Below are positions 1 to 64,000 of a DNA stretch of 64,000 nucleotides, one piece after another (within the stretch, counting starts at the first letter, position 1; every line of letters begins with the position of its first letter). The position numbers were made by a program, and so were the translations under genes. The notes below the pieces were generated by a model, which had not been told where the DNA came from, did no database searches, and saw only the letters and a program-made list of their open reading frames with translations. The stretch lies in assembly GCA_009693115.1 (NCBI GenBank), contig SHXW01000004.1, positions 1 through 64,000 of the forward strand, given 5' to 3'. Source of the stretch: Dehalococcoidia bacterium. GTDB taxonomy: Bacteria; Chloroflexota; Dehalococcoidia; Lucifugimonadales; Lucifugimonadaceae.

Positions 1-328
1 ATGTCGAACAGCCCCGCAGCGTTCTAATCTAAGCCGTCACAAGAACCTGCAACAGCTTTCAAACCGGCGCAGCATCCCTAACTCCGCATTGCTCGAAACG
101 TAAGCCTCACCGGGTAGGAGGGTTGGGAACGTGGGTGCTGGGCGACCGCCATGCCGCCAGTCGCCTGGATTTCTTCGTGGGCGAGCACGGGGCGTGACAG
201 TTTCACGGCGGCGCTCCTTGGACTGCGGACCCGACGCCGGGGATTTTATCCATGCAGGACCAAGCAGGGCGAGGCACGCCTGCGTAGTCAGCGTGCCGGG
301 CAGACCCGTTCGGGGCAGGGAAACGCGA

Positions 329-353
329 CGGCCCCGGCTTCATACCGGGGCCG
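329..353 (-). terminator. GC-rich hairpin, possible terminator downstream of tRNA-Thr
   Basis: CGGCCCCGG (329-337) pairs perfectly with CCGGGGCCG (345-353) around a 7-nt loop. It lies about 80 nt beyond the 3' end of the minus-strand tRNA. The run after the stem on the minus strand is only weakly T-rich (GTTT), so it could equally be a processing or structural element. Confidence 0.4.
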
Positions 354-359
354 GTAGTA

Positions 360-411
360 GTGCCCGTTGGCACACAATTTCGGCGTTGACGGGCACACGA
401 ACGGGCACACG
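360..411. repeat. Short direct and inverted repeats next to the tRNA 3' end
   Basis: ACGGGCACACG occurs at 389-399 and again at 401-411, a 12-nt period. The inverted core GTGCCCGT lies at 360-367. Their position 20-70 nt from a tRNA 3' end is where integrase arm or core sites can occur, but no integrase is visible in the window, so the function is unknown. Confidence 0.45.
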
Positions 412-431
412 GCCCCGAGATGGATTGAGAT

Positions 432-507
432 TGGAGCCGACGCCCAGACTCGAACTGGGGACCTGCCATTTACGAAACGGCTGCTCTACCGGCTGAGCTA
501 CGTCGGC
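432..507 (-). tRNA. tRNA-Thr (anticodon CGT)
   Basis: Read on the minus strand, the gene folds into a full cloverleaf. The acceptor stem is GCCGACG/CGTCGGC (501-507 with 436-442). The D arm is GCTC...GAGC, and the anticodon stem GCCGT/ATGGC encloses the loop TTCGTAA. The T arm is CCCAG TTCGAGT CTGGG. Anticodon CGT reads the threonine codon ACG. The discriminator is T, and the 3' CCA is encoded (432-434). It is 76 nt long without an intron. Confidence 0.95.
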
Positions 508-699
508 TGGCACTGCCGAAAAATCAGTTTAGCGCACAGTCTGCCGAACCTGACAGGGCATACCACCCGGTTATCCATCCTTCGGTGCCTGACGGAAGCC
601 ATTCAGCGCTCCCATGTTCCGGCGGGAGGCGGATGCCACTGGCAGCGGCGCACGTTGGGGGATCAATCAGAACCTCGGCCTGTGGTTTAGGCGCTTCCT

Positions 700-2376
700 C
701 TAAAACGCGTCCTGCGCCGTTCCTGTTTCATCCAGCTGCCGGGCGGTGTAGGAGCCCAGGCTCCGGAAATCGAACTCCGTGTAGTTCTTGATCCACCGCA
801 TGGCGATCTTCACTGACTTCCGGTAGCGCTCCACCTGTGCCCTGTCGGCCTCCGCACCAAGCCGGGAGATGATGTCTTCCCCCTCACTCTGGAGCACTTT
901 CTTCACCAGGGCGAAGTCGTGCTTCTGCTCTGTGTCCTCGGCCACCGCGCCGTGTACCACGCGCTGCGCGATCTGCGCCGTTGAGATGCGCGCTGTCGCC
1001 AGATCCTCCATCAGGGCAGGGCGTCTGCCAGGCCTGCCTGCGAGCCGGTCTATCCCCTTCGCCCCGCGGCCTGTCAGCCAACCCTCTAGATATTCAATGA
1101 GCGTGCGGGCGTTCTGCCGTGTGCCTTCGAGGGTCAATGGCCCCTTCGGAGTCTCCACTTTCACAGGGAAATTATCCGGGTTCGCCATCTCAGGGGTGGG
1201 CAGCCAGCCCGACCCGCGCAGCTCCTTGAAAGGCGACCCGGCCGGGCCCATGTGATAGATGTGCGCCACCCAGGCTCGGATGAAACCCTGCTGCGCCTCC
1301 CACTCCTTGTCGGCGCGTAAGGCCGCCGCCGCCTCCCGGTTAACGTCCTCGTCACGGGAGGGCAGGGCGGTGGCCATGCCACCGATCGGCACGCCGCCGT
1401 GCTTCAGAGATACCGCCACGAGCCTGCGGAAAATGTTCGCAATGAACTCGGTCTTCTTGACATCGACTCCGAACCGGTCGGGCCAGACAGACTTCGGGTC
1501 CCCCATGACGTATTCAAGCACGCTCGCCTTGAAGTCCCAGCGGGCAGCATTGAGCCCCGCGGCGTAGGGGCCGAGGGCGTGAAGCATCTCCTCCATCCGG
1601 AAGGCGGCAGGGAGCGATTCCACGAGAAGGATGCCGCGAATGGTCGCATCCTTCAGGAGCGCGATGCGGTCCTGACATGCGGCGAAGAGGTCTTTGTAAA
1701 ACGCCGCCTCCTCCTGCGTCTCCAACTTTGGTATGTAGAAATAGATGCCTTTGCCGCGCTGCGCCTGCGCCCGGCCGCAGTGAAAAAGCGTCAGCGCCGT
1801 GCCAAGCACAGCCGCCGAAATTGGCCTCCCGTCCACCGTGAACGCAGGCTCGTCAAGCATGAGGCCGCGCTCGCGGTGCATGAAAAACGGCAGCTCGCCA
1901 GGAGATACTTCGTACCTTCGTCCACGTGCCGGGTCGGTGTACGTCAGCGTCCTCTCGACCACGCCAACGCGATTGCGCGCCGCCGTGACCGTGTCCAGCA
2001 GGCGGTGCCCGGCCGAATCCTCATCATCGTCCAGGTCTCCCTCCGCCCGGACGCCGTCCGGGCCGGGGTTCACGGCGTTGATCAGCATGGCCGTGACGGA
2101 GGCCGGGCCTGATATCTCGATGCCCGGCCTGCGCAGGTCTTCTGGCACCGCAGGCACGGACCACTTCCCAGTCGTGGCCGCACTGGGAGGGAGCGGACCC
2201 GGCCGCCTGCCCTGTGTCACGGCCGATCGTGACATTGCTAGACGCGCCTCGCGCAGCCCCAGGAGGCGGGTGTTAAAAACATCATGCAGGCCGGCTGCCA
2301 GGTCAAGGAACTGCGGCGTGAAGGTCTCGGAAGCACCTTCGACATTTTCAAATTGGACTCGGTTCGCTCCAGACAT
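700..2376 (-). CDS. aceB: Malate synthase (MSA-type)
   Basis: Condenses glyoxylate and acetyl-CoA to malate in the cytoplasm (glyoxylate shunt, or glyoxylate disposal). The family signature KGIYFYIPKLET lies near residue 209. The Mg-binding pair is seen as E253 in LVESLPAAFRMEEM and D281 in ARWDF. GGMATALPS follows near 332, and LMEDLATARIS near 455 carries the catalytic Asp (about 458). The length of 558 aa suits the A-type enzyme. One odd point: the usual GFDG-WVAHP block reads GFIRAWVAHI, so the segment before the C-terminal domain has drifted. The ATG start has AGGAG about 12 nt upstream, which is long spacing. Upstream lies a leader with a terminator-like hairpin. No isocitrate lyase is in the window. 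Confidence 0.9.
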   Translation of the reverse strand: MSGANRVQFENVEGASETFTPQFLDLAAGLHDVFNTRLLGLREARLAMSRSAVTQGRRPGPLPPSAATTGKWSVPAVPEDLRRPGIEISGPASVTAMLINAVNPGPDGVRAEGDLDDDEDSAGHRLLDTVTAARNRVGVVERTLTYTDPARGRRYEVSPGELPFFMHRERGLMLDEPAFTVDGRPISAAVLGTALTLFHCGRAQAQRGKGIYFYIPKLETQEEAAFYKDLFAACQDRIALLKDATIRGILLVESLPAAFRMEEMLHALGPYAAGLNAARWDFKASVLEYVMGDPKSVWPDRFGVDVKKTEFIANIFRRLVAVSLKHGGVPIGGMATALPSRDEDVNREAAAALRADKEWEAQQGFIRAWVAHIYHMGPAGSPFKELRGSGWLPTPEMANPDNFPVKVETPKGPLTLEGTRQNARTLIEYLEGWLTGRGAKGIDRLAGRPGRRPALMEDLATARISTAQIAQRVVHGAVAEDTEQKHDFALVKKVLQSEGEDIISRLGAEADRAQVERYRKSVKIAMRWIKNYTEFDFRSLGSYTARQLDETGTAQDAF

Positions 2377-2757
2377 CTTCGCGTGGGTCTCCTGAACTCT
2401 TGTCTACACACCAGCCCGCGAGCACGCTAATTTAACAAAAAACGGCGGGCATCAAGACACAAATGGTAGTGAATCTGAACGCCCCGCACAAAGCCCGCCG
2501 GAAAGATGACAGTGGAAACGGCCTGCTGGCGATGGCCAACGCATGGGTCGGCTTCCGAAAACCATCCCGTACAGGGTGCTTGCCACCGCAACCTGGCGTC
2601 TTCGAGCACGGGGCAAAGATGAAAGGCACAATAAATCAGGCAGGGCGTCATCGCAGGCATGACGCCTCGCGTACGTCACGGCAGGCTATACTCGGCCAGC
2701 ATCAGAAGGGCCATGGATCACCATGCCGTACAGAACACAGCCAAGGACCGAGCCTGC
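2377..2757. promoter_or_regulatory. Divergent intergenic region; candidate transcribed leader of malate synthase
   Basis: This 381-nt gap separates the minus-strand malate synthase from the plus-strand bicupin gene. Small frames on both strands lack family resemblance and good starts. On the minus strand the segment ends in a hairpin followed by an oligo-T run about 55 nt before the malate synthase start. A transcript starting in roughly 2510-2757 would therefore meet a terminator before the coding region. This suggests an attenuator-type leader. I could not match it to a known riboswitch consensus. Confidence 0.4.
2443..2500 (-). terminator. Terminator-like hairpin upstream of malate synthase
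   Basis: On the minus strand CGGCGGGC (2500-2493) pairs with GCCCGCCG (2450-2443), 8 bp and perfect. The 42-nt loop is unusually long. The stem is followed directly by TTTTTTGTTAAATT. The U-tract is clear; the loop size is the main reason for doubt. Confidence 0.5.
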
Positions 2758-3549
2758 ATGACTACCGGTGTCTTCCCACCTACTGTGAATCAGCCAGTCA
2801 CACGTCTGGCTGATGTGCTCGCCCGTCACCAGGAGCCGCGCTGGGCGGAAACGCTCATCGTTGACGGCCGTAACCGCGCTGCCCTCATATGTGCGCCAGA
2901 GGGCACGCCAGGGGACCCCCACCTCCATCCTGATTACAACGAGTGGTGGGTAATGCTCGGTGGCGAGACCACTTTCCAGATCGGCGAATATGAACCAGTC
3001 ATCGCCCGGGAAGGCGACATCGTCGTCGCACCCGTCGGCCACAGGCACGACATCGTTCCGAGCAAGGGCCAGCGCTGCCTCAGGCTGGTTGTCGGCCCGC
3101 CATGGAGCAACCACGACCTCAAAGGCGTCGCTCCGTCACGCCTCGTCCCGGTGCACCATGGCCTCAAGCCGCCCAACCTGATCCACACGCCACTGGACTG
3201 GATGCTTGAACGCCACGGGAGGCAGAAGGCCTGGGCCGAGGAGGTCATCCTGGACCAGCGCAACCGGGCCAACATGATCTATCAGCTGCCCGGTGAGACC
3301 AACCGCCCGCACTGGCACCCGGATTTCGACGAATGGTGGGTCGTCCTTAAGGGCGAACTGACATGGACCATTGGCAGCAAGGCGCCTGTGACCGCCCGCA
3401 AAGGCGACATCGTCTTCGCAGAGGCGGGGTTCCGACATGCCATCGCGACAGTGGGCAACGAGCCGTCGATACGCCTCGCTGTCACCATCCCGGGCGTCCG
3501 CCATGTCTTCACCGAGGGCGACAGATCAGCCCCGCCGCCGAAGACCTGA
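2758..3549 (+). CDS. Bicupin (two cupin_2-type domains)
   Basis: A 263-aa protein made of two tandem cupin barrels. Motif 1 of the first is PHLHPDYNEWW near residue 54, with GDIVV...GHRHDI following. The second repeats this as PHWHPDFDEWW near 185, with GDIVF...GFRHAI after it. Each barrel keeps the histidines expected to bind a divalent metal, and the strong similarity of the halves points to internal duplication. No signal peptide is seen. Family members range from dioxygenases and isomerases to small-molecule sensors, so the substrate cannot be given. The ATG at 2758 was chosen because AAGGA lies 10-12 nt upstream and the family-like sequence begins soon after. A longer in-frame start at 2659 exists but has no supporting site. 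Confidence 0.75.
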   Translation: MTTGVFPPTVNQPVTRLADVLARHQEPRWAETLIVDGRNRAALICAPEGTPGDPHLHPDYNEWWVMLGGETTFQIGEYEPVIAREGDIVVAPVGHRHDIVPSKGQRCLRLVVGPPWSNHDLKGVAPSRLVPVHHGLKPPNLIHTPLDWMLERHGRQKAWAEEVILDQRNRANMIYQLPGETNRPHWHPDFDEWWVVLKGELTWTIGSKAPVTARKGDIVFAEAGFRHAIATVGNEPSIRLAVTIPGVRHVFTEGDRSAPPPKT

Positions 3550-3870
3550 ACCCGGCGGAGGTCATGCTGCTGATCGGACACCGTTCCGTATGATCACCTG
3601 TCCAGCCTGGGGCCACAGGCGTGAATAACCCCCTGTTCATAACGGCAACGGTGGTGCAATTGGTGGTCCGGCGCCAGGCCCCGTGACGTTGGGGTTGCGC
3701 CGCAAATACTAGATGGGACCAGACCGGCCCCGGAGAGCGCTTGCCGCAAGGGTTAACCAAGAAGGCCCCGGATTTCCATGACGTTAAACTAAAAGGCCCC
3801 GGATTTCCGGGGCCTTCTCTGTTCGAGGCTGCAGTCAACGAGGCTCATTATCAGCGGTTGGACTGAAGGG
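3550..3870. other. Convergent intergenic region with terminator
   Basis: Lies between the 3' ends of the bicupin gene (+) and the sigma factor gene (-). No coding sequence is supported. It holds the hairpin at 3793-3816 and, 31 nt to its left, an unpaired extra copy of the left arm (AAGGCCCCGGATTTCC at 3762-3777), as if the terminator had been partly duplicated. Confidence 0.6.
3793..3816 (-). terminator. Rho-independent terminator of the sigma factor gene
   Basis: AAGGCCCCGG (3793-3802) and CCGGGGCCTT (3807-3816) form a perfect 10-bp stem with a 4-nt loop. On the minus strand the stem is followed by TTTTAGTTT, placing the U-tract on the sigma gene side. It may also stop the convergent bicupin transcript. 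Confidence 0.85.
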
Positions 3871-5397
3871 CTACGCCAGCAGTTCACGCAATTCCCGTAC
3901 GTGCGGATCACCGCGGAGACGCCCCAGGGCTTTGCGCTCGATCTGGCGGATGCGTTCTCGCGTCAGGTTCAGTTCACCGCCGATCTCCTCCAGAGTGCGC
4001 GGCCGGCCGTCGGTAAGACCAAAACGAAGCTCCAGCACCTTGCGTTCCCGGTCGGTCAGGTTCGACAGCGCTTCATCAACCTGGCGGCGCACCGATGACT
4101 GGGCAGCCACGTCTGCGGGCGCGGGCGCGGAACGGTCTTCGATCAAGTCGCCGAGTTCGTTCTCAGCGTCCTCACCGATTGGCGTCTCCAGCGACACCGG
4201 TTCCTGTGACATCTGCAGGATTTCCGACACCCGCTCGGGCGGCAGCATCACCCGGTTTGCCAGTTCCGCAATGGTTGGCTCCCGGTTCAACTCCTGGCCC
4301 AGCTCCCGGCGGGCGCGCATGATCTTGTTCAGTGTTTCAACCACATGTACCGGGATGCGGATTGTGCGGGCCTGGTCTGCGATGGCGCGGGTAATGCCCT
4401 GGCGAATCCACCATGTGGCATAGGTTGAGAACTTGAACCCCTTGCGGAAGTCAAACTTCTCAATGGCGCGCATGAGGCCGATGTTGCCCTCTTGAATCAA
4501 ATCCAGCATGGACAGGCCGCGGTTAAGGTGTTTCTTCGCCACACTGACGACGAGGCGCAGGTTGGCCTCGCCCAGGTGCCGCCTGGCCTTTTCACCCTCT
4601 TCATGGACGCGCCCAAAATGGGCTCCAAGGAGCGACTCCGCAGAGACGATCTCCTTCTCAAATTTCCTGGTGCGGATCGTCCGGGAGAGGTCCGCCACCA
4701 GCGGGTCCATGCTGAGGACCTCAGTCAGGTCCGACGGCAGGAGGCGGGGCAGTACGGAAATCCCCACGACGCGCGTGTGCGCCTCTTCGGGAGAGATGCT
4801 CAGGGCATCGCTCAAGTAAGTGATCAGCGTTTCGTCCCTGCGCCCGTCAACAAGTTCGCGGAACGCAGGTTCCTGAAGGAGCATGGAAAGGCGGAACTTC
4901 TCTGGCAGGCCCAGGTACTTCGCGATGGATTTCGCCTGCTCCTCCGTGGTTGAAATGCGTTCGAGGGCATGCTTTCCGAGGGCGATCGGGTCTGGCTTCT
5001 GCCCCCCGACGGCCTCGAGCTCTTTTTCAATCCGTTCCAGCCACTGTGCTAGCTCAATGGCGCGCGCCAGCACTACCTCATCCTTGGCGGTGAGCAGGGC
5101 GACCCGGCCGATTTCGCGCAGGTACATGCGCACCGTGTCTTCGGTGAGCTCTGACCCGGCTTCTCCCTCCACCCATGCCTCGGCGGCGAGAGCGGCTGCC
5201 TCATCCGCACGTGTGGCCTCCCACGCGTCCATCTCTGACTGCGTCAGAGTCTGCGATGTCTCCGCCGCCGCCTGGACCTCCTCGTCTTCCACTCCGAGGT
5301 CGTATTTGGACATGGAGGGGCGCAGTTCCGCGTCGTCAGCAGGGAATTTTGCTGCCGGCTGGTGTTCAACACGCTGCTGTTTTGACTTGTGAACCAC
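3871..5397 (-). CDS. rpoD: RNA polymerase sigma factor, sigma-70 group 1/2 (RpoD/SigA-like)
   Basis: Directs RNA polymerase to promoters. With the chosen start the protein has 508 aa. Region 1.2 is near residues 82-115 ([16 protein letters not shown]). A non-conserved linker of about 150 aa follows. Region 2 spans about 273-345, with [35 protein letters not shown] and [14 protein letters not shown]. Region 3 spans about 355-425, and region 4 about 437-500 with the helix-turn-helix [21 protein letters not shown] conserved region 1.1 is not evident. The GTG start at 5397 is preferred because AGAGGTGG lies 6 nt upstream (5404-5411). The frame stays open to an ATG at 5616 with poor coding character. 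The gene ends before a strong terminator. Group 1 versus group 2 cannot be settled here. Confidence 0.92.
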
Positions 5398-5906
5398 TGA
5401 TTTCCACCTCTGGCTGGACGACACTGATGACGCCCGTCCCGTCCACCCTCTGGGCGTGTCGGTAGGCGCCCTCGGGCACAATGGGAAACACCGCCCCGAC
5501 GGGCGGTTGAGGCCGGGATGAGGTTTGACGAGATTGTTCCGGATCTCCGAGGCAGCGGCGTGCACCCGCACACAACTTGCCTCTTCAGTCCACTCCCCAT
5601 GCCGTCGCAAGACCAAATTGCATTATAGTTCGTTCGCTTCGTCCTGAGAAGCCCCCGGCGAAATTCGTAAACAGTCGGGTGGTTACCGCTGGATAGTTCC
5701 TGTAATGTAGCGACACACTGCATGGCGCCACATCTGACCCGTCGATATCCGACGGCACTACCAGATAACACCACGTATTCCGTTGCATGATCGACGCTGG
5801 CGACGCAGGTGTGGGGTAATGGCACAAGACGCCTCGGCAGCGCGTGCAAGACTCCGCTGAGGACGATGACCCCAGCACTACCCGACTATCCAGGCGGGCG
5901 GCGCGT
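5398..5906. promoter_or_regulatory. Upstream region of the sigma factor gene
   Basis: Five hundred nt between the start of the sigma factor gene and the 3' end of the alcohol dehydrogenase gene (both minus). No convincing gene was found. Besides the ribosome binding site at 5404-5411 it contains a 6-bp hairpin, CCGCCC/GGGCGG (5491-5506, loop CGAC), which may lie in the 5' untranslated region. No promoter could be assigned with confidence. Confidence 0.4.
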
Positions 5907-6938
5907 TCAGGGGAAGTTGACGACCATCTTGCCAGTTTGCTGCCTGTCAAATTCTGTGTACGCGGCAGGTAGTTGGTCTATGTCCACCCGGCCCGTGATC
6001 AGCGTTTCCAACTTCAGACCGCGGTCGGCGACGAATTGCGCCGCCTCGGCCATGCCGTATGTACTGAAGGTCCAGGAGCCGTACAGCGTCAGTTGGCGGT
6101 GGATGATGTGCGGGGTAGGCTCAAATGTCACAGTCCCTCCCTCGCCGACAAGACATGCCCTACCGAATATCCTCGTCGCCTCGACGGTTGCCACGCGCGT
6201 GGCGGGAAGGCCAGCCGCCTCAAGACAGGCGTCGGCCCCATCTCCGTGCGTCAGATCCCTGACCTGCGCCACAGCGGAGCCGTCTGTGTTGTTGATGGTC
6301 TTCCATGCGCCTGCCTGCTTCGCCAGCTTCAGGCGTTCTTCTGAAATGTCCACAGCGACCACGCGCGCTCCCATGGCAGTACCGAGCAAAGTCGCCGCAA
6401 GCCCCACCGGGCCTTGACCAAAGACTGCAAGCACGTCGCGGCCCGACACGGCAAGCTTTTTCAGCGCCTGGAACGCCGTGCTGGCCCCGCATGCCAGGTA
6501 CGCCCCCGCCTCAAAGCTGATCTCTTCCGGCATCCTGATGCAAGTGGACTCGTGGGCCACCATGAACTGGCCGTGCCCGCCATGGTTGGTCCCGCCGTAG
6601 TACCGCTTCTTCTCTGTCACCGGGCAAAGCTGCGTCCAGCCCGTCAGGCAATATTTGCACTCGCCGCACCCGAGGTAGTGGTGCTGCATCACCCTGTCGC
6701 CTGACCTGGTCCTGGTCACGCCTCTGCCGAGTTCGACGACCTCACCGCACGGTTCGTGGCCCGGGCGCGTCGTCAGAGGCGTTTGTCGGGCAGGGTCTGC
6801 CCGGTAGCGGTGCAGGTCAGAACCACACAGGCCCGACGAGCGCACCTTGATCAGCACCTCGTTGGGGCCTGGATCTTCTTCCGGGAAGGCAACGACTTCT
6901 GACCTGCGGTTGCCCAGGAAGCGAAGGCCACGGACCAT
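5907..6938 (-). CDS. Zinc-dependent medium-chain alcohol/polyol dehydrogenase
   Basis: An MDR-family NAD(P)-dependent dehydrogenase of 343 aa. The catalytic zinc Cys sits in GLCGSDLHRY and the second ligand region is GHEPCGEV. The structural zinc site is the CGECKYC...C cluster. The Rossmann motif GQGPVGLAA is followed by VVAVDISEERL, whose Asp favours NAD over NADP. C-terminal features (GSWTFSTYGM, GKMVVNF) match sorbitol/threonine dehydrogenase-like members. The ATG at 6938 fits the family N-terminus; a longer frame to 7040 exists. Neither start has a good Shine-Dalgarno sequence. The substrate cannot be read from sequence. Confidence 0.85.
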   Translation of the reverse strand: MVRGLRFLGNRRSEVVAFPEEDPGPNEVLIKVRSSGLCGSDLHRYRADPARQTPLTTRPGHEPCGEVVELGRGVTRTRSGDRVMQHHYLGCGECKYCLTGWTQLCPVTEKKRYYGGTNHGGHGQFMVAHESTCIRMPEEISFEAGAYLACGASTAFQALKKLAVSGRDVLAVFGQGPVGLAATLLGTAMGARVVAVDISEERLKLAKQAGAWKTINNTDGSAVAQVRDLTHGDGADACLEAAGLPATRVATVEATRIFGRACLVGEGGTVTFEPTPHIIHRQLTLYGSWTFSTYGMAEAAQFVADRGLKLETLITGRVDIDQLPAAYTEFDRQQTGKMVVNFP

Positions 6939-7132
6939 GGAGGGAGGTCCCTTCTCGAGCACAGCCTGAACTGGCGCCGGGATTTGAGTTCCGGGAGTGT
7001 AGCACCACTTCCAATCTGTCCAAGCCACACTGCTTGGCACAATTTGCGCACCGGGCTACACTGGGCGGGCTTTCAAAGAGTCGCCGTATTGGATTCACTT
7101 GCCTGAACGGCGGTACGGCGTCTTCCACCATG

Positions 7133-7155
7133 ACCCTCTCCCGCCGGGGGAGGGT
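7133..7155. repeat. Dispersed GC-rich palindromic repeat, copy 1
   Basis: ACCCTCTCCC and GGGGGAGGGT pair around a 3-nt loop. It lies in the divergent gap between the alcohol dehydrogenase and aminotransferase genes and shares the CCCTCTCCC/GGGAGAGGG core with the copies near 12242, 20915, 42612 and 43929. Confidence 0.6.
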
Positions 7156-7185
7156 CCAGAACCAGCGCCCACAGGAGCGGACCAG

Positions 7186-8430
7186 ATGCCGAAAGCATTC
7201 AGTTATGAAGGCGTGTTCTCAAAAGGCTCGCAGGACACGCCCATCCGGGTTGTCCAGCATGCCAAATATGACTTTGCCGTCGCGTACCCGGCTCCGGAGA
7301 CTCTCCCCCTCGATGGCCTGACCGAGGCGTTAAAGATCGCGCTGGACAAGAACGGGGATGAGATCGCCCGCAACATGGCGTACTACCCGCAGGTGGCTGG
7401 TCTGCCGGAGTTGCGCGAATTCGTGTGCGAAAAACTCTGGCAGGATCGCCAGTTCAAGGTCAAGCCCGATCAGGTCATGATGACCTCAGGCTCGTCCGAG
7501 GCCAACTCCCTTGTCATCCAGGCCATCACCAACCCGGGCGATGTTGTCATCACTGAAGAGTTTGTCTACGCAGGCACGCTTGCCCAGCTACGCAAGTTCG
7601 GCGCCGTCATAGTCGGTACTCCACTGGACGCGGACGGCATCATCCCCGCGGCCTTGGAAGACCTCATCAAAAAACTCACCAAAGAGGGCAGGAAGCCCAA
7701 GTACCTCTACACGATCCCCGAGCACCAGAACCCCACGGGCTCCACGATCCCGGAGGCTCGCCGCAGGGAAATCCTGGATATCTGCCACAAGTACGGCATG
7801 CCCATACTTGAGGACGACTGCTACGTGGACCTCAGGTTTGAGGGCAAGGTGCAGCCCGCCTTCCGCACGCTGGATGACAGCGGCATAGTCATCCACGTTG
7901 CCTCTTTCTCCAAGATCATCGCTCCGGGCCTGCGCCTGGGTTACTTCACCGCCCCGGACGATGTCCTGCGCAGAGCCATGAGCTTCCGGTCCGGCGGCGG
8001 ACCTTCACAGTTCACCATGTATGCCGTGGACAGCTATATGCGGTTGAACATGGATAAGCACAAGAGCAACTTCAAGCCCATGCTGAAGTCCAAACGCGAT
8101 GCCATGGTCTCCACGCTTGAGCGCTACTTCAGCGGCACGGGCGCGACGTGGTCAAAGCCTCAGGGTGGCTGCTATGTGTGGCTGACGATGCCCAAAGGCA
8201 CGGACCTGACCAAAGTGCAGCAGGCATGCTTCGACGACGGCGTCGGGTACATCGCAGGCTCGAGCTTCGCGCCGAACAACAATGGGGACCACTGCGCTCG
8301 CCTCTGCTTCGCCTTTGAGAGCCCTGAAAAGAACCGCGAAGGAGTGGCGCTCCTGGCAAAGCTTTTCGAAAAGCACGGAGTCCCCGCCATGAAAAAGTCC
8401 GGCGCTACAAAGTCCGCCGCACGGAGTTGA
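7186..8430 (+). CDS. PLP-dependent aminotransferase, class I/II (2-aminoadipate/LysN-like)
   Basis: Fold-type I aminotransferase of 414 aa without a GntR-type DNA-binding domain, so it is the stand-alone enzyme rather than a MocR regulator. The pyridoxal-phosphate lysine is K243 in SFSKIIAPGLRLGY. NPTG lies near 182-185 (HQNPTG) and the cofactor-binding Asp in EDDCYVDLRF near 210. SGSSEANSL near 101 is the phosphate-binding loop area. Related proteins act as 2-aminoadipate, aromatic or branched-chain transaminases. The amino-donor specificity cannot be read here. The ATG at 7186 follows AGGAG with 9-nt spacing; an earlier in-frame ATG at 7099 would read through the palindromic repeat and is unlikely. 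Confidence 0.88.
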   Translation: MPKAFSYEGVFSKGSQDTPIRVVQHAKYDFAVAYPAPETLPLDGLTEALKIALDKNGDEIARNMAYYPQVAGLPELREFVCEKLWQDRQFKVKPDQVMMTSGSSEANSLVIQAITNPGDVVITEEFVYAGTLAQLRKFGAVIVGTPLDADGIIPAALEDLIKKLTKEGRKPKYLYTIPEHQNPTGSTIPEARRREILDICHKYGMPILEDDCYVDLRFEGKVQPAFRTLDDSGIVIHVASFSKIIAPGLRLGYFTAPDDVLRRAMSFRSGGGPSQFTMYAVDSYMRLNMDKHKSNFKPMLKSKRDAMVSTLERYFSGTGATWSKPQGGCYVWLTMPKGTDLTKVQQACFDDGVGYIAGSSFAPNNNGDHCARLCFAFESPEKNREGVALLAKLFEKHGVPAMKKSGATKSAARS

Positions 8431-8596
8431 TTTCCAGACGGATGACATTCGCGTAGACCGCTGGACCAGATTGACATGAAGTTAAATCGGGCCGCCTGAA
8501 CAGGGTGGCCCGATTCGTTTCTGGCTGCTGTACGGCCCCGGTTCTGGAACATGAGGGCGACGTGTGCCGTAAGCGCAATCTGCGGGGCCGTCAGTT

Positions 8597-9253
8597 TCAG
8601 TTCGTGCTGAACCGGCTCTCCTGCTGTCCTGGGCCTGCCCGCATGATCGCCGGCTTCATTCGCTCGCTTTCCTCCTCCAACAAAGCGATCCCGGCCTGGA
8701 GGCGCAGCGCCAACCCGTCGGCCTCAAGGATCCTCTGCCGCGCCCTGAGCGGCGCGTCTGCCGCCACTATGCCCATGAAGTAGGACAGGGTGACAGGATC
8801 CGCCGGCACTGTCATGCCTGCGCTGTAAGCGCCCCGAGCGGAAAGCAGCAGGCCCACGAAATGGCGCGCCGCCAGGCGTCCGTAACGCACCAGGTCCGAC
8901 GGTGGGGTGTTTGACTCCGTGTCATCGAACATCTCCACTTCGGCGGAAAGATAAGGCTTGGAGCGGTCCAGCGAGACGATCTTGAACCTTCGCTCGCCCA
9001 CGACCTCAATCGGCAGACCCGTACGTGTCGGCGCCTCTATCCCCTCGATGCGGACAACCGTTCCGATGTTGTGCGGCTCGGCGTATCCACCCACCTCCTG
9101 CCCGCGCTTGATCAACGCCACGCCAAATCGCCTATCGGCGTCCATGCACTCCTTCAGCATCTGTTTGTAACGAGGTTCGAAAATCCGAAGCTCGAGTGTC
9201 GCTCCGGGAAAGAGCACTGTGTTGAGAGGGAATATGGGCAGGTGGCGGCTCAT
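8597..9253 (-). CDS. LON substrate-binding (N-terminal) domain protein
   Basis: A 218-aa protein corresponding to the PUA-like N-terminal domain of Lon protease, without the ATPase or peptidase domains. It opens with LPIFPLNTVLFPGATLELRIFEPRYKQM, the typical motif, and continues with FGVALI, GTVVRI and a helical C-terminal half (LRARQRILEADGLALRL). Such stand-alone proteins are widespread and thought to bind unfolded polypeptides; the exact role is not established. ATG 9253 was chosen because the family motif begins four residues later. The frame is open to 9520, but that extension overlaps the upstream region of the divergent gene. No clear Shine-Dalgarno sequence. Confidence 0.85.
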   Translation of the reverse strand: MSRHLPIFPLNTVLFPGATLELRIFEPRYKQMLKECMDADRRFGVALIKRGQEVGGYAEPHNIGTVVRIEGIEAPTRTGLPIEVVGERRFKIVSLDRSKPYLSAEVEMFDDTESNTPPSDLVRYGRLAARHFVGLLLSARGAYSAGMTVPADPVTLSYFMGIVAADAPLRARQRILEADGLALRLQAGIALLEEESERMKPAIMRAGPGQQESRFSTN

Positions 9254-9416
9254 CAGCGAGAGTTTATCTGCGCCGCCGTGCAGGCGGTAGAGCGTCGGCA
9301 CGGGCAGGGCTAGAATCTCCGCCTCGGGACATGGCATGGCGCAGCCAGCGGTGCTGTGGGGTTTCGCACGACGCTCGAGCAACCTCGCCTGCGGGCAACT
9401 TTCAGGAGGACTGCAC

Positions 9417-10853
9417 ATGGCGAGACTCGCCGGAGAGATCAGGGACGCCGCCACAGGAGAGTGCGTCGAGGCTCGCGTGCAGGTCCTACAGCCCAACGGC
9501 GAGCATCTCATGCCCGCCAACGCGATGAAGAAGGTCGGCCCCGGCGAACCCTTCTTCTACTCCGACGGCCAGTTCAGCGTGGACGCTCGCACCGGCTACC
9601 ACCGCATCCTGGTCGAGCGCGGCACGGAATACCGGCCCTGGTCCCGCACCGTCAGCCTTATTGAGGGCCGGGACATGGCGGTGGACGTGGCCCTCGAACG
9701 CTGGGCCGACCTCCCCGAGCGCGGCTGGCACCCAGGGAACACCCATATCCACTATGACGAAAAGGAGACACGCCCGGACGAGCGCCTCCGCTATGACTCA
9801 CGCGTTGAAGACCTCCGCATGACGGCCATTTCCATACTCAAGCGCTGGGACCTCAAATACGCAACCAACAAGTACCCCATCGGCGTCCTGAATGACTACA
9901 CCGATACGCACCACTACGTACAGAACGGCGCAGAGTCGCGGCACAACCAGCAGCCGTGGGAGATTGGCTACGGCCACGTCATGCTCCTGAACATCCGAAA
10001 CATGGTCTCGCCCATGAGCCGCGGTGTGCTTGTTGACGCTTTCGACCCCGACTACCCGCCGCTCTCGTACGCCTGCGACGATGCCAGGCGGCAGGGAGGG
10101 CTCGTCATCTGGTGCCACAACGGGCAGGGCATGGAGGCGCCTGTTGCGGCGGCCCTCGGCAAGGTGGACGCCATGAACCTCTTCGACCCCTACTGGAGTG
10201 ACGTCGAGTATTCACTCTGGTACAGGATGCTCAATTGCGGGATCAAGCTACCGGCCTCGACTGGCTCCGACTGGTTCGTCTGCTCCGCAAACCGCGTCTA
10301 CTCGCAGACCGGTGGTGCGTTCCGGTATGAGCAGTGGCTCCAGGGAGTCAGGGAAGGGCGGACGTTTATCACCAACGGGCCGGCCATCTTCATGACGGTC
10401 AACGGTGCAGCGCCGGGCGAAACGGTTCAGGCCAGACCGGGAGATTCGGTAGAGGTGGCCGTATCGTGGTCGTCGCACTACCCAATCGAAGGCGTGGAGA
10501 TTGTGAGCAACGGGCGGGTCGCGGCAACGAAGAAGCTGCTGCGAGACTCCTCTTCAGGCAGCTTCACTGCCACGGTCAAAGTCGCATCATCCGGATGGGT
10601 CGCCGCCCGCCTCGGCTCCACCGTGCGCGACAGCTTCGCCCAACCCATCTGGGCGCACACCAGCCCGGTCTACCTCCAGGCCGACGGCGCACAGGGCGAG
10701 GAGGCCGTCGCCTCTGCGCAGTGGTTCGTTGAAGCGATTGACCGCTCGATGGAGTGGGTACGCGCGAAGGGCCGCTTTTATACCGACGCCCAACGCAAAG
10801 AAGTCTCCGACCTGTTCCGTCAGGGCCAGGATGTGTACAGGCGGCTACTGTGA
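9417..10853 (+). CDS. CehA/McbA-like metallohydrolase (PHP-related)
   Basis: A 478-aa protein. The N-terminal 90 residues resemble a carbohydrate-binding-like or carboxypeptidase-regulatory fold. A PHP-like metal-dependent hydrolase domain follows, with WHPGNTHIHYDEKETRP near residue 104, GGLVIWCHNGQGME near 224, and ASTGSDWF near 278. The final part has a beta-rich segment (PGDSVEVAVSWSS). This arrangement matches the CehA/McbA family, named after carbaryl hydrolases, though most members have unknown substrates. No signal peptide is evident. The ATG at 9417 follows AGGAGG with suitable spacing. It is divergent from the LON-domain gene and ends before a strong bidirectional terminator. Confidence 0.75.
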   Translation: MARLAGEIRDAATGECVEARVQVLQPNGEHLMPANAMKKVGPGEPFFYSDGQFSVDARTGYHRILVERGTEYRPWSRTVSLIEGRDMAVDVALERWADLPERGWHPGNTHIHYDEKETRPDERLRYDSRVEDLRMTAISILKRWDLKYATNKYPIGVLNDYTDTHHYVQNGAESRHNQQPWEIGYGHVMLLNIRNMVSPMSRGVLVDAFDPDYPPLSYACDDARRQGGLVIWCHNGQGMEAPVAAALGKVDAMNLFDPYWSDVEYSLWYRMLNCGIKLPASTGSDWFVCSANRVYSQTGGAFRYEQWLQGVREGRTFITNGPAIFMTVNGAAPGETVQARPGDSVEVAVSWSSHYPIEGVEIVSNGRVAATKKLLRDSSSGSFTATVKVASSGWVAARLGSTVRDSFAQPIWAHTSPVYLQADGAQGEEAVASAQWFVEAIDRSMEWVRAKGRFYTDAQRKEVSDLFRQGQDVYRRLL

Positions 10854-10972
10854 TAACCGGCGCGCCGAGCGCCGGACGAGATATCTCGGCTTGCCTTGAG
10901 GCGCGGGCTCAGGTGGGGCGATGCCGTCACGGCTTTGACAGGCTCATGACGCGCAAATGGAATCTCAATATA

Positions 10973-11003
10973 GAAGGCGTCCCGAATACATCGGGACGCC
11001 TTC
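10973..11003. terminator. Strong bidirectional terminator hairpin
   Basis: GAAGGCGTCCCGA (10973-10985) and TCGGGACGCCTTC (10991-11003) form a perfect 13-bp stem with a 5-nt loop. It sits between convergent genes (metallohydrolase + and dehydrogenase -). It is followed by TCGCTTT on the plus strand and TATATT on the minus strand, so it probably serves both. Confidence 0.85.
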
Positions 11004-11034
11004 TCGCTTTCGATCCGTTGTTCGCCTTCCGGTC

Positions 11035-12069
11035 CTACTTCAGACCGGGTGCGGCCGCAGGAGAGCGGCCCTTCGACCTCTCCCTACCCTTGATCTTCGA
11101 TGCGACGATTGGGTTCTGCGCTCCTGTCGGCCACTCCCCCCGCAGCACCGCAGCCACCTGTTGCGCCGCCCTCTGGCGTGACAACCAGGCCGACCGTGTT
11201 GACGTGCCCGCAATGTGGGGAGCGGTTATCACGTTCTCCATCTGGAGCAGCGGGTTCTTGGGGTCAACCGGCTCCTTCTCGAAAACGTCCAGGCCCGCGC
11301 CTCGGATCCACTTCTCCTGCAATGCCTTGATCAGCGCCTTTTCGTCGTGTACCGGGCCACGGCACACATTCACGTAAAACGCAGACTTCTTCATCTTCTT
11401 GAACTGCGCTTCGCCAATCATGTGGTGCGTCTCGTCGTTGAGAGGCACGACGACGCTGACATAGTCGGCGCGCGAGCACAGCTCGTCCAGGTCAAATACC
11501 TGCTCGACGTTGTGCTCCTTGATGATCCACGGCGGTATGTACGGGTCGTACACCAGCGTCTTCATCCTCCAGCCTGACATCTTCCGCACCACCTGCCTGC
11601 CGATGTTCCCGAACCCAATCTGCCCCAGCACCTGCTCGTCTATGGCTTCTATTGGCAGGTAGCTCGCCCGGTCCCAGATGCCTTTCCGCATGTTGTTCGT
11701 TGACTGCACGACCTGGCGGTTCAGGGCGAGTATGAACGTCACCGCCTGGTTGGAGACCTCCTCCGCACACATCCCGCTGCCGTTGGTCAGGATGATGCCC
11801 TTGTCGTTCAGTGACTCCACATCCACGTGGTTGAAGCCATGCGAATAAACGGCCATGACCTGGCACTTCGTCGTCGCATTGATGATCGGCTCACGGCCCC
11901 AGTCGCCGCGGAGCATCACAGCATCAGCGTCGCGGACGATCTCCATCGCCTCGCCGTCCGACTTGGGCTTCGCCTGGACAAACTCCACGTCCAGACCCTT
12001 CATCTCCGCCCGCTCATACGCGAGCGAGTCATTTTCCGCCCCGAGCACCACTACCTTCATTTTTGCCAT
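11035..12069 (-). CDS. D-2-hydroxyacid dehydrogenase, copy 1 of three
   Basis: NAD-dependent 2-hydroxyacid/2-ketoacid oxidoreductase, 344 aa. The Rossmann motif is GQIGFGNIGRQVV. The catalytic Arg lies in NVCRGPVHDEKAL, the Glu in AGLDVFEKEP and the His in TAPHIAGTS. The substrate loop reads YSHGFNHVDV rather than the more usual SAGxDxID. The C-terminus has a lysine/arginine-rich extension (KGRERSKGRS). The start at 12069 follows GGAGGGAGA about 8 nt upstream. It is last of three same-strand dehydrogenase genes, separated from the previous one by 245 nt holding a palindromic repeat, so co-transcription is uncertain. Substrate unknown; phosphoglycerate, hydroxypyruvate and glyoxylate reductases are possible relatives. 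Confidence 0.88.
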   Translation of the reverse strand: MAKMKVVVLGAENDSLAYERAEMKGLDVEFVQAKPKSDGEAMEIVRDADAVMLRGDWGREPIINATTKCQVMAVYSHGFNHVDVESLNDKGIILTNGSGMCAEEVSNQAVTFILALNRQVVQSTNNMRKGIWDRASYLPIEAIDEQVLGQIGFGNIGRQVVRKMSGWRMKTLVYDPYIPPWIIKEHNVEQVFDLDELCSRADYVSVVVPLNDETHHMIGEAQFKKMKKSAFYVNVCRGPVHDEKALIKALQEKWIRGAGLDVFEKEPVDPKNPLLQMENVITAPHIAGTSTRSAWLSRQRAAQQVAAVLRGEWPTGAQNPIVASKIKGRERSKGRSPAAAPGLK

Positions 12070-12241
12070 GCCTGGTTCTCCCTCCGTGATCAATACCCGG
12101 CCACCGAGCCGGGCCATTGTGCGATGTCATTCTGCTTACAAGCCCGCTGCGTCCCTCGACAAGCTCCAGATGCTTATCAGGGCGTGACCCGAGAATCTAA
12201 CTTAGTCAGGCGCATGTGTCCAACCATCCGGCCAACTCCGA

Positions 12242-12280
12242 CCCCTCTCCTTTCGGGCGGGGGTCAGGGTGCGGGCATCA
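12242..12280. repeat. Dispersed GC-rich palindromic repeat, copy 2
   Basis: CCCCTCTCC followed by a short loop, GGGCGGGGGTCAGGGTGCGGG and CATCAA. The imperfect palindrome with its AGGGTG-GGG-CATC tail matches the copy at 20915. It lies between two D-2-hydroxyacid dehydrogenase genes. Confidence 0.5.
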
Positions 12281-12314
12281 ACCGGAAAAGCAGCCCGCTC
12301 GTTCAGGACGGCCT

Positions 12315-13382
12315 CTACTTGAGTCCCATGTCAACCTTCATCACCTCCCACGTCTTCGCCGCCTTGCGGGGCGCAGCGTGGTGTTTCACCTCAGGGTTGA
12401 TAAGTGACATTGGCCAGTGACCCATTGCTATCCTCACCGCCTCCTCGCCCATCTGCGTCTGCGCCCTCTCCCAGGCCACCTCCGAATACGACGCGTAGTG
12501 GTTCGTCACCGACACGTTTTCCATCTTCAATAAGGGGTTGTCCCCGGGAGTCGGTTCCTGCTCGAATACGTCGAGGCCTGCTCCTGCGATCTTCTTCTTC
12601 TGCAACGCCTCGATCAACGCCTTCTCGTCAACCACACCGCCGCGTGAGCAGTTGATCAAGTACGCCGTGGGCTTCATAAGGTCGAAGTGTTTCTTGCTGA
12701 ACATGTTCCGGGTCTCAGGGTTCAGGTAGACGTGGAGCGTGATGTAGTCCGACCGCCGGCACATCTCCTCTACCGTCGTGACCTGCTCGACGCCGTATTC
12801 CTTGAAGTCCCACGACGCGATATAGGGGTCGAACCCGATCACGTTGAGCCGAAATGCCTGCGCCTTGCGCGCCACGGCCCGCCCGATGTCCCCGAGGCCG
12901 ATGATCCCGAGCGTCTGACCGGACAGATGCCCCATCGGCGCGAGCGTCGTCCGCTTCCAAACGCCCTGACGCACCATCTTGTCCTGTATTACGAACTTCC
13001 GGGCGCACACCAGCAGGTGCATCATGGCCTGGTTCGAGACCTCATCCGTCCCGAAGGACGCGGTGTTCGCCAGGACGACGCCATTACGTGCCGCCACGTC
13101 AGTGTCGATCCCGTCGAAACCATGTCCGAATGACACCATGCCCTTGCAGCGGCCGTTGTTGCCCATGTGCTCGAACACCGCAGGATCAACACGGTGCCCC
13201 TGCGACATGGCGACGTCCACGTCCTTCAACGCCTCGATCAGCTCCCCGGTGCTGGATCCCTTGAAGGCGATCACGTCACCGCCTGCAGCCTTGATGGCGC
13301 GCGACTGCTGCTCGATCTGGGTCGGGTCGAAGGTATCGCCCCCCTTCGGGCCAATGTAAAGCGCTCTGATCTTCTGTGCCAT
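12315..13382 (-). CDS. D-2-hydroxyacid dehydrogenase, copy 2 of three
   Basis: A 355-aa family member. It has the Rossmann motif GIIGLGDIGRAVA, the catalytic Arg in NCSRGGVVDEKAL, the Glu in AGLDVFEQEP and the His in VTNHYASYSE (NH instead of the common PH). The loop GHGFDGIDTDV and the FDPYIASWDFKEYGVEQV segment resemble copy 1 (YDPYIPPWIIKEHNVEQV), so copies 1 and 2 are close paralogues. The N-terminus, up to about residue 100, differs. The ATG at 13382 has GGAGGAA 5 nt upstream; a frame extension to 13493 overlaps the neighbouring gene and is unlikely. Substrate unknown. Confidence 0.9.
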   Translation of the reverse strand: MAQKIRALYIGPKGGDTFDPTQIEQQSRAIKAAGGDVIAFKGSSTGELIEALKDVDVAMSQGHRVDPAVFEHMGNNGRCKGMVSFGHGFDGIDTDVAARNGVVLANTASFGTDEVSNQAMMHLLVCARKFVIQDKMVRQGVWKRTTLAPMGHLSGQTLGIIGLGDIGRAVARKAQAFRLNVIGFDPYIASWDFKEYGVEQVTTVEEMCRRSDYITLHVYLNPETRNMFSKKHFDLMKPTAYLINCSRGGVVDEKALIEALQKKKIAGAGLDVFEQEPTPGDNPLLKMENVSVTNHYASYSEVAWERAQTQMGEEAVRIAMGHWPMSLINPEVKHHAAPRKAAKTWEVMKVDMGLK

Positions 13383-13447
13383 GTATTCCTCCGTTGGCCC
13401 TCTGCCCAATGAGAGAGTGGCTGGTAAGGGCGTTCTCAGCCCCGCTG

Positions 13448-14413
13448 CTATTCCTCCGGCAGGACGACGCTCTCCGGCGGTCCCCCGGCCCATACTTGCG
13501 CCATGTTCTTGTACGCGAAGCCCACGCGCCGGGGATAGCTTTCGTGGCTCTTACCTGCGAGGTGCGGCGCGACCACGACATTGTCCAACTTGAACAAAGG
13601 ATTGTCTGCCGTCGCAGGCTCCACCTCGAAGACGTCCAGCCCCGCTCCCCAGATGCGTTTGGCTGTCAGGGCGGCGAGCAGAGCCTTTTCGTCCACCACC
13701 GGCCCTCGACAGGTGTTCACGAGCAGCGCCGAGGGCTTCATGAGCTCCAACTCTCTTGCGCCGATCAACTTTGTCGTTGATTTCAACAGGGGTACGTGGA
13801 CCGTGACGACGTCAGACTCCCTGAGCAGAGTGTCCAGCGGCACCCGTTTCGCTCCGTACTTCTCCGCATCGGGCGATTTCTTCACATCGGAGTACAGCGT
13901 TATTGTTTCGAACCCGCGGAGGAGGCGTGCCACCGTGCTGCCGATCCTGCCCGCGCCCACGATGCCCACAGTCTTGCCGAACAGCTCCCATGTGTCATAC
14001 CCATCGAGCGCCTTCGGCATCCACCCGCCGGCGCGTGTGCTCCTGTCCGACTCGATCAGGTGACGCGCTGCGCCGAGCATCAGCGTCATAGCGAACTCGG
14101 CCACCGGAATTGCATTTGCGCCGCCGTTGTTGGCGACGGGTATCCCCATCTCGCCCGCCAGCTTCAAGTCCACGCCGTCATACCCTGCCGAGGCGAGCTG
14201 TACGAGCCTGCACCTTTTCGCCGCCCGAAGCACGTTTCCTGACAGCCCGTGCCCGAAGACGAGAATGAAGTCCGCCTCCGCAGCCGCCTTTTCCCGCTCA
14301 ATCTCAGGCGCAGCCGGGTCCACGAATGTCAGGTCCCAGCCATTGGGTTTCATCTCCCGCGCCATGTCAGCCAGCGGCAAACTGTACCCGGAAAGACACA
14401 TTACTCTGGGCAT
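13448..14413 (-). CDS. D-2-hydroxyacid dehydrogenase, copy 3 of three
   Basis: A 321-aa dehydrogenase with Rossmann motif GIVGAGRIGSTVA, Arg in NTCRGPVVDEKAL, Glu in AGLDVFEVEP and His in VAPHLAGKS. It uses the standard SAGYDGVDL substrate loop, which sets it apart from copies 1 and 2 and makes it the most canonical. It is first of the three in transcription order; 65 nt separate it from copy 2, so these two are probably an operon. The ATG at 14413 has only a weak GGAA upstream. The N-terminal extension to 14452 is an alternative. Substrate unknown. Confidence 0.9.
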   Translation of the reverse strand: MPRVMCLSGYSLPLADMAREMKPNGWDLTFVDPAAPEIEREKAAAEADFILVFGHGLSGNVLRAAKRCRLVQLASAGYDGVDLKLAGEMGIPVANNGGANAIPVAEFAMTLMLGAARHLIESDRSTRAGGWMPKALDGYDTWELFGKTVGIVGAGRIGSTVARLLRGFETITLYSDVKKSPDAEKYGAKRVPLDTLLRESDVVTVHVPLLKSTTKLIGARELELMKPSALLVNTCRGPVVDEKALLAALTAKRIWGAGLDVFEVEPATADNPLFKLDNVVVAPHLAGKSHESYPRRVGFAYKNMAQVWAGGPPESVVLPEE

Positions 14414-14651
14414 GTTTGTTCCAAATTTCTGGGAGTCTGGGCGCAACTTCACACGGCAGAGGATGGGTGGTTAGGGCAATCTGATTAAAGACCTGCTCAC
14501 GCTACGACCAGCACACCCCGACTCGCGAAGCGCCGGGTCATTGTAGCTCGCGAGTGCGCCATGGCACCGGGCGTCGTATTCTGAACGGCTGTCGGCATCC
14601 GGTGAGGCGATTACACCTGCTTGATAAACGGCAACAGGAACTGAGGGACGC

Positions 14652-15806
14652 TTGGACCCCAGAGAAATACGCGAAATCGCACTGCTCGCACTGGCCGCGC
14701 TAGGCCGGCTGCCCTCCGCTCCCTACTACGAAAGACGCGGCGCCGCCTACGTCCGCTCCCTTTGCGAACAGATGGGACTCGACGTCCACACCGACCGCTG
14801 GGGCAATGTCATCGCCTTCCGTCCAGGAACCACGCCTGACGCTCCCGGCCTCGCCTTCGTCGCCCACCTTGACCACCCTGGTTTCGAGGCCGTTGAGGAA
14901 AGAGACGGCAACCTTGTCTGCAAGGCTCTCGGTGGCATTCCCGTGGGAGCCTTGACCAAAGGCGCGAAGGTTCAAGTACTCGTCGAGGCCGCAGGGGAAG
15001 GCGACCTGTCCAATTCAACACTGATCCGTGTGCCCGGCGAGGTCGTAGCCGTTCTACCAGTCTCAGAGGATGCCCACGATACCCCGCCACGTGACAGGTC
15101 AGTACTCATCCGCCCTTCGCATCCTGTCGGCAGGCTGCCCTGCGCGGTTGTGTTCGACCTTCCGGACTTCGACCTCGACCACGAAACGCTACGGATGCGC
15201 GCTCTTGACGATCTTGCCGGCTGTGCCGCGACCATTGCCGCTCTCAAGTCCGCGGCCGGGACACCTACGCCTGGGGCGGTCTATGGCCTGTTCACACGGG
15301 CTGAAGAAACTGGATTGATTGGCGCCCGTCTGGCCGCTGAAGACGGTCTGCTCCCTCGGAACACCGTCGTGGTTTCAGTAGAGTCAAGCAGGGCTCTCCC
15401 GGGAGCAGAGATTGGCAAGGGGCCTGTCATCCGCACAGGCGACGCCCGGACCACCTTTGACAGACGCGCCGAGGCACACCTACTGGTTGCCCGGGAACGG
15501 CTAACGGCGCGCGACGGTGCGTTTCCGTGCCAGCGTCAACTTATGAGCGGCGGTTCTTGCGAGGCTTCAGCGTTCTCGGCGTTTGGCTACCCCGTCACGG
15601 GCATGGCGTTCCCGCTCGGCAACTACCACAACGCCGGGCCCGAGAACACCATCGCAGCGGAATACATAGCCCTAAGCGACTTCGCAGGAGGTGCGGTCCT
15701 TCTGGCCGAGGCTGCGACACTGGCTGGCACCTCGCCTGTGGGAGCAAGTGAATCGCGCTTGCGACAGAGGCCGGAAGAAGAGTCCAGGCGACTCGCGACC
15801 GAATAG
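14652..15806 (+). CDS. M42-family aminopeptidase/endoglucanase-like metallopeptidase
   Basis: A 384-aa co-catalytic metallopeptidase. Metal ligands can be traced in order: His/Asp in FVAHLDHPGFE, the bridging Asp in RALDDLAG, the catalytic Glu pair in TRAEETGLIGA, the acidic ligand in VVSVESSRA and the final His in GNYHNAGPENT. An M42-type insertion domain lies between the first two motifs. Relatives are glutamyl or leucyl aminopeptidases or deblocking enzymes, usually large cytoplasmic oligomers. The start is TTG at 14652 with GAGGGA just upstream; no ATG fits. It is divergent from the dehydrogenase genes with about 240 nt between. Confidence 0.82.
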   Translation: MDPREIREIALLALAALGRLPSAPYYERRGAAYVRSLCEQMGLDVHTDRWGNVIAFRPGTTPDAPGLAFVAHLDHPGFEAVEERDGNLVCKALGGIPVGALTKGAKVQVLVEAAGEGDLSNSTLIRVPGEVVAVLPVSEDAHDTPPRDRSVLIRPSHPVGRLPCAVVFDLPDFDLDHETLRMRALDDLAGCAATIAALKSAAGTPTPGAVYGLFTRAEETGLIGARLAAEDGLLPRNTVVVSVESSRALPGAEIGKGPVIRTGDARTTFDRRAEAHLLVARERLTARDGAFPCQRQLMSGGSCEASAFSAFGYPVTGMAFPLGNYHNAGPENTIAAEYIALSDFAGGAVLLAEAATLAGTSPVGASESRLRQRPEEESRRLATE

Positions 15807-16787
15807 CTGAATGTCTAAGACCTTCTTGCCCTTCGGTGCCATTTCGGCTCGAGAGTAAGAGGGCAGGGGAGATGCCCTAGGAGTGGCAGGCTACCTAGCC
15901 GTTTCTTCCCCTGGGGGCCACCATCGGCTCGGAGCTATTGAGGTTTGCAAAGGGTCAGCGAGCGCGGCACCCACGAGTTGTCAGTTGTGAGGGGCCGGTG
16001 GTGGGACACCCCAGGAGTGCAGTGCGTGTCCCGCGTCGTAAGTCGCACCATCCACACCATCCCGCATGGTATCAACCATATGGATCCCTATGCCGCCGAC
16101 GGGTTACGTCGTATGACCCGGTAGAACGGATCGTTATCACTACATGTCTAACGCCGTAGTGCTGACGCCGGTTGTCCCGGGATCGTCTGCCTTTCCAAGG
16201 ATGTGCCTGCAGGGCAGCGGCGAGGCACGGGACCAGCCCTGAGCCGGAAATCCCCTGACATTACCGCAGATAATGTGGCCCAGCCGATGCTGCAGCGCGG
16301 GTCCTTCCCCCCGAACGGCAAAGCGATTTGAGCAGTTCCGGAGCTGACTAAACGTGTGCGCATTCCAAATCATCCACATTCTGTAAACGTCGCCCGGGGA
16401 ATACATAACGCGGCGGCGATGTGGGGGCGGACAAGACACGCGGCCTGTTACGGAGCGATGGCGCCAAAGTCTACAGGCAAACAACAACGTCAAACAGGAA
16501 TATATCTGTGTGCCAGCCTCAATTGGCGAACCCACGTTCCGGCTGGACTTTTTCGGCAACGTTGCTGTTCCGAATGCCTGTGGAGTGTTTGCGACTAGCC
16601 CACATTCGAAAATGGTCGAAACTTGATTCGCATGGAATGACTCACAGGCTGTAAACCTGGCTGAGAACGCGGAGACATTCGCGCCCTGTCGGCGCACCGC
16701 CCGGTTACAATCCGCCGATACTCTGGTTGTCCAACCAATTGCTTAATTTGTTATCCGCCCAACACCAGCGGTCCGACCGGGGGAGTC
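15807..16787. other. Gene-poor 981-nt intergenic region
   Basis: I see no supported gene. The longest frame (16140-16697, minus) has no family likeness, no ribosome binding site and a GC-noise composition. Two partly similar segments, centred near 15850 and 15925 (CCATTTCGGCTCGAGAG and CCACCATCGGCTCGGAG), hint at an old repeat. The last 50 nt hold the ribosome binding site GGGGGAG for the next gene. A decayed gene or non-coding RNA is possible but not shown. Confidence 0.4.
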
Positions 16788-18422
16788 ATGGGACAAGTCA
16801 GCGGAAGCTACCTCATCGCCCGCACCCTTAAAGAAGAGGGGGTAGAGCAACTGTTCTACCTCATGGGCGGGCCCATATATGAGATCGTCAATAACGCTGT
16901 GGACATGGGGATCAAGGCCACCGATTTCCGCCACGAACAGGCGGCTTCCATGGCCGCCCATGCTTATGCCAGGGTCACCCGCAAGCCGGGAGTGACCACC
17001 GCTGCATCTGGCCCTGGAACACTGAATTTGCTGACTGGAATCTATAACGCGTTCGTGGACTCGGCTCCGATGGTCACTCTCGGGGGCGCAGGGAACGCCG
17101 GAGACGTCGGGCGGGACGCCTTTCAGGAGATAGATCAAGCCAGGATATTCGAGCCTGTTTCGAAAGCTGTAATTCGTCCCATCCAGGCTGAACGTTATCC
17201 GGAGCACATCTCCACAGCGTTCCGTATGGCCACTCAGGGCCGACCCGGCCCGGTCTATGTTGATTGCAACGAGGACGTCCTTTACTCAAAGGTAGACGAG
17301 GAGAAGGCCGTCTCCCCAACACGCCCGCGTACTTTGGCCAGACCGGTCGCCGACCCCGACCTGATCAGAGATGCAGTAAAAATCCTCGCCGCCGCTGAAA
17401 GGCCAGTCGTCCTGTCTGGTGGTGGCGCGTACTGGGCAGGCGCATGGGACGAAATGCGGGAATTCGTTGACTGCACTGGGATCCCCTTCTATACCACTCC
17501 GATAACCCGTGGGATGATTCCGGAGGATCATCCTCTATCGTTCCCCGGCGCCCGCAGCACTGCCTTTCGAGATTGCGACGCCCTCCTTGTCATCGGCACC
17601 CGGTTTAACTGGATCATGACCTACGGCAAGCGAATAAACCCTGCGGCCAAAGTCATCCAGATAGACATAAGCGCAGAGGAGATCGGCCACAACCGGAACG
17701 TCGACCTCGGGCTTGTGGGCGATGCCAAGGCGGTTCTGGGCCAACTCAACGCAGAGGCGACCCGGTCAGGTTTCAAGTCCATGGCAGGGTCGAAATGGGT
17801 CGCCGCGCTGCGCGAAACCAATGTCTCCCGCCAGGAGAAGGTTGCTGCGCTGGAGAACTCCGGGCAAACCCCCATTCATCCACTCCGGCTATGCAAAGAA
17901 CTGCGCGAAGTCATGGACCGGGACGCCATCCTTGCCGTTGACGGCAATGAGATTCTCCATTTCGGAAGGCAGTCGATACCGACGTATCTTCCCGGTCACC
18001 GGCTCAACTCTGGCACGACGGGCTGCATGGGTGTGGGCCTGCCATTTGCCATCGGAGCGAAGATCGCTCGTCCGGACAGGCAGGTCATCGCTCTTCACGG
18101 CGATGGCTCGCTGGGGATGAACATCCAGGACTTTGACACCGCCGTCCGTCACAAACTCCCTATCGTAATAGTCGTCTCGAATAATGAAGGCTGGACTGCC
18201 CGTACTGAAGAGATCCGCAAGCCAGGCCGTGAGCTCGGCTACACCCGGTTTGACCGCATAGCAGAAGCGATGGGCGGATATGGAGAGAATGTCGAACGGC
18301 CGGCAGACATCCGTCCAGCCATCGAACGGGCATTCAAGTCCGGTGTACCGGCAATTGTCAACGTACACACAGACCCTACTGCCAGAGGCATCTCCCAATA
18401 TGCGGGGAACCGTACGGAATAG
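16788..18422 (+). CDS. Thiamine-diphosphate-dependent enzyme (acetolactate synthase/oxalyl-CoA decarboxylase family)
   Basis: A 544-aa ThDP enzyme with the three-domain layout. The N-terminal pyrimidine-binding domain carries the catalytic Glu (E50 in DFRHEQAASMAAHAYAR) and GPGTLNLL. The central domain has PVVLSGGGAYW. The C-terminal pyrophosphate domain has GDGSLGMNIQDFDTA near 438, with VSNNEGW closing the metal site. The sequence resembles acetolactate synthase large subunits and oxalyl-CoA decarboxylase; the FAD-binding features of true acetolactate synthase are not clear, and no small regulatory subunit is adjacent. It may be a catabolic 2-ketoacid or acyl-CoA decarboxylase. The ATG at 16788 follows GGGGGAG closely. 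Confidence 0.82.
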   Translation: MGQVSGSYLIARTLKEEGVEQLFYLMGGPIYEIVNNAVDMGIKATDFRHEQAASMAAHAYARVTRKPGVTTAASGPGTLNLLTGIYNAFVDSAPMVTLGGAGNAGDVGRDAFQEIDQARIFEPVSKAVIRPIQAERYPEHISTAFRMATQGRPGPVYVDCNEDVLYSKVDEEKAVSPTRPRTLARPVADPDLIRDAVKILAAAERPVVLSGGGAYWAGAWDEMREFVDCTGIPFYTTPITRGMIPEDHPLSFPGARSTAFRDCDALLVIGTRFNWIMTYGKRINPAAKVIQIDISAEEIGHNRNVDLGLVGDAKAVLGQLNAEATRSGFKSMAGSKWVAALRETNVSRQEKVAALENSGQTPIHPLRLCKELREVMDRDAILAVDGNEILHFGRQSIPTYLPGHRLNSGTTGCMGVGLPFAIGAKIARPDRQVIALHGDGSLGMNIQDFDTAVRHKLPIVIVVSNNEGWTARTEEIRKPGRELGYTRFDRIAEAMGGYGENVERPADIRPAIERAFKSGVPAIVNVHTDPTARGISQYAGNRTE

Positions 18423-18605
18423 GCTGCATCTCCAGCTTGCCGCGGCCGCCTGCGAGACTGAGTCACACCGCCATATATTGGTGGTATGAACAAGCCGCTG
18501 AACTTGCACCATCACTGATGGGACGTGAGCGAGGCTCTTGCGATAATATGCGGCCAACCTGTTTAGTCAGACCGCGCCATCAGGGGCCGGATGAGGATTC
18601 GAATC

Positions 18606-18923
18606 ATGCCGCTTTACCTCATGCTCTCCAAACTCACCGACCGTGGCCGGGCGACTGTCAAGGAGCACCCTGAACGCATTGATCAGGTCAATGACGAGGT
18701 CACCGAGCGCGGCTGCCGCGTCGTGGCGCAATACGCACTCCTCGGCGAGTACGACTTTGCGACGCTGATCGAAGCCCCGGATAACTGGAATATGCACCGT
18801 CTGGCGATAGATCTGGGCGCCCGCGGCACCATTACGACTCACACCATGCCAGCGCTGCGCACCCAGGACTTCATCAAGTTCATGCTTGAACAGCGGGATG
18901 AAGAAAAGTCCAGCCGGTCCTGA
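18606..18923 (+). CDS. GYD domain-containing protein
   Basis: A 105-aa protein of the GYD family, a small ferredoxin-like alpha/beta domain of unknown biochemical role. It begins MPLYLMLSKLTDRGRATVKE. GEYDFATLIEAPD near residue 53 is the name-giving motif region, and a conserved TTHTMPAL stretch follows. Start 18606 has GAGGA at 18593-18597, 8 nt upstream; the ATG at 18591 lies within that site. It lies 183 nt downstream of the ThDP enzyme gene and on the same strand. No role can be inferred beyond the family. Confidence 0.75.
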   Translation: MPLYLMLSKLTDRGRATVKEHPERIDQVNDEVTERGCRVVAQYALLGEYDFATLIEAPDNWNMHRLAIDLGARGTITTHTMPALRTQDFIKFMLEQRDEEKSSRS

Positions 18924-19442
18924 CGCCACGCTCCCGTGTCAGCCTTTTCCAGCGGGAGTCGTCATCAAGCGGCAAGACGGTTCCAGCGGCTTTGCTCGCG
19001 CGCCATTAATTCAGGCCGTGTGAGCAGGGCCGCTGTGTGTGCGCGGACCATGAAGACGGCATTGTTCAACACACATTCCGCCGCCTGTGCCGCGTATTAC
19101 CGCGCTCTCCCGACAGGAGACACGAAGTATCTGGGCGCCGAAAAGGAAATACTCGCCGACGGCGCGCCGACCCCTTACACCGTTTGAACGAGATGAACCC
19201 CTCCAACCCTTGATTACCGTCTCCCCTCTAGTTTGGGGTGCCCCTCGCATGCTTGTTGCACTGCACGAACGGGGCATTGGTGACATTTCGGAGTTGCGCC
19301 GTTAGTCCCCTCACTCCCGATCGGGTACTGGGGATGGTGTGTGCCGTAGGTTTTGGCAGCTCCATTACTTTTCTTATGGGTCTAAATCTGGGACACATGT
19401 AACCTGTCGATCTCGCGTGACATCTCAGAGATAGAGGGACAC
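18924..19442. other. Intergenic region, no gene seen
   Basis: About 520 nt between the GYD gene and the first amidase gene. Short frames (for example ending with ALHERGIGDISELRR at 19305) look locally protein-like but have no start signal or recognisable family. The end contains GAGGGAC just before the amidase start. No hairpin terminator with a T-tract was found. Confidence 0.4.
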
Positions 19443-20882
19443 ATGACCTCGACAGACCTTGAACTCGCATTCACACCCGCCTGGAAACTGCGGGAAATGA
19501 TCGAGCACAGGAAACTCTCCCCGGTCGAGCTCGCAGATTTCACGCTCAAGCGTGTCGAAGCCCTTAACCCGAAACTCAACGCCTTCCTCACCGTCACCGC
19601 AGATCTGGCCATGCAGCAGGCCCGGGAGGCCGAATCCGCGGTGATGCGCGGCTCCAGGCTTGGGTCACTCCACGGCATCCCGGTCTCCATCAAGGATCTA
19701 GAAGGCGTGCGTGGCGTGCGCTTCACCCACGGCTCGCTGCTTTACCAGCACGAGGTGGCAGACCAGGACGCCCTCTGTGTCGAACGCTTGAAGGCCGCCG
19801 GGGCCGTCATCGCTGGGAAGACGAACACTCCTGAATTTGGCGCGGCAGGCACGACTGAGAATCTCCTTGGCGAGGCTTGCAAAAACCCATGGGACCTCAA
19901 TCGCACACCAGGCGGGTCTAGCGGAGGCGCAGCGGCGAGTGTGGCCGCCGGCATTACAGCGATAGCTCAGGGCAGCGACGGCGGCGGGTCCGTGCGCATC
20001 CCGGCCTCGTTCAGCGGCATATTCGGCATGAAACCCACACAGGGACGCATACCGAGACGCCGGGGTGGGGCGCATTCCTATTTTCCGATCAATAATTCCG
20101 CTGTGGGCCCTCTGAGCCGTGACGTTCGTGATTCAGCAGTAATGCTCAACGTGATGTCCGGCCCGGCCTCGGATTCCGAGTACGGGACCATCCCGTCCCG
20201 CCCGCCTGACTTCACACAGGCGCTGGACAGGGGAGTGCGCGGCCTGCGAATGGCATGGAGCCACGATTTTGGCGGTGCGCCTGTGGACCCGGAGGTAGTG
20301 GAAATTTGCGGCAAGGCTGTTCGCTCTTTTGAGGACATGGGCGCGAACGTCGAGCATTGCGAATATCGGCCCGATTCCACCGAGGCCGTATTCGATGCGT
20401 TTGTCACATTCTCAGCGGCGAAAACCTACGCTACTCACTCAGACGCGCTCCATCACAGGGACAAGCTGACCGATTACTTCACGTCGGCACTCGAACGCGG
20501 CCGGACTGTCACGGGCGAGCAGCTTTTCGCGGCCCTGAGCGCCATAGGACGGTACAGGGCGTACACAGATGATTTCCTGGCCCGCTATGACCTTCTGCTA
20601 TCGCCCACACTAGCCGTCGGCGCGTTCAAGATCGGCCATCCGCCTGAGGTGATCGGCGGCAAACGAGTCCTCAGCACCCGGCTTGGCTTCTACCCGTTTA
20701 CCTACCCTTTCAACGTCACCGGCAACCCGGCAGCTACGGTGCCCTGCGGCTTCACGAAAGAGGGGATGCCAGTCGGCCTGCAGATCATCGGACGCATGGA
20801 AGACGAGGTCACAGTCCTGGCTGCGTCCGCCGCCTTCGAGATGGCCAGGCCCTGGGTCGGTAAACGCCCGCCCGTCCAATAA
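19443..20882 (+). CDS. Amidase (amidase-signature family), copy 1
   Basis: A 479-aa serine amidohydrolase of the AS family, cytoplasmic, cleaving an amide or ester of unknown identity. The Ser-cisSer-Lys triad is visible: K84 in VSIKDLEG, the GGSSGG loop at 158-162 and the nucleophile S183 in GSDGGGSVRIPAS. The C-terminal part is standard (PFTYPFNVTGNPAATVPCG). It lacks the context of gatB/gatC, so it is not the tRNA amidotransferase subunit GatA. It is a close paralogue of the amidase at 22482, sharing the opening FTPAWKLR. The ribosome binding site GAGGGAC precedes the ATG. Only the PPi-phosphofructokinase gene lies between the two amidases. Confidence 0.9.
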   Translation: MTSTDLELAFTPAWKLREMIEHRKLSPVELADFTLKRVEALNPKLNAFLTVTADLAMQQAREAESAVMRGSRLGSLHGIPVSIKDLEGVRGVRFTHGSLLYQHEVADQDALCVERLKAAGAVIAGKTNTPEFGAAGTTENLLGEACKNPWDLNRTPGGSSGGAAASVAAGITAIAQGSDGGGSVRIPASFSGIFGMKPTQGRIPRRRGGAHSYFPINNSAVGPLSRDVRDSAVMLNVMSGPASDSEYGTIPSRPPDFTQALDRGVRGLRMAWSHDFGGAPVDPEVVEICGKAVRSFEDMGANVEHCEYRPDSTEAVFDAFVTFSAAKTYATHSDALHHRDKLTDYFTSALERGRTVTGEQLFAALSAIGRYRAYTDDFLARYDLLLSPTLAVGAFKIGHPPEVIGGKRVLSTRLGFYPFTYPFNVTGNPAATVPCGFTKEGMPVGLQIIGRMEDEVTVLAASAAFEMARPWVGKRPPVQ

Positions 20883-20914
20883 TCACCCTATATCGGCCGA
20901 GGGCTGATTTGGCT

Positions 20915-20950
20915 CCCCCTCTCCCTGTGGGAGAGGGCTAGGGTGAGGGC
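20915..20950. repeat. Dispersed GC-rich palindromic repeat, copy 3
   Basis: CCCCCTCTCCCTGTGGGAGAGGG forms a hairpin with a small loop and is followed by CTAGGGTGAGGGC. This is the cleanest copy of the family in the window. It lies between the first amidase and the phosphofructokinase gene and could also end the amidase transcript, although no T-tract follows. Confidence 0.7.
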
Positions 20951-21073
20951 ATCGTCAATGGTGCCAGACCATGCGGCTCTTCCAGCAATCGGCTCTGGCA
21001 ACTAACGATGAGATGCTGCATCAATGTCAGCAACTAAATTGCCGTAGGGCGCTTAGAGCGAATCCATTCACCC

Positions 21074-22264
21074 ATGCCTCCCACAGCATCCAACGCCCTC
21101 ATCCTACAGTCGGGCGGCTGCACCCCTGTACTCAACCGCAGCCTCTTCGGCGCGGCCGCAGAAGCCCTCTCACGCCAAGAGATCGGCGCCGTTTACGGCG
21201 CGCGCCGCGGCATTGAAGGTCTTCTAAAAGACGACATCATCGACCTGTACCTCACCTCGAAGCCGGACTGGCGCCGCATCGCCAGGCTTCCCGCCGCCGC
21301 ACTCGGCACGACCCGACACAGTCCGAAACCCGAGGAAATACCGGCCATCCTCGACTGCCTGAAAAGGCTCGGGGTACGATTTCTTTTCATCATCGGCGGG
21401 AACGACTCTGCTGCCACGGGCAATAATCTCGCCGCAGCAGCTCAGTCCGCAGGCCAGGCCCTGAGCGTGGTCAATATCCCCAAGACCATAGACAACGACC
21501 TTGTCCTGACTGACCACACCCCGGGCTATGGAAGCGCAGCCCGCTTCATCGCTCTCGCCACCCTCGGCGCGGGACTCGACGCCGAGGCCATGTCCAGCGC
21601 AGCGCCCATTACATTCATTGAGGTCATGGGCCGGGATGCAGGTTGGCTCGCCGCATCTGCCGCGTTGGCAAAACGGGATGAACGCGACGCTCCGCACGTG
21701 CTCGGCCTGCCGGAAGTCCCGATTGAGGAGGACGCCTTCATTGGCAAAGTCGAGGAGGCGTACCACAGGCACGGCTTCTGTGTCGCCGTCATAGCGGAGA
21801 ACGTGCGCGGCCCCGGCGGCAGTGTCTTTGGCGGCGACACTGCTCCGCTATGGGAAGATGCCTTCGGCCACAAGTACTTCACAAGCCCCACACTCCATCT
21901 GGCCAGAGTTGCAGCGAAACGGCTCAAAGTAAGGGTCCGTGACGAGAAGCCAGGCACCATTCAGCGTTCATTCATTCCGTCGCTGTCAATTGTGGATTCG
22001 AAAGAGGCCGAGGAGGCGGGCAGGGCGGCGGTACGCCGCGCCATTGCAGGTGAGTCCAGTGTCATTGTCACCCTCGTCAGGCAGGGAGACTCTCCCTACC
22101 GTTGCACGACTGGGTCAGCGCCATTGGACAAGGTCGCGAATGCCGTGCGCCGCCTTCCGGATGACTACATCGACCGCGCAGGCTACTTCGTCACCGGGAA
22201 GTTCCTGAAATACGCCCGCCCTCTGATAGGGCCGAGCCTCCCGGCGCCGACGCGCTTCTCCTGA
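21074..22264 (+). CDS. pfp: 6-phosphofructokinase, pyrophosphate-dependent type
   Basis: Phosphorylates fructose 6-phosphate in glycolysis. The 396-aa protein has the PFK glycine-rich start (LQSGGCTPVLN). The phosphoryl-donor loop reads GGNDSAATG, where ATP enzymes have GGDGS. The catalytic motif is PKTIDND, with Lys instead of the Gly of ATP-dependent PFK, which is the accepted mark of PPi dependence. MGRDAGWLAA and the GTIQRS motif complete the substrate site. PPi use is predicted from these residues, not shown; the reaction would be reversible. It sits between two paralogous amidase genes, an unusual place for a glycolytic gene. Confidence 0.88.
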   Translation: MPPTASNALILQSGGCTPVLNRSLFGAAAEALSRQEIGAVYGARRGIEGLLKDDIIDLYLTSKPDWRRIARLPAAALGTTRHSPKPEEIPAILDCLKRLGVRFLFIIGGNDSAATGNNLAAAAQSAGQALSVVNIPKTIDNDLVLTDHTPGYGSAARFIALATLGAGLDAEAMSSAAPITFIEVMGRDAGWLAASAALAKRDERDAPHVLGLPEVPIEEDAFIGKVEEAYHRHGFCVAVIAENVRGPGGSVFGGDTAPLWEDAFGHKYFTSPTLHLARVAAKRLKVRVRDEKPGTIQRSFIPSLSIVDSKEAEEAGRAAVRRAIAGESSVIVTLVRQGDSPYRCTTGSAPLDKVANAVRRLPDDYIDRAGYFVTGKFLKYARPLIGPSLPAPTRFS

Positions 22265-22481
22265 CACGAGGTCCGTGCGAAGTTGTAGCACTAGACTGTT
22301 TTCAGCCTCGTTCTTTTGGCAGCCCAACATCTTTGCATGGATCAGATCAGCAGGCTCTTCACAACGGGTCATGCCTGCTTCGTGTAAAGTCTCGGCGCGC
22401 CGCACATCAAGAAACGCATAGCGCCGAATTTGCGGATGATCGAACTTCTTCGACACAAATACCCTTCATCCGGAGGCAGTC

Positions 22482-23918
22482 ATGCCCTCATCAGACCGCG
22501 AACTCGTCTTCACCCCCGCGTGGAAACTGCGGGACATGATCGTCAAGAAGAAACTCTCGCCGGTCGAACTGACCGAGGCTTGCCTGCGCCGCATCGAAAA
22601 ATTGGATCCCAAGCTCAACGCCTTCCTCACCATCACCGCAGACATGGCGAGGACAGAGGCGAAGGCAGCGGAGAAGGCCATGATGAAGGGCGGCAGGCTC
22701 GGCCCGCTCCACGGCATACCAGTGCCCATCAAAGACCTCGAAGCTGTGCGCGGCGTCAAGCTGACTCAGGGTTCGCTACTGCACAAGGATGATGTCGCCA
22801 CGGTCAACGCCATCGCCGTGGACCGCATCCGCGCCGCTGGCGGCATCATCATCGGCAAGACAAACACGCCGGAGTGGGGTCTGTCCGGGACCAACGACAA
22901 CCGTCTCGGAGACTCCTGCCGTAACCCGTGGGACCCGACGCGTACGTCCGGCGGATCCAGCGGCGGAACTGGTGCCGCCGTGGCATCAGGCATGACGCCA
23001 ATCGGGCAGGGCAGCGATGGCGGCGGCTCCGTCCGTATCCCTGCCTCGCTGGTGGGCATATACGGCATCAAGGCCACGCAGGGCCGTGTCCCGCGCCGGC
23101 AGGCCGCGCCGCACTCATTCCAGCCCGCCAACTTCTCATCCGTAGGCCCAATGACGCGCAATGTAAGAGACGGCGCGGTCTTCCTCAAGGTGTTGTCCGG
23201 CCCGCAGTCCGACGCCGAATACGGCACGCTCAACGAAGCCGTGCCCGACTACGAAAGCGCGCTTGGCCGCGGCGTGCGTGGCCTGAAGATCGCCTGGAGT
23301 CCAACCCTGGGCGGGCACCTTGTCGACCCCGAGGTAAAGGCACTTTGCCAGAAGGCCGTGAAGGTGTTCGAGGATGCAGGGGCGATCATCGAGGATGCCG
23401 ACTTCAAACCTGCTCCAGCCGGGGAGCAGTTCCAGACCTGGTACAACTTCTTCGCCGCACGCGCATGGAATACCCACCCGGAAGCACACGATCACCTTGA
23501 CCAGCTGACGGATTACGCACGGTCGGTGTTGGAAGACGGACGCGATATGAAGTCAGCGGAACTCTTTTTGACATACGAACGCATCATCCAATACCAGCAG
23601 TACGCGCGTGAGTTCTTCTCGAAATGGGACCTGCTGCTATCGCCCACGCTCGCCGTCGCCGCCTTCAAGATAAACGGCCATCCGGCAACCATTGGCGGCA
23701 AGAAGGCGGTGCACCCGAAGCTGGGATGGCTGATGACCTACCCGTTCAACGCTACCGGCAACCCAGCGGCAACGGTCCCATGCGGGTTCAATAAGGACGG
23801 CATGCCCGTCGGCCTCCAGATTACTGGGGCACATTGCGACGAGGAGGTGGTCATCGCGGCATCCGCGGCCTTCGAGCAGGCCATGCCATGGGCGGACAAG
23901 CTGCCCAAGGTGAGCTGA
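22482..23918 (+). CDS. Amidase (amidase-signature family), copy 2
   Basis: A 478-aa AS-family amidase nearly collinear with the one at 19443. K84 lies in VPIKDLEA, GGSSGG is near 158, and the nucleophile S183 is in GSDGGGSVRIPAS. It ends with PFNATGNPAATVPCG and MPVGLQI. The central substrate-facing region (about 200-400) differs more from copy 1, suggesting a changed substrate after duplication. CGGAGG upstream of the ATG supports the start. Downstream are peptidases, which fits a general role in using amides and peptides, but the substrate is unknown. Confidence 0.9.
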   Translation: MPSSDRELVFTPAWKLRDMIVKKKLSPVELTEACLRRIEKLDPKLNAFLTITADMARTEAKAAEKAMMKGGRLGPLHGIPVPIKDLEAVRGVKLTQGSLLHKDDVATVNAIAVDRIRAAGGIIIGKTNTPEWGLSGTNDNRLGDSCRNPWDPTRTSGGSSGGTGAAVASGMTPIGQGSDGGGSVRIPASLVGIYGIKATQGRVPRRQAAPHSFQPANFSSVGPMTRNVRDGAVFLKVLSGPQSDAEYGTLNEAVPDYESALGRGVRGLKIAWSPTLGGHLVDPEVKALCQKAVKVFEDAGAIIEDADFKPAPAGEQFQTWYNFFAARAWNTHPEAHDHLDQLTDYARSVLEDGRDMKSAELFLTYERIIQYQQYAREFFSKWDLLLSPTLAVAAFKINGHPATIGGKKAVHPKLGWLMTYPFNATGNPAATVPCGFNKDGMPVGLQITGAHCDEEVVIAASAAFEQAMPWADKLPKVS

Positions 23919-24162
23919 TGTCAATGAACCCGTAAGTCAGACGCAGCAGGGGACAGTGGAGCGGCGTCTCCCCTCCAGTCTTGCCGCGTGGCATTGCCGG
24001 CAAGCCGAAGAACCGCCCCGCCTGATGTACGCGAACATGTTGCGCCTGCCACGATGGTCAATTTCGATATCCCACTATCCTGAATCTGGGGATAGATGAT
24101 CTTCTTCGGTACGCTAACGCCCAAACATTCGGAAGGCTTGCGCCGGTTTCGCGAGGTTCATA

Positions 24163-25644
24163 TTGGCTATTGACTGGCTCGACGTTGACAGGTGGCTCAT
24201 AGGCGAGGCATGGGCAGGGTCGCAGATCGGCAGGCATGTGACCGAACTGTGCGACCGGATCGGGCCTCGCTGGGGCGGGTCAGCAGGCGACAAGCTAGCG
24301 GCGGATTACATCTCAGGACAGATGCAGTCATACGGGCTGTCAGCAGCGCGGACCGAAGAGTTCACGATACATACATGGGAACACGGCAGGGCGGAGGCGC
24401 GCGCCTTAGGAGACGGGCGAGAAGTAAAGGTGCTGCCGTTCAACCGTACCCCGCCTGTGGATGTGATAGGTCCGGTAGTTGACGTCGGGTTCGGAACGCC
24501 CAGGGAGATTAATGCGGCTGGCAGCCCTTCTGTGGGGCTGCGCGGCGCCATAGCAGTGATGACGATGGCGAACGAGCCGTTCACACCGCTCATGTCCCAC
24601 GCTGACAGGCTCAAGTTGCTGGCCGGGGCGGGTGCAGCAGCCTGTATCTGTGTAGACCGCAAAACTGGAGGGAGAGTCGAATACCACAGCGCGTCAGACT
24701 GGCGAGACCCCGGCCTGAACGAGCACCCCCTGCCCACAGTGGCTACACCGCGTGAAGGAGGCGCCGCACTGCGGAGATTAGCTGCGGCTGGCGCATCGTT
24801 ATCCCTTGTGGTCGAGAGCCGTTTCCACGACGCGCCTGCCTTCAACACCGTCGCGGAACTGCCCGGTTCACTATGGCCTGATGAACACATCCTCCTTGCC
24901 GGGCACCATGACACGGTGCACGGGACGGTCGGCGGAAACGACAACGCTTCCGGCACGATCGGTGTCATGGAGGCAGCGCGTATTCTGGCCGGGCTGCTGA
25001 AGGAGAAGGGCATCAGTCCGGGCCGGACCATTCGGTTTTGCACCTGGAGCGGCGAGGAACAGAAGCTGCAGGGGTCATCTGAATTTGTGCGGCGGCATTA
25101 CTACGGGCAAGGTTTTGGATGGCCGGAAAAGTATCCGTCACTGAGCAAGACAACAGCCTCCCCGGCCAGACGAACGCATACAGGACAGGATCTGGCATTG
25201 GAGGCGCCGCCGAGGTTCTCACTGAACCTTGATGAGCTTTCGACAGGGAATGTGAAAGGAGTCGTCCTGAACTTCCCGCAGTCGCGTGACTTCATGCAGG
25301 CCCAGCTTGATTCAATGGGCGAAGGGTTAAAGTGCCACGTCCTGGAGTTCCTGGATCCCTACTCCGACCACTTCCCGTTCGCCCTAGCTGGGATTGACTC
25401 GGGGTTCCTGTGGCGATGGCGGTTTGCCGGAAAACATCCGGACTCCGATTATCACCACGAACCGGGCGACACTCCTGACAAAATCAACGTGCGGGAACTC
25501 AAGGAATATGCTGGGTTTCTGGCACGTCTGCTGTTGCGGCTATCCCGAGTCCCGTCGGCTGAGTGGCCGGCTGTCCCAGAAACATCGGACAGCGTCCAGG
25601 CGCGTCTCAAAGCCGAGCGGCCCTTCGTGCAGCGAACCATGTGA
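24163..25644 (+). CDS. M28-family aminopeptidase-like zinc peptidase with inserted PA-like domain
   Basis: A 493-aa protein. An N-terminal segment is followed by a protease-associated-like domain (about 90-210) and an M28 catalytic domain. The zinc ligands are visible as His in AGHHDTVHG near 246, Asp in GGNDNASG, the Glu pair in WSGEEQKLQG near 297, Asp in SLNLDELS and His in DYHHEPGDTPD. No clear signal peptide is present, though many relatives are exported. The start is TTG at 24163, with GCGAGG upstream; no ATG fits the family N-terminus. The next gene, encoding a small Cys-rich protein, begins about 40 nt downstream, so the two probably form an operon. Confidence 0.82.
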   Translation: MAIDWLDVDRWLIGEAWAGSQIGRHVTELCDRIGPRWGGSAGDKLAADYISGQMQSYGLSAARTEEFTIHTWEHGRAEARALGDGREVKVLPFNRTPPVDVIGPVVDVGFGTPREINAAGSPSVGLRGAIAVMTMANEPFTPLMSHADRLKLLAGAGAAACICVDRKTGGRVEYHSASDWRDPGLNEHPLPTVATPREGGAALRRLAAAGASLSLVVESRFHDAPAFNTVAELPGSLWPDEHILLAGHHDTVHGTVGGNDNASGTIGVMEAARILAGLLKEKGISPGRTIRFCTWSGEEQKLQGSSEFVRRHYYGQGFGWPEKYPSLSKTTASPARRTHTGQDLALEAPPRFSLNLDELSTGNVKGVVLNFPQSRDFMQAQLDSMGEGLKCHVLEFLDPYSDHFPFALAGIDSGFLWRWRFAGKHPDSDYHHEPGDTPDKINVRELKEYAGFLARLLLRLSRVPSAEWPAVPETSDSVQARLKAERPFVQRTM

Positions 25645-25683
25645 GGCGAGTCCATGGTGCGGCCTCGGTCATCGGAGCTATAT

Positions 25684-25914
25684 ATGAGAGAACGTCATAA
25701 TTGGACAGGCAAGAAGCACCCAGCGGCATGTACGTGCGTCGAATGCACGGCGCGGCGGAACGCTTCCACGCCCGTCAAGAAGAAGAACAAGCCCAAGAGC
25801 TTGCGCGGGAAGCCGAAGTCAACTCCGCTCAATGAGGTCTCCGGGATGTTTGCTGATTTTGAGAAGCGTGCCCGGGAGGCATCGGCTACTGACCCGGAAT
25901 CGAAACAGGGTTAG
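25684..25914 (+). CDS. Small basic Cys-containing protein of unknown function
   Basis: A 76-aa protein I do not recognise. It begins MRERHNWTGKKHP, then has CTCVECTARR near residues 17-26. A lysine-rich linker (KKKNKPKSLRGKPK) and a short acidic/helical tail (MFADFEKRAREA) follow. Three cysteines plus His in HP could form a zinc-ribbon-like or knuckle site, an inference. The start at 25684 has GGAG with 6-nt spacing; an in-frame ATG at 25654 with GAGGCGAG close upstream is the alternative. It follows the M28 peptidase gene by about 40 nt on the same strand. Confidence 0.55.
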   Translation: MRERHNWTGKKHPAACTCVECTARRNASTPVKKKNKPKSLRGKPKSTPLNEVSGMFADFEKRAREASATDPESKQG

Positions 25915-25941
25915 TGGTTGTTTCAATAGGGTCGAAGAGTT

Positions 25942-25981
25942 CTCCCTTACCCTGACCGCCTCCCACCGGCAAGGGGGTTGG
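25942..25981. repeat. Dispersed GC-rich palindromic repeat, reversed copy
   Basis: CTCCCTTACCCTGACCGCCT followed by a CCCACCGG loop and CAAGGGGG. It is the reverse orientation of the family (CCCTCACCCTAGCCCTCTCCC form), somewhat degraded. It abuts the ribosome binding region of the next gene. Confidence 0.4.
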
Positions 25982-25989
25982 AGCAGCAC

Positions 25990-27063
25990 ATGCCGCAGAT
26001 ATCACGTAAAAAGGCCCGCCTCGGTTTCATAGGCGCAGGCTGGTGGGCCACCACCAACCACATGCCAGTGTTCGCTGCGAGGGATGACGTTGAAATGACC
26101 GCCGTCTGCCGTCTCGGGGCGGACGAGCTACAGCAGGTGAAGGAACGCTTCGGATTCGGGTACGCCACCGAGGACTATCGAAAACTGCTGGAGATGGATC
26201 TCGACGCTGTGGTCGTATCGTCACCGCACACTTTGCACTACGAGCACGCGCTCGCGGCCATAAGGCGTGGCCTGCATGTAATGGTGGAAAAACCCATCAC
26301 AACTAATGCAGCGCATGCCCGTGAACTCGTCGCCGAAGCGCGCAAACACGGCGTCGAACTTCTCGTGCCGTACGGGTGGCACTACAAGCCATTCATTCAG
26401 GAGGCCAAACGGCGCATGGATGCGAACGCTGTGGGCAGGATCGAATTTGTGATGTGCCACATGGCATCGCCCATTAGAACATTGCTCGAGGGCGAACCCT
26501 TTCTGAATACGGGCGGCGGCGCGGGTGATGTCATGTTTCAACCCGCATCGGACACATGGGCGGACCCTGTGAAGGCGGGCGGCGGGTACGCCCTGGCGCA
26601 GATGTCGCACTCGGCCGGCATGGCCTTCTTTCTGACAGGGCTCCAAGCCGAGGAGGTCTCCGGGCTCACATATGCGCCCACCAGCCGTGTCGAGCTTTAC
26701 GATGCCTTCAACGTGAAGTTCAAGGGCGGGGCGATTGGGACGTTCTCGGGAGCGGGCAACATGCCGAACGACAAGGGCTTTCAGTTTGACCTGCGCGTCT
26801 TCGGGACTGAGGGAGTGCTGGACATTGACCTGGAGCGGGCGCGGATGGAAGTCCAAAGACATGACGGGAGGCACTTCAAGATGGAGTTGCCCAACGACGG
26901 GGGTGCATATGACTGCCTCGGCCCGCCTGACAACTTCATTGAACTGGCTCTAGGCAAGACGCGGATGAACTGGGCGCCTGGCGAGGCTGGCATGCGCGCT
27001 ATAGAAATGATCGACGCCGCGTACAGGTCGGCGAAGTCGGGCAGGCCTGAGAAGGTCGTGTAA
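25990..27063 (+). CDS. Gfo/Idh/MocA-family NAD(P)-dependent oxidoreductase
   Basis: A 357-aa two-domain dehydrogenase. The N-terminal Rossmann fold begins ARLGFIGAGWWATTNHMP, and the EKP motif (VMVEKPITTN near 100) has the catalytic Lys. The C-terminal alpha/beta domain carries the active-site GGGYALAQMSHSAGMAFFLTG segment. Relatives oxidise or dehydrate sugars, inositols or their derivatives; the substrate cannot be given. The ATG at 25990 follows GGAG with 8-nt spacing; a TTG four codons upstream is the alternative. Same strand as its neighbours but separated by 75 nt carrying a repeat. Confidence 0.85.
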   Translation: MPQISRKKARLGFIGAGWWATTNHMPVFAARDDVEMTAVCRLGADELQQVKERFGFGYATEDYRKLLEMDLDAVVVSSPHTLHYEHALAAIRRGLHVMVEKPITTNAAHARELVAEARKHGVELLVPYGWHYKPFIQEAKRRMDANAVGRIEFVMCHMASPIRTLLEGEPFLNTGGGAGDVMFQPASDTWADPVKAGGGYALAQMSHSAGMAFFLTGLQAEEVSGLTYAPTSRVELYDAFNVKFKGGAIGTFSGAGNMPNDKGFQFDLRVFGTEGVLDIDLERARMEVQRHDGRHFKMELPNDGGAYDCLGPPDNFIELALGKTRMNWAPGEAGMRAIEMIDAAYRSAKSGRPEKVV

Positions 27064-27232
27064 CCCGCTGCCGTTGTCGTATCTCCGGAGCGCAGGCAAG
27101 CACCGCAATCACCTTGCCTTCACCCTTTGCCGGATGCCACATATCACCTCAGGGGTCGCCTCTGGACAGTCCGCAACACTGTGATACGTTCGGCGGTGAA
27201 CGCGCCCCGTCTGATCCATAAGGAGTCCATTG

Positions 27233-27580
27233 ATGCCTGTCCCACTCATCCAGCAGAAGTGCGTCGCCTGCCGCAGGGACTCGCCCGCGGTCACGCCGAA
27301 CCAGATCGAGCAGTTTAAACAGCAGGTGCCAGACTGGGAATTGGTCAATGAAGAAGGCATACCCAGGCTGAGCCGTTCATTCAAGTTCGCCGATTTCGTG
27401 CAGGCACTGTCGTTCACTCAGAAAGTCGGACAACTGGCGGAAATGGAAGGGCACCACCCCCGCATAGTGACCGAATGGGGGAGGGTCTTGGTGATGTGGT
27501 GGACGCACAAGATCAGGAACCTGCATGTAAACGACTTCATTGCTGCGGCCAAAACCGATCTGATCTATAAAGACATGTAG
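27233..27580 (+). CDS. Pterin-4a-carbinolamine dehydratase (PCD/DCoH, PhhB-like)
   Basis: A 115-aa protein that dehydrates 4a-hydroxytetrahydrobiopterin, usually recycling the pterin cofactor of aromatic amino acid hydroxylases. The signature EGHHPRI lies near residue 73, followed by a Trp and the WWTHKIRNLHVNDF segment. In most family members this reads THxxxGLTxxD, so the loop after TH is altered. The N-terminus has an extra CVACRRDSP stretch with two Cys, common in bacterial members. AGGAG 7 nt upstream sets the ATG at 27233. No aromatic amino acid hydroxylase is near, so the pterin partner is unknown. Confidence 0.85.
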   Translation: MPVPLIQQKCVACRRDSPAVTPNQIEQFKQQVPDWELVNEEGIPRLSRSFKFADFVQALSFTQKVGQLAEMEGHHPRIVTEWGRVLVMWWTHKIRNLHVNDFIAAAKTDLIYKDM

Positions 27581-28110
27581 GCTCTGGTGTGACAAGCCTC
27601 GCTGCTGTACACCCTCAGTCAAGCCCTGCCCTCCAGATCCGCGGGTTAGCACGCGTGCTAACCCTGACGTAATGGGCGGACCCTGGTTACGGATCCAGAT
27701 AGGCCGTGAGTAGGCGCCTTCCCATACAGACTGCGTTCCGAGCAGGCGCTTAGCAGGTGGCAGGTTTCGGACGGGTCACAGCCACACCACGGGGTCTGTG
27801 CAAAGGAAGAGTGGCGGGTTCATCTCCTCTATACACTGAACAGGCATTGCGTACAGTTGGATTACGGATCAACGGCCCCGCAGTCTAGGGCGTACGGGCA
27901 TGTGTGCCATACGGGACGATCACGATCGTTTAAGTTCCGATTGGCAGGCAGATCACGCCCGAGACGTTGATACTTTTCATTCACGCCAAGCATGAGCGCG
28001 TGGAATGCGGCCCGGCGCAGAGCGCAGAAGCGTTCTCTTGATGCAGAGGTCAGAGGGCAGGCCGGATCCGGACTCCGCCAGAGATAACAAGCCGAGGAGA
28101 CACAGGCAGG
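27581..28110. promoter_or_regulatory. Long upstream region of pstS with a palindrome
   Basis: A 530-nt gap between the PCD gene and pstS. It has no supported coding sequence. A 22-bp perfect palindrome lies at 27643-27664. I looked for Pho-box-like direct repeats near 28000-28110 and did not find a convincing one. The length suggests regulated transcription of the pst genes. Confidence 0.4.
27643..27664. promoter_or_regulatory. Perfect 22-bp palindrome, candidate operator or hairpin
   Basis: The left half is GGGTTAGCACG and the right half is its exact reverse complement, with CGCG at the centre. A CG-centred dyad is typical of operators bound by LacI-type or similar dimeric regulators. As RNA it would be a 9-bp stem with a 4-nt loop 63 nt after the PCD stop, but no T-tract follows. 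No other copy was noticed in the window. Confidence 0.45.
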
Positions 28111-29106
28111 ATGTATAACAGCGTGTTCCGTTGCAGGAGCGTTCTCCTGCTGACCGCCGCCACTGTGGTTGCGGGCATGGCAGCCTGCAGCTCAGATGGG
28201 AGTGTCACGCCCACGAATGCACCTGTTGGCCAGCAGACTATATCTCCGCCGACCCAGTCAGCACAGATGTTCAAGGGCAACATCGAAATCGATGGCTCTT
28301 CGACAGTTTTCATCATCACTCAGGCGGTGGCTGAGGAGTTCCGCAAGACCAACCCTGGTGTTCAGGTTCCAGTGGGAATCTCCGGCACTGGCGGAGGGTT
28401 CAAACGTTTCATCAATGGAGAGACCGACATCTCCGACGCCTCGCGCCCGATGACTGTCGCCGAGGCAGACCTGGCAAAAAAGAACGGCATCGAATACATC
28501 GAACTGGCGATCGCTTATGACGGCCTGTCCGTCATCGTCAACAAGGCAAACACCTTCGTCTCCTGCCTGACCACGGCGGAGTTGAAGAACATATGGAACA
28601 CCGGGAGCGCCGTGAAGGCATGGAGCGAAGTACGGCCCGGATTTCCCGCCAACCCCATACGCCTGTACGGCCCCGGCACCGACTCCGGCACATTCGACTA
28701 TTTCACCGAGGTCATCAACGGCAAGGCGAAGCAGTCCCGAGCTGATTTCACAGCGTCGGAAGACGACAACGTCCTGGTGCAGGGAATCGCGGGAGACAAG
28801 GGGTCGCTCGGGTACTTCGGCTTCGCGTACTTTGAGGAGAATCAGGACAAAATGAAGCTCGTCAGCGTGGACAGCGGCAAAGGTTGTATTTTGCCATCCA
28901 CTCAGACGATCAATGAAGGCGCATACGCCCCGCTATCCCGCCCGCTCTTCATCTATGTGAGCAAGAAGGCACTGGGCAGGCCGGAAGTGAAGGCGTTCGT
29001 AGAGTACTACCTGAAGAACGGCGCGAAGCTCGCTGCCGAAGTGGGCTACGTGGCCCTCCCGGCGAAGAGCTACGACGACGGACTGGCGAAGATCAAGCAG
29101 CCGTGA
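28111..29106 (+). CDS. pstS: Phosphate ABC transporter substrate-binding lipoprotein PstS
   Basis: Binds extracytoplasmic phosphate for PstCA. The 331-aa precursor has a lipoprotein signal: positive start, hydrophobic [13 protein letters not shown] and the lipobox AGMAAC with Cys about residue 26. Phosphate-binding motifs follow: [19 protein letters not shown] near 58, [22 protein letters not shown] near 91, and [14 protein letters not shown] near 190. The PstS_2-type length and the [17 protein letters not shown] segment fit. It is followed by pstC (130 nt) and pstA (4-nt overlap). Phosphate starvation control is expected from the family but no Pho box was recognised. Confidence 0.93.
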
Positions 29107-29236
29107 TTGAAGGCACGGCTTAACGTGCCATCGCTGGCTCATGCTCATGGCCCACTGGCATCAGGCGTGTTGGTCACTCCTGGCACATGGGGCTGCTGTA
29201 TTCTTAAACCGCCCTGCAACACTATTCGGGAACAAG

Positions 29237-30232
29237 ATGCGAGACTCACGCGTCGAAACGGCCAGCAACCCACCCTCGATGCCAGCCGGAAGCCCAGCGT
29301 CGCCGCTGCCACGTTTCCTCGTGCATGAGGACGCACTGGCCCGGCGTAGACGGCTGCGCCACTTTGAAGAGACTCTCGTAGTCTGGACGCTCCGCAGCGC
29401 AGCGCTGATCTCTGTCATCACAACTGTCGGCATCGTCGTAGTCCTGGTTCAGCAAAGCTTCGGCTTTTTCCTTCAAGTCCCGCTCTGGGACTTTCTGACC
29501 GGTACGACCTGGACTCCGCTCTTTGACCCGCAAAGTTTCGGCGTGCTGCCACTTGTTGCCGGGACGTTGCTGGTCGCCTCCATCGCCGGCATCACGTCTC
29601 TCGCTCTAGGGCTTGGGGCAGCGATTTACCTTTCTGAATACGCCCCGGACCGCACACGCCGCATCCTGAAGCCGGTGATCGAGATACTCGCCGGCATACC
29701 CACAGTCGTTTACGGGTACTTTGCCCTTTCGTTTGTAACACCCTTACTCCAGATGGTCTTCCCTGACCTGATCATTTTTAACGCGCTCAGCGCGGGAATT
29801 GTCATGGGACTCATGATCATGCCCATGGTTTCGACTCTCTCCGAGGACGCCATGGTCGCCGTGCCGCGATCACTACGTGACGCCGCCTACGCGCTCGGAG
29901 CGACCCGGTTTGAAGTGGCGACGAAAGTGGTTGTCCCAGCGGCCCTTTCCGGGATAGTGGCATCGTTCATCCTGGCACTCTCACGAGCAGTCGGAGAGAC
30001 GATGATCGTGGCGATCGCTGCGGGATCGACTCCGCGTATGACGTTCAACCCTATTGAGAGCGTCCAGGCCATGACCGGGTTCATAGCGCAGGTGGCGCTG
30101 GGCGACTCGCCTCAGGGGTCAGTGGCATACCAGACTATCTTCGCCGTGGGCTTGCTGCTCTTTCTCATGACCCTGGTGATGAACATTGCAGGCCGCTGGT
30201 TCGTGGCGCGTTACAGGCAGCAGTACGAATGA
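29237..30232 (+). CDS. pstC: Phosphate ABC transporter permease PstC
   Basis: A 331-aa inner-membrane permease with about six transmembrane helices (for example ISVITTVGIVVVLV and GVLPLVAGTLLVASIAGITS). The EAA loop that contacts the ATPase is seen in VPRSLRDAAYALGATRFEV, with AALSGIVASFILALSRAVGET after it. The cytoplasmic N-terminal arm is Arg-rich (RRRRLRHFEET). The ATG at 29237 follows GGGAA; a frame extension to 29141 has a poor start context. pstA overlaps its stop by 4 nt (ATGA), showing translational coupling. Confidence 0.92.
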   Translation: MRDSRVETASNPPSMPAGSPASPLPRFLVHEDALARRRRLRHFEETLVVWTLRSAALISVITTVGIVVVLVQQSFGFFLQVPLWDFLTGTTWTPLFDPQSFGVLPLVAGTLLVASIAGITSLALGLGAAIYLSEYAPDRTRRILKPVIEILAGIPTVVYGYFALSFVTPLLQMVFPDLIIFNALSAGIVMGLMIMPMVSTLSEDAMVAVPRSLRDAAYALGATRFEVATKVVVPAALSGIVASFILALSRAVGETMIVAIAAGSTPRMTFNPIESVQAMTGFIAQVALGDSPQGSVAYQTIFAVGLLLFLMTLVMNIAGRWFVARYRQQYE

Positions 30233-31122
30233 CAACCGTTGAGCGCAATCCGAAGCAGGCTGTACCGTCCAGGGATCTTGGCTTCAGGAAGTGGCGAGAC
30301 CGCGTCTTCGTCTGGCTTTTCATATCGAGCGTGCTAATCGGCATAGCTGGCCTGTTGACGCTGCTGGCCACGGTGTTTTTGGACGGCTGGTCGTGGCTGG
30401 ACTGGCAATTCATTACCAGCTACTCGTCACGCAAGCCCAAAGACGCTGGTATTTTTGCGGCGCTGATCGGGTCGCTGTGGATGCTGGGGATGACAGCCGT
30501 GTTCACCATCCCGATAGGCATAGGAACTGCGGTCTATCTGGAAGAGTTCGCCGGCAGGGGCAGGGTTACCAGGCTCATACAGATCAACATCGCCAACCTC
30601 GCAGGCGTGCCATCCATCATCTATGGCATGTTGGGGCTGGCGGTGTTCGTCTACTTCCTGAACATGGGTCGCAGCGTGGCGGCGGGCGCTCTGACAATGA
30701 CGCTGCTGGTGTTGCCGGTGGTCATCATCGCATCACAGGAAGCCATAAAGGCCGTGCCAAAGAGCTACCGTGACGCCGCCTATGCACTGGGCGCTACAAG
30801 ATGGCAGGTGGTCAAGACGGTGGTCCTCCCTCAAGCCGTGCCGGGGATGATGAGCGGGATCATCCTTGCTCTATCCAGAGCCATTGGGGAATCCGCCCCG
30901 ATTCTCATCATTAGCTCGCTTGTGTTCCTGACTTTCGTGCCGCACAACCCAGGAGACCGTTTCACCGTCCTGCCGCTCCAGATATTCACCTGGATGTCTT
31001 TGCCGCAGGCGGACTTCAAGGCCATAGCCTCCGCCGGCATCATCCTGCTTTTGATCGTGCTGCTTTCGATGAATGGCGTCGCCATCTTCATACGCAACAA
31101 GTACCAGCGGAAGCGGGAGTGA
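30229..31122 (+). CDS. pstA: Phosphate ABC transporter permease PstA
   Basis: A 297-aa permease pairing with PstC to form the membrane channel. About six helices are seen, and the EAA loop is VPKSYRDAAYALGATRWQV. GMMSGIILALSRAIGESAPILII is the typical helix after it. It starts inside the pstC stop codon (ATGA). The ATPase gene pstB and phoU, usually next, are absent; the following genes lie on the other strand. PstB must be encoded elsewhere for the importer to work. Confidence 0.92.
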   Translation: MTTVERNPKQAVPSRDLGFRKWRDRVFVWLFISSVLIGIAGLLTLLATVFLDGWSWLDWQFITSYSSRKPKDAGIFAALIGSLWMLGMTAVFTIPIGIGTAVYLEEFAGRGRVTRLIQINIANLAGVPSIIYGMLGLAVFVYFLNMGRSVAAGALTMTLLVLPVVIIASQEAIKAVPKSYRDAAYALGATRWQVVKTVVLPQAVPGMMSGIILALSRAIGESAPILIISSLVFLTFVPHNPGDRFTVLPLQIFTWMSLPQADFKAIASAGIILLLIVLLSMNGVAIFIRNKYQRKRE

Positions 31123-31213
31123 CCGCGGGCGATTGCGCGCCGTCTGGCCATATCGGCAACGACTGCCACGGTTACTCAGGCGCCCTGTGCACGTTGCATC
31201 GAGCGGCGATCTT

Positions 31214-31236
31214 CCCCGTCCCTTGTTGGGTTGGGG
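31214..31236 (+). terminator. Possible terminator after pstA
   Basis: CCCC and CCC (31214-31222) pair with GGG and GGGG (31228-31236) around TTGTT, with a mismatch or wobble in the middle. TGTTT follows on the plus strand. The imperfect stem lies between convergent pstA and the ybaK-like gene. Confidence 0.4.
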
Positions 31237-31251
31237 TGTTTCGTGGCAGCT

Positions 31252-31755
31252 TCAGAGCGGCTTTGGGAGCGTCAGGTCAGCGATGACTTGTGCGCCATCC
31301 AGGCGCCGGAATATTTCAGGTACCACCTTGATCTTTGACGACCTGCTTCCTGATCCCAGGATGACGTAACCAAGTGACATCAGATTTCCATCCACATACA
31401 GGGGCAGCGCGGCTGGCAGCGACAGGCAGGTGACGCCGCCGATCATCATCCCGGTCAGGGCCACGGTCTGTTCAGCATCTGCGAAAGAGAGGCGTTTGAC
31501 TCCGAGCAGGTCAGACACGCGGTGGTTAACATCAAGCCGGCTTGTGGCCTGTACCACGCAAGCAGCGTAAGACACCGGCTCTTTCTTGGACGCCACAATG
31601 ATGGTATTGGCGGCGTTTTCCATGGGGAAGCCGTACTGCGCGCAGAAATTGGCGGTGTCCGCGAACGCCGGGTCTATCGGGACGATCTCATAAGGGACCC
31701 CGGCGCGGTTGAGATCTGCCAGTACCTTCCGTTCGGTTTCGTTGACCTGGTTCAT
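31252..31755 (-). CDS. YbaK/EbsC-family aminoacyl-tRNA deacylase
   Basis: A 167-aa single-domain protein of the YbaK/ProX type, which hydrolyses mischarged aminoacyl-tRNA (commonly Cys- or Ala-tRNA-Pro). Family features include TANFCAQYGFPMENAANTIIVASKK (the Lys lies in the binding region), VNHRVSDLLGVKRLSFAD and the C-terminal GGVTCLSLP...LYVDGNLM segment. Its ATG overlaps the hyuB stop by 4 nt (ATGA), so it is translated as the last gene of the hydantoinase operon. The biological link with that operon is not obvious. Confidence 0.82.
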   Translation of the reverse strand: MNQVNETERKVLADLNRAGVPYEIVPIDPAFADTANFCAQYGFPMENAANTIIVASKKEPVSYAACVVQATSRLDVNHRVSDLLGVKRLSFADAEQTVALTGMMIGGVTCLSLPAALPLYVDGNLMSLGYVILGSGSRSSKIKVVPEIFRRLDGAQVIADLTLPKPL

Positions 31756-33662
31756 GTGCCCTGACCAGTGCCACGCGCCGCCCTGGCACCCGTCTTTTTG
31801 ACCACCGTCTGTCTGGTATCTGCCTGTTTTTGAAGGCCGGTCTTCCTCATCTTGGAGCGTAGCCGTTGCGTCTCCCCTGCCTTCAACTTGAAAGTCCCAG
31901 ACTCCACCACCACTCCGTAGGCGGCGCGTGCGTGCGCGGTCGAGACCTTTTCATTACGGATGTCCTCTACGACAAGCTCCGGGTCGCGGTCCAGAGGGTC
32001 GCCCCAGCCGCCGCCGCCTGCCAGGAAGTGCGAGATCATCTCGTTCCGGCGCACCGGGAGTTGGGTCATTGTCCGCAACGTCCTGTCGCCACCCGCGGTC
32101 GTGAAAATGTTCATCGAGGGAGAGCCGGAACTGCCTCCCGCAAGGCCGTACGGGGGGTGCAGGCGCTTGTCGGAGCGTAACTGTAGGACGGCTTCAGGGG
32201 CAAGGCAGCGCACTCTACGCACTTGCGACAGCGCTCCACGGAATTTTCCAGCACCGCCGGAATCCTGCACCATTCCGTACTCCTCGATGCGGACCGGGTT
32301 GCCAGCTTCTGCGATTTCGACCGGGATACTGGCGATATTCGCGCCCGGGTGAGGCACACCTTCAGGGCCATCGCCGCCGGGACGGCCGCCGCGCGCTCCT
32401 GCGACGAAATCCACGAAGGCGAAAGGTCGGCCGTCGGCGTCATACCCGCCCATCGTGACAAGTGAATTGCCACCCTCGCCGTCAGCTGGAACCTTCTCCG
32501 GAACGGCCTGCGCCAGAGCACCGAGGACTGCGTCCATGACTCGGAAGCCGGTGATGCCGCGCGCTCCGCATGGTGCAGGCAACACAGGGTTAACGACCGT
32601 CCCCAAGGGAGCGCGCACCTCGATGGGGCGGTGATAACCAGCCGAGTTCGGGATCGAGGGATCCATGATCAGGCGTATCGCGCCGTAGACTCCAGCCTTG
32701 GAGAATGGCAGGGGAGAATTGATGCCAGCCTTGACTTGCATGGACGAGCCGCCGAGGTCCACCAGGATGCCTTCACCTTGTTTAGTGAGGGTGGCCTTGA
32801 TTACGACTGGACCGTTTTCGATGTTGTCAGCGTCTATGTAGTCGGTGAAAGAGTACGTACCGTCGGGTATCCGCATGATCTCCGCACGAGCAAGGCGCTC
32901 CGTGTAGTCAAGCAGTTCTTCCGTATAGCGGCGCATCTCAAGCCGTCCGTGGCGTATGGCCATCGCCTGGTAGCCACGTTCCCCTATGGCCGCTGCGGCA
33001 ATTTGCGACCGCAAGTCTCCCAGCACCTTGTCGGGCAGCCGTACATTCTTTTCCAAGATCTCGAATATTGGCTGGACCGGAACACCCTGTTCAAAGAGTT
33101 TCAGCGTCGGGATGCGGAGGCCTTCCTGATAGACATCCACAGAGTCCGTAGAGTTCGAGCCTGGTACTAGTCCTCCGACGTCTGTATGGTGGGCCACGAC
33201 ACCAGCGAAGCCTTCAAGGTGCAGTCCATGATCGGTGCCGACACCTACTGAACGCGCCCGCCCGATTCCTTTAGAACGACCGGGTACGGCCGACGTAGCG
33301 GATACGAACACCGGCTTGATGACGTATATGTCCGGCAGGTGAATACCGCCTGAGCCGTAGGGATCATTCATGATGAACATATCGCCCGGGTAAATGCGGC
33401 CCTTGAACTTGGACATGACGCTCGCTACGGCGTCAGGGAAGGAACCAAGGTGCAGAACGATGGTCAGGCCCTGGGCGATGACACGGCCCTCGCGGTCGCA
33501 GAACGCGGTGGAGTAGTCCATGGCGTCTTTGACGACACCTGAATAGGCCGTCCGCATCACGGTCAGGGCCATTTCGTCCACGAGGGACGCGAGGCCGTTC
33601 TGGACGACTTCAAAGAGGACAGGGTCGAAGTTCCGTTTATTGAATGACATTGCTTGTGACAC
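31752..33662 (-). CDS. hyuB: Hydantoinase B / N-methylhydantoinase beta-like subunit
   Basis: A 636-aa HyuB-family protein, partner of HyuA in ATP-dependent opening of hydantoin or oxoproline-type rings. Typical parts are FDPVLFEVVQNGLASLVDEMA at the start and MRTAYSGVVKDAMDYSTAFCD. Next come FIMNDPYGSGGIHLPDI (metal/substrate region) and the C-terminal block HFLAGGGGWGDPLDRDP. The C-terminus continues into a basic, low-complexity tail of about 40 residues. The start may be GTG at 33662 or ATG at 33650; neither has a good ribosome binding site. It lies downstream of the amidohydrolase gene (63-nt gap) and overlaps the deacylase gene. Acetone carboxylase and 5-oxoprolinase are family alternatives. 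Confidence 0.9.
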   Translation of the reverse strand: MSQAMSFNKRNFDPVLFEVVQNGLASLVDEMALTVMRTAYSGVVKDAMDYSTAFCDREGRVIAQGLTIVLHLGSFPDAVASVMSKFKGRIYPGDMFIMNDPYGSGGIHLPDIYVIKPVFVSATSAVPGRSKGIGRARSVGVGTDHGLHLEGFAGVVAHHTDVGGLVPGSNSTDSVDVYQEGLRIPTLKLFEQGVPVQPIFEILEKNVRLPDKVLGDLRSQIAAAAIGERGYQAMAIRHGRLEMRRYTEELLDYTERLARAEIMRIPDGTYSFTDYIDADNIENGPVVIKATLTKQGEGILVDLGGSSMQVKAGINSPLPFSKAGVYGAIRLIMDPSIPNSAGYHRPIEVRAPLGTVVNPVLPAPCGARGITGFRVMDAVLGALAQAVPEKVPADGEGGNSLVTMGGYDADGRPFAFVDFVAGARGGRPGGDGPEGVPHPGANIASIPVEIAEAGNPVRIEEYGMVQDSGGAGKFRGALSQVRRVRCLAPEAVLQLRSDKRLHPPYGLAGGSSGSPSMNIFTTAGGDRTLRTMTQLPVRRNEMISHFLAGGGGWGDPLDRDPELVVEDIRNEKVSTAHARAAYGVVVESGTFKLKAGETQRLRSKMRKTGLQKQADTRQTVVKKTGARAARGTGQGT

Positions 33663-33725
33663 TATTCGGGCTTTCTCAGTTTCGTATCGGAAATATCAAT
33701 TCGAAGCGTCTACAGATCTCTTCGG

Positions 33726-35321
33726 TCACGCCTTTCGCAGGACGTGACCCCCGTGCCGGCCGGTGAGTGCGCCATTCTCAAGCGTCAGCACTCCGTTCAC
33801 TACGGTGTACCTCATGCCCTCCGCGAGCAGGTTGGGAGAGTCTAACGTCCCCCGCTCGCGGAAGCTCAGAGGGTCGAAGGCGATGATATCCGCGACAGCG
33901 CCTTCCTTGAGGCGGCCGCGGTCTTTGAATCCCATTCGGTCTGCAGGGGCCGATGTGAGCTTCGCCACGGCTTGTCCCTGCGTCATGGTCTTCGTCTCGA
34001 CTACCATGCGACGCCAGAACCAGCCGGCCCACGTGAACGCGCCCATGAAAATATCGCCCGCGAGAAGCCCGTCCACGGCAAGCGCTGTCGCGTCGGACCC
34101 AATCGTGCAAAGCGGGTGGCGCATCGTACGCAACACGTCTTCCTCATCGTAGGAATGGCAGATGCAGAGGGGTGCGTGCGGATCCTCTGCGTGGGCGAGG
34201 AGAACGTCGAATACCGCGTCCCACGGGTCGCATGGTTTGGCCTTTGTCCCCAACGTCGCGATCTCTGCAAAACTCTTGCCTCTGAATTCCGGACGCTCCG
34301 GGCTCGTATACAGGGACACACGGTCCCAACCGCCCAAAACGAAGCTGGATATGATGCTCTTGTGCTCCCGGAACAGTGCCCTTTCACGCGGGTCTGAAAG
34401 GCGTTGGCGAAGTGTGTCCGCTCCGCCGTCAAAAGCCCAAGGGGGCAGGGCGTTGCTGAGGTTGGTGATGCCGTGAAGGCGCGTGTGTGAGTCAAAAGCA
34501 GCGTCAAGACCCAGGTCGCGGGCTCTTTCGACGGCGGCCACGCAGCGATCGAGAGAGCCGGGCGGGCCTGCACGACGCGGGATGATATGCGAGACCTGGA
34601 GGCGAACCCCGGCCTCCTGTGCTGTTCGCACCGCCTCTTGAACCGCTTCTACTGCATGCGTCTCGCGGTTTCGCGTGTGTGCGGCATAGATTCCGTCATG
34701 CCTGGCCATAACCTTGCAGAGGGCAACGATCTCCCTCTCGTCCGCCACCCGTTCCGCAGGGTATTCAAGTCCTGTTGACAAGCCCCATGCGCCCGCTTCA
34801 AGACACTCTTCCAGCCCGAATGCCATCTCCTTCAGTTCATCTGGCGTTGCAGGCCGTCCGGTTTCAAGCATCGCAGCCAAACGGAGGTTGCCGAACGGCG
34901 CCAGGCTGGCAACATTCACCGCGGGCCTGGCTCTCTCCATCCGGACAAGGAAGCCAGAAAATGACCGCCATGTGATCCCGGTTTGCGATGTCCAACCGTA
35001 AATGTTGCCTGTAAAACGGCTGGGGTCAGTTACAGGGGCACAACCGTGCCCACAGTTGCCAATGACCTCAGTTGTCACGCCTTGAAACGCCTGACTCTGA
35101 GCGCGGGGATCAATCAGAAGTGTGAAGTCCGAGTGGGAGTGGATGTCTATGAAGCCGGGGGCGACTAGAAGCCCCGTCGCGTCAAGTGTGGCGGCTGCCT
35201 CCCGGCCCGCGAGCCGGCCCATCGCGGCGATGCGCCCGGCCCTGATACCTACATCAATTTGCCGCGTAGGCCCGCCCGAGCCGTCTGCCACTGTGCCGCC
35301 ATTGATCAGCAGGTCAAACAA
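33726..35321 (-). CDS. D-aminoacylase-type amidohydrolase (N-acyl-D-amino-acid deacylase family)
   Basis: A 531-aa amidohydrolase-superfamily enzyme. The first metal motif is PGFIDIHSHSDF near residue 55. IGNCGHGCAP near 88 has the Cys that in D-aminoacylases binds zinc. STGLEYPA near 181 and the HTRNRETH segment hold the carboxylated or bridging region. LQVSHI contributes a His, and TIGSDATAL near 418 the catalytic Asp. The C-terminus has GRLKEGAVADIIAFDP. It would remove an N-acyl or N-carbamoyl group. Between hyuA and hyuB, it may cleave the N-carbamoyl product made by the hydantoinase, an inference. The start is TTG at 35321 without a clear Shine-Dalgarno sequence. Confidence 0.85.
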   Translation of the reverse strand: MFDLLINGGTVADGSGGPTRQIDVGIRAGRIAAMGRLAGREAAATLDATGLLVAPGFIDIHSHSDFTLLIDPRAQSQAFQGVTTEVIGNCGHGCAPVTDPSRFTGNIYGWTSQTGITWRSFSGFLVRMERARPAVNVASLAPFGNLRLAAMLETGRPATPDELKEMAFGLEECLEAGAWGLSTGLEYPAERVADEREIVALCKVMARHDGIYAAHTRNRETHAVEAVQEAVRTAQEAGVRLQVSHIIPRRAGPPGSLDRCVAAVERARDLGLDAAFDSHTRLHGITNLSNALPPWAFDGGADTLRQRLSDPRERALFREHKSIISSFVLGGWDRVSLYTSPERPEFRGKSFAEIATLGTKAKPCDPWDAVFDVLLAHAEDPHAPLCICHSYDEEDVLRTMRHPLCTIGSDATALAVDGLLAGDIFMGAFTWAGWFWRRMVVETKTMTQGQAVAKLTSAPADRMGFKDRGRLKEGAVADIIAFDPLSFRERGTLDSPNLLAEGMRYTVVNGVLTLENGALTGRHGGHVLRKA

Positions 35322-35419
35322 AGTGTGATCCCACGCCCGCTAACCCGTGTCCCCCGGAGGGAGGTCACATGACTGCCTCACCTGCCGACCAAAAGAGATG
35401 GCATCAAAGACAAACCCGC

Positions 35420-37585
35420 CTAACCACCTGCGCCGAGACTAATGACTATGTTGCCCTGACCGTCCAGACATGCCGTACAGCCGGGAGGCACGACCGTCGT
35501 GGCGTCATACTCCTCAATAATCAGCGGTCCGGAAACCGGTTTGGCGTTCAGCCCGGATCTTCCGATGACGTGTGTGTCGAGTAGGCCGTGCAGCCTGCCG
35601 AACGAGGCTTTTCTGGACGAAAGGATTCGTTTGCGCGTCACCGTAGATGCCTTCGCCATACCTGAGTTGACCTGCCCCTCCGCAGAGGAGACGGTCGCAG
35701 AAACACGGATGTTGACCAACTCCACCTCCTCGCCGGGAGCGTGATGGCCGTAAGTACGCTGGTGCTCTTTGTGAAAAAGCTCGACAAGGGTGCCTATTAG
35801 CCCTCCGCGCTCTGGAGCGGATGCATCCACTGTCAGTTCCCACGCCTGCCCGGTGTAGCGCAGGTCAGCCTGCCGCCGCCATTTGGTTCTTGATGCGAGA
35901 TAGCCTTCAGCAGCCATCACCCTGCGAGCCCGCGCCTCCACCTCTGCGAAGTCGCGCTCAACAGATGTATCAGTGGTTTCACCCGTCCGCGCGAAGACAG
36001 TCTGCACGAAGTGGTGTTCAGGCTCGGCCCCCAGCATCCCAACAGCCGAGAAAAGTCCGGGAGAAGGCGGGATGATGACCTTCGAGATGCCGAGTGCCTG
36101 AGCGAGACCCGCAGCGTGTACAGGGCCATTGCCGCCGAATGCAAAAAGGGCGCACTCCCGCGGGTCGCGGCCCCGGTATGTGGACACCGCCTTAAGGGCG
36201 CGGATCATGTTCGTATTGGCGACTGTGTGTACGCCGTATGCAGCTTCCTGAACGTCCAGCCCGAGCGGCGTGGCAATCTTGCTTTCCACAGCCCGGTGTG
36301 CCAAATCAGCGTTGACTTTGACCGCGCCGCCGGCCAGTCCCTCCGGATTGATGTACCCAAGAACTACGTTTGCATCGGTGACGGTCGGCTCAGTCCCGCC
36401 GAGGCCGTAACAGGCCGGACCTGGCACTGCTCCTGCAGACTGCGGGCCAACCTTGAGCGCTCCACCACGGTCTATCCAGACAATGCTCCCTCCGCCCGCC
36501 CCGACCTCTGCAATGTCCAGCACCGGCAGCCGGACGGCGTGGCCTCGGCCTTTTACCAGACGGCTCGAGAGTTGGATACCTGCGCCCACCTCGTACTCGG
36601 TCGTCCACGAACGCCTGCCGTCTTCGATGAGCGACGCCTTTGCCGTCGTGCCTCCCATGTCGAACGAGATGATGTTTTGTACGCCTGCCGCGAGGGCGGC
36701 CCGGTGCGCTCCGACCACGCCAGCGGCGGGGCCAGACTCGACTATGTAAGCCGGTTTTTCCGCCGCGGACTTCGCGGACATGACTCCACCATTGGATTGC
36801 ATGACCCTCAGCCGACCGCTGATTCTGGCATCCCGGAGGCCGTCCGATAGCGAATCCAGATAACGTTTCACGATGGGACCAATGTACGCGTTGACGACCG
36901 TCGTGCTTGTGCGCTCGTACTCCCTGATTTCAGGAAGTACATCAACAGAAAGCGACAGAAAGACGTCAGGCAGGCGTTTGCGGACAAGCTCGCCGATGCG
37001 CCGCTCGTGTGCCGGGTTGCGATACGAGTGCAGGAGGCAGACGGCCACTGCCTCAGCGCCATCTTGGGCTATTCGTTCCAGAGCAGCAATGACAGTCTTC
37101 TCGTCCAGTTGGCGGAGGACACCACCCTCTGCGCTCATGCGCTCATCCGCTTCAAGCCTGAGACGCCGTTCTACAAGGGGTTTCGGAGGGACGTAAAACA
37201 GGCTGAACAGTTCAGGCACGCGTAGGCGGCGGAGTTCCAGCACGTCGCGGAAACCCTTTGTGGTGATGAGTGCGGTCTTCGCGCCATGATTTTCCAAGAT
37301 GGCGTTCGTGGCTACAGTCGTGCCGTGGACGATCTCCGAGACAGCGCTGCCCGGCACGCCCGCGTCCCGGAGCATCGCGACCGTGCCCTCGACGATGGCG
37401 CGGGAGTAATCATCGGGCGTTGAAAGGACCTTCTTGGTCCACGTGCGGCCATCTGAGCCTGTCATCACGAGGTCAGTGAACGTGCCGCCTATGTCCGCGC
37501 CGACGCGGTATGTGGGCTTAAGTCGTGCTGGCATATGTTGCAGGGTGTTCAGTTGTGCCGTAGGGAGTGGCGCTTGCGGGTCCAT
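35420..37585 (-). CDS. hyuA: Hydantoinase A / N-methylhydantoinase alpha-like subunit
   Basis: A 721-aa HyuA-family ATPase subunit. The N-terminal phosphate-binding loop is VGADIGGTFTDLVM, and VHGTTVATNAILE lies near 95. SFDMGGTTAKASL near 313 is the second ASKHA-like motif. GGGSIVWID, a cluster at GPACYGLGG and FGGNGPVHAAGLA follow. Partner HyuB is two genes downstream. HyuAB pairs include ATP-dependent N-methylhydantoin amidohydrolase, 5-oxoprolinase and acetone carboxylase. The adjacent sarcosine-oxidase-like gene favours an N-methylated hydantoin substrate, an inference. The start may be ATG 37585 or ATG 37534. Confidence 0.9.
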   Translation of the reverse strand: MDPQAPLPTAQLNTLQHMPARLKPTYRVGADIGGTFTDLVMTGSDGRTWTKKVLSTPDDYSRAIVEGTVAMLRDAGVPGSAVSEIVHGTTVATNAILENHGAKTALITTKGFRDVLELRRLRVPELFSLFYVPPKPLVERRLRLEADERMSAEGGVLRQLDEKTVIAALERIAQDGAEAVAVCLLHSYRNPAHERRIGELVRKRLPDVFLSLSVDVLPEIREYERTSTTVVNAYIGPIVKRYLDSLSDGLRDARISGRLRVMQSNGGVMSAKSAAEKPAYIVESGPAAGVVGAHRAALAAGVQNIISFDMGGTTAKASLIEDGRRSWTTEYEVGAGIQLSSRLVKGRGHAVRLPVLDIAEVGAGGGSIVWIDRGGALKVGPQSAGAVPGPACYGLGGTEPTVTDANVVLGYINPEGLAGGAVKVNADLAHRAVESKIATPLGLDVQEAAYGVHTVANTNMIRALKAVSTYRGRDPRECALFAFGGNGPVHAAGLAQALGISKVIIPPSPGLFSAVGMLGAEPEHHFVQTVFARTGETTDTSVERDFAEVEARARRVMAAEGYLASRTKWRRQADLRYTGQAWELTVDASAPERGGLIGTLVELFHKEHQRTYGHHAPGEEVELVNIRVSATVSSAEGQVNSGMAKASTVTRKRILSSRKASFGRLHGLLDTHVIGRSGLNAKPVSGPLIIEEYDATTVVPPGCTACLDGQGNIVISLGAGG

Positions 37586-37768
37586 TGTTAACGAACCGCT
37601 GTATTCCGTCCCAGATGATCATTCTGCGTCCATTGAATTGGACTATTCGTTCGCCCCGGCCCGTATGGAGAACTTAGAAAGAGTGTGTCATCGGTGATGA
37701 GGTCAAGAGGACAGGCCATTACAGAAGACCGCAGCAATCACATCCAACATGACATCAAGCGACTCGCT

Positions 37769-38986
37769 TCAACTCTTGATGCCAGTCGGTCTTCTGGCGC
37801 GTCCTCCGGCCCTCTTGAATCTGCCCAGGCGCAGCAGGGCAATATCGTGGCGTGTAGCCCCCTTCGTCGCAAGATCCGCCATGACCTCGCCCACCACCGA
37901 GCAGAACTTGTAGCCGTGGCCAGAGAACCCAGCGGCGAATGATACCTGCGGGTGGGACGGGTGTACGTCAATGATGAAATGTTCGTCCGGTGAGTTGGTG
38001 AACATGCACGCTTTGAGGGCCATCGTCGGGCCGGAGGCGTCCGGGAAATACTTGTCTGTGAATTCGCGCAGGATCTGTTCATCAAGGGGGTTGCATCCAC
38101 GGTCGGGCGAGTCCGGGTCTATGGGCTCTCCCAGGTGGTGATAGCGGCCCACCTTGAAGCCTGGCACACCGTGTACGGGGAAGCCGTAGTAGCGGCCCTC
38201 TTCGACATGCAGGTTGAACACGGGAAACGTTTCGGGCTGGAAAAGCCCGGGTTTTCTGGGCTGGAACCAGGCCAGCACCTGCCTCTCAGGCACGGCCAGC
38301 CGTTTCAACTGCGGGATGAGCGTCCTCGTCCACGCGCCGGCAGTGATTACAAGCGCACCCGCCTCGTAACTGCCTCTATCCGTATCCACGCGCACGCCAC
38401 CTCCGGGTGTGACGTCCCAGCCGAGCACCCGTTCACGGCCGTGGATTGCTGCGCCTTTGGCCTGGGCCTGTTCCACAAAGGACACGATGCATCGCTCAGG
38501 AAGCAGGAAACCACCGTCTGGCTGGAGGAGGGCCATCGTTTCAGCAGGGAGGTGGTAGCCGGGATAGCGCCGGGTTAGTTCGCGGCTGGTGAGAACCTCA
38601 TGCCGCAGGCCGTGGATCTCACACGAAAGGAGGGATCCCTTGAAGACGTCGTGCCCAGGTGGACTGGCGTCCACCGAGCCCATGGTTCGAAGTAGCTCCT
38701 CGCCGACCTTTTTTTCTATCTCACGCCACAACTCATAGGAGCGCAGGAGCAGCGGGACGTACGAGGGGTGTTCGTAGTAGGCGAGGCGGATGATGCGCGT
38801 GTGACCGTGCGACGACCCACGGTCGTGGGGGATGTCAAACTGCTCCAGGCCAAGGACGCGGAGGTTGCGGCGCGAACCGGTAGCACGCCTGCGCGACAAC
38901 TCATAGACGGTCGCGCTACCCATGCCGCCTACCCCTATGACGATCACGTCGTATGTGTGTGATGAGGCCAGGAAGAATCTCTCCAA
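37769..38986 (-). CDS. Monomeric sarcosine/N-methyl-L-amino-acid oxidase (MSOX/MTOX family)
   Basis: A 405-aa FAD enzyme that oxidatively demethylates an N-methyl amino acid such as sarcosine, giving formaldehyde and H2O2. The dinucleotide motif is VIGVGGMGSATVYEL near residue 16. The family signature GSSHGHTRIIRLAYYEHPSYVPL lies near 57. The covalent-flavin Cys is expected at C327 in KACMFTNSPDEHF. GFSGHGYKF closes the active site. The start is TTG at 38986 with AGGA about 7 nt upstream; no ATG fits. It precedes hyuA by 183 nt on the same strand. N-methyltryptophan oxidase and pipecolate oxidase are close relatives. Confidence 0.85.
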   Translation of the reverse strand: MERFFLASSHTYDVIVIGVGGMGSATVYELSRRRATGSRRNLRVLGLEQFDIPHDRGSSHGHTRIIRLAYYEHPSYVPLLLRSYELWREIEKKVGEELLRTMGSVDASPPGHDVFKGSLLSCEIHGLRHEVLTSRELTRRYPGYHLPAETMALLQPDGGFLLPERCIVSFVEQAQAKGAAIHGRERVLGWDVTPGGGVRVDTDRGSYEAGALVITAGAWTRTLIPQLKRLAVPERQVLAWFQPRKPGLFQPETFPVFNLHVEEGRYYGFPVHGVPGFKVGRYHHLGEPIDPDSPDRGCNPLDEQILREFTDKYFPDASGPTMALKACMFTNSPDEHFIIDVHPSHPQVSFAAGFSGHGYKFCSVVGEVMADLATKGATRHDIALLRLGRFKRAGGRARRPTGIKS

Positions 38987-39164
38987 AGTAAGTCCTGATC
39001 AGGTCAGGACATGGTAGGGCATCGGTGGCGGCATACGTACCTGCGCGGACTCTTCCTTCATTCCTCTAAGATGCGTGAGTGTGGTTGGCAGCTTTCACCA
39101 ACTAAGCCGTGCTGTCTGTTTCTTCCTAGTCGGCGGTCAGGGCAAGCCTGACATGTAGGGTTGA

Positions 39165-39761
39165 ATGGGCAAGACATACTGGATGCTGGCAACCGACCAG
39201 CGGAATTACGAGATCACCCGCCAGCGCGGTTTTACCGTACAGGGTGTGGACTCGCGTAACCGTCGCAAAGCAGTCCGCGTGTTGCCAGATGACCGCATCA
39301 TGTTTTACATCTCAGACAGGGCCGCTTTCGCCGCCGCCGTCACGGTCACGTCCGGCCACTACGAAAGCTACGACCGTATCTGGCAGCATTACCGCGAGAG
39401 GGAAACCTTCCCGCACAGAGTGAATATCAAGCCGGATCTTGTTTTGGATGAAGACATCTGGGTGGACGCTTATCAGGTGGGGCCAACTCTTGAGTACGTC
39501 AAGAAGTGGGCGCCTGAGGACTGGCCTCTGGCCTTTGCGGGGATGTTGCACATCCTGCCGCAGCGGGACTTTGGCTATCTAGAGGACGAGATGGGTCGTG
39601 CGCTTCGAAACGCTGGCCGCCCACCCGTCCCTGCAGACGTTGAGGCTATCAGGGAGGAATCCCTCAAGCTCTCCCCTCAAAACATCGTGCCTGTGGCAAC
39701 CGCGCAGGAGGTTCCCGCCAGTCAGGACGCGGGGCCGGAACTCGAAGACGCTGAGCACTGA
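39165..39761 (+). CDS. EVE (PUA-like) domain protein
   Basis: A 198-aa protein. The first 145 residues match the EVE domain: KTYWMLATDQRNYEITRQRGFTVQGV, then DDRIMFYISDRAAFAAAVTVTS and a C-terminal AGMLHILPQRDFGYLE. EVE domains are thought to bind modified bases in DNA or RNA, by analogy with the YTH domain. A disordered, acidic tail (AQEVPASQDAGPELEDAEH) follows. No restriction or defence genes are adjacent. AGGG lies just upstream of the ATG. It is convergent with the DUF1802 gene, with 28 nt between. Confidence 0.8.
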   Translation: MGKTYWMLATDQRNYEITRQRGFTVQGVDSRNRRKAVRVLPDDRIMFYISDRAAFAAAVTVTSGHYESYDRIWQHYRERETFPHRVNIKPDLVLDEDIWVDAYQVGPTLEYVKKWAPEDWPLAFAGMLHILPQRDFGYLEDEMGRALRNAGRPPVPADVEAIREESLKLSPQNIVPVATAQEVPASQDAGPELEDAEH

Positions 39762-39789
39762 CAACTCGCAGTCTCATATTGCGGTGGGG

Positions 39790-40377
39790 TCAGGCCGTAG
39801 TGCCAGCTCCAGCGAGGGCCGTTTTGATCGCTGCCCGCTGCACATCGAAACGGCGGTCAGGCAGAACAGGCGTGGCGATTCCCAAAGGATACGGCTCTAC
39901 TAACTCAACCCATGACTTGCACCCGGCATAGGACCCCATGACCGGAAGGGCCTGCGGCATCTGAAGCCTGTGGCAACGCACGATGATAACGTGCAGAGGA
40001 TCCCGGGGCTTCCAATGGGCGCGTTTGACCGCGTATTCGTTGGAGAAGATGTGGAACGGTGCAAGGGCGTTGACCGCCGCCACTTCACTAATCCGGATGA
40101 CTTCGGCCACTTCGGCGAAGAGCGCCAGCGTCACCATGCCCTGGTCTGTGTCGTCATCGATGCCCCGCATCAGGCCTCGCTTGTCTGGTTTGAGCAGGTC
40201 TGCACCCTGGTGGAAGGACGTGGGATAAAGGAAAAACCCATCATGCTCGATCCTGAAATGACGGCCGTCCTCGTGGATGCCACCTTTGCGAAGCAGGACA
40301 ACCTGTTCGCCCTGCGCCAGCGCCTCGATCGCAACAGACCACTCTTTTAGAGCGATGTTTGAATGGGATGGGACCAA
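39790..40377 (-). CDS. DUF1802 family protein
   Basis: A 195-aa protein of the DUF1802 family, whose function is unknown. The typical opening ALKEWSVAIEALAQGEQVVLLRKGGIHEDGRHF is followed by EHDGFFLYPTSFHQ. An alpha/beta C-terminal region (YAVKRAHWKPRDPLHVIIVRCHRL) comes next. The TTG at 40377 was chosen because AAAGG lies 6 nt upstream and the family sequence begins a few codons on. The frame is open to 40473 with weak coding character. A frame on the opposite strand (39970-40350) is its shadow. Confidence 0.75.
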   Translation of the reverse strand: MVPSHSNIALKEWSVAIEALAQGEQVVLLRKGGIHEDGRHFRIEHDGFFLYPTSFHQGADLLKPDKRGLMRGIDDDTDQGMVTLALFAEVAEVIRISEVAAVNALAPFHIFSNEYAVKRAHWKPRDPLHVIIVRCHRLQMPQALPVMGSYAGCKSWVELVEPYPLGIATPVLPDRRFDVQRAAIKTALAGAGTTA

Positions 40378-40668
40378 CGCTGACCTTTGAACGTATGTTT
40401 CGGTAATATTTGATCTGACACAGACGGGCTTCCTGCTCGCCTTTAGTTTCTGTCGGGCGAAACAACTCCCCAATGGAAATTATAGGCCCGGAGCATCCGA
40501 CTGACAGTAGGTGTCATCTTAGTCAATAACGCTGCCAACCATCTCATCTCCTGTTGACGGGTGCCCGTTTGAACTGGGAGCGCATTGAGGCGAAGTGTGA
40601 CAACCGAAGGGTTCTTATTCAATTGGGATCCTCGGCAGGATCTATTCGGAGTCAGGTGAAAAGTCACA

Positions 40669-40962
40669 ATGGTCATGAACCTGTTCAAGAAACCCGATGT
40701 TGTCCTTGAAGGCGACACAGCGACCCCCGGTACGCCTTACCGCCTGTGCATGTTTCGTGTGACCGGTCGCAAGCCTGACAACGACCTGTCCCGAAAAGTG
40801 CGGGCCGCTCTGCAGATGGCTGTGCCGGGATGCGAAGTAGCGGATCTGCCGCTGGCTGATGTCAAGGTGGCGGAAAAGATGGGGATGCGCTTCCGAATCA
40901 GCTACTACGGAGAGCAAATCCCCGGCGAGAAGATCAGGGACGCAGTGCTGAACGCTATTTAG
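40669..40962 (+). CDS. Hypothetical protein (97 aa)
   Basis: I do not recognise this protein. It has a compact alpha/beta pattern: PYRLCMFRVTGRKPD, a predicted helix DNDLSRKVRAALQMA, the segment GCEVADLPLADVKVAEKMGMRFRISYYG and a closing helix. It could be a small ferredoxin-like fold, an inference. The start may be the ATG at 40669 or the Met two codons later; no strong ribosome binding site is seen. Its 3' end overlaps the 3' end of the convergent tatD gene by 8 nt. It lies about 290 nt from the divergent DUF1802 gene. Confidence 0.5.
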   Translation: MVMNLFKKPDVVLEGDTATPGTPYRLCMFRVTGRKPDNDLSRKVRAALQMAVPGCEVADLPLADVKVAEKMGMRFRISYYGEQIPGEKIRDAVLNAI

Positions 40963-41815
40963 TTCCACCTGACCCTGCCAACACGGCGCGTACCGGCTCC
41001 CCGCGCTGGCCCAAAAGCCGTAATGCGTTGCGCGTCGTACTTTCCCGTACATCTTCAACTGTGATCCCATGAAGCTCCGCTAGCTTCACAGCGATCAGTC
41101 GGATGTCCTTCGGCTCGGTCCATTTTGCACGGTCGGGCTTGTAGGACTGCGGAAAGGCATCGGTCTCCAGCACGATCCATTCAAGCGGAACATTGCGGAC
41201 GGTCTCCTGAAAATCCCGGCTATGCAGGAGCGGCTTCGCCACAGAGATATACAAACCGAGGTCTAGCAGTGCCCGCGCGTAATCCCAGTCACCCTGGAAG
41301 TAATGTGCCGCACCGCCGGTATCTCTGATTCGCTCCTCCTTCAGAATGTGCAGCGTGTCCTCAGTCGCCAGCCTGTTGTGGAAGACGACCGCCAGCCCCT
41401 GCTCGCGGCCGATCGCGATCTGGGCGCGGAATGCTCGTTCTTGAATCTCGTGCCACTCCGGGCCTGTGGACGGCTTCCAGTCCGAGCCCGGAGCGGGCCT
41501 GAAACTCTCGGGCGGAGTGTGGTCAAGTCCCGTCTCGCTCATCACGACCACACGCGGGTCGGCGGCGAGTCGGCTCAGGTTGCCAACATCGCCTGGCGTC
41601 AGTTCGCCCGTCATGTCCTCGGGATGCACGCCAACGCCTGCGAAGACCGAAGGGTGCTCATGCGCGATCTTGACGCAGCGCTCTGAACTGGCGACCGTCA
41701 CGCCAGCCGTGATGATCGCCCCCACGCCTGCCGAGCGCGACCTCTCGACGATGCCCGACAGCTCGCCCGGCTCGTGCTGGTCAATGTGCGTGTGAATGTC
41801 CAGGAAGAGCGCCAA
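40955..41815 (-). CDS. TatD-family metal-dependent hydrolase
   Basis: A 286-aa TIM-barrel hydrolase. Metal and active-site motifs in order are FLDIHTHIDQH near the N-terminus, GVGVHPED, VMSETGLDH, VVFHNRL, AAHYFQGDW and LETDAFP. Family members have DNase or D-aminoacyl-tRNA/nuclease-like activities. The order of motifs is standard, with an extended loop after SETGLDH. The start is TTG at 41815, required because the first metal motif begins at residue 6. It follows the DUF4389 gene by 15 nt on the same strand, so they probably form an operon. Confidence 0.85.
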   Translation of the reverse strand: MALFLDIHTHIDQHEPGELSGIVERSRSAGVGAIITAGVTVASSERCVKIAHEHPSVFAGVGVHPEDMTGELTPGDVGNLSRLAADPRVVVMSETGLDHTPPESFRPAPGSDWKPSTGPEWHEIQERAFRAQIAIGREQGLAVVFHNRLATEDTLHILKEERIRDTGGAAHYFQGDWDYARALLDLGLYISVAKPLLHSRDFQETVRNVPLEWIVLETDAFPQSYKPDRAKWTEPKDIRLIAVKLAELHGITVEDVRESTTRNALRLLGQRGEPVRAVLAGSGGTK

Positions 41816-41830
41816 GCGCGTGTCGCAGGC

Positions 41831-42511
41831 TCAGGCCATCTCGAACGGCGGGTACTTGTCTGTGTTGAGAAGGAAGGCGTAGGCAATCACGCGGTATGTC
41901 CAACGCATGACCCCGACTGTGTAGTCAAAGATGCCACGGGGCTGTTTGCCTGTGAACAGAATAGCGAACCAGCCAACGATCGTCACGATGATGACGCCTA
42001 TCCACAGGAAGGCAAGCACCACGTAGTGCGGGATGGCCAGGAGCCACTTGTACAGCGGGGCCCAGCGGTCCAGGTCGCGCTGCACGTCAGGGTAGTCTGC
42101 GTCCAGGTGGACCGATTGCTCTTCGTCCGTCGAGGGGTACTCGTCTCTCAGCAGCAACAGGTAGCTCCCCACTCGCGCCTCGAAGCGCATGAGCTGGAGG
42201 CTGAAGTCGAACCACCAGCGCGGATACTTCTGGCGGAAGACGATCAACAAAAGAGGCGCCAGGAAAAGCACGCCCGTGCCGCCCCCGAGGACAATCGACC
42301 ACTGGTCGCTGCTGTCCGAGAACCAGCTGCCGCCCGAGATTGCGGCAAGCACGATGGCTATGGGTATGACATAGAAGATGCGGAAGAACGAAGTGACGCG
42401 GTCACGAGGGCCGTCTTGGTGGTCAATAGACAACCTGATGGCGTAAGGTGGCGGAGCAACAGGCGGGACGGCAGGCGCCATTGAAGCAGCTGGCGTGGGC
42501 TGTGAAGTCAT
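41831..42511 (-). CDS. DUF4389 membrane protein
   Basis: A 226-aa membrane protein with a proline/alanine-rich cytoplasmic N-terminus (PVAPPPYAIRLSIDHQD). About four transmembrane segments follow, at IFYVIPIAIVLAAI, LGGGTGVLFLAPLLLIVF, YVVLAFLWIGVIIVTIVGWFAI and near the end. Two repeated DUF4389 units show the R-W-P motif pattern (YPRWWFDFSLQLMRFEARV and GIFDYTVGVMRWTYRVIAY). Function unknown. It is followed by tatD at 15 nt. The ATG start is clear. Confidence 0.75.
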   Translation of the reverse strand: MTSQPTPAASMAPAVPPVAPPPYAIRLSIDHQDGPRDRVTSFFRIFYVIPIAIVLAAISGGSWFSDSSDQWSIVLGGGTGVLFLAPLLLIVFRQKYPRWWFDFSLQLMRFEARVGSYLLLLRDEYPSTDEEQSVHLDADYPDVQRDLDRWAPLYKWLLAIPHYVVLAFLWIGVIIVTIVGWFAILFTGKQPRGIFDYTVGVMRWTYRVIAYAFLLNTDKYPPFEMA

Positions 42512-42818
42512 ACGTGCGCCTCCTAGTTATCGCCGGGCAGGGTGGAACAAAAGCGTGCCCCGACGAGCGTAATCATCGCACACCCGGCCACCGGGTACCG
42601 GAACGGGTGATCCCCTCTCCCTCGGGTGCCCTCCGGGCGCGAGAGGGTCTAGGGTGAGGGTTGAACACCGGAGCGCCCCAACGAAGACTTGACGCCGCGC
42701 CTCTTCTCCCTTCAACGACTCTCCAGCTGGCCCGTCCGGCGGGTGCGCGGCGTATAGTGTGGCCCGCTATGGACAGGAACGCGCTTCCACCTGTTGCAAA
42801 TGCCTATGGAGGAACTCA
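42512..42818. other. Divergent intergenic region with palindromic repeat
   Basis: About 300 nt between the DUF4389 gene (-) and the UxuA-like gene (+). No gene is supported. It holds the repeat at 42612-42660 and, at its right end, the GGAGGA ribosome binding site of the next gene. Confidence 0.5.
42612..42660. repeat. Dispersed GC-rich palindromic repeat, copy 5
   Basis: CCCCTCTCCCTCGGGTGCCC, then TCCGGGCGCGAGAGGG and TCTAGGGTGAGGG. The outer CCCTCTC/GAGAGGG arms enclose a second small stem (GGGTGCCC/GGGCGC), so this copy has a larger, branched loop. The AGGGTGAGGG tail matches the copy at 20915. Confidence 0.65.
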
Positions 42819-43913
42819 ATGCGCCTCGGACTAGGACAGTTCAACGCTTGGACGCCCGAATACCTGCGCTTCGCGAAGCAGTTCGGCGCGACGGACATCC
42901 TGCTCAACACGCCCAGCCTGCCCAGCTACGGCGGCTACTGGCCCCTCCACGACATCGTGAAGATGCGCCAGGCGGTCGAGAACGAAGGGCTGAAACTTTC
43001 GGCCATCGAGAACGTGCCGACTCAGTTCTACGACCACATCATGCTCAACGGCCCAAAGCGTGACGAGCAGGTCGAGAACATGATCAAAACGGTCCGGAAC
43101 ATCGCCCGGGCCGGCGTCCCCGTCTTCGGCTACAACTGGATGCCCTCCCACGTCTGGCGCACGCCGCCTGTGCCCATCCGCGGCGGCGCGCTCGCCACTG
43201 CGTTCGACTATGAAGAGGCGAAAAAGTTTCCGCTGACGCACGACCGCGAGTACACCGAAGCGGAGATGTGGAAGAACCTCGAATACTGGATCAAGATCAT
43301 CACGCCCGTCGCCGAGGAGGAGGGCATCAGGCTGGGCATCCACCCGTGCGACCCTCCGGTCGAGAAGCTGGGCGGCATACCGCAGCTCCTCCGCAACTTC
43401 GACGCCTACAAGCGGCTCATCTCGATAGTGGACTCGCCCTCGAACGCGATCGAGTTCTGCCAGGGCACCTTCTCGGAGATGAACGAGGACATCTACGAGA
43501 TGATCGAGTACTTCGTGCTGCGGAAGCGGATCATGTACGTCCACTTCCGCAACGTGTCGGGCCAGGTCCCGAAGTTCTATGAGGAGTTCGTGAACACCGG
43601 CTACGTGGACATGCACCGCGCCATGCGGGTCTATTTCGACTACGGGTTCGACGGCTTTTTCATTGACGACCATGTGCCGCAGACCTACCAGGACACGTCG
43701 TTCGGCCATAGGGGCCGGGCGCATGCGATGGGGTACATTTCCGGGATCATGGAGTCCATCTCGAAGCTCGAAGGCGAACAGGGCAGGGCCGCCGGCTGGA
43801 AATACCGGCAGTTGGAGAAGGCCGGGAAGCTGCCGAAGGTGACGGGAGTCGGCCTGCCCGCCCGCGGCCGCGCCGCTCCGAAGGCGAAGGCCGCGTCAAC
43901 GCGCAGGAAGTAA
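42819..43913 (+). CDS. Mannonate dehydratase-like (UxuA family) TIM-barrel enzyme
   Basis: A 364-aa protein of the UxuA / xylose-isomerase-like superfamily, which dehydrates D-mannonate to 2-keto-3-deoxygluconate in hexuronate breakdown. Visible features are MRLGLGQFNAWTPEYLRFAKQFGATDILLN at the start, IGHPCD-type motif GIHPCDPPVEKLGG near 190, IVDSPSNAIEFCQGTF, YVHFRNVSGQVPKFYEEF and FIDDHVPQ. The metal-binding His/Cys/Asp set is consistent with the family. The C-terminus has a Lys/Ala-rich tail. GGAGGA 6 nt upstream supports the ATG at 42819. True mannonate specificity is unproven. Confidence 0.82.
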   Translation: MRLGLGQFNAWTPEYLRFAKQFGATDILLNTPSLPSYGGYWPLHDIVKMRQAVENEGLKLSAIENVPTQFYDHIMLNGPKRDEQVENMIKTVRNIARAGVPVFGYNWMPSHVWRTPPVPIRGGALATAFDYEEAKKFPLTHDREYTEAEMWKNLEYWIKIITPVAEEEGIRLGIHPCDPPVEKLGGIPQLLRNFDAYKRLISIVDSPSNAIEFCQGTFSEMNEDIYEMIEYFVLRKRIMYVHFRNVSGQVPKFYEEFVNTGYVDMHRAMRVYFDYGFDGFFIDDHVPQTYQDTSFGHRGRAHAMGYISGIMESISKLEGEQGRAAGWKYRQLEKAGKLPKVTGVGLPARGRAAPKAKAASTRRK

Positions 43914-43928
43914 GACATCCACAGCTCT

Positions 43929-43966
43929 ACCCTCCCCCTCGATGGGGGAGGGTTAGGGAGAGGGTG
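43929..43966. repeat. Dispersed GC-rich palindromic repeat, copy 6
   Basis: ACCCTCCCCCTCGATGGGGGAGGGT is a near-perfect hairpin, followed by TAGGGAGAGGGTGG. It lies just after the UxuA-like gene and may stop its transcript, although no T-tract follows. A degraded copy follows at once. Confidence 0.65.
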
Positions 43967-43980
43967 GACAAGCTTCCTCT

Positions 43981-44019
43981 TCCCCTCTGTGAGAGGGACG
44001 GCGCAGCGTGAGGGTTGAA
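43981..44019. repeat. Dispersed GC-rich palindromic repeat, copy 7 (degraded)
   Basis: TCCCCTCTGTGAGAGGGA forms a short hairpin, and GCAGCGTGAGGGTTGAAGCC follows, similar to the AGGGTGAGGGTTGAA tail of the copy at 42612. It is in direct tandem with the copy ending at 43966. Confidence 0.5.
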
Positions 44020-44109
44020 GCCGGGACTCAAACAACAGCGCACGGAATCCCGGCTCTTTCGGTCTTTCATCGCCATGGAGCAGGTCCAGGTCAAGCCGGA
44101 GAGCCTCAG

Positions 44110-44988
44110 TTGCCTGAAAAGGTCATCCTCGACACCGACATAGGCTCGGACATAGACGACGCCGTGGCGCTCGCATACCTCCTCGCGAACCCGGACTGCG
44201 ACCTGCTCGGCGTGACGACGGTGTCGGGGCAGGCCGTCGAGCGCGCAAAGCTGGCGAGCGCACTGTGCATGGCAGCGGGCAGAGATGTTCCGGTGTTTCC
44301 TGGGGTGGAGGAGCCGCTGAAGGCTGTGCAGAGACAGCCACTTGCAAGGCAATCCGCAGTCCTCGACAGGTGGCCACACCGGAAAACGTTCCCGCAAGGC
44401 GGGCCGAACACCTTCATCGCTGAGACGGTCAGGCATGACCCCGGCGAGATAACGCTGCTTTCCATAGGGCCGATGACAAACATCGCCAGACTGTTCGTGG
44501 AATACCCGGATACGGCATTGCTCCTGAAGAGCCTGGTCATCATGGGTGGGCGATTTGGTCCCGCCCCGCGAGGGAGGGGAACTGAGGAGTGGAACGTGCT
44601 GTGCGACCCCCACGCCGCAGCAATTGCTTACAGTGCACCAGTCAATCTCCACCGCTCGGTCGGGCTTGATGTAACGATGAAGTTGCAGATGCCAGCGGCT
44701 GACGTGCGTCGCCGCTTTCAGACAGGTCTGCTCAGACCGGTGTTGGACATGGCGGAGGTGTATTTCTCAGACGAAAAGGTCATCACCTTCCATGATCCTT
44801 TGGCCGCTGTGTGTATTTTTCATCCGGAAGTATGCAAGTTCGAAAAGGGCCGGGCCGTCGTGAAGGCAGAGCCCAACGATGAAGGAAGGTTCATGAATTG
44901 GCGCCCAGATGCCCGAGGCCCGCATGAGGCCGCCGTCGCAGTTGACCCAGCGCGGTTTTTCGAACGCTATTTCCGGGTGTTTGAGTAG
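44110..44988 (+). CDS. Nucleoside hydrolase (inosine/uridine-preferring IunH family)
   Basis: A 292-aa N-ribohydrolase that releases the base from a nucleoside. The calcium-binding signature DTDIGSDIDDAVAL lies near residue 7, followed by GVTTVSGQ and LSIGPMTNIARLF. The C-terminal active site is in VITFHDPLAAVCIFHPE. The start chosen is TTG 44110, which has GGAG 9 nt upstream and places the Asp motif at the usual distance. A longer frame from 44008 runs through palindromic repeat sequence and is unlikely. Base preference cannot be told. Confidence 0.85.
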   Translation: MPEKVILDTDIGSDIDDAVALAYLLANPDCDLLGVTTVSGQAVERAKLASALCMAAGRDVPVFPGVEEPLKAVQRQPLARQSAVLDRWPHRKTFPQGGPNTFIAETVRHDPGEITLLSIGPMTNIARLFVEYPDTALLLKSLVIMGGRFGPAPRGRGTEEWNVLCDPHAAAIAYSAPVNLHRSVGLDVTMKLQMPAADVRRRFQTGLLRPVLDMAEVYFSDEKVITFHDPLAAVCIFHPEVCKFEKGRAVVKAEPNDEGRFMNWRPDARGPHEAAVAVDPARFFERYFRVFE

Positions 44989-45113
44989 GGCGATACAGAT
45001 GTTCCCCACTACTCAGTAGGAGGTGGTACGTCGGGTGTTAGAAATGTCTTTTGAAGTAAACGCTGTACGTGCGCACACACCGATTCCTATAACCAGATGC
45101 CACGCTTGCCGTC

Positions 45114-45899
45114 TTGTCAGAAGTCAAATACCACCCGCAGGGGGAACCGTGCTGGGCCGAACTCGCCGCAAGTGACGCAGAGAGCGCTCTGCAGTTCTAC
45201 ACGAACCTCTTCGGTTGGACGGATGACGCCCAACCGATGGGTCCCGGCCATTCTTACCACATGATGCGATTGAAGGGGCAGGTAGCCGCCGGTCTGTACT
45301 AGGCCGGGCCGGAAGACCTGAACCGGACGCCACCCTGTTGGAGCATCTACTTCTCTGTCTTCAGCGCAGACGAGACGGCGAACAAAGTGAGAAGCGCGGG
45401 CGGCAAGGTAGTAGTTGAGCCGATGGATGTTATGGATGTGGGCCGGATGCTGGTAGCGCAAGACCCTTCCGCCGCGTATGTGTCTTTCTGGCAGGCGAGG
45501 AAACACACCGGGTACACCATCGTAGAAGAGCCGGGCGCGGTGACGTGGAACGAGCTGCTGACGCGCGACATCAACAAGGCAGTACCGTTTTACGAGGCGG
45601 TTCTGGGTGTTAAAGCCACCGTCGTGCCTATGCCTGAAGCGGACTACACGCTGCTAAAGGTCGCAGACAAGGCCGTGGCTGGGGTCATGACGATGCCTAA
45701 GAAGGTTCCGGCTCAGGTGCCTTCATACTGGGATCCCTACTTTGCCGTCGACCACGCCGATGCGGCTGTCACGAAGGCGAAGTCCCTTGGCGGCACGCCG
45801 CTGGTCCCCACTATGGAAATCCGGGGATTCGGCCGCTTTTGTCCTCTAGCTGATCCGCAGGGAGGGGTGTTCAGCATCTTCCAGCCTGTCAAGAATTAA
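45114..45899 (+). pseudogene. VOC (glyoxalase/bleomycin-resistance) protein broken by one in-frame TAG
   Basis: One frame runs from TTG 45114 to TAA 45899 with a single TAG at 45300-45302. The first half (MSEVKYHPQGEPCWAELAASD, then LQFYTNLFGW) and second half (GAVTWNELLTRDINKAVPFYEAVLGV) are two glyoxalase-like domains of a usual 260-aa double-VOC protein. Sequence on both sides of the stop is continuous, in frame and family-like: AAGLY, stop, AGPEDLNRTPP. Relatives usually have Glu or Gln at this position, so a single base change in a GAG or CAG codon explains it. TAG ends other genes here (for example 56023-56025), so general recoding is unlikely. A restart at 45387 would yield only the second half. 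Sequencing error is possible. Confidence 0.8.
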
Positions 45900-46060
45900 G
45901 GCCGGGATGGATCCGTTCAACGAGACCGTTTGAAGAGATAGGGGCGGATATGTGGTGCCGCTTTTCGTTTCCAGCCCGCCTCACGACACCAGGCGACTTC
46001 GTTGACATAATCGCCGTCACGCCGAACCCAACAAGTCAGAGATGACCAGTACTGGACGAC

Positions 46061-47353
46061 ATGCAAGCACCCCCTTCGTCACATCGCAGCGCCGCCCTAT
46101 GGCTCCGGAAATGGTGGCCTGTCGTTTTGTTGGGCATCTCGACGGTCGGGACGTACGGGGTCGGCTGGTATTCGTTCGGCGTCATTATCGGGCCGGTCAA
46201 GGAAGAGACGGGGTGGTCGAGTAGTTCAATTTCGGCTGCATTCTCCATCGGCGTCCTGTTCGTGGGTGTCGGGGCGACATTCGCCGGGCAGATGCTGGAC
46301 AGATTCGGCGGACGACCTGTTCAAATCGTGTCTCTGTTAGCCGGGACGGCGCTTGTGCTCGTGGCCGTGTCAGCGCACAGTCTGCCCATCTTCGTAGCGG
46401 CGTGGGGGCTGGGCGCGGGAGTGCTGGGGGCAGGGCTGTTCTATCACGTGACGATGGCGATCACTACACGCCTGTACCCGGACGAACGGGCGGCGGCGTT
46501 CGCAGTGCTCACGTTCACCGGCGGGTTCGCCAGTCCGGTCTATCTGCCGGTGGCCGGATACCTCGTCGAAGAGTTCGGGTGGCGCGCTGGCGTGAGGTTA
46601 CTCGTGCTCTTGATGGTCGTACTGGCTGTGCCCGCTGCTTTGTTGGTAAGCGGGAACAAACGAGACAACGCCGCGCCATTTCTTGCCGGGCCTCTGCAGG
46701 TGACAGGCAAAGCGACTAATCAGGATCTTCAGGCCGGGGCGGGGTCAGGATTTGGCTCCGTGCGAGAAGCCCTGCGGTCGAAGCGTGTTGCCGTCATGGT
46801 CTTGATGTTCGCTGCCATGTGGGTGGCCGTAGGCGGGATGCAGGTGCACCAGGTACCCGCCATTCAGGCGGCCGGTGTATCACTGGCGACGGCATCGTTT
46901 ATCGCCGGGTTGCGCGGGTTCATGTCACTGCCGGGCCGCGCGATGCTCGGCCCGATCACGAAGTGGCTGGGGATTGAACGTGCCCTGCTCGTGGCCTACG
47001 CATTGATGTTTTTCGGTCTTGTGGCGCTTGCCTTCGGTGGGTTTGCTGGCGCCATGGCATTCGCGGTGGTCACGGGCGTGGTGTTTGGGGTCGTGTCTCC
47101 GCTTCAGGGGCTGTACTCGGCGGAAGTGTACGGTCAGAGGCGGATCGGGTCGCTATTGGGGGCACAACAGGCGGTGATTAGCGCCGCAAGTGCGACTGGG
47201 CCTGTGGTGCTGAGCCTGCTGCTTGATGCCGGCGCAGGCTACCGTACGGTGGTCGGCGTCGCCGCAGGCATGGTGGCCGTCGCAATCATGCTGCAACTGG
47301 CCGGGATGCGGCGTGCTGGCAGTGCAAAACAGGTGCGGGGGGATGAGTTGTGA
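46061..47353 (+). CDS. MFS transporter (monocarboxylate/oxalate-formate antiporter-like)
   Basis: A 430-aa membrane carrier with about 12 transmembrane helices and a central cytoplasmic loop (AGPLQVTGKATNQDLQAG). The loop after helix 2 reads GQMLDRFGGRPVQI, matching the MFS motif A pattern (GxxxDRxGxR). The N-terminus (STVGTYGVGWYSFGVIIGPVKEETGWSSSSI) matches the monocarboxylate-porter and OFA branches. It lies 85 nt before the enolase-superfamily gene on the same strand, suggesting uptake of an organic or sugar acid used by that enzyme. The start lacks a strong Shine-Dalgarno sequence. Confidence 0.85.
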   Translation: MQAPPSSHRSAALWLRKWWPVVLLGISTVGTYGVGWYSFGVIIGPVKEETGWSSSSISAAFSIGVLFVGVGATFAGQMLDRFGGRPVQIVSLLAGTALVLVAVSAHSLPIFVAAWGLGAGVLGAGLFYHVTMAITTRLYPDERAAAFAVLTFTGGFASPVYLPVAGYLVEEFGWRAGVRLLVLLMVVLAVPAALLVSGNKRDNAAPFLAGPLQVTGKATNQDLQAGAGSGFGSVREALRSKRVAVMVLMFAAMWVAVGGMQVHQVPAIQAAGVSLATASFIAGLRGFMSLPGRAMLGPITKWLGIERALLVAYALMFFGLVALAFGGFAGAMAFAVVTGVVFGVVSPLQGLYSAEVYGQRRIGSLLGAQQAVISAASATGPVVLSLLLDAGAGYRTVVGVAAGMVAVAIMLQLAGMRRAGSAKQVRGDEL

Positions 47354-47438
47354 AGGGCGGTGCTGGCCGTCTCGCAGGCGGTATGCTGTTGCCGCTCTGC
47401 GTCATGTTGAACGGCGAGGAGCGGCAAGGGAGCAAGTA

Positions 47439-48572
47439 GTGAATATGTTGAAGATCGAGAAGGTGGAGACATGGCTCGTAGAGCGGTGGCTCGCCGTACG
47501 TGTGACCGCGGACGACGGCACCCAGGGCGTTGGCGAAGGGACCTTCTGGAGCTTTGCCGGCGCGGCTGAGGACATCGTCAAGTCGCTGTCCAAGGACCTC
47601 ATCGGACAGGACGCGGGCAATATCGAACATTTCTGGAACGCCGCCTACAGGAAGTTCAGCTTCCGCAGCGCGGCCATCACGAGCGCTCTCAGCGCCATGG
47701 ATATGGCACTGTGGGACATCAAAGGCAAGCGGTACGGTGCGCCCGTATGGGATCTGCTCGGCGGCAGAGTACGCGAGAAGGTACGGGCCATTGCTCTGCT
47801 CTCGGGCGGGTCAAAGCCGGAAGACTTCGTCAAATCAGCCCTTCAGGCCAAAAAGCGCGGCTTCACAGCAGGCAAGATGACACCGTTCCCACGCGGCTGG
47901 AGCACACTGCCTTACGCCGAACTTATCAGGCAGAACACCGCCATAGTCGCTGCTGTGCGTGAAGCCGTCGGCTGGGATTTCGACATAGGCATCGAAATTC
48001 ACCGCAACATGCAACCCGCGGAGGCCGAGGTGTTCGCAGGCCAGATCGAGAAGTTCCTTCCTTACTTCTTCGAGGACCCCATAGCCCCCGAGAGCGTCAT
48101 GTCCATGGGCGACGTGGCTAGCCGCATCCGCCTGCCTCTTGCAGTGGGCGAGCGAAACACCACGATCTGGGAATTCAGAGAATACTGCAGCCTGAAGGGC
48201 GTGGCTTATCTCAAGCCAGACGTGGGGCTTGCCGGTGGCATCACCCACGTCAAGAAGATCGCCGCCATAGCCGAGTCGTTTCACCAGCGGATACTGCCGC
48301 ACAATTTCCTTGGGCCGGTCACGACCATGGCCTGCGTCCAGCTTGCCGCGGCAACGCCGAACTGGGACGTTCAGGAACTCGTGCTAGACGCCGATAGCGG
48401 CAGGGGAGACCTGGTCAAGGACCCTCTCGTGTTCAAAGACGGCTACCTTCTCATCCCGGAGACACCGGGACTGGGCATCGAATTCAATGTGGCGGCGTTC
48501 GAAAAACACCCGTACACGACAGGTTCGGGCGACCCCTCTCGCCGCCCAGATGGCTCCGTAGCCCTGAGATGA
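47439..48572 (+). CDS. Enolase-superfamily dehydratase (mandelate racemase/galactonate dehydratase-like)
   Basis: A 377-aa enzyme of the mandelate racemase subgroup, which removes the alpha-proton of a carboxylate. An N-terminal capping domain precedes the barrel. Metal/acid-base residues are visible: EIHRNMQ near 184 (ligand plus catalytic His), FEDPI near 212, VGERNTTIWEF near 236 and KPDVGLAGGITH near 260. LPHNFLGP near 287 has the second catalytic His, as in sugar-acid dehydratases such as galactonate or mannonate dehydratase. GTG 47439 is chosen, with AAGGGAG upstream; ATG 47445 is the alternative. The neighbouring UxuA-like and SDR genes fit sugar-acid breakdown. Substrate not proven. 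Confidence 0.85.
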   Translation: MNMLKIEKVETWLVERWLAVRVTADDGTQGVGEGTFWSFAGAAEDIVKSLSKDLIGQDAGNIEHFWNAAYRKFSFRSAAITSALSAMDMALWDIKGKRYGAPVWDLLGGRVREKVRAIALLSGGSKPEDFVKSALQAKKRGFTAGKMTPFPRGWSTLPYAELIRQNTAIVAAVREAVGWDFDIGIEIHRNMQPAEAEVFAGQIEKFLPYFFEDPIAPESVMSMGDVASRIRLPLAVGERNTTIWEFREYCSLKGVAYLKPDVGLAGGITHVKKIAAIAESFHQRILPHNFLGPVTTMACVQLAAATPNWDVQELVLDADSGRGDLVKDPLVFKDGYLLIPETPGLGIEFNVAAFEKHPYTTGSGDPSRRPDGSVALR

Positions 48573-48705
48573 AACTATGGCCGCAGTATCCCGTCTCCCA
48601 GCCGGCAAGGGGTAAGTTCAATCTTGCCGACGTCCTCCCGAACTCCTGGCACTCCGTTCCGGCATGTCTTAGGACAAATGTGACTCACCCTGAGGTGTTT
48701 TGAAA

Positions 48706-49491
48706 ATGGCTGGAAGACTCGACGGCAAGGTCGCGATCATCACCGGCGGTGGAGGATCGATGGGCAGCGCAATGGCCCGGCTGTTCACGAACGAGGGCGC
48801 CGCGGTCTGCGTGGCGGACTTCAGGCCGGAAGCGGCGCAAAAAGTAACCGATGAACTGAACAAGTCTGGAAACAAAGCTATCCCATTCACCATTGACGTG
48901 CGCGACTCGAAGCAGTGGCAGGCGTGCGTCGCCACGACGGAGAAGGCCTTTGGCAAGGTCACCACGCTATGCAACGTCGCTGGGGCCAACGTGCGCGTGG
49001 ATTTTGACGGACAGACTGAAGACATGTGGCGGATGATCATGGACACCAACCTCACGGCGTACTTCCTGGGCACGAAAGCCGTTGTCCCTGCGATGCGCCG
49101 CGCCGGGGGCGGGTGCGTGTTGAACATCGGGTCGCTCGGATCGATCAGACAGGGAGCAGGCAGCCCTGCCTATGGGGTGAGCAAGATCGGCCTTGTGGGG
49201 CTGACCCGGAGCACAGCCGCGGCATATGCAAAGGACCACATCAGGTGTGTCCTGATCTCACCGGGCCACGTGGATACGGACTTCATCCGCGGTAGCAGCG
49301 AACACAGCCCCAACGACTGGTCCACGAGCATCGACAACCCGGAGAACTACGAGAGCCGCCGCCGCAACACGCCACTCGGCCGCCTTTGCACACCGGAGGA
49401 CGTAGCAAGCGCCTTCATGTTCGCTGCTTCTGACGAAGCCTCGATGATCACTGGATCAATGATCACCGTGGACGGAGGCGCCGGGATTTAG
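48706..49491 (+). CDS. Short-chain dehydrogenase/reductase (SDR)
   Basis: A 261-aa classical SDR. The coenzyme motif is GKVAIITGGGGSMGSAMARLF near the N-terminus, with an Asp after the second strand (VCVADF), which favours NAD(H). NVAGAN follows, and the catalytic triad is Ser in NIGSLGS plus YGVSK. ISPGHVDTDF and the end MITGSMITVDGGAGI are typical. ATG 48706 has GAGGTG about 9 nt upstream; a TTG two codons earlier is possible. It probably oxidises a sugar, sugar acid or alcohol in line with the genes before it. Substrate unknown. Confidence 0.9.
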   Translation: MAGRLDGKVAIITGGGGSMGSAMARLFTNEGAAVCVADFRPEAAQKVTDELNKSGNKAIPFTIDVRDSKQWQACVATTEKAFGKVTTLCNVAGANVRVDFDGQTEDMWRMIMDTNLTAYFLGTKAVVPAMRRAGGGCVLNIGSLGSIRQGAGSPAYGVSKIGLVGLTRSTAAAYAKDHIRCVLISPGHVDTDFIRGSSEHSPNDWSTSIDNPENYESRRRNTPLGRLCTPEDVASAFMFAASDEASMITGSMITVDGGAGI

Positions 49492-49738
49492 GCGGGTGTC
49501 CGGATTGATGGACAACTGCGCGCCATGAGTCCCCGCCTGTCGTGGCTGGCCGCCGTGTTGAGTCTCCTGAACTCGATCTGGCATGTTCGATCCACCGCAG
49601 ACCGCTTGACTTGGATGCCAATGTGGCTGAGCATGTGCCCGCCGTGAACCACTGTTATGTCCGAAGGGTCTGCCTATTTGCTTGAAACCCCAGCCCGCCG
49701 GACGTGTTTTCACCTCGCTAAACGATTGGATTCGCCCA

Positions 49739-51451
49739 ATGACCAGTTCATCGAAACCCGATTATGCGATAACTGTCGAACGGAACGTGCCTGTGGTCAT
49801 GCGGGACGGGACTCGCCTTATGACGGATGTCCACCGCCCGAAGGCGTCTGGCCGCTTCCCGGTGATACTCGAGCGCACCCCGTACGATAAAACACAGTCC
49901 TCAGAAACGCGCATGGGAGCGGCGGAGTTCTATGCAGCGCGAGGGTATGTCTCGGTTTTCCAGGACGTACGGGGCAGGTGGGCATCGGAGGGTGAGTTTT
50001 ATCCGTTCCGGGACGACGGGGCGGGCGCAAACCGTGACGGTTATGACACTGTCGAATGGTGTGCAGCGCAGCCATGGTCAAACGGGAAGGTCGGCACGAT
50101 AGGCGGGTCGTACTCTGGGGCAACTCAATACCGCATGCTAGCGACGCGCCCGCCTCACCTCGTGTGTCAGTTTGTGAGGCAGTCATCTTCCGACTATCAC
50201 AATGAATGGGTGTACCGCAGCGGCGCATTGGAACTGGAGTTCAACCTTGCATGGACACTGCGCAACACGGCGAACCATGCGGCGCGGCTCGTCCCTGGGG
50301 ATGCGGCGGCCCGGGTGCGCATCGAAAAAGCGGTGCAACAGATGGAATCGTGGACCGGGCATCTGCCGCTGAACCCCATGCCGCCCATGGAGGGGTTTTA
50401 CAGATGGTTCACTGACTGGCTGGATCATCCTGACGACGGACCCTACTGGCACGAATTCAGCATCGTCCAGAGGCACAACGAGGTGGACACGCCTGTTTAT
50501 CACCTGGGCTCATGGTTCGATGGCTTCTTGCGCGGAAGCCTAAAGAACTATTCGGGGATGCGAAGCAGTGCGAAGACTGAAATAGCGCGTGCTTCGCAGC
50601 GACTTCTCATTGGGCCGTGGGTGCACGGGCCGGACTCGATCAACAAGTCGCTTGTGGGCGAGGTCGAATTCGGGCCGGACGCTGCGCACATCCTAAATGA
50701 ACTCCGTCTACCGTGGTTCGACCATTGGCTGAAGGGCATGAAGAACGGGGTGATGGACACGCCACCTGTGCGCCTGTTCACAATGGGGGCGAACCGCTGG
50801 CGTTACGCCGACGACTGGCCTCCGCCTGAGGCGTCATATACGCCGTTCTATCTACATGCTGGTAGATCGGGCGGCACCTTGTCGAAGGCGTTGCCAGAAG
50901 GGGCAGAGCAGCCGGATAGCTACGTTTATGACCCGCTCAACCCTGTGCCTTCGCTGGGGGGTGGCCATCTCGGTGCCAGGAGCGGACCTTATGACCAGCG
51001 GGCCGTCGAGGGACGTGCGCTCACCTATACCAGCGAACCGCTCCTGAAGGCGGTGGAGGTGACCGGCCCCGTCAAGGCGATCCTATTTGCATTATCGTCT
51101 GCGAAAGACACGGACTGGGTCGTTCGAGTGACAGACGTCCACCCGGACGGCGCTTCCATCCTTGTGTGCGATGGCATCCTCCGTGCCAGATATAGGAACT
51201 CACGGTCGCAGCCGGGACTCCTTGCGGGAAACGTCGAACGGTACGAAGTCGACCTATGGGGTACGAGCTATTTGTTCAAAGAGGGGCACCGTATCCGTGT
51301 CGCAGTGACCAGTAGCGGTTTCCCACGGTGGGACAGGAACATGAACACAGGTGGGGACAACTCTCGCGAAGCAACTGGAGTCGTAGCTGTGAACACGGTG
51401 TTCCACGACTCAATTCGCCCATCACATGTGATTCTGCCTGTGATCCCATAA
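49739..51451 (+). CDS. CocE/NonD-family hydrolase (X-Pro dipeptidyl-peptidase S15-like)
   Basis: A 570-aa alpha/beta-hydrolase with the three-domain CocE layout. The nucleophile Ser lies in TIGGSYSGATQYRML. The start motif is NVPVVMRDGTRLMTDVHRP. GPWVHGPDS holds the His region, with Asp in the preceding HLGSWFDGF segment. The C-terminal jelly-roll begins near YTSEPLLKAVEVTGPVKA. Members cleave esters or amides (cocaine esterase, amino-acid ester hydrolases, glutaryl acylases). No signal peptide is seen. ATG 49739 is preferred since the family sequence begins soon after; a TTG at 49682 would add 19 residues. No strong ribosome binding site. Confidence 0.85.
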   Translation: MTSSSKPDYAITVERNVPVVMRDGTRLMTDVHRPKASGRFPVILERTPYDKTQSSETRMGAAEFYAARGYVSVFQDVRGRWASEGEFYPFRDDGAGANRDGYDTVEWCAAQPWSNGKVGTIGGSYSGATQYRMLATRPPHLVCQFVRQSSSDYHNEWVYRSGALELEFNLAWTLRNTANHAARLVPGDAAARVRIEKAVQQMESWTGHLPLNPMPPMEGFYRWFTDWLDHPDDGPYWHEFSIVQRHNEVDTPVYHLGSWFDGFLRGSLKNYSGMRSSAKTEIARASQRLLIGPWVHGPDSINKSLVGEVEFGPDAAHILNELRLPWFDHWLKGMKNGVMDTPPVRLFTMGANRWRYADDWPPPEASYTPFYLHAGRSGGTLSKALPEGAEQPDSYVYDPLNPVPSLGGGHLGARSGPYDQRAVEGRALTYTSEPLLKAVEVTGPVKAILFALSSAKDTDWVVRVTDVHPDGASILVCDGILRARYRNSRSQPGLLAGNVERYEVDLWGTSYLFKEGHRIRVAVTSSGFPRWDRNMNTGGDNSREATGVVAVNTVFHDSIRPSHVILPVIP

Positions 51452-51872
51452 AGCCCCTGCGGATCCGTTTACACCTGGCATCCACTTCGGATAGGCCGAC
51501 GCGTATGCCAGCGGACACTGACGGAACCCTGGGCGCACCGCATGTGCCCAAGAGTTAGCAGTCCCAAAACCTCGGGACATACCTGGATTCCTGTCACTTC
51601 ATGCAGCAATCAGACCGTACCCAAGCTGGCGGGCAGGAATCGCTCTGGCGTCGGGGCCCTTCTGCCTGTCGGTAGCGCTATTCGTGCCGTTTCACATGCG
51701 GCTTTCAGCGGGCGGGCCTAACACTGGCGATGGCGCGTTGACCGACTTCCAGTAACCCGAGCTGGCAATGTCAGAGTGGACGGCTGAAGAACAATTGAAC
51801 CCGGAGCGGTCCCAACTTTCCGTACACCCGATGAGGGCAGGTGAGGGAGGGTAGATTACCGGGACGGTGCCG
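51452..51872. other. Convergent intergenic region, no gene seen
   Basis: About 420 nt between the 3' ends of the CocE-like (+) and ComE-like (-) genes. Short frames show no family likeness. I found no perfect hairpin followed by T residues. It may be a long untranslated tail region. Confidence 0.45.
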
Positions 51873-52463
51873 CTATTGCTTCCCTTTCGCCAGCGCAGCC
51901 TGCACCACACGCATTTGCTTCGGCATCCGAGCGTTTGACTCCCATGTCTGGTCAACGCCGTGCGCTGCGGACTCAGCGACGGTTCTCAGGTTGACCATGA
52001 CCGGGCCCGGCTCACGAAGCATCCGGGGTAGCTCGGTGACGAAAGACTCCAGGTCGTCGAAGTCGTACGCCGCCCGGTAGCCGGACGCCAGGGCGAGTGC
52101 CTTGAAGTCGGCCCGGTGCGGGACCGGCTGGCCACCTGTTACGGCGTAGATGCCGTTATCGAAGACGAAGTGGTAGAAGTTCACAGGCGCCATGCCTGCT
52201 ATCGTGACCAGACTGCCGAGGTTCATCAACAAGGAGCCATCACCATCGAGTGTGAGCACCTTACGGTCGGGCCTGCCCAGGGCGATACCCAACGCCACGG
52301 ACGAGGCTTTGCTCATGCCGTTCGAAATGTAGACATCGAGGTCAGGCCGTTTCGATTCCTTTGCCCAATAGCCGCTCTGGGTCATCGTCGAAACGCACAC
52401 GGCATCGCCGCGAAGTTTCGCGATGGTCACGACCGAATCTGCGTAGCGGATCATGTGTTGCAT
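51873..52463 (-). CDS. Sulfopyruvate/phosphonopyruvate decarboxylase-type ThDP enzyme, beta subunit (ComE-like)
   Basis: A 196-aa protein matching only the C-terminal, pyrophosphate-binding half of ThDP decarboxylases. Metal/ThDP motif GDGSLLMNLGSLVTIAGMAPVNFYHFVFDN lies near residue 74, with VYISNGMSKASSVALGIALG before it. Together with the gene upstream (alpha subunit) it forms a split enzyme like sulfopyruvate decarboxylase ComDE, which turns 3-sulfopyruvate into sulfoacetaldehyde. Phosphonopyruvate decarboxylase is the alternative. AGAGGAC precedes the ATG. Ninety nt separate it from the alpha gene on the same strand. Confidence 0.82.
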   Translation of the reverse strand: MQHMIRYADSVVTIAKLRGDAVCVSTMTQSGYWAKESKRPDLDVYISNGMSKASSVALGIALGRPDRKVLTLDGDGSLLMNLGSLVTIAGMAPVNFYHFVFDNGIYAVTGGQPVPHRADFKALALASGYRAAYDFDDLESFVTELPRMLREPGPVMVNLRTVAESAAHGVDQTWESNARMPKQMRVVQAALAKGKQ

Positions 52464-52553
52464 GTCCTCTTCTGTGTTGGGCTATTTCCTCGACCATAGG
52501 GAAGTTGGAACGAGGTCTTTCTATTCGCCAAGGATGACAGGCAGGACGCCAGG

Positions 52554-53057
52554 TTAGCCCGGCGCATACTCGCTGCCAATAAGCACGGCCCAGGGCTGGC
52601 CCGTCTTCTCAGCCCGCTGGAAGGCCAGAGGGATGCGGTCAAGATCGTCATCGCTTTCGATGATGTAGTAATTGACCCGCCACATATGCAGAAAAGGTTC
52701 CAGGAACTGCGCCGCGGTATCCGGCGTGTCACCGTGACGGTTATAGCCCCGATAGCCAATAAACATGACGACCGGCAGGTTGATGCCTAGCGCCATGCCG
52801 CGGAGTGCATCGCCCGATTCGAAAAGCCCCGCGTTTTGAATCATCACGACAGGTTTCTTGCCTGCGATCCAGAGGCCAGCGGCGATGGGTATGGACTCGC
52901 CTTCCCTGCTTACCGGCACAAGGTCAATGGCCTTCCCTGCTCGCAAGGCGTTATGAAAGTGGCTGGTTTCCGAATCGGGCAGGGCGACGATGTGTGTCAC
53001 GCCCTGTCCTTTTAATGTCTCGACGAGCCTGCTCGCTCGCAGTATCCCGTGCTTCAT
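52554..53057 (-). CDS. Sulfopyruvate/phosphonopyruvate decarboxylase-type ThDP enzyme, alpha subunit (ComD-like)
   Basis: A 167-aa protein corresponding to the N-terminal pyrimidine-binding half of a ThDP decarboxylase. The catalytic Glu lies in PVSREGESIPIAAGLWIAG near 50-68, and the next strand, KPVVMIQNAGLFESGDALRG, is typical of ComD and the phosphonopyruvate decarboxylase N-half. GYRGYNRHGDTP follows, then the segment FLEPFLHMWRVNYY. ATG 53057 was chosen, with AGGCAG upstream; the frame is open to 53123. The pair is divergent from aconitase. No phosphoenolpyruvate mutase or sulfolactate gene is adjacent. Confidence 0.8.
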   Translation of the reverse strand: MKHGILRASRLVETLKGQGVTHIVALPDSETSHFHNALRAGKAIDLVPVSREGESIPIAAGLWIAGKKPVVMIQNAGLFESGDALRGMALGINLPVVMFIGYRGYNRHGDTPDTAAQFLEPFLHMWRVNYYIIESDDDLDRIPLAFQRAEKTGQPWAVLIGSEYAPG

Positions 53058-53253
53058 GCTGCCTGCGCCCTCTTCCAATCCCCCCATCAAGGTGGAGGGG
53101 ACTTGGGGCCGCAATGCTAACATCCAGCCCTGTTCAAACCATATCGCCTACGTAACCCTCGCAAGCCAGCGCGCACGGCTGATACATTGAGAGCAATTTC
53201 CATCTGATAGACGAGAGTCAGACTACGGCAATTCTTGGGGGGCCCGACACCTA

Positions 53254-56025
53254 ATGCCAGCTTCCAAAGACCAGTTCGGCTCCAAAACCTCCCTCGATAC
53301 GCGCGATGGCCGCGTCCACTACTACGCGCTGTCCTCCATTCAGAAGGCCGGCCTGATTGACCTGGCAAAGACGCCATTCACCATCCGCATCCTCCTTGAA
53401 AACGTGCTGCGTCAGGCCGACGGCGGCCCTGCCACAGTCGACCACGTGCGCCTCGTGTCTTCCTGGCGGCCCGAAAAGCGCCCCGAGCGCGAGTTCCCAT
53501 ACATGCCGGCCCGCGTCGTCCTACAGGACTTCACCGGCGTGCCGTGCGTCGTTGACCTTGCGGCCATGCGCGACGCCGTGCGGGACGCAGGCGGCGACCC
53601 TTCGATCATCAACCCCATCGTCCGCTCTGACCTGGTGATAGACCACTCGGTGCAGGTGGATTACTTTGCCAACGCCGGAGCTCTCGCCCAGAACATTGAG
53701 CGCGAGTTCGAGCGCAACGTCGAGCGTTACCAGTTCCTGAAATGGGCGCAAGGCGCCTTGAGTAACATGCGCGTCGTGCCGCCAGGAACAGGCATCGTCC
53801 ATCAGGTCAACCTGGAATACCTGGCCCCCGTCGTGATGACCGCAAAGAAAGGCAGCGACACGACCGCATATCCGGACACCTGCGTGGGCACGGATTCCCA
53901 CACGACCATGATCAATGGCCTGGGCGTCCTTGGTTGGGGCGTCGGAGGGATCGAAGCCGAGGCCGTCATGCTCGGCCAGCCCTACTACATGCTTGTGCCG
54001 GAGGTCGTCGGTGTGCGCCTTACCGGCTCGCTGCCTGAAGGCGCGACGGCCACGGACCTCGTGCTGACGCTGACGCAGATCCTCCGCAAGACTGGCGTCG
54101 TGGAAAAGTTCGTCGAGTTTTATGGCCCTGGCCTCCCCGGACTGCCACTTGCCGACAGAGCGACCATCGGGAACATGGCTCCGGAGTATGGCGCGACATG
54201 CGGCTTCTTCCCTGTTGACGAACAGACGCTGAAGTACATGCGAGACACGGGCCGCCCGGACGCGCTCGTTGACCTGACGGAGCGCTATTGCAAGGCGCAG
54301 GGACTTTTCCACATCGTAGGCGATGAACCCCAATATTCGACAAGGCTGGAATTTAACCTGGCCAGCGTCGTCCCGAGCCTGGCCGGGCCGAAGCGCCCGC
54401 AGGACCGCGTGGTCTTGCAGGACATGAGCAAAAACTTCTTCGCCGCTTACCCTGACGGCCCCCAGCCTGACAGGGCGGCGGGCAAAATGTGGGAACGCCC
54501 ATTTCGTAAGCCTGTCGAGATAGAAGTAGAGGGTGGCAAGGCGCAGGTGGGTGACGGAGCTGTCGTCATCGCCGCCATCACCTCCTGCACAAATACATCC
54601 AACCCGTCCGTCATGATCGGAGCAGGACTGCTGGCGCGTAAAGCACGGCAGAAGGGCCTGAACCGCAAGGCATGGGTCAAATCCAGCCTTGCGCCCGGCT
54701 CAACGGTAGTTACCGAATACCTGAATGCCGCAGGAGTCTCGGCGGACTTGGACGCGCTCGGGTTCAATCTGGTCGGCTATGGCTGCACGACATGCATCGG
54801 CAATTCTGGCCCGCTGCCGCAGCCCGTGGCGACGGCCATCCAAGACCACAACTTCATCGCCGCCGCCGTTCTGTCGGGCAACCGCAATTTCGAGGGCCGC
54901 GTGCACCCCCAAGTGCAGGCGAACTACCTGGCATCGCCCATGCTCGTCGTCGCATACGCGATCGCCGGGCGTGTAGACGTTGACCTGACGAAAGAGCCGA
55001 TAGGCCAGGACCAGCAGGGCGCGGACGTGTTCCTCAAGGACATCTGGCCCTCTCAGCGTGAAATCTCGGACACCATGGCGAATGCGCTTAAGGCCGATAT
55101 GTTCCGGGCGAAATACGGTGAGGCGTTCTCTGGCCCGAAGGAGTGGCAGGCGCTGGCCGCTCCAACGGGCACGTTGTTCAAGTGGGACGCAGGGTCGACG
55201 TATATTCAAAAACCTCCCTATTTCGAGAACTTCGGCCCAAATCCGACCCCAAGAGGAGACGTGGCGGGTGCGCGCGTCCTCGTGTCGCTGGGCGACTCGG
55301 TCACTACGGACCACATCTCGCCCGCTGGGTCCATCCCGCCCTCCGCGCCCGCAGGACAGTTCCTAATAGGCCACGACGTGCCACGGCGCGACTTCAACTC
55401 GTTCGGCTCCCGCCGCGGCAACCACGATGTGATGGTGCGCGGCACATTTGGCAACATCCGCCTCAAAAACGCCCTGACGCCTGACAAAGAAGGCGATTGG
55501 ACGCAGCACTTCCCGACCGGTGAGGTGATGCGAATTTTTGATGCCGCCGAGCGTTACCGGAATGAAGGGGTGCCGCTCATCGTCATCGCAGGCAAAGAGT
55601 ATGGGACAGGATCGTCGCGTGACTGGGCGGCGAAAGGCCCGATGCTCTTGGGCGTCCGTGCGGCCATCGCAGAGTCATTTGAACGAATCCACCGCTCAAA
55701 CCTGATCGGCATGGGCGTGCTGCCTTTGCAGTTCAAGCCGGGCGAGAACCTTGCGTCCCTGGGCCTGACGGGCCGAGAGCAGTTTGACATCCCCGGCATT
55801 TCCAACGGCGTCGCACCCGGCTCCGAGGTCACAATCACGGCGACGATGGACGGCGGATCAGGGCAGGGGAGTAGTGCGGCAGCACATGCCGGCGGGTCGC
55901 GCTCAAGTGGTGCCACCAAGAGAACGTTCAAGGTCATGGCGCGCATAGATACCGAGATCGAAAACGAGTACTTCCGCCACGGCGGTCTGCTGCCCTACGT
56001 CCTCCGCCAGATGATGGGCAAGTAG
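53254..56025 (+). CDS. acnA: Aconitate hydratase (AcnA/IRP1 type)
   Basis: A 923-aa aconitase that interconverts citrate and isocitrate in the TCA and glyoxylate cycles. The [4Fe-4S] cysteines are in ITSCTNTSNPSV and GYGCTTCIGNSGPL (near residues 445 and 511). The DSH motif is in GTDSHTTMINGLGVLGWGVGG. The C-terminal swivel domain has DHISPAG, SFGSRRGNHDVMVRGTF and GTGSSRDWAAKGP, with the catalytic Ser. A linker near 880 (GSGQGSSAAAHAGGSRSSG) is a low-complexity insertion just before the C-terminus. The ATG has a G-rich site upstream. Malate synthase in this window also belongs to glyoxylate metabolism. Confidence 0.96.
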   Translation: MPASKDQFGSKTSLDTRDGRVHYYALSSIQKAGLIDLAKTPFTIRILLENVLRQADGGPATVDHVRLVSSWRPEKRPEREFPYMPARVVLQDFTGVPCVVDLAAMRDAVRDAGGDPSIINPIVRSDLVIDHSVQVDYFANAGALAQNIEREFERNVERYQFLKWAQGALSNMRVVPPGTGIVHQVNLEYLAPVVMTAKKGSDTTAYPDTCVGTDSHTTMINGLGVLGWGVGGIEAEAVMLGQPYYMLVPEVVGVRLTGSLPEGATATDLVLTLTQILRKTGVVEKFVEFYGPGLPGLPLADRATIGNMAPEYGATCGFFPVDEQTLKYMRDTGRPDALVDLTERYCKAQGLFHIVGDEPQYSTRLEFNLASVVPSLAGPKRPQDRVVLQDMSKNFFAAYPDGPQPDRAAGKMWERPFRKPVEIEVEGGKAQVGDGAVVIAAITSCTNTSNPSVMIGAGLLARKARQKGLNRKAWVKSSLAPGSTVVTEYLNAAGVSADLDALGFNLVGYGCTTCIGNSGPLPQPVATAIQDHNFIAAAVLSGNRNFEGRVHPQVQANYLASPMLVVAYAIAGRVDVDLTKEPIGQDQQGADVFLKDIWPSQREISDTMANALKADMFRAKYGEAFSGPKEWQALAAPTGTLFKWDAGSTYIQKPPYFENFGPNPTPRGDVAGARVLVSLGDSVTTDHISPAGSIPPSAPAGQFLIGHDVPRRDFNSFGSRRGNHDVMVRGTFGNIRLKNALTPDKEGDWTQHFPTGEVMRIFDAAERYRNEGVPLIVIAGKEYGTGSSRDWAAKGPMLLGVRAAIAESFERIHRSNLIGMGVLPLQFKPGENLASLGLTGREQFDIPGISNGVAPGSEVTITATMDGGSGQGSSAAAHAGGSRSSGATKRTFKVMARIDTEIENEYFRHGGLLPYVLRQMMGK

Positions 56026-56066
56026 ATCCCCTCAAACCCTAGGGGATGGCGAGGGATGAGGGCATG
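56026..56066. repeat. Hairpin with repeat-like tail after acnA
   Basis: ATCCCCT (56026-56032) pairs with AGGGGAT (56041-56047) directly after the acnA stop. GGCGAGGGATGAGGGCAT follows and recalls the tail of the dispersed repeat family (AGGGTGAGGGCAT). It may act as the acnA terminator, although no T-tract follows. Confidence 0.45.
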
Positions 56067-56202
56067 ATCATCGAGGCTTACAGTCGGGAGGAAACTGATC
56101 CCCACTGAAGTCCAGGGATCGTGCGCCCGCCATCTGGGCGTCTTTAGCTTGCGGACCAAGTCCTGCTCCACTCGCCCTGTGGCGCGTCCGCCAAACTGTA
56201 AT

Positions 56203-57561
56203 CTAGAACAAGGTCAGATACTGCTCTGTCTCCCAGCTGCTGACATGGTTGTGGAAGCGCACCCACTCTTTGCGCTTTACCGTCAGGAACTCGGCCGCAA
56301 GCTCAGGCCCAAGCGAGCCTTTGACCACGTCGTCCTTCTCAAACTCATCGAGGGCTTCCTGAAGGCTCTGGGGTATCAATTGGATCTTGCGACGACGCAC
56401 CTCGGAGAGTTGCATCGCGTACATGTTCTTGCCGGAGAAGGGGTCGCCAGGGTCGAGCTGTCGTTCGATGCCATCCATTCCCGCAGCTATGAACGCCGCA
56501 AGCATCAGATATAGGTTTACGCCGCCCGATACGGCGCGGCATTCAAAGCGGCCTGGCTCCGGCGTGCGGAACATGTGCGTGCGGTTGTTGTCGCCGTATG
56601 TGATGAACGCAGGCGTCCAAGTGAAGCCGGATACGGCGCCGGTAAGGTATTCGCCAACGGAAAGACGCTTGTAGCAATTGACTGTCGGAGCGAAGACTGC
56701 GGACAGCGACCGGGCATGCGTCATCAGCCCGGCGAGAAACTGGTAGGCGATCTGCGACTGCCCTAGCCCTCGCCTGTCGCTGCTATCGAGGAAGACGTTG
56801 CGGCCTGACTCGTCCCACAGCGAAAAGTGGATATGGCTGCCGCTGCCTGTCAAATTGGCGAACGGCTTGGGCATGTGCGTGGCGATGGCCCCGTGCTGTG
56901 CGGCGACCTGGTTTGTCATCATCTTGAAGAAGGTGTAGCGGTCCGCTGTCGTCAGTGCGTCCGAGTACTTCCAGTTCAATTCGTATTGCGCCCGGCCGTC
57001 CTCATGATCGGCGGCGTAAGGCTCCCAGCCAAGCTGCTCCATGTACGTGAGGAGTGTCCGCAGGTATCCGAGGCAGCCGGACAGGCTCTTGAAGTCGTAG
57101 CAGACCTTCGACATCGTATCGAAGCCCGACGGGTCGAACGGCACGATGGAACCATCAGGGCGCCGGGTGACGAGCATGTGTTCTGGCTCGACCCCCACCT
57201 TTAGCTGATAACCCTTCTTCTCCAGCCTCTTGATAGCCCGGTTCAGGACAACGCGGGAACAGTACGGCCACGGTTTGCCATCAACGTGGATATTGCAGGC
57301 GATCCGGGCTACGCCCTTCTCCCATGGCAAGACGGTGTAACTATCCAGATCGGGCAGGGCGGTCAAGTCATGGCTGTGCGGCCCCTGGCCCATTCCCACG
57401 GTGGCAGCGCCTGCGAACCCTGCGCTGCCTGCCAGGAACTGATCAACGGCACTTGCGGGTATGGCCTTGCAGCGTGGCGTTCCATTTATGTCCACCCACT
57501 GAGCCAGCAGCAGATTGACACCATCAGCCTTGATCTTGGATTTCAGTCCCCTTACGTCCAT
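56203..57561 (-). CDS. gmaS: Gamma-glutamylmethylamide synthetase (glutamine synthetase-like, GmaS/GlnT)
   Basis: Joins methylamine to glutamate with ATP, giving gamma-glutamylmethylamide, the first step of the N-methylglutamate pathway. The 452-aa protein is GS-fold. The beta-grasp N-terminus has VNLLLAQWVDINGTPRCKAIPAS. Catalytic-domain motifs are VEPEHML near 143 (metal-binding Glu; usual ExExFFL is altered to EPEHML), DHEDGRAQYELNW near 200, PKPFANLTGSGSHIHFSLW near 248 and NNRTHMFRTPEPGRFECRAVSG near 345. Short GlnT/GmaS type, not dodecameric GlnA. GGGAGG 6 nt upstream sets the ATG. It lies 99 nt after mgdA. Context rather than sequence alone separates it from glutamine synthetase III. 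Confidence 0.87.
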   Translation of the reverse strand: MDVRGLKSKIKADGVNLLLAQWVDINGTPRCKAIPASAVDQFLAGSAGFAGAATVGMGQGPHSHDLTALPDLDSYTVLPWEKGVARIACNIHVDGKPWPYCSRVVLNRAIKRLEKKGYQLKVGVEPEHMLVTRRPDGSIVPFDPSGFDTMSKVCYDFKSLSGCLGYLRTLLTYMEQLGWEPYAADHEDGRAQYELNWKYSDALTTADRYTFFKMMTNQVAAQHGAIATHMPKPFANLTGSGSHIHFSLWDESGRNVFLDSSDRRGLGQSQIAYQFLAGLMTHARSLSAVFAPTVNCYKRLSVGEYLTGAVSGFTWTPAFITYGDNNRTHMFRTPEPGRFECRAVSGGVNLYLMLAAFIAAGMDGIERQLDPGDPFSGKNMYAMQLSEVRRRKIQLIPQSLQEALDEFEKDDVVKGSLGPELAAEFLTVKRKEWVRFHNHVSSWETEQYLTLF

Positions 57562-57660
57562 GACGACCTCCCATGTAACGCATCCCTGACGGACGAGACA
57601 TCATCACTATCTGCCGCAGACTACCCACTACGCTCTGCCCAAAAGACGGCAGGAATGTTC

Positions 57661-58872
57661 TCAGTGAGACACGGCGGCTGCCGCTTTCTCACCGAGCAGG
57701 TTGCCCTTAGCAAAACGCTCTATTGAGAAGGGTTTGATGATGTCTGGCGTGCGCCCTGTGGCGATCATCTCTGCGATGCGCTTGCCAGACACCGGCCCGG
57801 CCTTGAAACCGTATGTCCCCCAACCAACGTCCAGCACGAACCCCTTCATGTATGGGACCGTACCCATGATCGGGCTGTAGTCCGGTGTCATGTCACACAC
57901 GCCAGCCCATTGGCGCAACACCTTAACGCCGCCGATGCTCGGTAGCAACTCCAGGATGTGCGAGGCGCTCTGCTCCATGAACGGCAGCGTAGAGCGATTG
58001 CTGTAAGAGGCATAAGGGTCAATCTCGGCACCGATGACCAGTTCGCCGCGGTCGGTCTGGCTCACGTAGCAGTTCAGTGTGGCTGAGACTAGCACTGGGT
58101 CGAGGAACGGCTTCAACGGCTCCGTCACAAGTGCCTGTAACGGGTGCGAGACTATCGGAAGTTTCAACCCAACCATGGCCGCAATAGTCGAAGCCCATCC
58201 GGCTGTCTGGTTGGTGATAATCCCTGTCTGGACTTCGCCCCGCGTCGTTTGCACGGCTTTCACCGCGCCGTTGGACACTGATATACCGGTCACATTGGTG
58301 TAAGGGTGTATTTCAACACCCAGACGGTTTGCGGCACGTGCGTAGCCCCAGACCACAGCATCGTGCCTGATCACCCCGCCCGGCGGGTGGTAGAGCGCCG
58401 CCAGAATTGGATATCTGGGCAAGTCTGACAGGTCGAGCGCCGGGACAAGCTTTGCGATCTCGTCGTGGAAAATTACCCGGCTGTTGACTCCCAGGATCTG
58501 GTTGGTCTCGGCCCGCACCCGCAAGCCAGTGATCGCCTGATCGGTATGTGCGAAGGTGAGGTGGCCGCGCTGGCTGAACATGACGTTCATGTCAAGTTCA
58601 ACCGACAACTTCTCGTAGATCTTTACCGATTCATCGTAAAACGCCACGCCTTCGCTCGTGCGGTAGTTCGAGCGGATGATGGCGGTGTTGCGGCCGCTTG
58701 ATCCTGCTCCAATGTAGAAACGTTCCAGAACCGCGATGTTGCGCACACCGCGCTTCGCCAACTCGTAGGCGGTTGCCAGTCCATGGACCCCTCCACCGAT
58801 GATGACAACATCGTAGGACTTCTTGAGAGGCCTGGGCGTGAACAACTTGAGTTTACGTAACGTGCTGAACAT
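57661..58872 (-). CDS. mgdA: N-methylglutamate dehydrogenase subunit A (sarcosine oxidase beta-like)
   Basis: A 403-aa FAD-binding subunit homologous to SoxB, the beta subunit of heterotetrameric sarcosine oxidase. The FAD motif DVVIIGGGVHGLATAYELAKRG is near 20. RGHLTFAHTDQ, the SRVIFHDEIAKLVPAL region and the C-terminal GVCDMTPDYSPIMG and GWGTYGFKAGP follow. The subunit takes part in oxidative cleavage of N-methylglutamate to glutamate with transfer of the methyl carbon to tetrahydrofolate. Three nt separate it from mgdD upstream. The ATG is clear. Heterotetrameric sarcosine oxidase is the alternative, but gmaS and mgsC on the same strand favour N-methylglutamate. Confidence 0.88.
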   Translation of the reverse strand: MFSTLRKLKLFTPRPLKKSYDVVIIGGGVHGLATAYELAKRGVRNIAVLERFYIGAGSSGRNTAIIRSNYRTSEGVAFYDESVKIYEKLSVELDMNVMFSQRGHLTFAHTDQAITGLRVRAETNQILGVNSRVIFHDEIAKLVPALDLSDLPRYPILAALYHPPGGVIRHDAVVWGYARAANRLGVEIHPYTNVTGISVSNGAVKAVQTTRGEVQTGIITNQTAGWASTIAAMVGLKLPIVSHPLQALVTEPLKPFLDPVLVSATLNCYVSQTDRGELVIGAEIDPYASYSNRSTLPFMEQSASHILELLPSIGGVKVLRQWAGVCDMTPDYSPIMGTVPYMKGFVLDVGWGTYGFKAGPVSGKRIAEMIATGRTPDIIKPFSIERFAKGNLLGEKAAAAVSH

Positions 58873-58875
58873 GAT

Positions 58876-59553
58876 CTACCGCTCTTCCAGCACATGGTTG
58901 CCGACGGGTATCAGGCCATATCGGTCGCCAGTGTGAATCAGCGCGTTCCACATGTAGGCGGCATAGTCCCGCGGGACGAGTATGGTGAAGCCGGGGAGGG
59001 CGGCCAGGTCCTGCCGGGCAAAGGTGACGCGCACGTTGGCGACCGGCCCGTGAACGATCTGACCGTCATGCAAAACATCGGGCCCCAGGTCTATCGGACA
59101 AAGTTCCGCAAAGATCTTTCCTACGCTGGGACCGATGAGCCTGAGCGCCGTGAACGCTGAGCTCATGTCGACGGCCGAGACCAGCTGACCGGTGATGTCG
59201 GGAAGCGCTGTGCCGTGTCGGGACAGGAGAATGGAATGGTCGGGAGCGTCGCTCCACACGTCGAGCATCGCGCCACCAACCGTACAGGCCGTGGCTTTGC
59301 CGATGACGAACTGAACTTGAGCGCTATTCAATGCCGGGGACGTGCCTTTACCCTGCACGACCAACTTGTTTAATGGACCCCAGTCAATCAGGCCCGCTGT
59401 TGAGCGCGCCGCCTCTGCTTCCGCAACAGGGTTGCCATAGTCAATGGGCCAGCGTAGGCACGGAGCGCGCCACCGGGCGTTCAAGCGCTCGTGCAAGGCA
59501 TCGAGCGGGCTGGATCGCACAGAGTTTCCTGCGTTGACGCGTGCGGTGGTCAC
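58876..59553 (-). CDS. mgdD: N-methylglutamate dehydrogenase subunit D (sarcosine oxidase gamma-like)
   Basis: A 225-aa SoxG-type subunit with a GcvT-related fold, poorly conserved in the family. Visible features are a segment with RLIGPSVGKIFAELCPIDLGP in the middle and GFTILVPRDYAAYMWNALI near the end, typical of the folate-binding-like C-terminal part. GTG at 59553 overlaps the mgdC stop by 4 nt (GTGA), indicating translational coupling. It lies 3 nt before mgdA. Confidence 0.82.
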   Translation of the reverse strand: MTTARVNAGNSVRSSPLDALHERLNARWRAPCLRWPIDYGNPVAEAEAARSTAGLIDWGPLNKLVVQGKGTSPALNSAQVQFVIGKATACTVGGAMLDVWSDAPDHSILLSRHGTALPDITGQLVSAVDMSSAFTALRLIGPSVGKIFAELCPIDLGPDVLHDGQIVHGPVANVRVTFARQDLAALPGFTILVPRDYAAYMWNALIHTGDRYGLIPVGNHVLEER

Positions 59554-62435
59554 ATCCTCAACCTCGCGCCCTCGGGGTCATAGAACGGCTTTGTCCGCAC
59601 CTTGCCAGACGTCGTTTTACCGTGCGTGCCCACCCCAAGCCGAATGGCAATGCCGTGATCTTCCACGGCGTCCTGCGCCGGAACCCAGCCCATGCCAATC
59701 GCCTTCTTCAGTGTGGGGCTCCATTTGCAACTAGTAACCCGGCCTACCGCATGTCCGTCACGGACAATGGCAGAACCTTCGGCGGGCACACCTTCGCCTG
59801 TAACCTCGAACCCCACCAAGGCGTTCAACATGCCGCGGGCGGCTACGATGGCGGTCGCGTCCCGCCCGATGAAATCCGGTTTGTCGGCCTTCACGAGCCA
59901 CGCCAGGCCTGATTCGATGGGGTTGGATAAAGCGTCCGTGTCCTGGCCCACGATCAAGTGCTGCTTTTCAAGGCGAAGCACGCGCTGCGCTTCGATACCG
60001 AATGGTTCAATGCCAAGGTCGTGCCCGGCCTCAATGATCGCGTCCCACAAATAAGCGCCGTAGTCAGCGGGCACGTGCATTTCATACCCAAGCTCTCCTA
60101 CAAACCCGAGGCGCAGGATGATCGCAGGAACGCCCGCGACCTCGCCTTCAAGGGCAGACAGGTAGGGCATCGCCTTAGCTGACACGTCCAAGCGGGTCAG
60201 ACGTGTCATGACTTCGCGTGATAGCGGCCCGGTGAGGTTTACCGCTGCATACTCAGATGTGACATTCGTCACCTGGACATCCCGGCCTGAGCCGGCAAGC
60301 CACCAGGTGAACCATTGTTCAACAGCCTCGATCGTGCCCGTAGCCGTCGTCAAGAGGAAGCGGTCGGGTCCGAGACGAGCTACGGTGCCGTCGTCCAGCA
60401 CAATGCCGGCGTCATCACACATAGCCCGGTAGCGGACACGGCCAGCACGAAGGTCGCTGAAACGGTTCGGATGCAACCAGTCCAGGAACGCGCCGGCACC
60501 CGCGCCCCGCAATTCCAACTTGCCGAGCGTGCTCACGTCAATGATCCCGACGGCATCCCGAACAGCTTTGCATTCCTGTTCGACAGATGTGTAGAGCAAT
60601 GGCCGCTTCCACTCGCCCATATCCATCCACTTCGGCCCAAGCTTTGCGTGGCGCTCGTGAATCGCCGTCTGGCGGAATGGCGCCATGTGCGGCCCTGCCA
60701 GCGCAGCCAGTGTCACGGGCTGGAACGGGGGCCGCGCTGTGGTCAGGCCTGTTATTGAGACGCTCTGCCCGGCCACCGCGGCGTGGACACGGGCTGACAG
60801 GCTGTGACACATCTTGCCCTGGCACGGACCCATGGTCACAGTGCTGTACCGTTTCAGGGTCTCGATGTTGTCGAACCCTTCCCTGATGGCCTGTTTGATG
60901 TCCTTGACCGTAACGTCCTCGCACATGCAGACAAACGCCTTACGAGCCGGTGGCAGATCGAACTGAATTGGTTGCTGACCCGCAGGCTGCCTCAATCCAG
61001 ACTGATGAGCTGCCAGGTGGACGGTCGTTCTACCGAGGGCGGCATCCGCGGCAGCGCGGCCGGCGGCAACACCACGGTTGACGACGATCGATTCGTCGAT
61101 AACTCCCTCAACGTGCCCTGCAGCTTGAATACCAACGGTCCTTACTCCGGGCACGAACTGGTCAAGCGCTGGGTCGAATTTCGGACTGACTCCCTCCTGC
61201 GCGAGCAGGGAGATCACAGGCTCGGGTCTACAGGTGATTGCGATCAGGTCGCACTTGATTGAACGTTTCACGGCATTAGTAGAGATCTGGATCCCACTGA
61301 CTGCACTGCGTCCGATGGCCTTTATTACGTGCGCCCCCAAGTAAGTGACGGCACCTGGGGTGTCAACCCCTTGCACTAGATCAGCAGACGGCATGGAATT
61401 TCGAGAATCAACCACAGCTACCACATTGATGCCCGCCCCAATGATCTCGGCGGCCAGCCGCCAGCCGTGGTCGTCGTCGGTCACTACAACAGCCCGGTCA
61501 CCAGCCTTTACCCCGTAGAGCCGGGCGAGCCGCAAGATGGCGGATCCCAGCATCACGCCGGGACGATCATTGTCCTGAAAGAGCACCGGTCGCTCTTCCG
61601 CGCCAGTGGCGACAATCACTTGGAGCGCTCGCACCCGGATCATGGCATTGCCCTGTGATACGCCGATCAACTTGCCTTCATACAGGCCGAACGCCGTCGC
61701 TCTGGCGAAGTGTTCTATGTTCCTGTCTGACCTGACTAGAGCAGTCAACTTCGCGGCGGCCTCAAAGCCTGGCAACCCGGCGATACGCGCGTCGCCTGTG
61801 GCAGGAGCCGTCCGTATCCGCAAGTGGCCGCCCAGTTCTGACTGGTCGTCAATCAGGACGACCTTCGCGCCCGCAGCCGCAGCCTCGATAGCAGCAAGGC
61901 ACCCGGCCGGCCCGCCACCGATGACAGCAACATCGCAGTGAACATGTCTCTTACGCTGATGCAGGTCCGGTTTGGATCCAATGTCCACCTTCCCTAGCCC
62001 GGCCAGGTGCCGCAACACGTGTTCGTATACCGGCCACAAGAAGCGCGGTCGGATGAAGGTCTTGTAATAAAACCCCACCGGCAGTACCCGGTCCAGATGG
62101 TCGAAGACGCTCAAGAAATCCCGGCGCACCGACGGCCATGCATTTTGGCCGCGGACAGCCATGCCATCTCGCACCGGTTCGATGCACGCCCGTACGTTCG
62201 GCGTGCCGTCAACGTCGACCATGCAGTTCGGGCACCTACCTGAGCAGCAGACAAGACCACGTGGCCGGTGGTATTTGAAACTGCGGGACATGACCTTTGC
62301 GCCAGCGGCGGCCAGAGCAGAGCCGACCGTGTCCCCCTCAAAGGCGACGTATCTGCGGCCATCGAATGTGAAACTCACTTCGCGGTCGCGAGACACTTCT
62401 TCAACCGGATGGTGCGGGAGCCTGCGATCAGTCAC
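59550..62435 (-). CDS. mgdC: N-methylglutamate dehydrogenase subunit C (sarcosine oxidase alpha-like)
   Basis: A 961-aa SoxA-type subunit with the usual layout. A [2Fe-2S]-like N-terminal domain has LVCCSGRCPNCMVDVDG near 60-77. An FAD/NAD domain has DVAVIGGGPAGCLAAIEAAAAG near 168. A Cys-rich segment has CMCEDVTVKDIKQAIREGFDN and MGPCQGKMC near 510-550. A C-terminal GcvT-like tetrahydrofolate domain runs from about 590 to the end (SGLAWLVK, GYEMHVP). This domain accepts the methyl carbon as methylene-tetrahydrofolate. GTG 62435 was chosen because GGAGG lies 6 nt upstream; it overlaps mgdB by 8 nt. The frame is open to 62471, inside mgdB. Confidence 0.9.
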   Translation of the reverse strand: MTDRRLPHHPVEEVSRDREVSFTFDGRRYVAFEGDTVGSALAAAGAKVMSRSFKYHRPRGLVCCSGRCPNCMVDVDGTPNVRACIEPVRDGMAVRGQNAWPSVRRDFLSVFDHLDRVLPVGFYYKTFIRPRFLWPVYEHVLRHLAGLGKVDIGSKPDLHQRKRHVHCDVAVIGGGPAGCLAAIEAAAAGAKVVLIDDQSELGGHLRIRTAPATGDARIAGLPGFEAAAKLTALVRSDRNIEHFARATAFGLYEGKLIGVSQGNAMIRVRALQVIVATGAEERPVLFQDNDRPGVMLGSAILRLARLYGVKAGDRAVVVTDDDHGWRLAAEIIGAGINVVAVVDSRNSMPSADLVQGVDTPGAVTYLGAHVIKAIGRSAVSGIQISTNAVKRSIKCDLIAITCRPEPVISLLAQEGVSPKFDPALDQFVPGVRTVGIQAAGHVEGVIDESIVVNRGVAAGRAAADAALGRTTVHLAAHQSGLRQPAGQQPIQFDLPPARKAFVCMCEDVTVKDIKQAIREGFDNIETLKRYSTVTMGPCQGKMCHSLSARVHAAVAGQSVSITGLTTARPPFQPVTLAALAGPHMAPFRQTAIHERHAKLGPKWMDMGEWKRPLLYTSVEQECKAVRDAVGIIDVSTLGKLELRGAGAGAFLDWLHPNRFSDLRAGRVRYRAMCDDAGIVLDDGTVARLGPDRFLLTTATGTIEAVEQWFTWWLAGSGRDVQVTNVTSEYAAVNLTGPLSREVMTRLTRLDVSAKAMPYLSALEGEVAGVPAIILRLGFVGELGYEMHVPADYGAYLWDAIIEAGHDLGIEPFGIEAQRVLRLEKQHLIVGQDTDALSNPIESGLAWLVKADKPDFIGRDATAIVAARGMLNALVGFEVTGEGVPAEGSAIVRDGHAVGRVTSCKWSPTLKKAIGMGWVPAQDAVEDHGIAIRLGVGTHGKTTSGKVRTKPFYDPEGARLRM

Positions 62436-62724
62436 GCTGCGCCTCCGGCCTATGCACGTCCGGGGCGACACCTTTACTTGATGGAGATGAACCGGTCACA
62501 CGGTTGTCGCGAGTGTCGCGCTCAGCCTGAAACCAGCGGCGGCAACCCTGACTATGGAACCACCACGCCCGTTCAATGCCCGCTGCGTTGGTCTTCAAGT
62601 AAAGATAGCCTGCCCAGACATCGGGGTCAGAACCTGGCTCGGGCCTGCTCTTGACCTCGCCACCATACCTGAACTCGTAGGCGTCCCTTGGACCGCAAAG
62701 CGGGCACGGCAGCAGGAACGACAT
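62428..62724 (-). CDS. mgdB: N-methylglutamate dehydrogenase subunit B (sarcosine oxidase delta-like)
   Basis: A 98-aa SoxD-type subunit. A zinc-binding pattern CPLCGPRDAYEFRYGGEVKSRP opens the protein, followed by WAGYLYLKTNAAGIERAWWFHSQGCRRWF, where His and Cys complete the zinc site, and ERDTRDNRV, all typical of the delta subunit. The C-terminal tail is extended and basic. ATG 62724 overlaps the mgsC stop by one nt (TAATG). It overlaps the mgdC start by 8 nt. Confidence 0.9.
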   Translation of the reverse strand: MSFLLPCPLCGPRDAYEFRYGGEVKSRPEPGSDPDVWAGYLYLKTNAAGIERAWWFHSQGCRRWFQAERDTRDNRVTGSSPSSKGVAPDVHRPEAQRD

Positions 62725-64000
62725 TACGGCTGGCCCGGCACCCAGTTGGTGCCAACAAGCGGGATCCTGGTAATCGCCGCAGCCTCCATCGTCAGCGCAC
62801 GCAGGTCGTCCGGGTCAAGGTCGTGGACGTTGGATTTGCCACATGACCGGGCGATCATCTGAACCTCTAGCGCCATTGCGATGAGGAAGTTTGAAACCCG
62901 CTGCGCCGCTTCATCGACCGGCAACCTGGCCATCAATTGTGGATCCTGTGTCGTTATGCCAACAGGGCAGCGGCCAGTGTGGCAGTGGTGACATGCGCCC
63001 GGCCTCGTGCCCAGCCTGGCGTAGTCGTCAACGAATAACGGCCTGTTGCAGTTCAACGCGATTAGAGCGGCAGTTCCTATGTAGCAGGCGTCCGCGCCGA
63101 GGGCCATTGCCTTCGCAACATCTACGCCGCTGCGGATGCCGCCCGCGGCGATGAGCTGCACTTTCCCGTAAAGACCCAGGTCCTCCAGTGCCCTCCGGGC
63201 TTCGGGGATGGCGGCGAGCGTCGGGATACCAGTGTGATCCTGCAGAATTTCGGGCGATGCGGCGGTGCCCCCCTCCATGCCGTCGACCACGACTACGTCC
63301 GCCCCGCATTTGGCGGCCAGTTTCACGTCGTCGAATACACGCGTCGCGCCCATCTTCACGAATATCGGAACCTTCCAGTCAGTCGCCTCACGAAGTTCCT
63401 CGATCTTGATGATCATGTCGTCAGGGCCGAGGAAGTCCGGGTGACGGGCCGGCGACCGCTGGTCCACCCCGGGAGGCAGGTCACGGATGGCTGCTATCTC
63501 CGACGAAATCTTGCTGCCGAGCAATAGTCCACCGGTGCCGGGCTTAGCGCCCTGGCCGATAGTAAGTTCAATGGCGTCCGCCTGCCGCATGTGGTGAACG
63601 TTTGCTCCGTACCGGCTGGGCAGCACCTCGACGACCATTTTCTTCGAGTACTGACGCTCTTCAGGCAGCATCCCTCCGTCGCCGGATGTGGTTGAAGTAC
63701 CCGCCGCCGCCGCGCCCTTCGCCAGGGCAATCTTGGCGTTCAAAGAGAGGGCACCGAAGCTCATGCCCGTGATCATGATCGGGATATCGAGTTCCAACGG
63801 CTGCCCGGCAACCCGCGTGCCGAGGACCGTCTTCGTCTCGCACTTCTCTCTATAGCCCTCGAGGGGGATGCGCGTTAGCGTCGCTGGCAGGAAAGTCAGG
63901 TCATCAAGGGACGGCAGCGGCTTTGAACGGAGAGTGCCAAACCCGCGGATGCGATACCGGCCCAGCGCGGCCTTCTCCTGGATCTCCTCAATGACGTCGG
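62724..64000 (-). CDS. mgsC: N-methylglutamate synthase subunit C (FMN-binding glutamate synthase-like), 5' end beyond the window
   Basis: The frame is open to the right edge, so about 424 residues are present and only a short N-terminal piece is missing. Family motifs run through: LTRIPLEGYREKC just inside the edge, PIMITGMSFGALSLNAK, GTSTTSGDGGM, LPSRYGANVHHMRQADAIELTIGQGAKPGTGG and VDQRSPARHPD. KMGATRVFDDV follows, then VVVVDGMEGGTAASPEI (FMN region) and the Cys cluster CHHCHTGRCPVGI. It forms N-methylglutamate with MgsA (glutaminase-like) and MgsB, which would lie to the right. GlxD of glutamate-synthase-like clusters is the alternative, but mgdBCDA and gmaS downstream support this call. 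Confidence 0.87.
   Translation of the reverse strand, partial: DVIEEIQEKAALGRYRIRGFGTLRSKPLPSLDDLTFLPATLTRIPLEGYREKCETKTVLGTRVAGQPLELDIPIMITGMSFGALSLNAKIALAKGAAAAGTSTTSGDGGMLPEERQYSKKMVVEVLPSRYGANVHHMRQADAIELTIGQGAKPGTGGLLLGSKISSEIAAIRDLPPGVDQRSPARHPDFLGPDDMIIKIEELREATDWKVPIFVKMGATRVFDDVKLAAKCGADVVVVDGMEGGTAASPEILQDHTGIPTLAAIPEARRALEDLGLYGKVQLIAAGGIRSGVDVAKAMALGADACYIGTAALIALNCNRPLFVDDYARLGTRPGACHHCHTGRCPVGITTQDPQLMARLPVDEAAQRVSNFLIAMALEVQMIARSCGKSNVHDLDPDDLRALTMEAAAITRIPLVGTNWVPGQP

Follow-up and report, generated by a model that had tools for sequence, protein, structure and literature searches.

What is the role of a zinc amidohydrolase whose gene lies between the genes for the two subunits of a putative ATP-dependent cyclic amidase? 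The question is raised by five genes at positions 31252-38986 of the window (the whole 64-kb stretch of DNA analysed here; Table 1), which a first-pass annotation had read as an operon converting creatinine-derived N-methylhydantoin to glycine. The genes themselves are real: each of the five ORFs is open, lies on the minus strand and is located where that annotation had placed it. From the MSOX-like to the YbaK-like gene the spacing is 183, 98 and 63 bp and then -4 bp, the HyuB and YbaK-like genes sharing an ATGA overlap (31752-31755). A promoter and terminator scan of the locus returned no pattern above chance, so we predict an operon from strand and spacing.

Table 1. Coordinates of the genes and diagnostic segments in the window
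Feature	Position	Strand	Details
MSOX-like FAD amine oxidase, accessory	37769..38986	-	TTG start, 405 aa; DAO 163 bits (Pfam)
HyuA, ATP-binding (ASKHA) subunit of ATP-dependent cyclic amidase, 'DMGGTTAK' subtype	35420..37585	-	721 aa; Hydant_A_N 178 bits, Hydantoinase_A 332 bits, far above cut-off
AMID, subtype-V (Cys/His/His zinc) amidohydrolase, HyuAB-linked clade	33726..35321	-	TTG start, 531 aa; Amidohydro_3 98 bits
HyuB, metal-binding hydrolytic subunit	31752..33662	-	GTG start, 636 aa; Hydantoinase_B 520 bits
YbaK/tRNA_edit-domain protein	31252..31755	-	167 aa; tRNA_edit 64 bits (Pfam)
AMID residues 405-440, clade signature	34002..34109	-	alignment of 62 homologs; replaces PHPRxYGTFPR motif of D-aminoacylases
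HyuA residues 309-323, DMGGTTAKASLIEDG, phosphate-binding loop with diagnostic Lys (K316)	36617..36661	-	motif comparison; position discussed in PMC8453981

Conservation of the HyuA-AMID-HyuB unit

The conserved unit is HyuA-AMID-HyuB, not all five genes. AMID falls in a clade (support 100/100) whose 17 sequences span six phyla; HyuA and/or HyuB adjoin 15 of them. The HyuAB-linked members come from the window's own order, Gemmatimonadota, Planctomycetota and Pseudomonadota. Among 79 AMID homologs from named genomes (L125, cut inside the gene, was set aside), HyuA or HyuB occurs in the flank of 5/7 clade members versus 0/72 others (Fisher p = 9e-7). Because of this linkage, grouping beyond chance is indicated for HyuA-AMID-HyuB only. 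The first-pass annotation had suggested a search for conservation of HyuA-amidohydrolase-HyuB-MSOX; the first three genes recur across phyla, but MSOX joins them in two genomes only.

Relatives show two gene orders, HyuA-AMID-HyuB or HyuA-HyuB-AMID, and 4-bp overlaps join AMID to HyuA or HyuB at five loci (L037, L038, L039, L052 and L054). In genome G186, HyuA-AMID is separated from HyuB, which persists by itself on a different contig. Two clade members (L051 and L055) have no HyuAB within the flank of about 10 kb on each side. As in the hyuABC-type hydantoin operon, the gene content combines HyuA and HyuB with a second amide hydrolase.

Proposed division of labour between HyuAB and AMID

On balance, given this linkage, the AMID clade and the residues described below, we anticipate that HyuAB acts before AMID and opens, at the expense of ATP, the ring of a cyclic amide, imide or hydantoin. 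HyuA would use ATP to activate the ring, which would then be opened at the metal site of HyuB; AMID, as a mononuclear zinc enzyme of subtype V, would then release an amino acid by hydrolysing the linear N-acyl or N-carbamoyl compound so formed.

AMID retains the zinc site, including the HxH motif, and the catalytic Asp (H61, H63, C90, H215, H245 and D410, all invariant in the A1 orthologs), as well as the amide-binding Tyr (Y187). These features and the fold are common to the subtype V amidohydrolases D-aminoacylase (1m7j), N-acyl-D-glutamate deacylase (3gip) and the GlcNAc1A deacetylase OngB (9kb1). The latter enzymes have a Lys/Tyr/Arg anchor for the alpha-carboxylate (Lys254, Tyr285 and Arg379 in OngB) that is reported to be strictly conserved among them (PMC12017989). 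In contrast, AMID has Ile247 for the Lys and His279 for the Tyr, and the Arg of the HPR motif is absent; in the alignment, the anchor is missing throughout the HyuAB-linked clade. R249 and R281 of AMID are predicted to provide a new anchor. Instead, the clade carries the motifs SHxxPR, DxHTRxxG and GSDATAL..DGPLA..F.GAYTWA. Thus the earlier label 'D-aminoacylase-type' holds for fold and metal site and fails for substrate anchoring, and the lost triad rules out a plain D-aminoacylase. Since all three anchor residues are lost, AMID is, judged by its residues, a distinct new subfamily and a kind of metal amidohydrolase that had not been described before. A structural model built from nine sequences has pLDDT below 50 in residues 58-119 and 409-431; its low confidence falls exactly on these metal loops and makes it unsuitable for interpreting the pocket.

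The reaction order could also be reversed, with AMID first performing ring opening, deamination or N-acyl removal and HyuAB then acting on its product. The HyuA-AMID-HyuB gene order leaves the reaction order free, and cyclic amidases (allantoinase and hydantoinase) are superfamily relatives and the next-best folds. We nevertheless consider AMID as the first enzyme unlikely: it has the Cys/His/His site of subtype V, its fold matches D-aminoacylases at least 12 orders of magnitude better than hydantoinases, and the characterised Cys/His/His members cleave acyclic N-acyl bonds (PMC12017989).

HyuA contains the ATP motifs DxGGTxTD, DMGGT and GxxPGP, and D49-H108-D111-H158 of HyuB correspond to the Asp-His-Asp-His metal tetrad of CapB (PMC8453981). 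Domain architecture, ATP motifs and metal site are thus common to the window HyuAB, N-methylhydantoinase (PDB 7hk5) and the caprolactamase CapAB (PDB 6yra). Unlike the window HyuA, which has Lys after GGT (DMGGTTAK) and lies in a separate clade, N-methylhydantoinase and CapA have Asp at this position (D(I/M)GGTSxD).

The 'TTAK' loop resembles that of acetophenone carboxylase alpha (DVGGTTTKASII) and not those of CapA, N-methylhydantoinase or ApcC. Because Lys replaces Asp here as it does in the carboxylase, the hydrolase assignment of HyuAB is not certain. HyuAB might be a carboxylase-like ATP-dependent enzyme and not an amidase, with AMID handling a carboxylated product or an unrelated amide; CapAB, too, requires bicarbonate (PMC8453981). 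We give this little credence, given that HyuAB has two subunits as in hydantoinases, that N-methylhydantoinase and CapA are the top-scoring matches of full-length HyuA, and that its relatives have amino-acid enzymes as neighbours. Genes beside HyuAB relatives encode alanine/serine racemase, D-amino-acid dehydrogenase and a 3-hydroxy-D-aspartate-aldolase-like PLP enzyme, and those relatives that lack AMID adjoin amino-acid enzymes or isochorismatase-type hydrolases.

The MSOX-like gene and the suggested sarcosine link

The route first proposed would run from N-methylhydantoin via HyuAB to N-carbamoylsarcosine, via AMID to sarcosine and via MSOX to glycine. The MSOX-like protein matches monomeric sarcosine oxidase and N-methyl-L-tryptophan oxidase (PDB 1zov and 2uzz) over its full length. 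It keeps Cys327, H60, R64, R67, Y267, K278, H283 and K360, which we take to be the covalent-flavin Cys and substrate residues, among them the carboxylate-binding Arg and Lys. In contrast to this family, Tyr317 is replaced by Phe329, the genomic neighbours vary, and the score against soxA_mon (NCBIfam) is 317 bits, below the cut-off of 480; the same protein reaches 475 bits against PRK11259 (N-methyl-L-tryptophan oxidase; cut-off 257).

MSOX is found at the cassette locus in 2/8 testable loci (G000 and G075). In G075 the order MSOX-HyuA-AMID-HyuB recurs, but with MSOX about 1.2 kb from HyuA. Four cassette-bearing genomes (G069-G072) lack an MSOX ortholog at E<=1e-80, and of the orthologs in 28 other genomes, those checked are, with one exception, located apart from the cassette. 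This sparse linkage, together with the cassette genomes without an ortholog, rules out MSOX as a core member. YbaK is present in none of the relatives' loci, which excludes it as a pathway part; the YbaK-like protein scores 44 bits against TIGR00011, below its cut-off of 153.

The sole isochorismatase-family protein in the genome (95.6% complete) fits best as a nicotinamidase (157 bits versus a cut-off of 174), and a canonical N-carbamoylsarcosine amidase was not found in that genome. Since the only such protein is nicotinamidase-like, and with HyuAB linkage across phyla and the catalytic residues kept, it is plausible that the embedded amidohydrolase occupies the N-carbamoylase slot, as had been suggested. 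The missing amidase, the retained MSOX residues and the G075 gene order all accord with a route through sarcosine. Set against these are the scarcity of MSOX at cassette loci and a heterotetrameric sarcosine oxidase (SoxBGAD) cluster in the same window (57661-62724, 19 kb off). The window HyuA is also no ortholog of the structurally characterised N-methylhydantoinase: 7hk5 groups with CapA/ApcC, apart from the window clade, and has Asp where the window HyuA has Lys. HyuAB relatives, moreover, stand beside D-amino-acid enzymes. The genome has one creatininase-family gene (C34), but it lies at a different place and belongs to a family with diverse functions, so we set aside the creatinine route. 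We therefore regard the complete N-methylhydantoin route as improbable, and the creatinine/sarcosine link of the cassette is weak. What survives of the original proposal is the general idea of an amidohydrolase in the N-carbamoylase slot, tied to HyuAB across phyla and with hydrolase catalytic residues; the N-methylhydantoin/creatinine-to-glycine specificity is not supported.

That catabolic genes without a common pathway came together by chance or through selfish association, for which one could cite the expanded AMID-type family (five matches in G000) and the merely occasional presence of MSOX and YbaK, is highly improbable and already disfavoured by a linkage that is confined to one AMID clade, is seen again in distant phyla, occurs in two gene orders and includes 4-bp overlaps.

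A candidate route for cyclic nitrogen compounds

In Pseudomonas sp. NS671, the N-carbamyl amino acids produced by HyuAB are converted to free amino acids by HyuC (as described in PMC8453981). The cassette likewise encodes a two-subunit ATP-dependent ring-opening enzyme, by prediction, with a second amide hydrolase. HyuC is a homolog of M20-type metallopeptidases, whereas the second enzyme of the cassette is a Cys/His/His zinc amidohydrolase of D-aminoacylase type. AMID would recognise its substrate by means other than the usual Lys/Tyr/Arg carboxylate anchor, the loss of which could reflect a HyuAB product other than an N-carbamoyl amino acid.

Under the preferred order, HyuAB and then AMID, the amino acid would pass to whichever host enzyme is encoded nearby, which in the window and in a single relative is an MSOX-like FAD oxidase. 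Among close relatives of HyuAB, those lacking AMID instead have the 3-hydroxy-D-aspartate-aldolase-like PLP enzyme, a racemase or a D-amino-acid dehydrogenase.

A search of one article library returned no paper that joins D-aminoacylase, hydantoinase and operon in the sense seen here, and two SAR202 genome papers mention neither the D-aminoacylase nor an oxoprolinase. Tentatively, AMID may be a new family of zinc N-carbamoyl- or N-acyl-amino-acid hydrolases with its own carboxylate recognition that evolved as a partner of HyuAB; the two may make up a pathway, so far undescribed, by which mostly uncultured lineages from six phyla break down a cyclic nitrogen compound.

For the AMID clade, the annotation 'D-aminoacylase' is unsafe. 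Hydantoinase/oxoprolinase genes are numerous in environmental genomes, mostly without an assigned substrate, and linkage to AMID distinguishes one HyuAB group among the large number of paralogs that currently carry the names N-methylhydantoinase or 5-oxoprolinase. As a conserved partner that is clearly recognisable by its sequence signature, AMID offers a way to find the HyuAB substrate.

Conservation of the HyuA-AMID-HyuB cassette

The five ORFs of the locus are borne out as the first-pass annotation described them, with a clear family assignment for each. All lie on the minus strand and are transcribed from MSOX to YbaK, with spacings of 183 bp (MSOX-HyuA), 98 bp (HyuA-AMID) and 63 bp (AMID-HyuB), and an ATGA overlap joins HyuB and YbaK. 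The window belongs to contig C27 of source genome G000 (2.02 Mb, 40 contigs, 95.6% complete).

Features of the window and its source genome
Feature	Position	Strand	Remark
MSOX-like gene	38986-37769	-	monomeric sarcosine oxidase-like
HyuA	37585-35420	-	predicted cyclic amidase subunit
AMID	35321-33726	-	embedded amidohydrolase
HyuB	33662-31752	-	predicted cyclic amidase subunit
HyuB insertion	33191-33302		residues 121-148
YbaK	31755-31252	-	tRNA_edit domain
PstS-PstC-PstA-like phosphate transporter genes	28111-31122	+	convergent with the cassette (by eye)
Two adjoining ORFs	51873-53123	-	resemble the subunit pair of a TPP-dependent 2-oxoacid decarboxylase (judged by eye)
SoxB, SoxG-like, SoxA, SoxD	57661-62724	-	heterotetrameric sarcosine oxidase family
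Type III glutamine-synthetase-like gene with the Sox cluster it precedes	56203-62724	-	
Distant DAO-family match	C27:65847-66974		
Second HyuB-HyuA pair (L044)	G000:C32, 2392-6793		shares 33% and 43% identity with the pair in the window

A search of 75 other same-family genomes recovered eight AMID orthologs (46-55% identity; next matches at most 39%). Seven keep the HyuA-AMID-HyuB order on a single strand; at the eighth locus (G037), HyuB-HyuA adjoin a divergently oriented AMID. G186, from the same order as the window's genome, has HyuA-AMID together and HyuB alone on a separate contig. Outside the group, named genomes of Gemmatimonadetes (L053), Planctomycetia (L054), Alphaproteobacteria (L056) and Betaproteobacteria (L057) show HyuA-HyuB-AMID, and another (L052) has a contig with HyuB-AMID. 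At L037, L038, L039, L052 and L054, the AMID gene shares 4 bp with HyuA or HyuB.

A maximum-likelihood tree of 62 homologs places the cassette-linked AMIDs and two unlinked sequences in one group of 17 (support 100/100). The unlinked members, from Acidimicrobiia (L051) and Spirochaetia (L055), have no HyuAB beside AMID; both genomes encode HyuAB elsewhere. Among named-genome loci, HyuAB flanks AMID in 5/7 clade members versus 0/72 others (p = 9e-7). One locus (L166, G296:C140) has a tandem, same-strand pair of AMID-type genes.

The finding is real and is to be re-centred on HyuA-AMID-HyuB, the part of the proposed five-gene operon that recurs in relatives. MSOX and YbaK do not belong to the conserved unit. 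YbaK adjoins HyuB in the window only. MSOX orthologs (48-67% identity) are present in 29 of 76 genomes including the window's own, but G000 and G075 are the only two with MSOX at the Hyu locus, and in G075 about 1.2 kb separates it from HyuA. Seven other MSOX neighbourhoods inspected contain no Hyu genes. Four cassette carriers (G069-G072) yielded no MSOX ortholog at E<=1e-80; upstream of their HyuA are genes resembling TPP-dependent dehydrogenase E1 alpha and beta subunits (by eye).

Active site of the embedded amidohydrolase

AMID has a subtype V zinc site (Cys/His/His; H61, H63, C90, H215, H245) and catalytic D410, invariant across the ortholog alignment; in L056, a clade member outside it, Gln aligns with H245. 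Tyr187 occupies the place of the amide-binding Tyr. The predicted model, weak in the metal loops, best matches D-aminoacylases and the GlcNAc1A deacetylase OngB (E about 1e-31 to 1e-26), with allantoinase and hydantoinase far poorer (about 1e-14).

According to a 2025 structural study (PMC12017989), OngB anchors the substrate alpha-carboxylate through Lys254, Tyr285 and Arg379, and these residues are strictly conserved among sequences of the OngB-like and D-aminoacylase-like types. Unlike these enzymes, the HyuAB-linked clade lacks all three (SHxK becomes SHxxPR, DxYPY DxHTR and PHPRxYGTFPR FxGAYTWA; D-aminoacylase 1m7j chain numbering in the comparison is published numbering plus one). With zinc and catalytic residues kept and the triad lost, the bond-cleaving chemistry appears retained and the substrate anchoring new; R249 and R281, both conserved, are candidates for the replacement anchor.

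HyuAB subtype and predicted product

The ATP motifs and the metal tetrad described for caprolactamase are present in HyuA and HyuB, respectively. In the N-methylhydantoinase 7hk5, the caprolactamase subunit CapA and ApcC, the GGT motif is followed by Asp, whereas window HyuA has Lys there, like the acetophenone carboxylase alpha subunit; the caprolactamase paper (PMC8453981) singles out this Asp/Lys position as the most notable charged difference close to the substrate site. 7hk5 also falls outside the window HyuA clade. The HyuB insertion (about 25-30 residues, just ahead of the last metal ligand) is missing from most orthologs, shorter in G075 and longer in the second HyuB of G000, whose pair has no AMID nearby.

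In the MSOX-like protein the Cys that attaches the flavin is conserved, as is every checked substrate residue except Tyr317 (Phe), so an N-methyl amino acid is a reasonable substrate judging from these residues. Sox subunit scores fall below NCBI curated cut-offs, so that cluster is assigned at family level. The sole isochorismatase-family protein in G000 is nicotinamidase-like. The proposed creatinine/N-methylhydantoin assignment is possible, yet no better supported than several others.

HyuAB relatives without AMID neighbour an alanine/serine racemase, a D-amino-acid dehydrogenase with RidA, a threonine-dehydratase-like enzyme, 3-hydroxy-D-aspartate-aldolase-like enzymes and isochorismatase-type hydrolases. 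A second conserved cassette joins HyuAB orthologs without embedded AMID to a BhcC-like PLP enzyme of the 3-hydroxy-D-aspartate aldolase family (L235, protein scanned; L236, L239, L240 and L041, by sequence likeness). Both settings suggest that the product is an amino acid, possibly a D-amino acid. From the locus anatomy and the precedent of hyuABC in Pseudomonas NS671 (PMC8453981), we infer that HyuAB would open a ring in an ATP-dependent step and that AMID may then hydrolyse the product to an amino acid.
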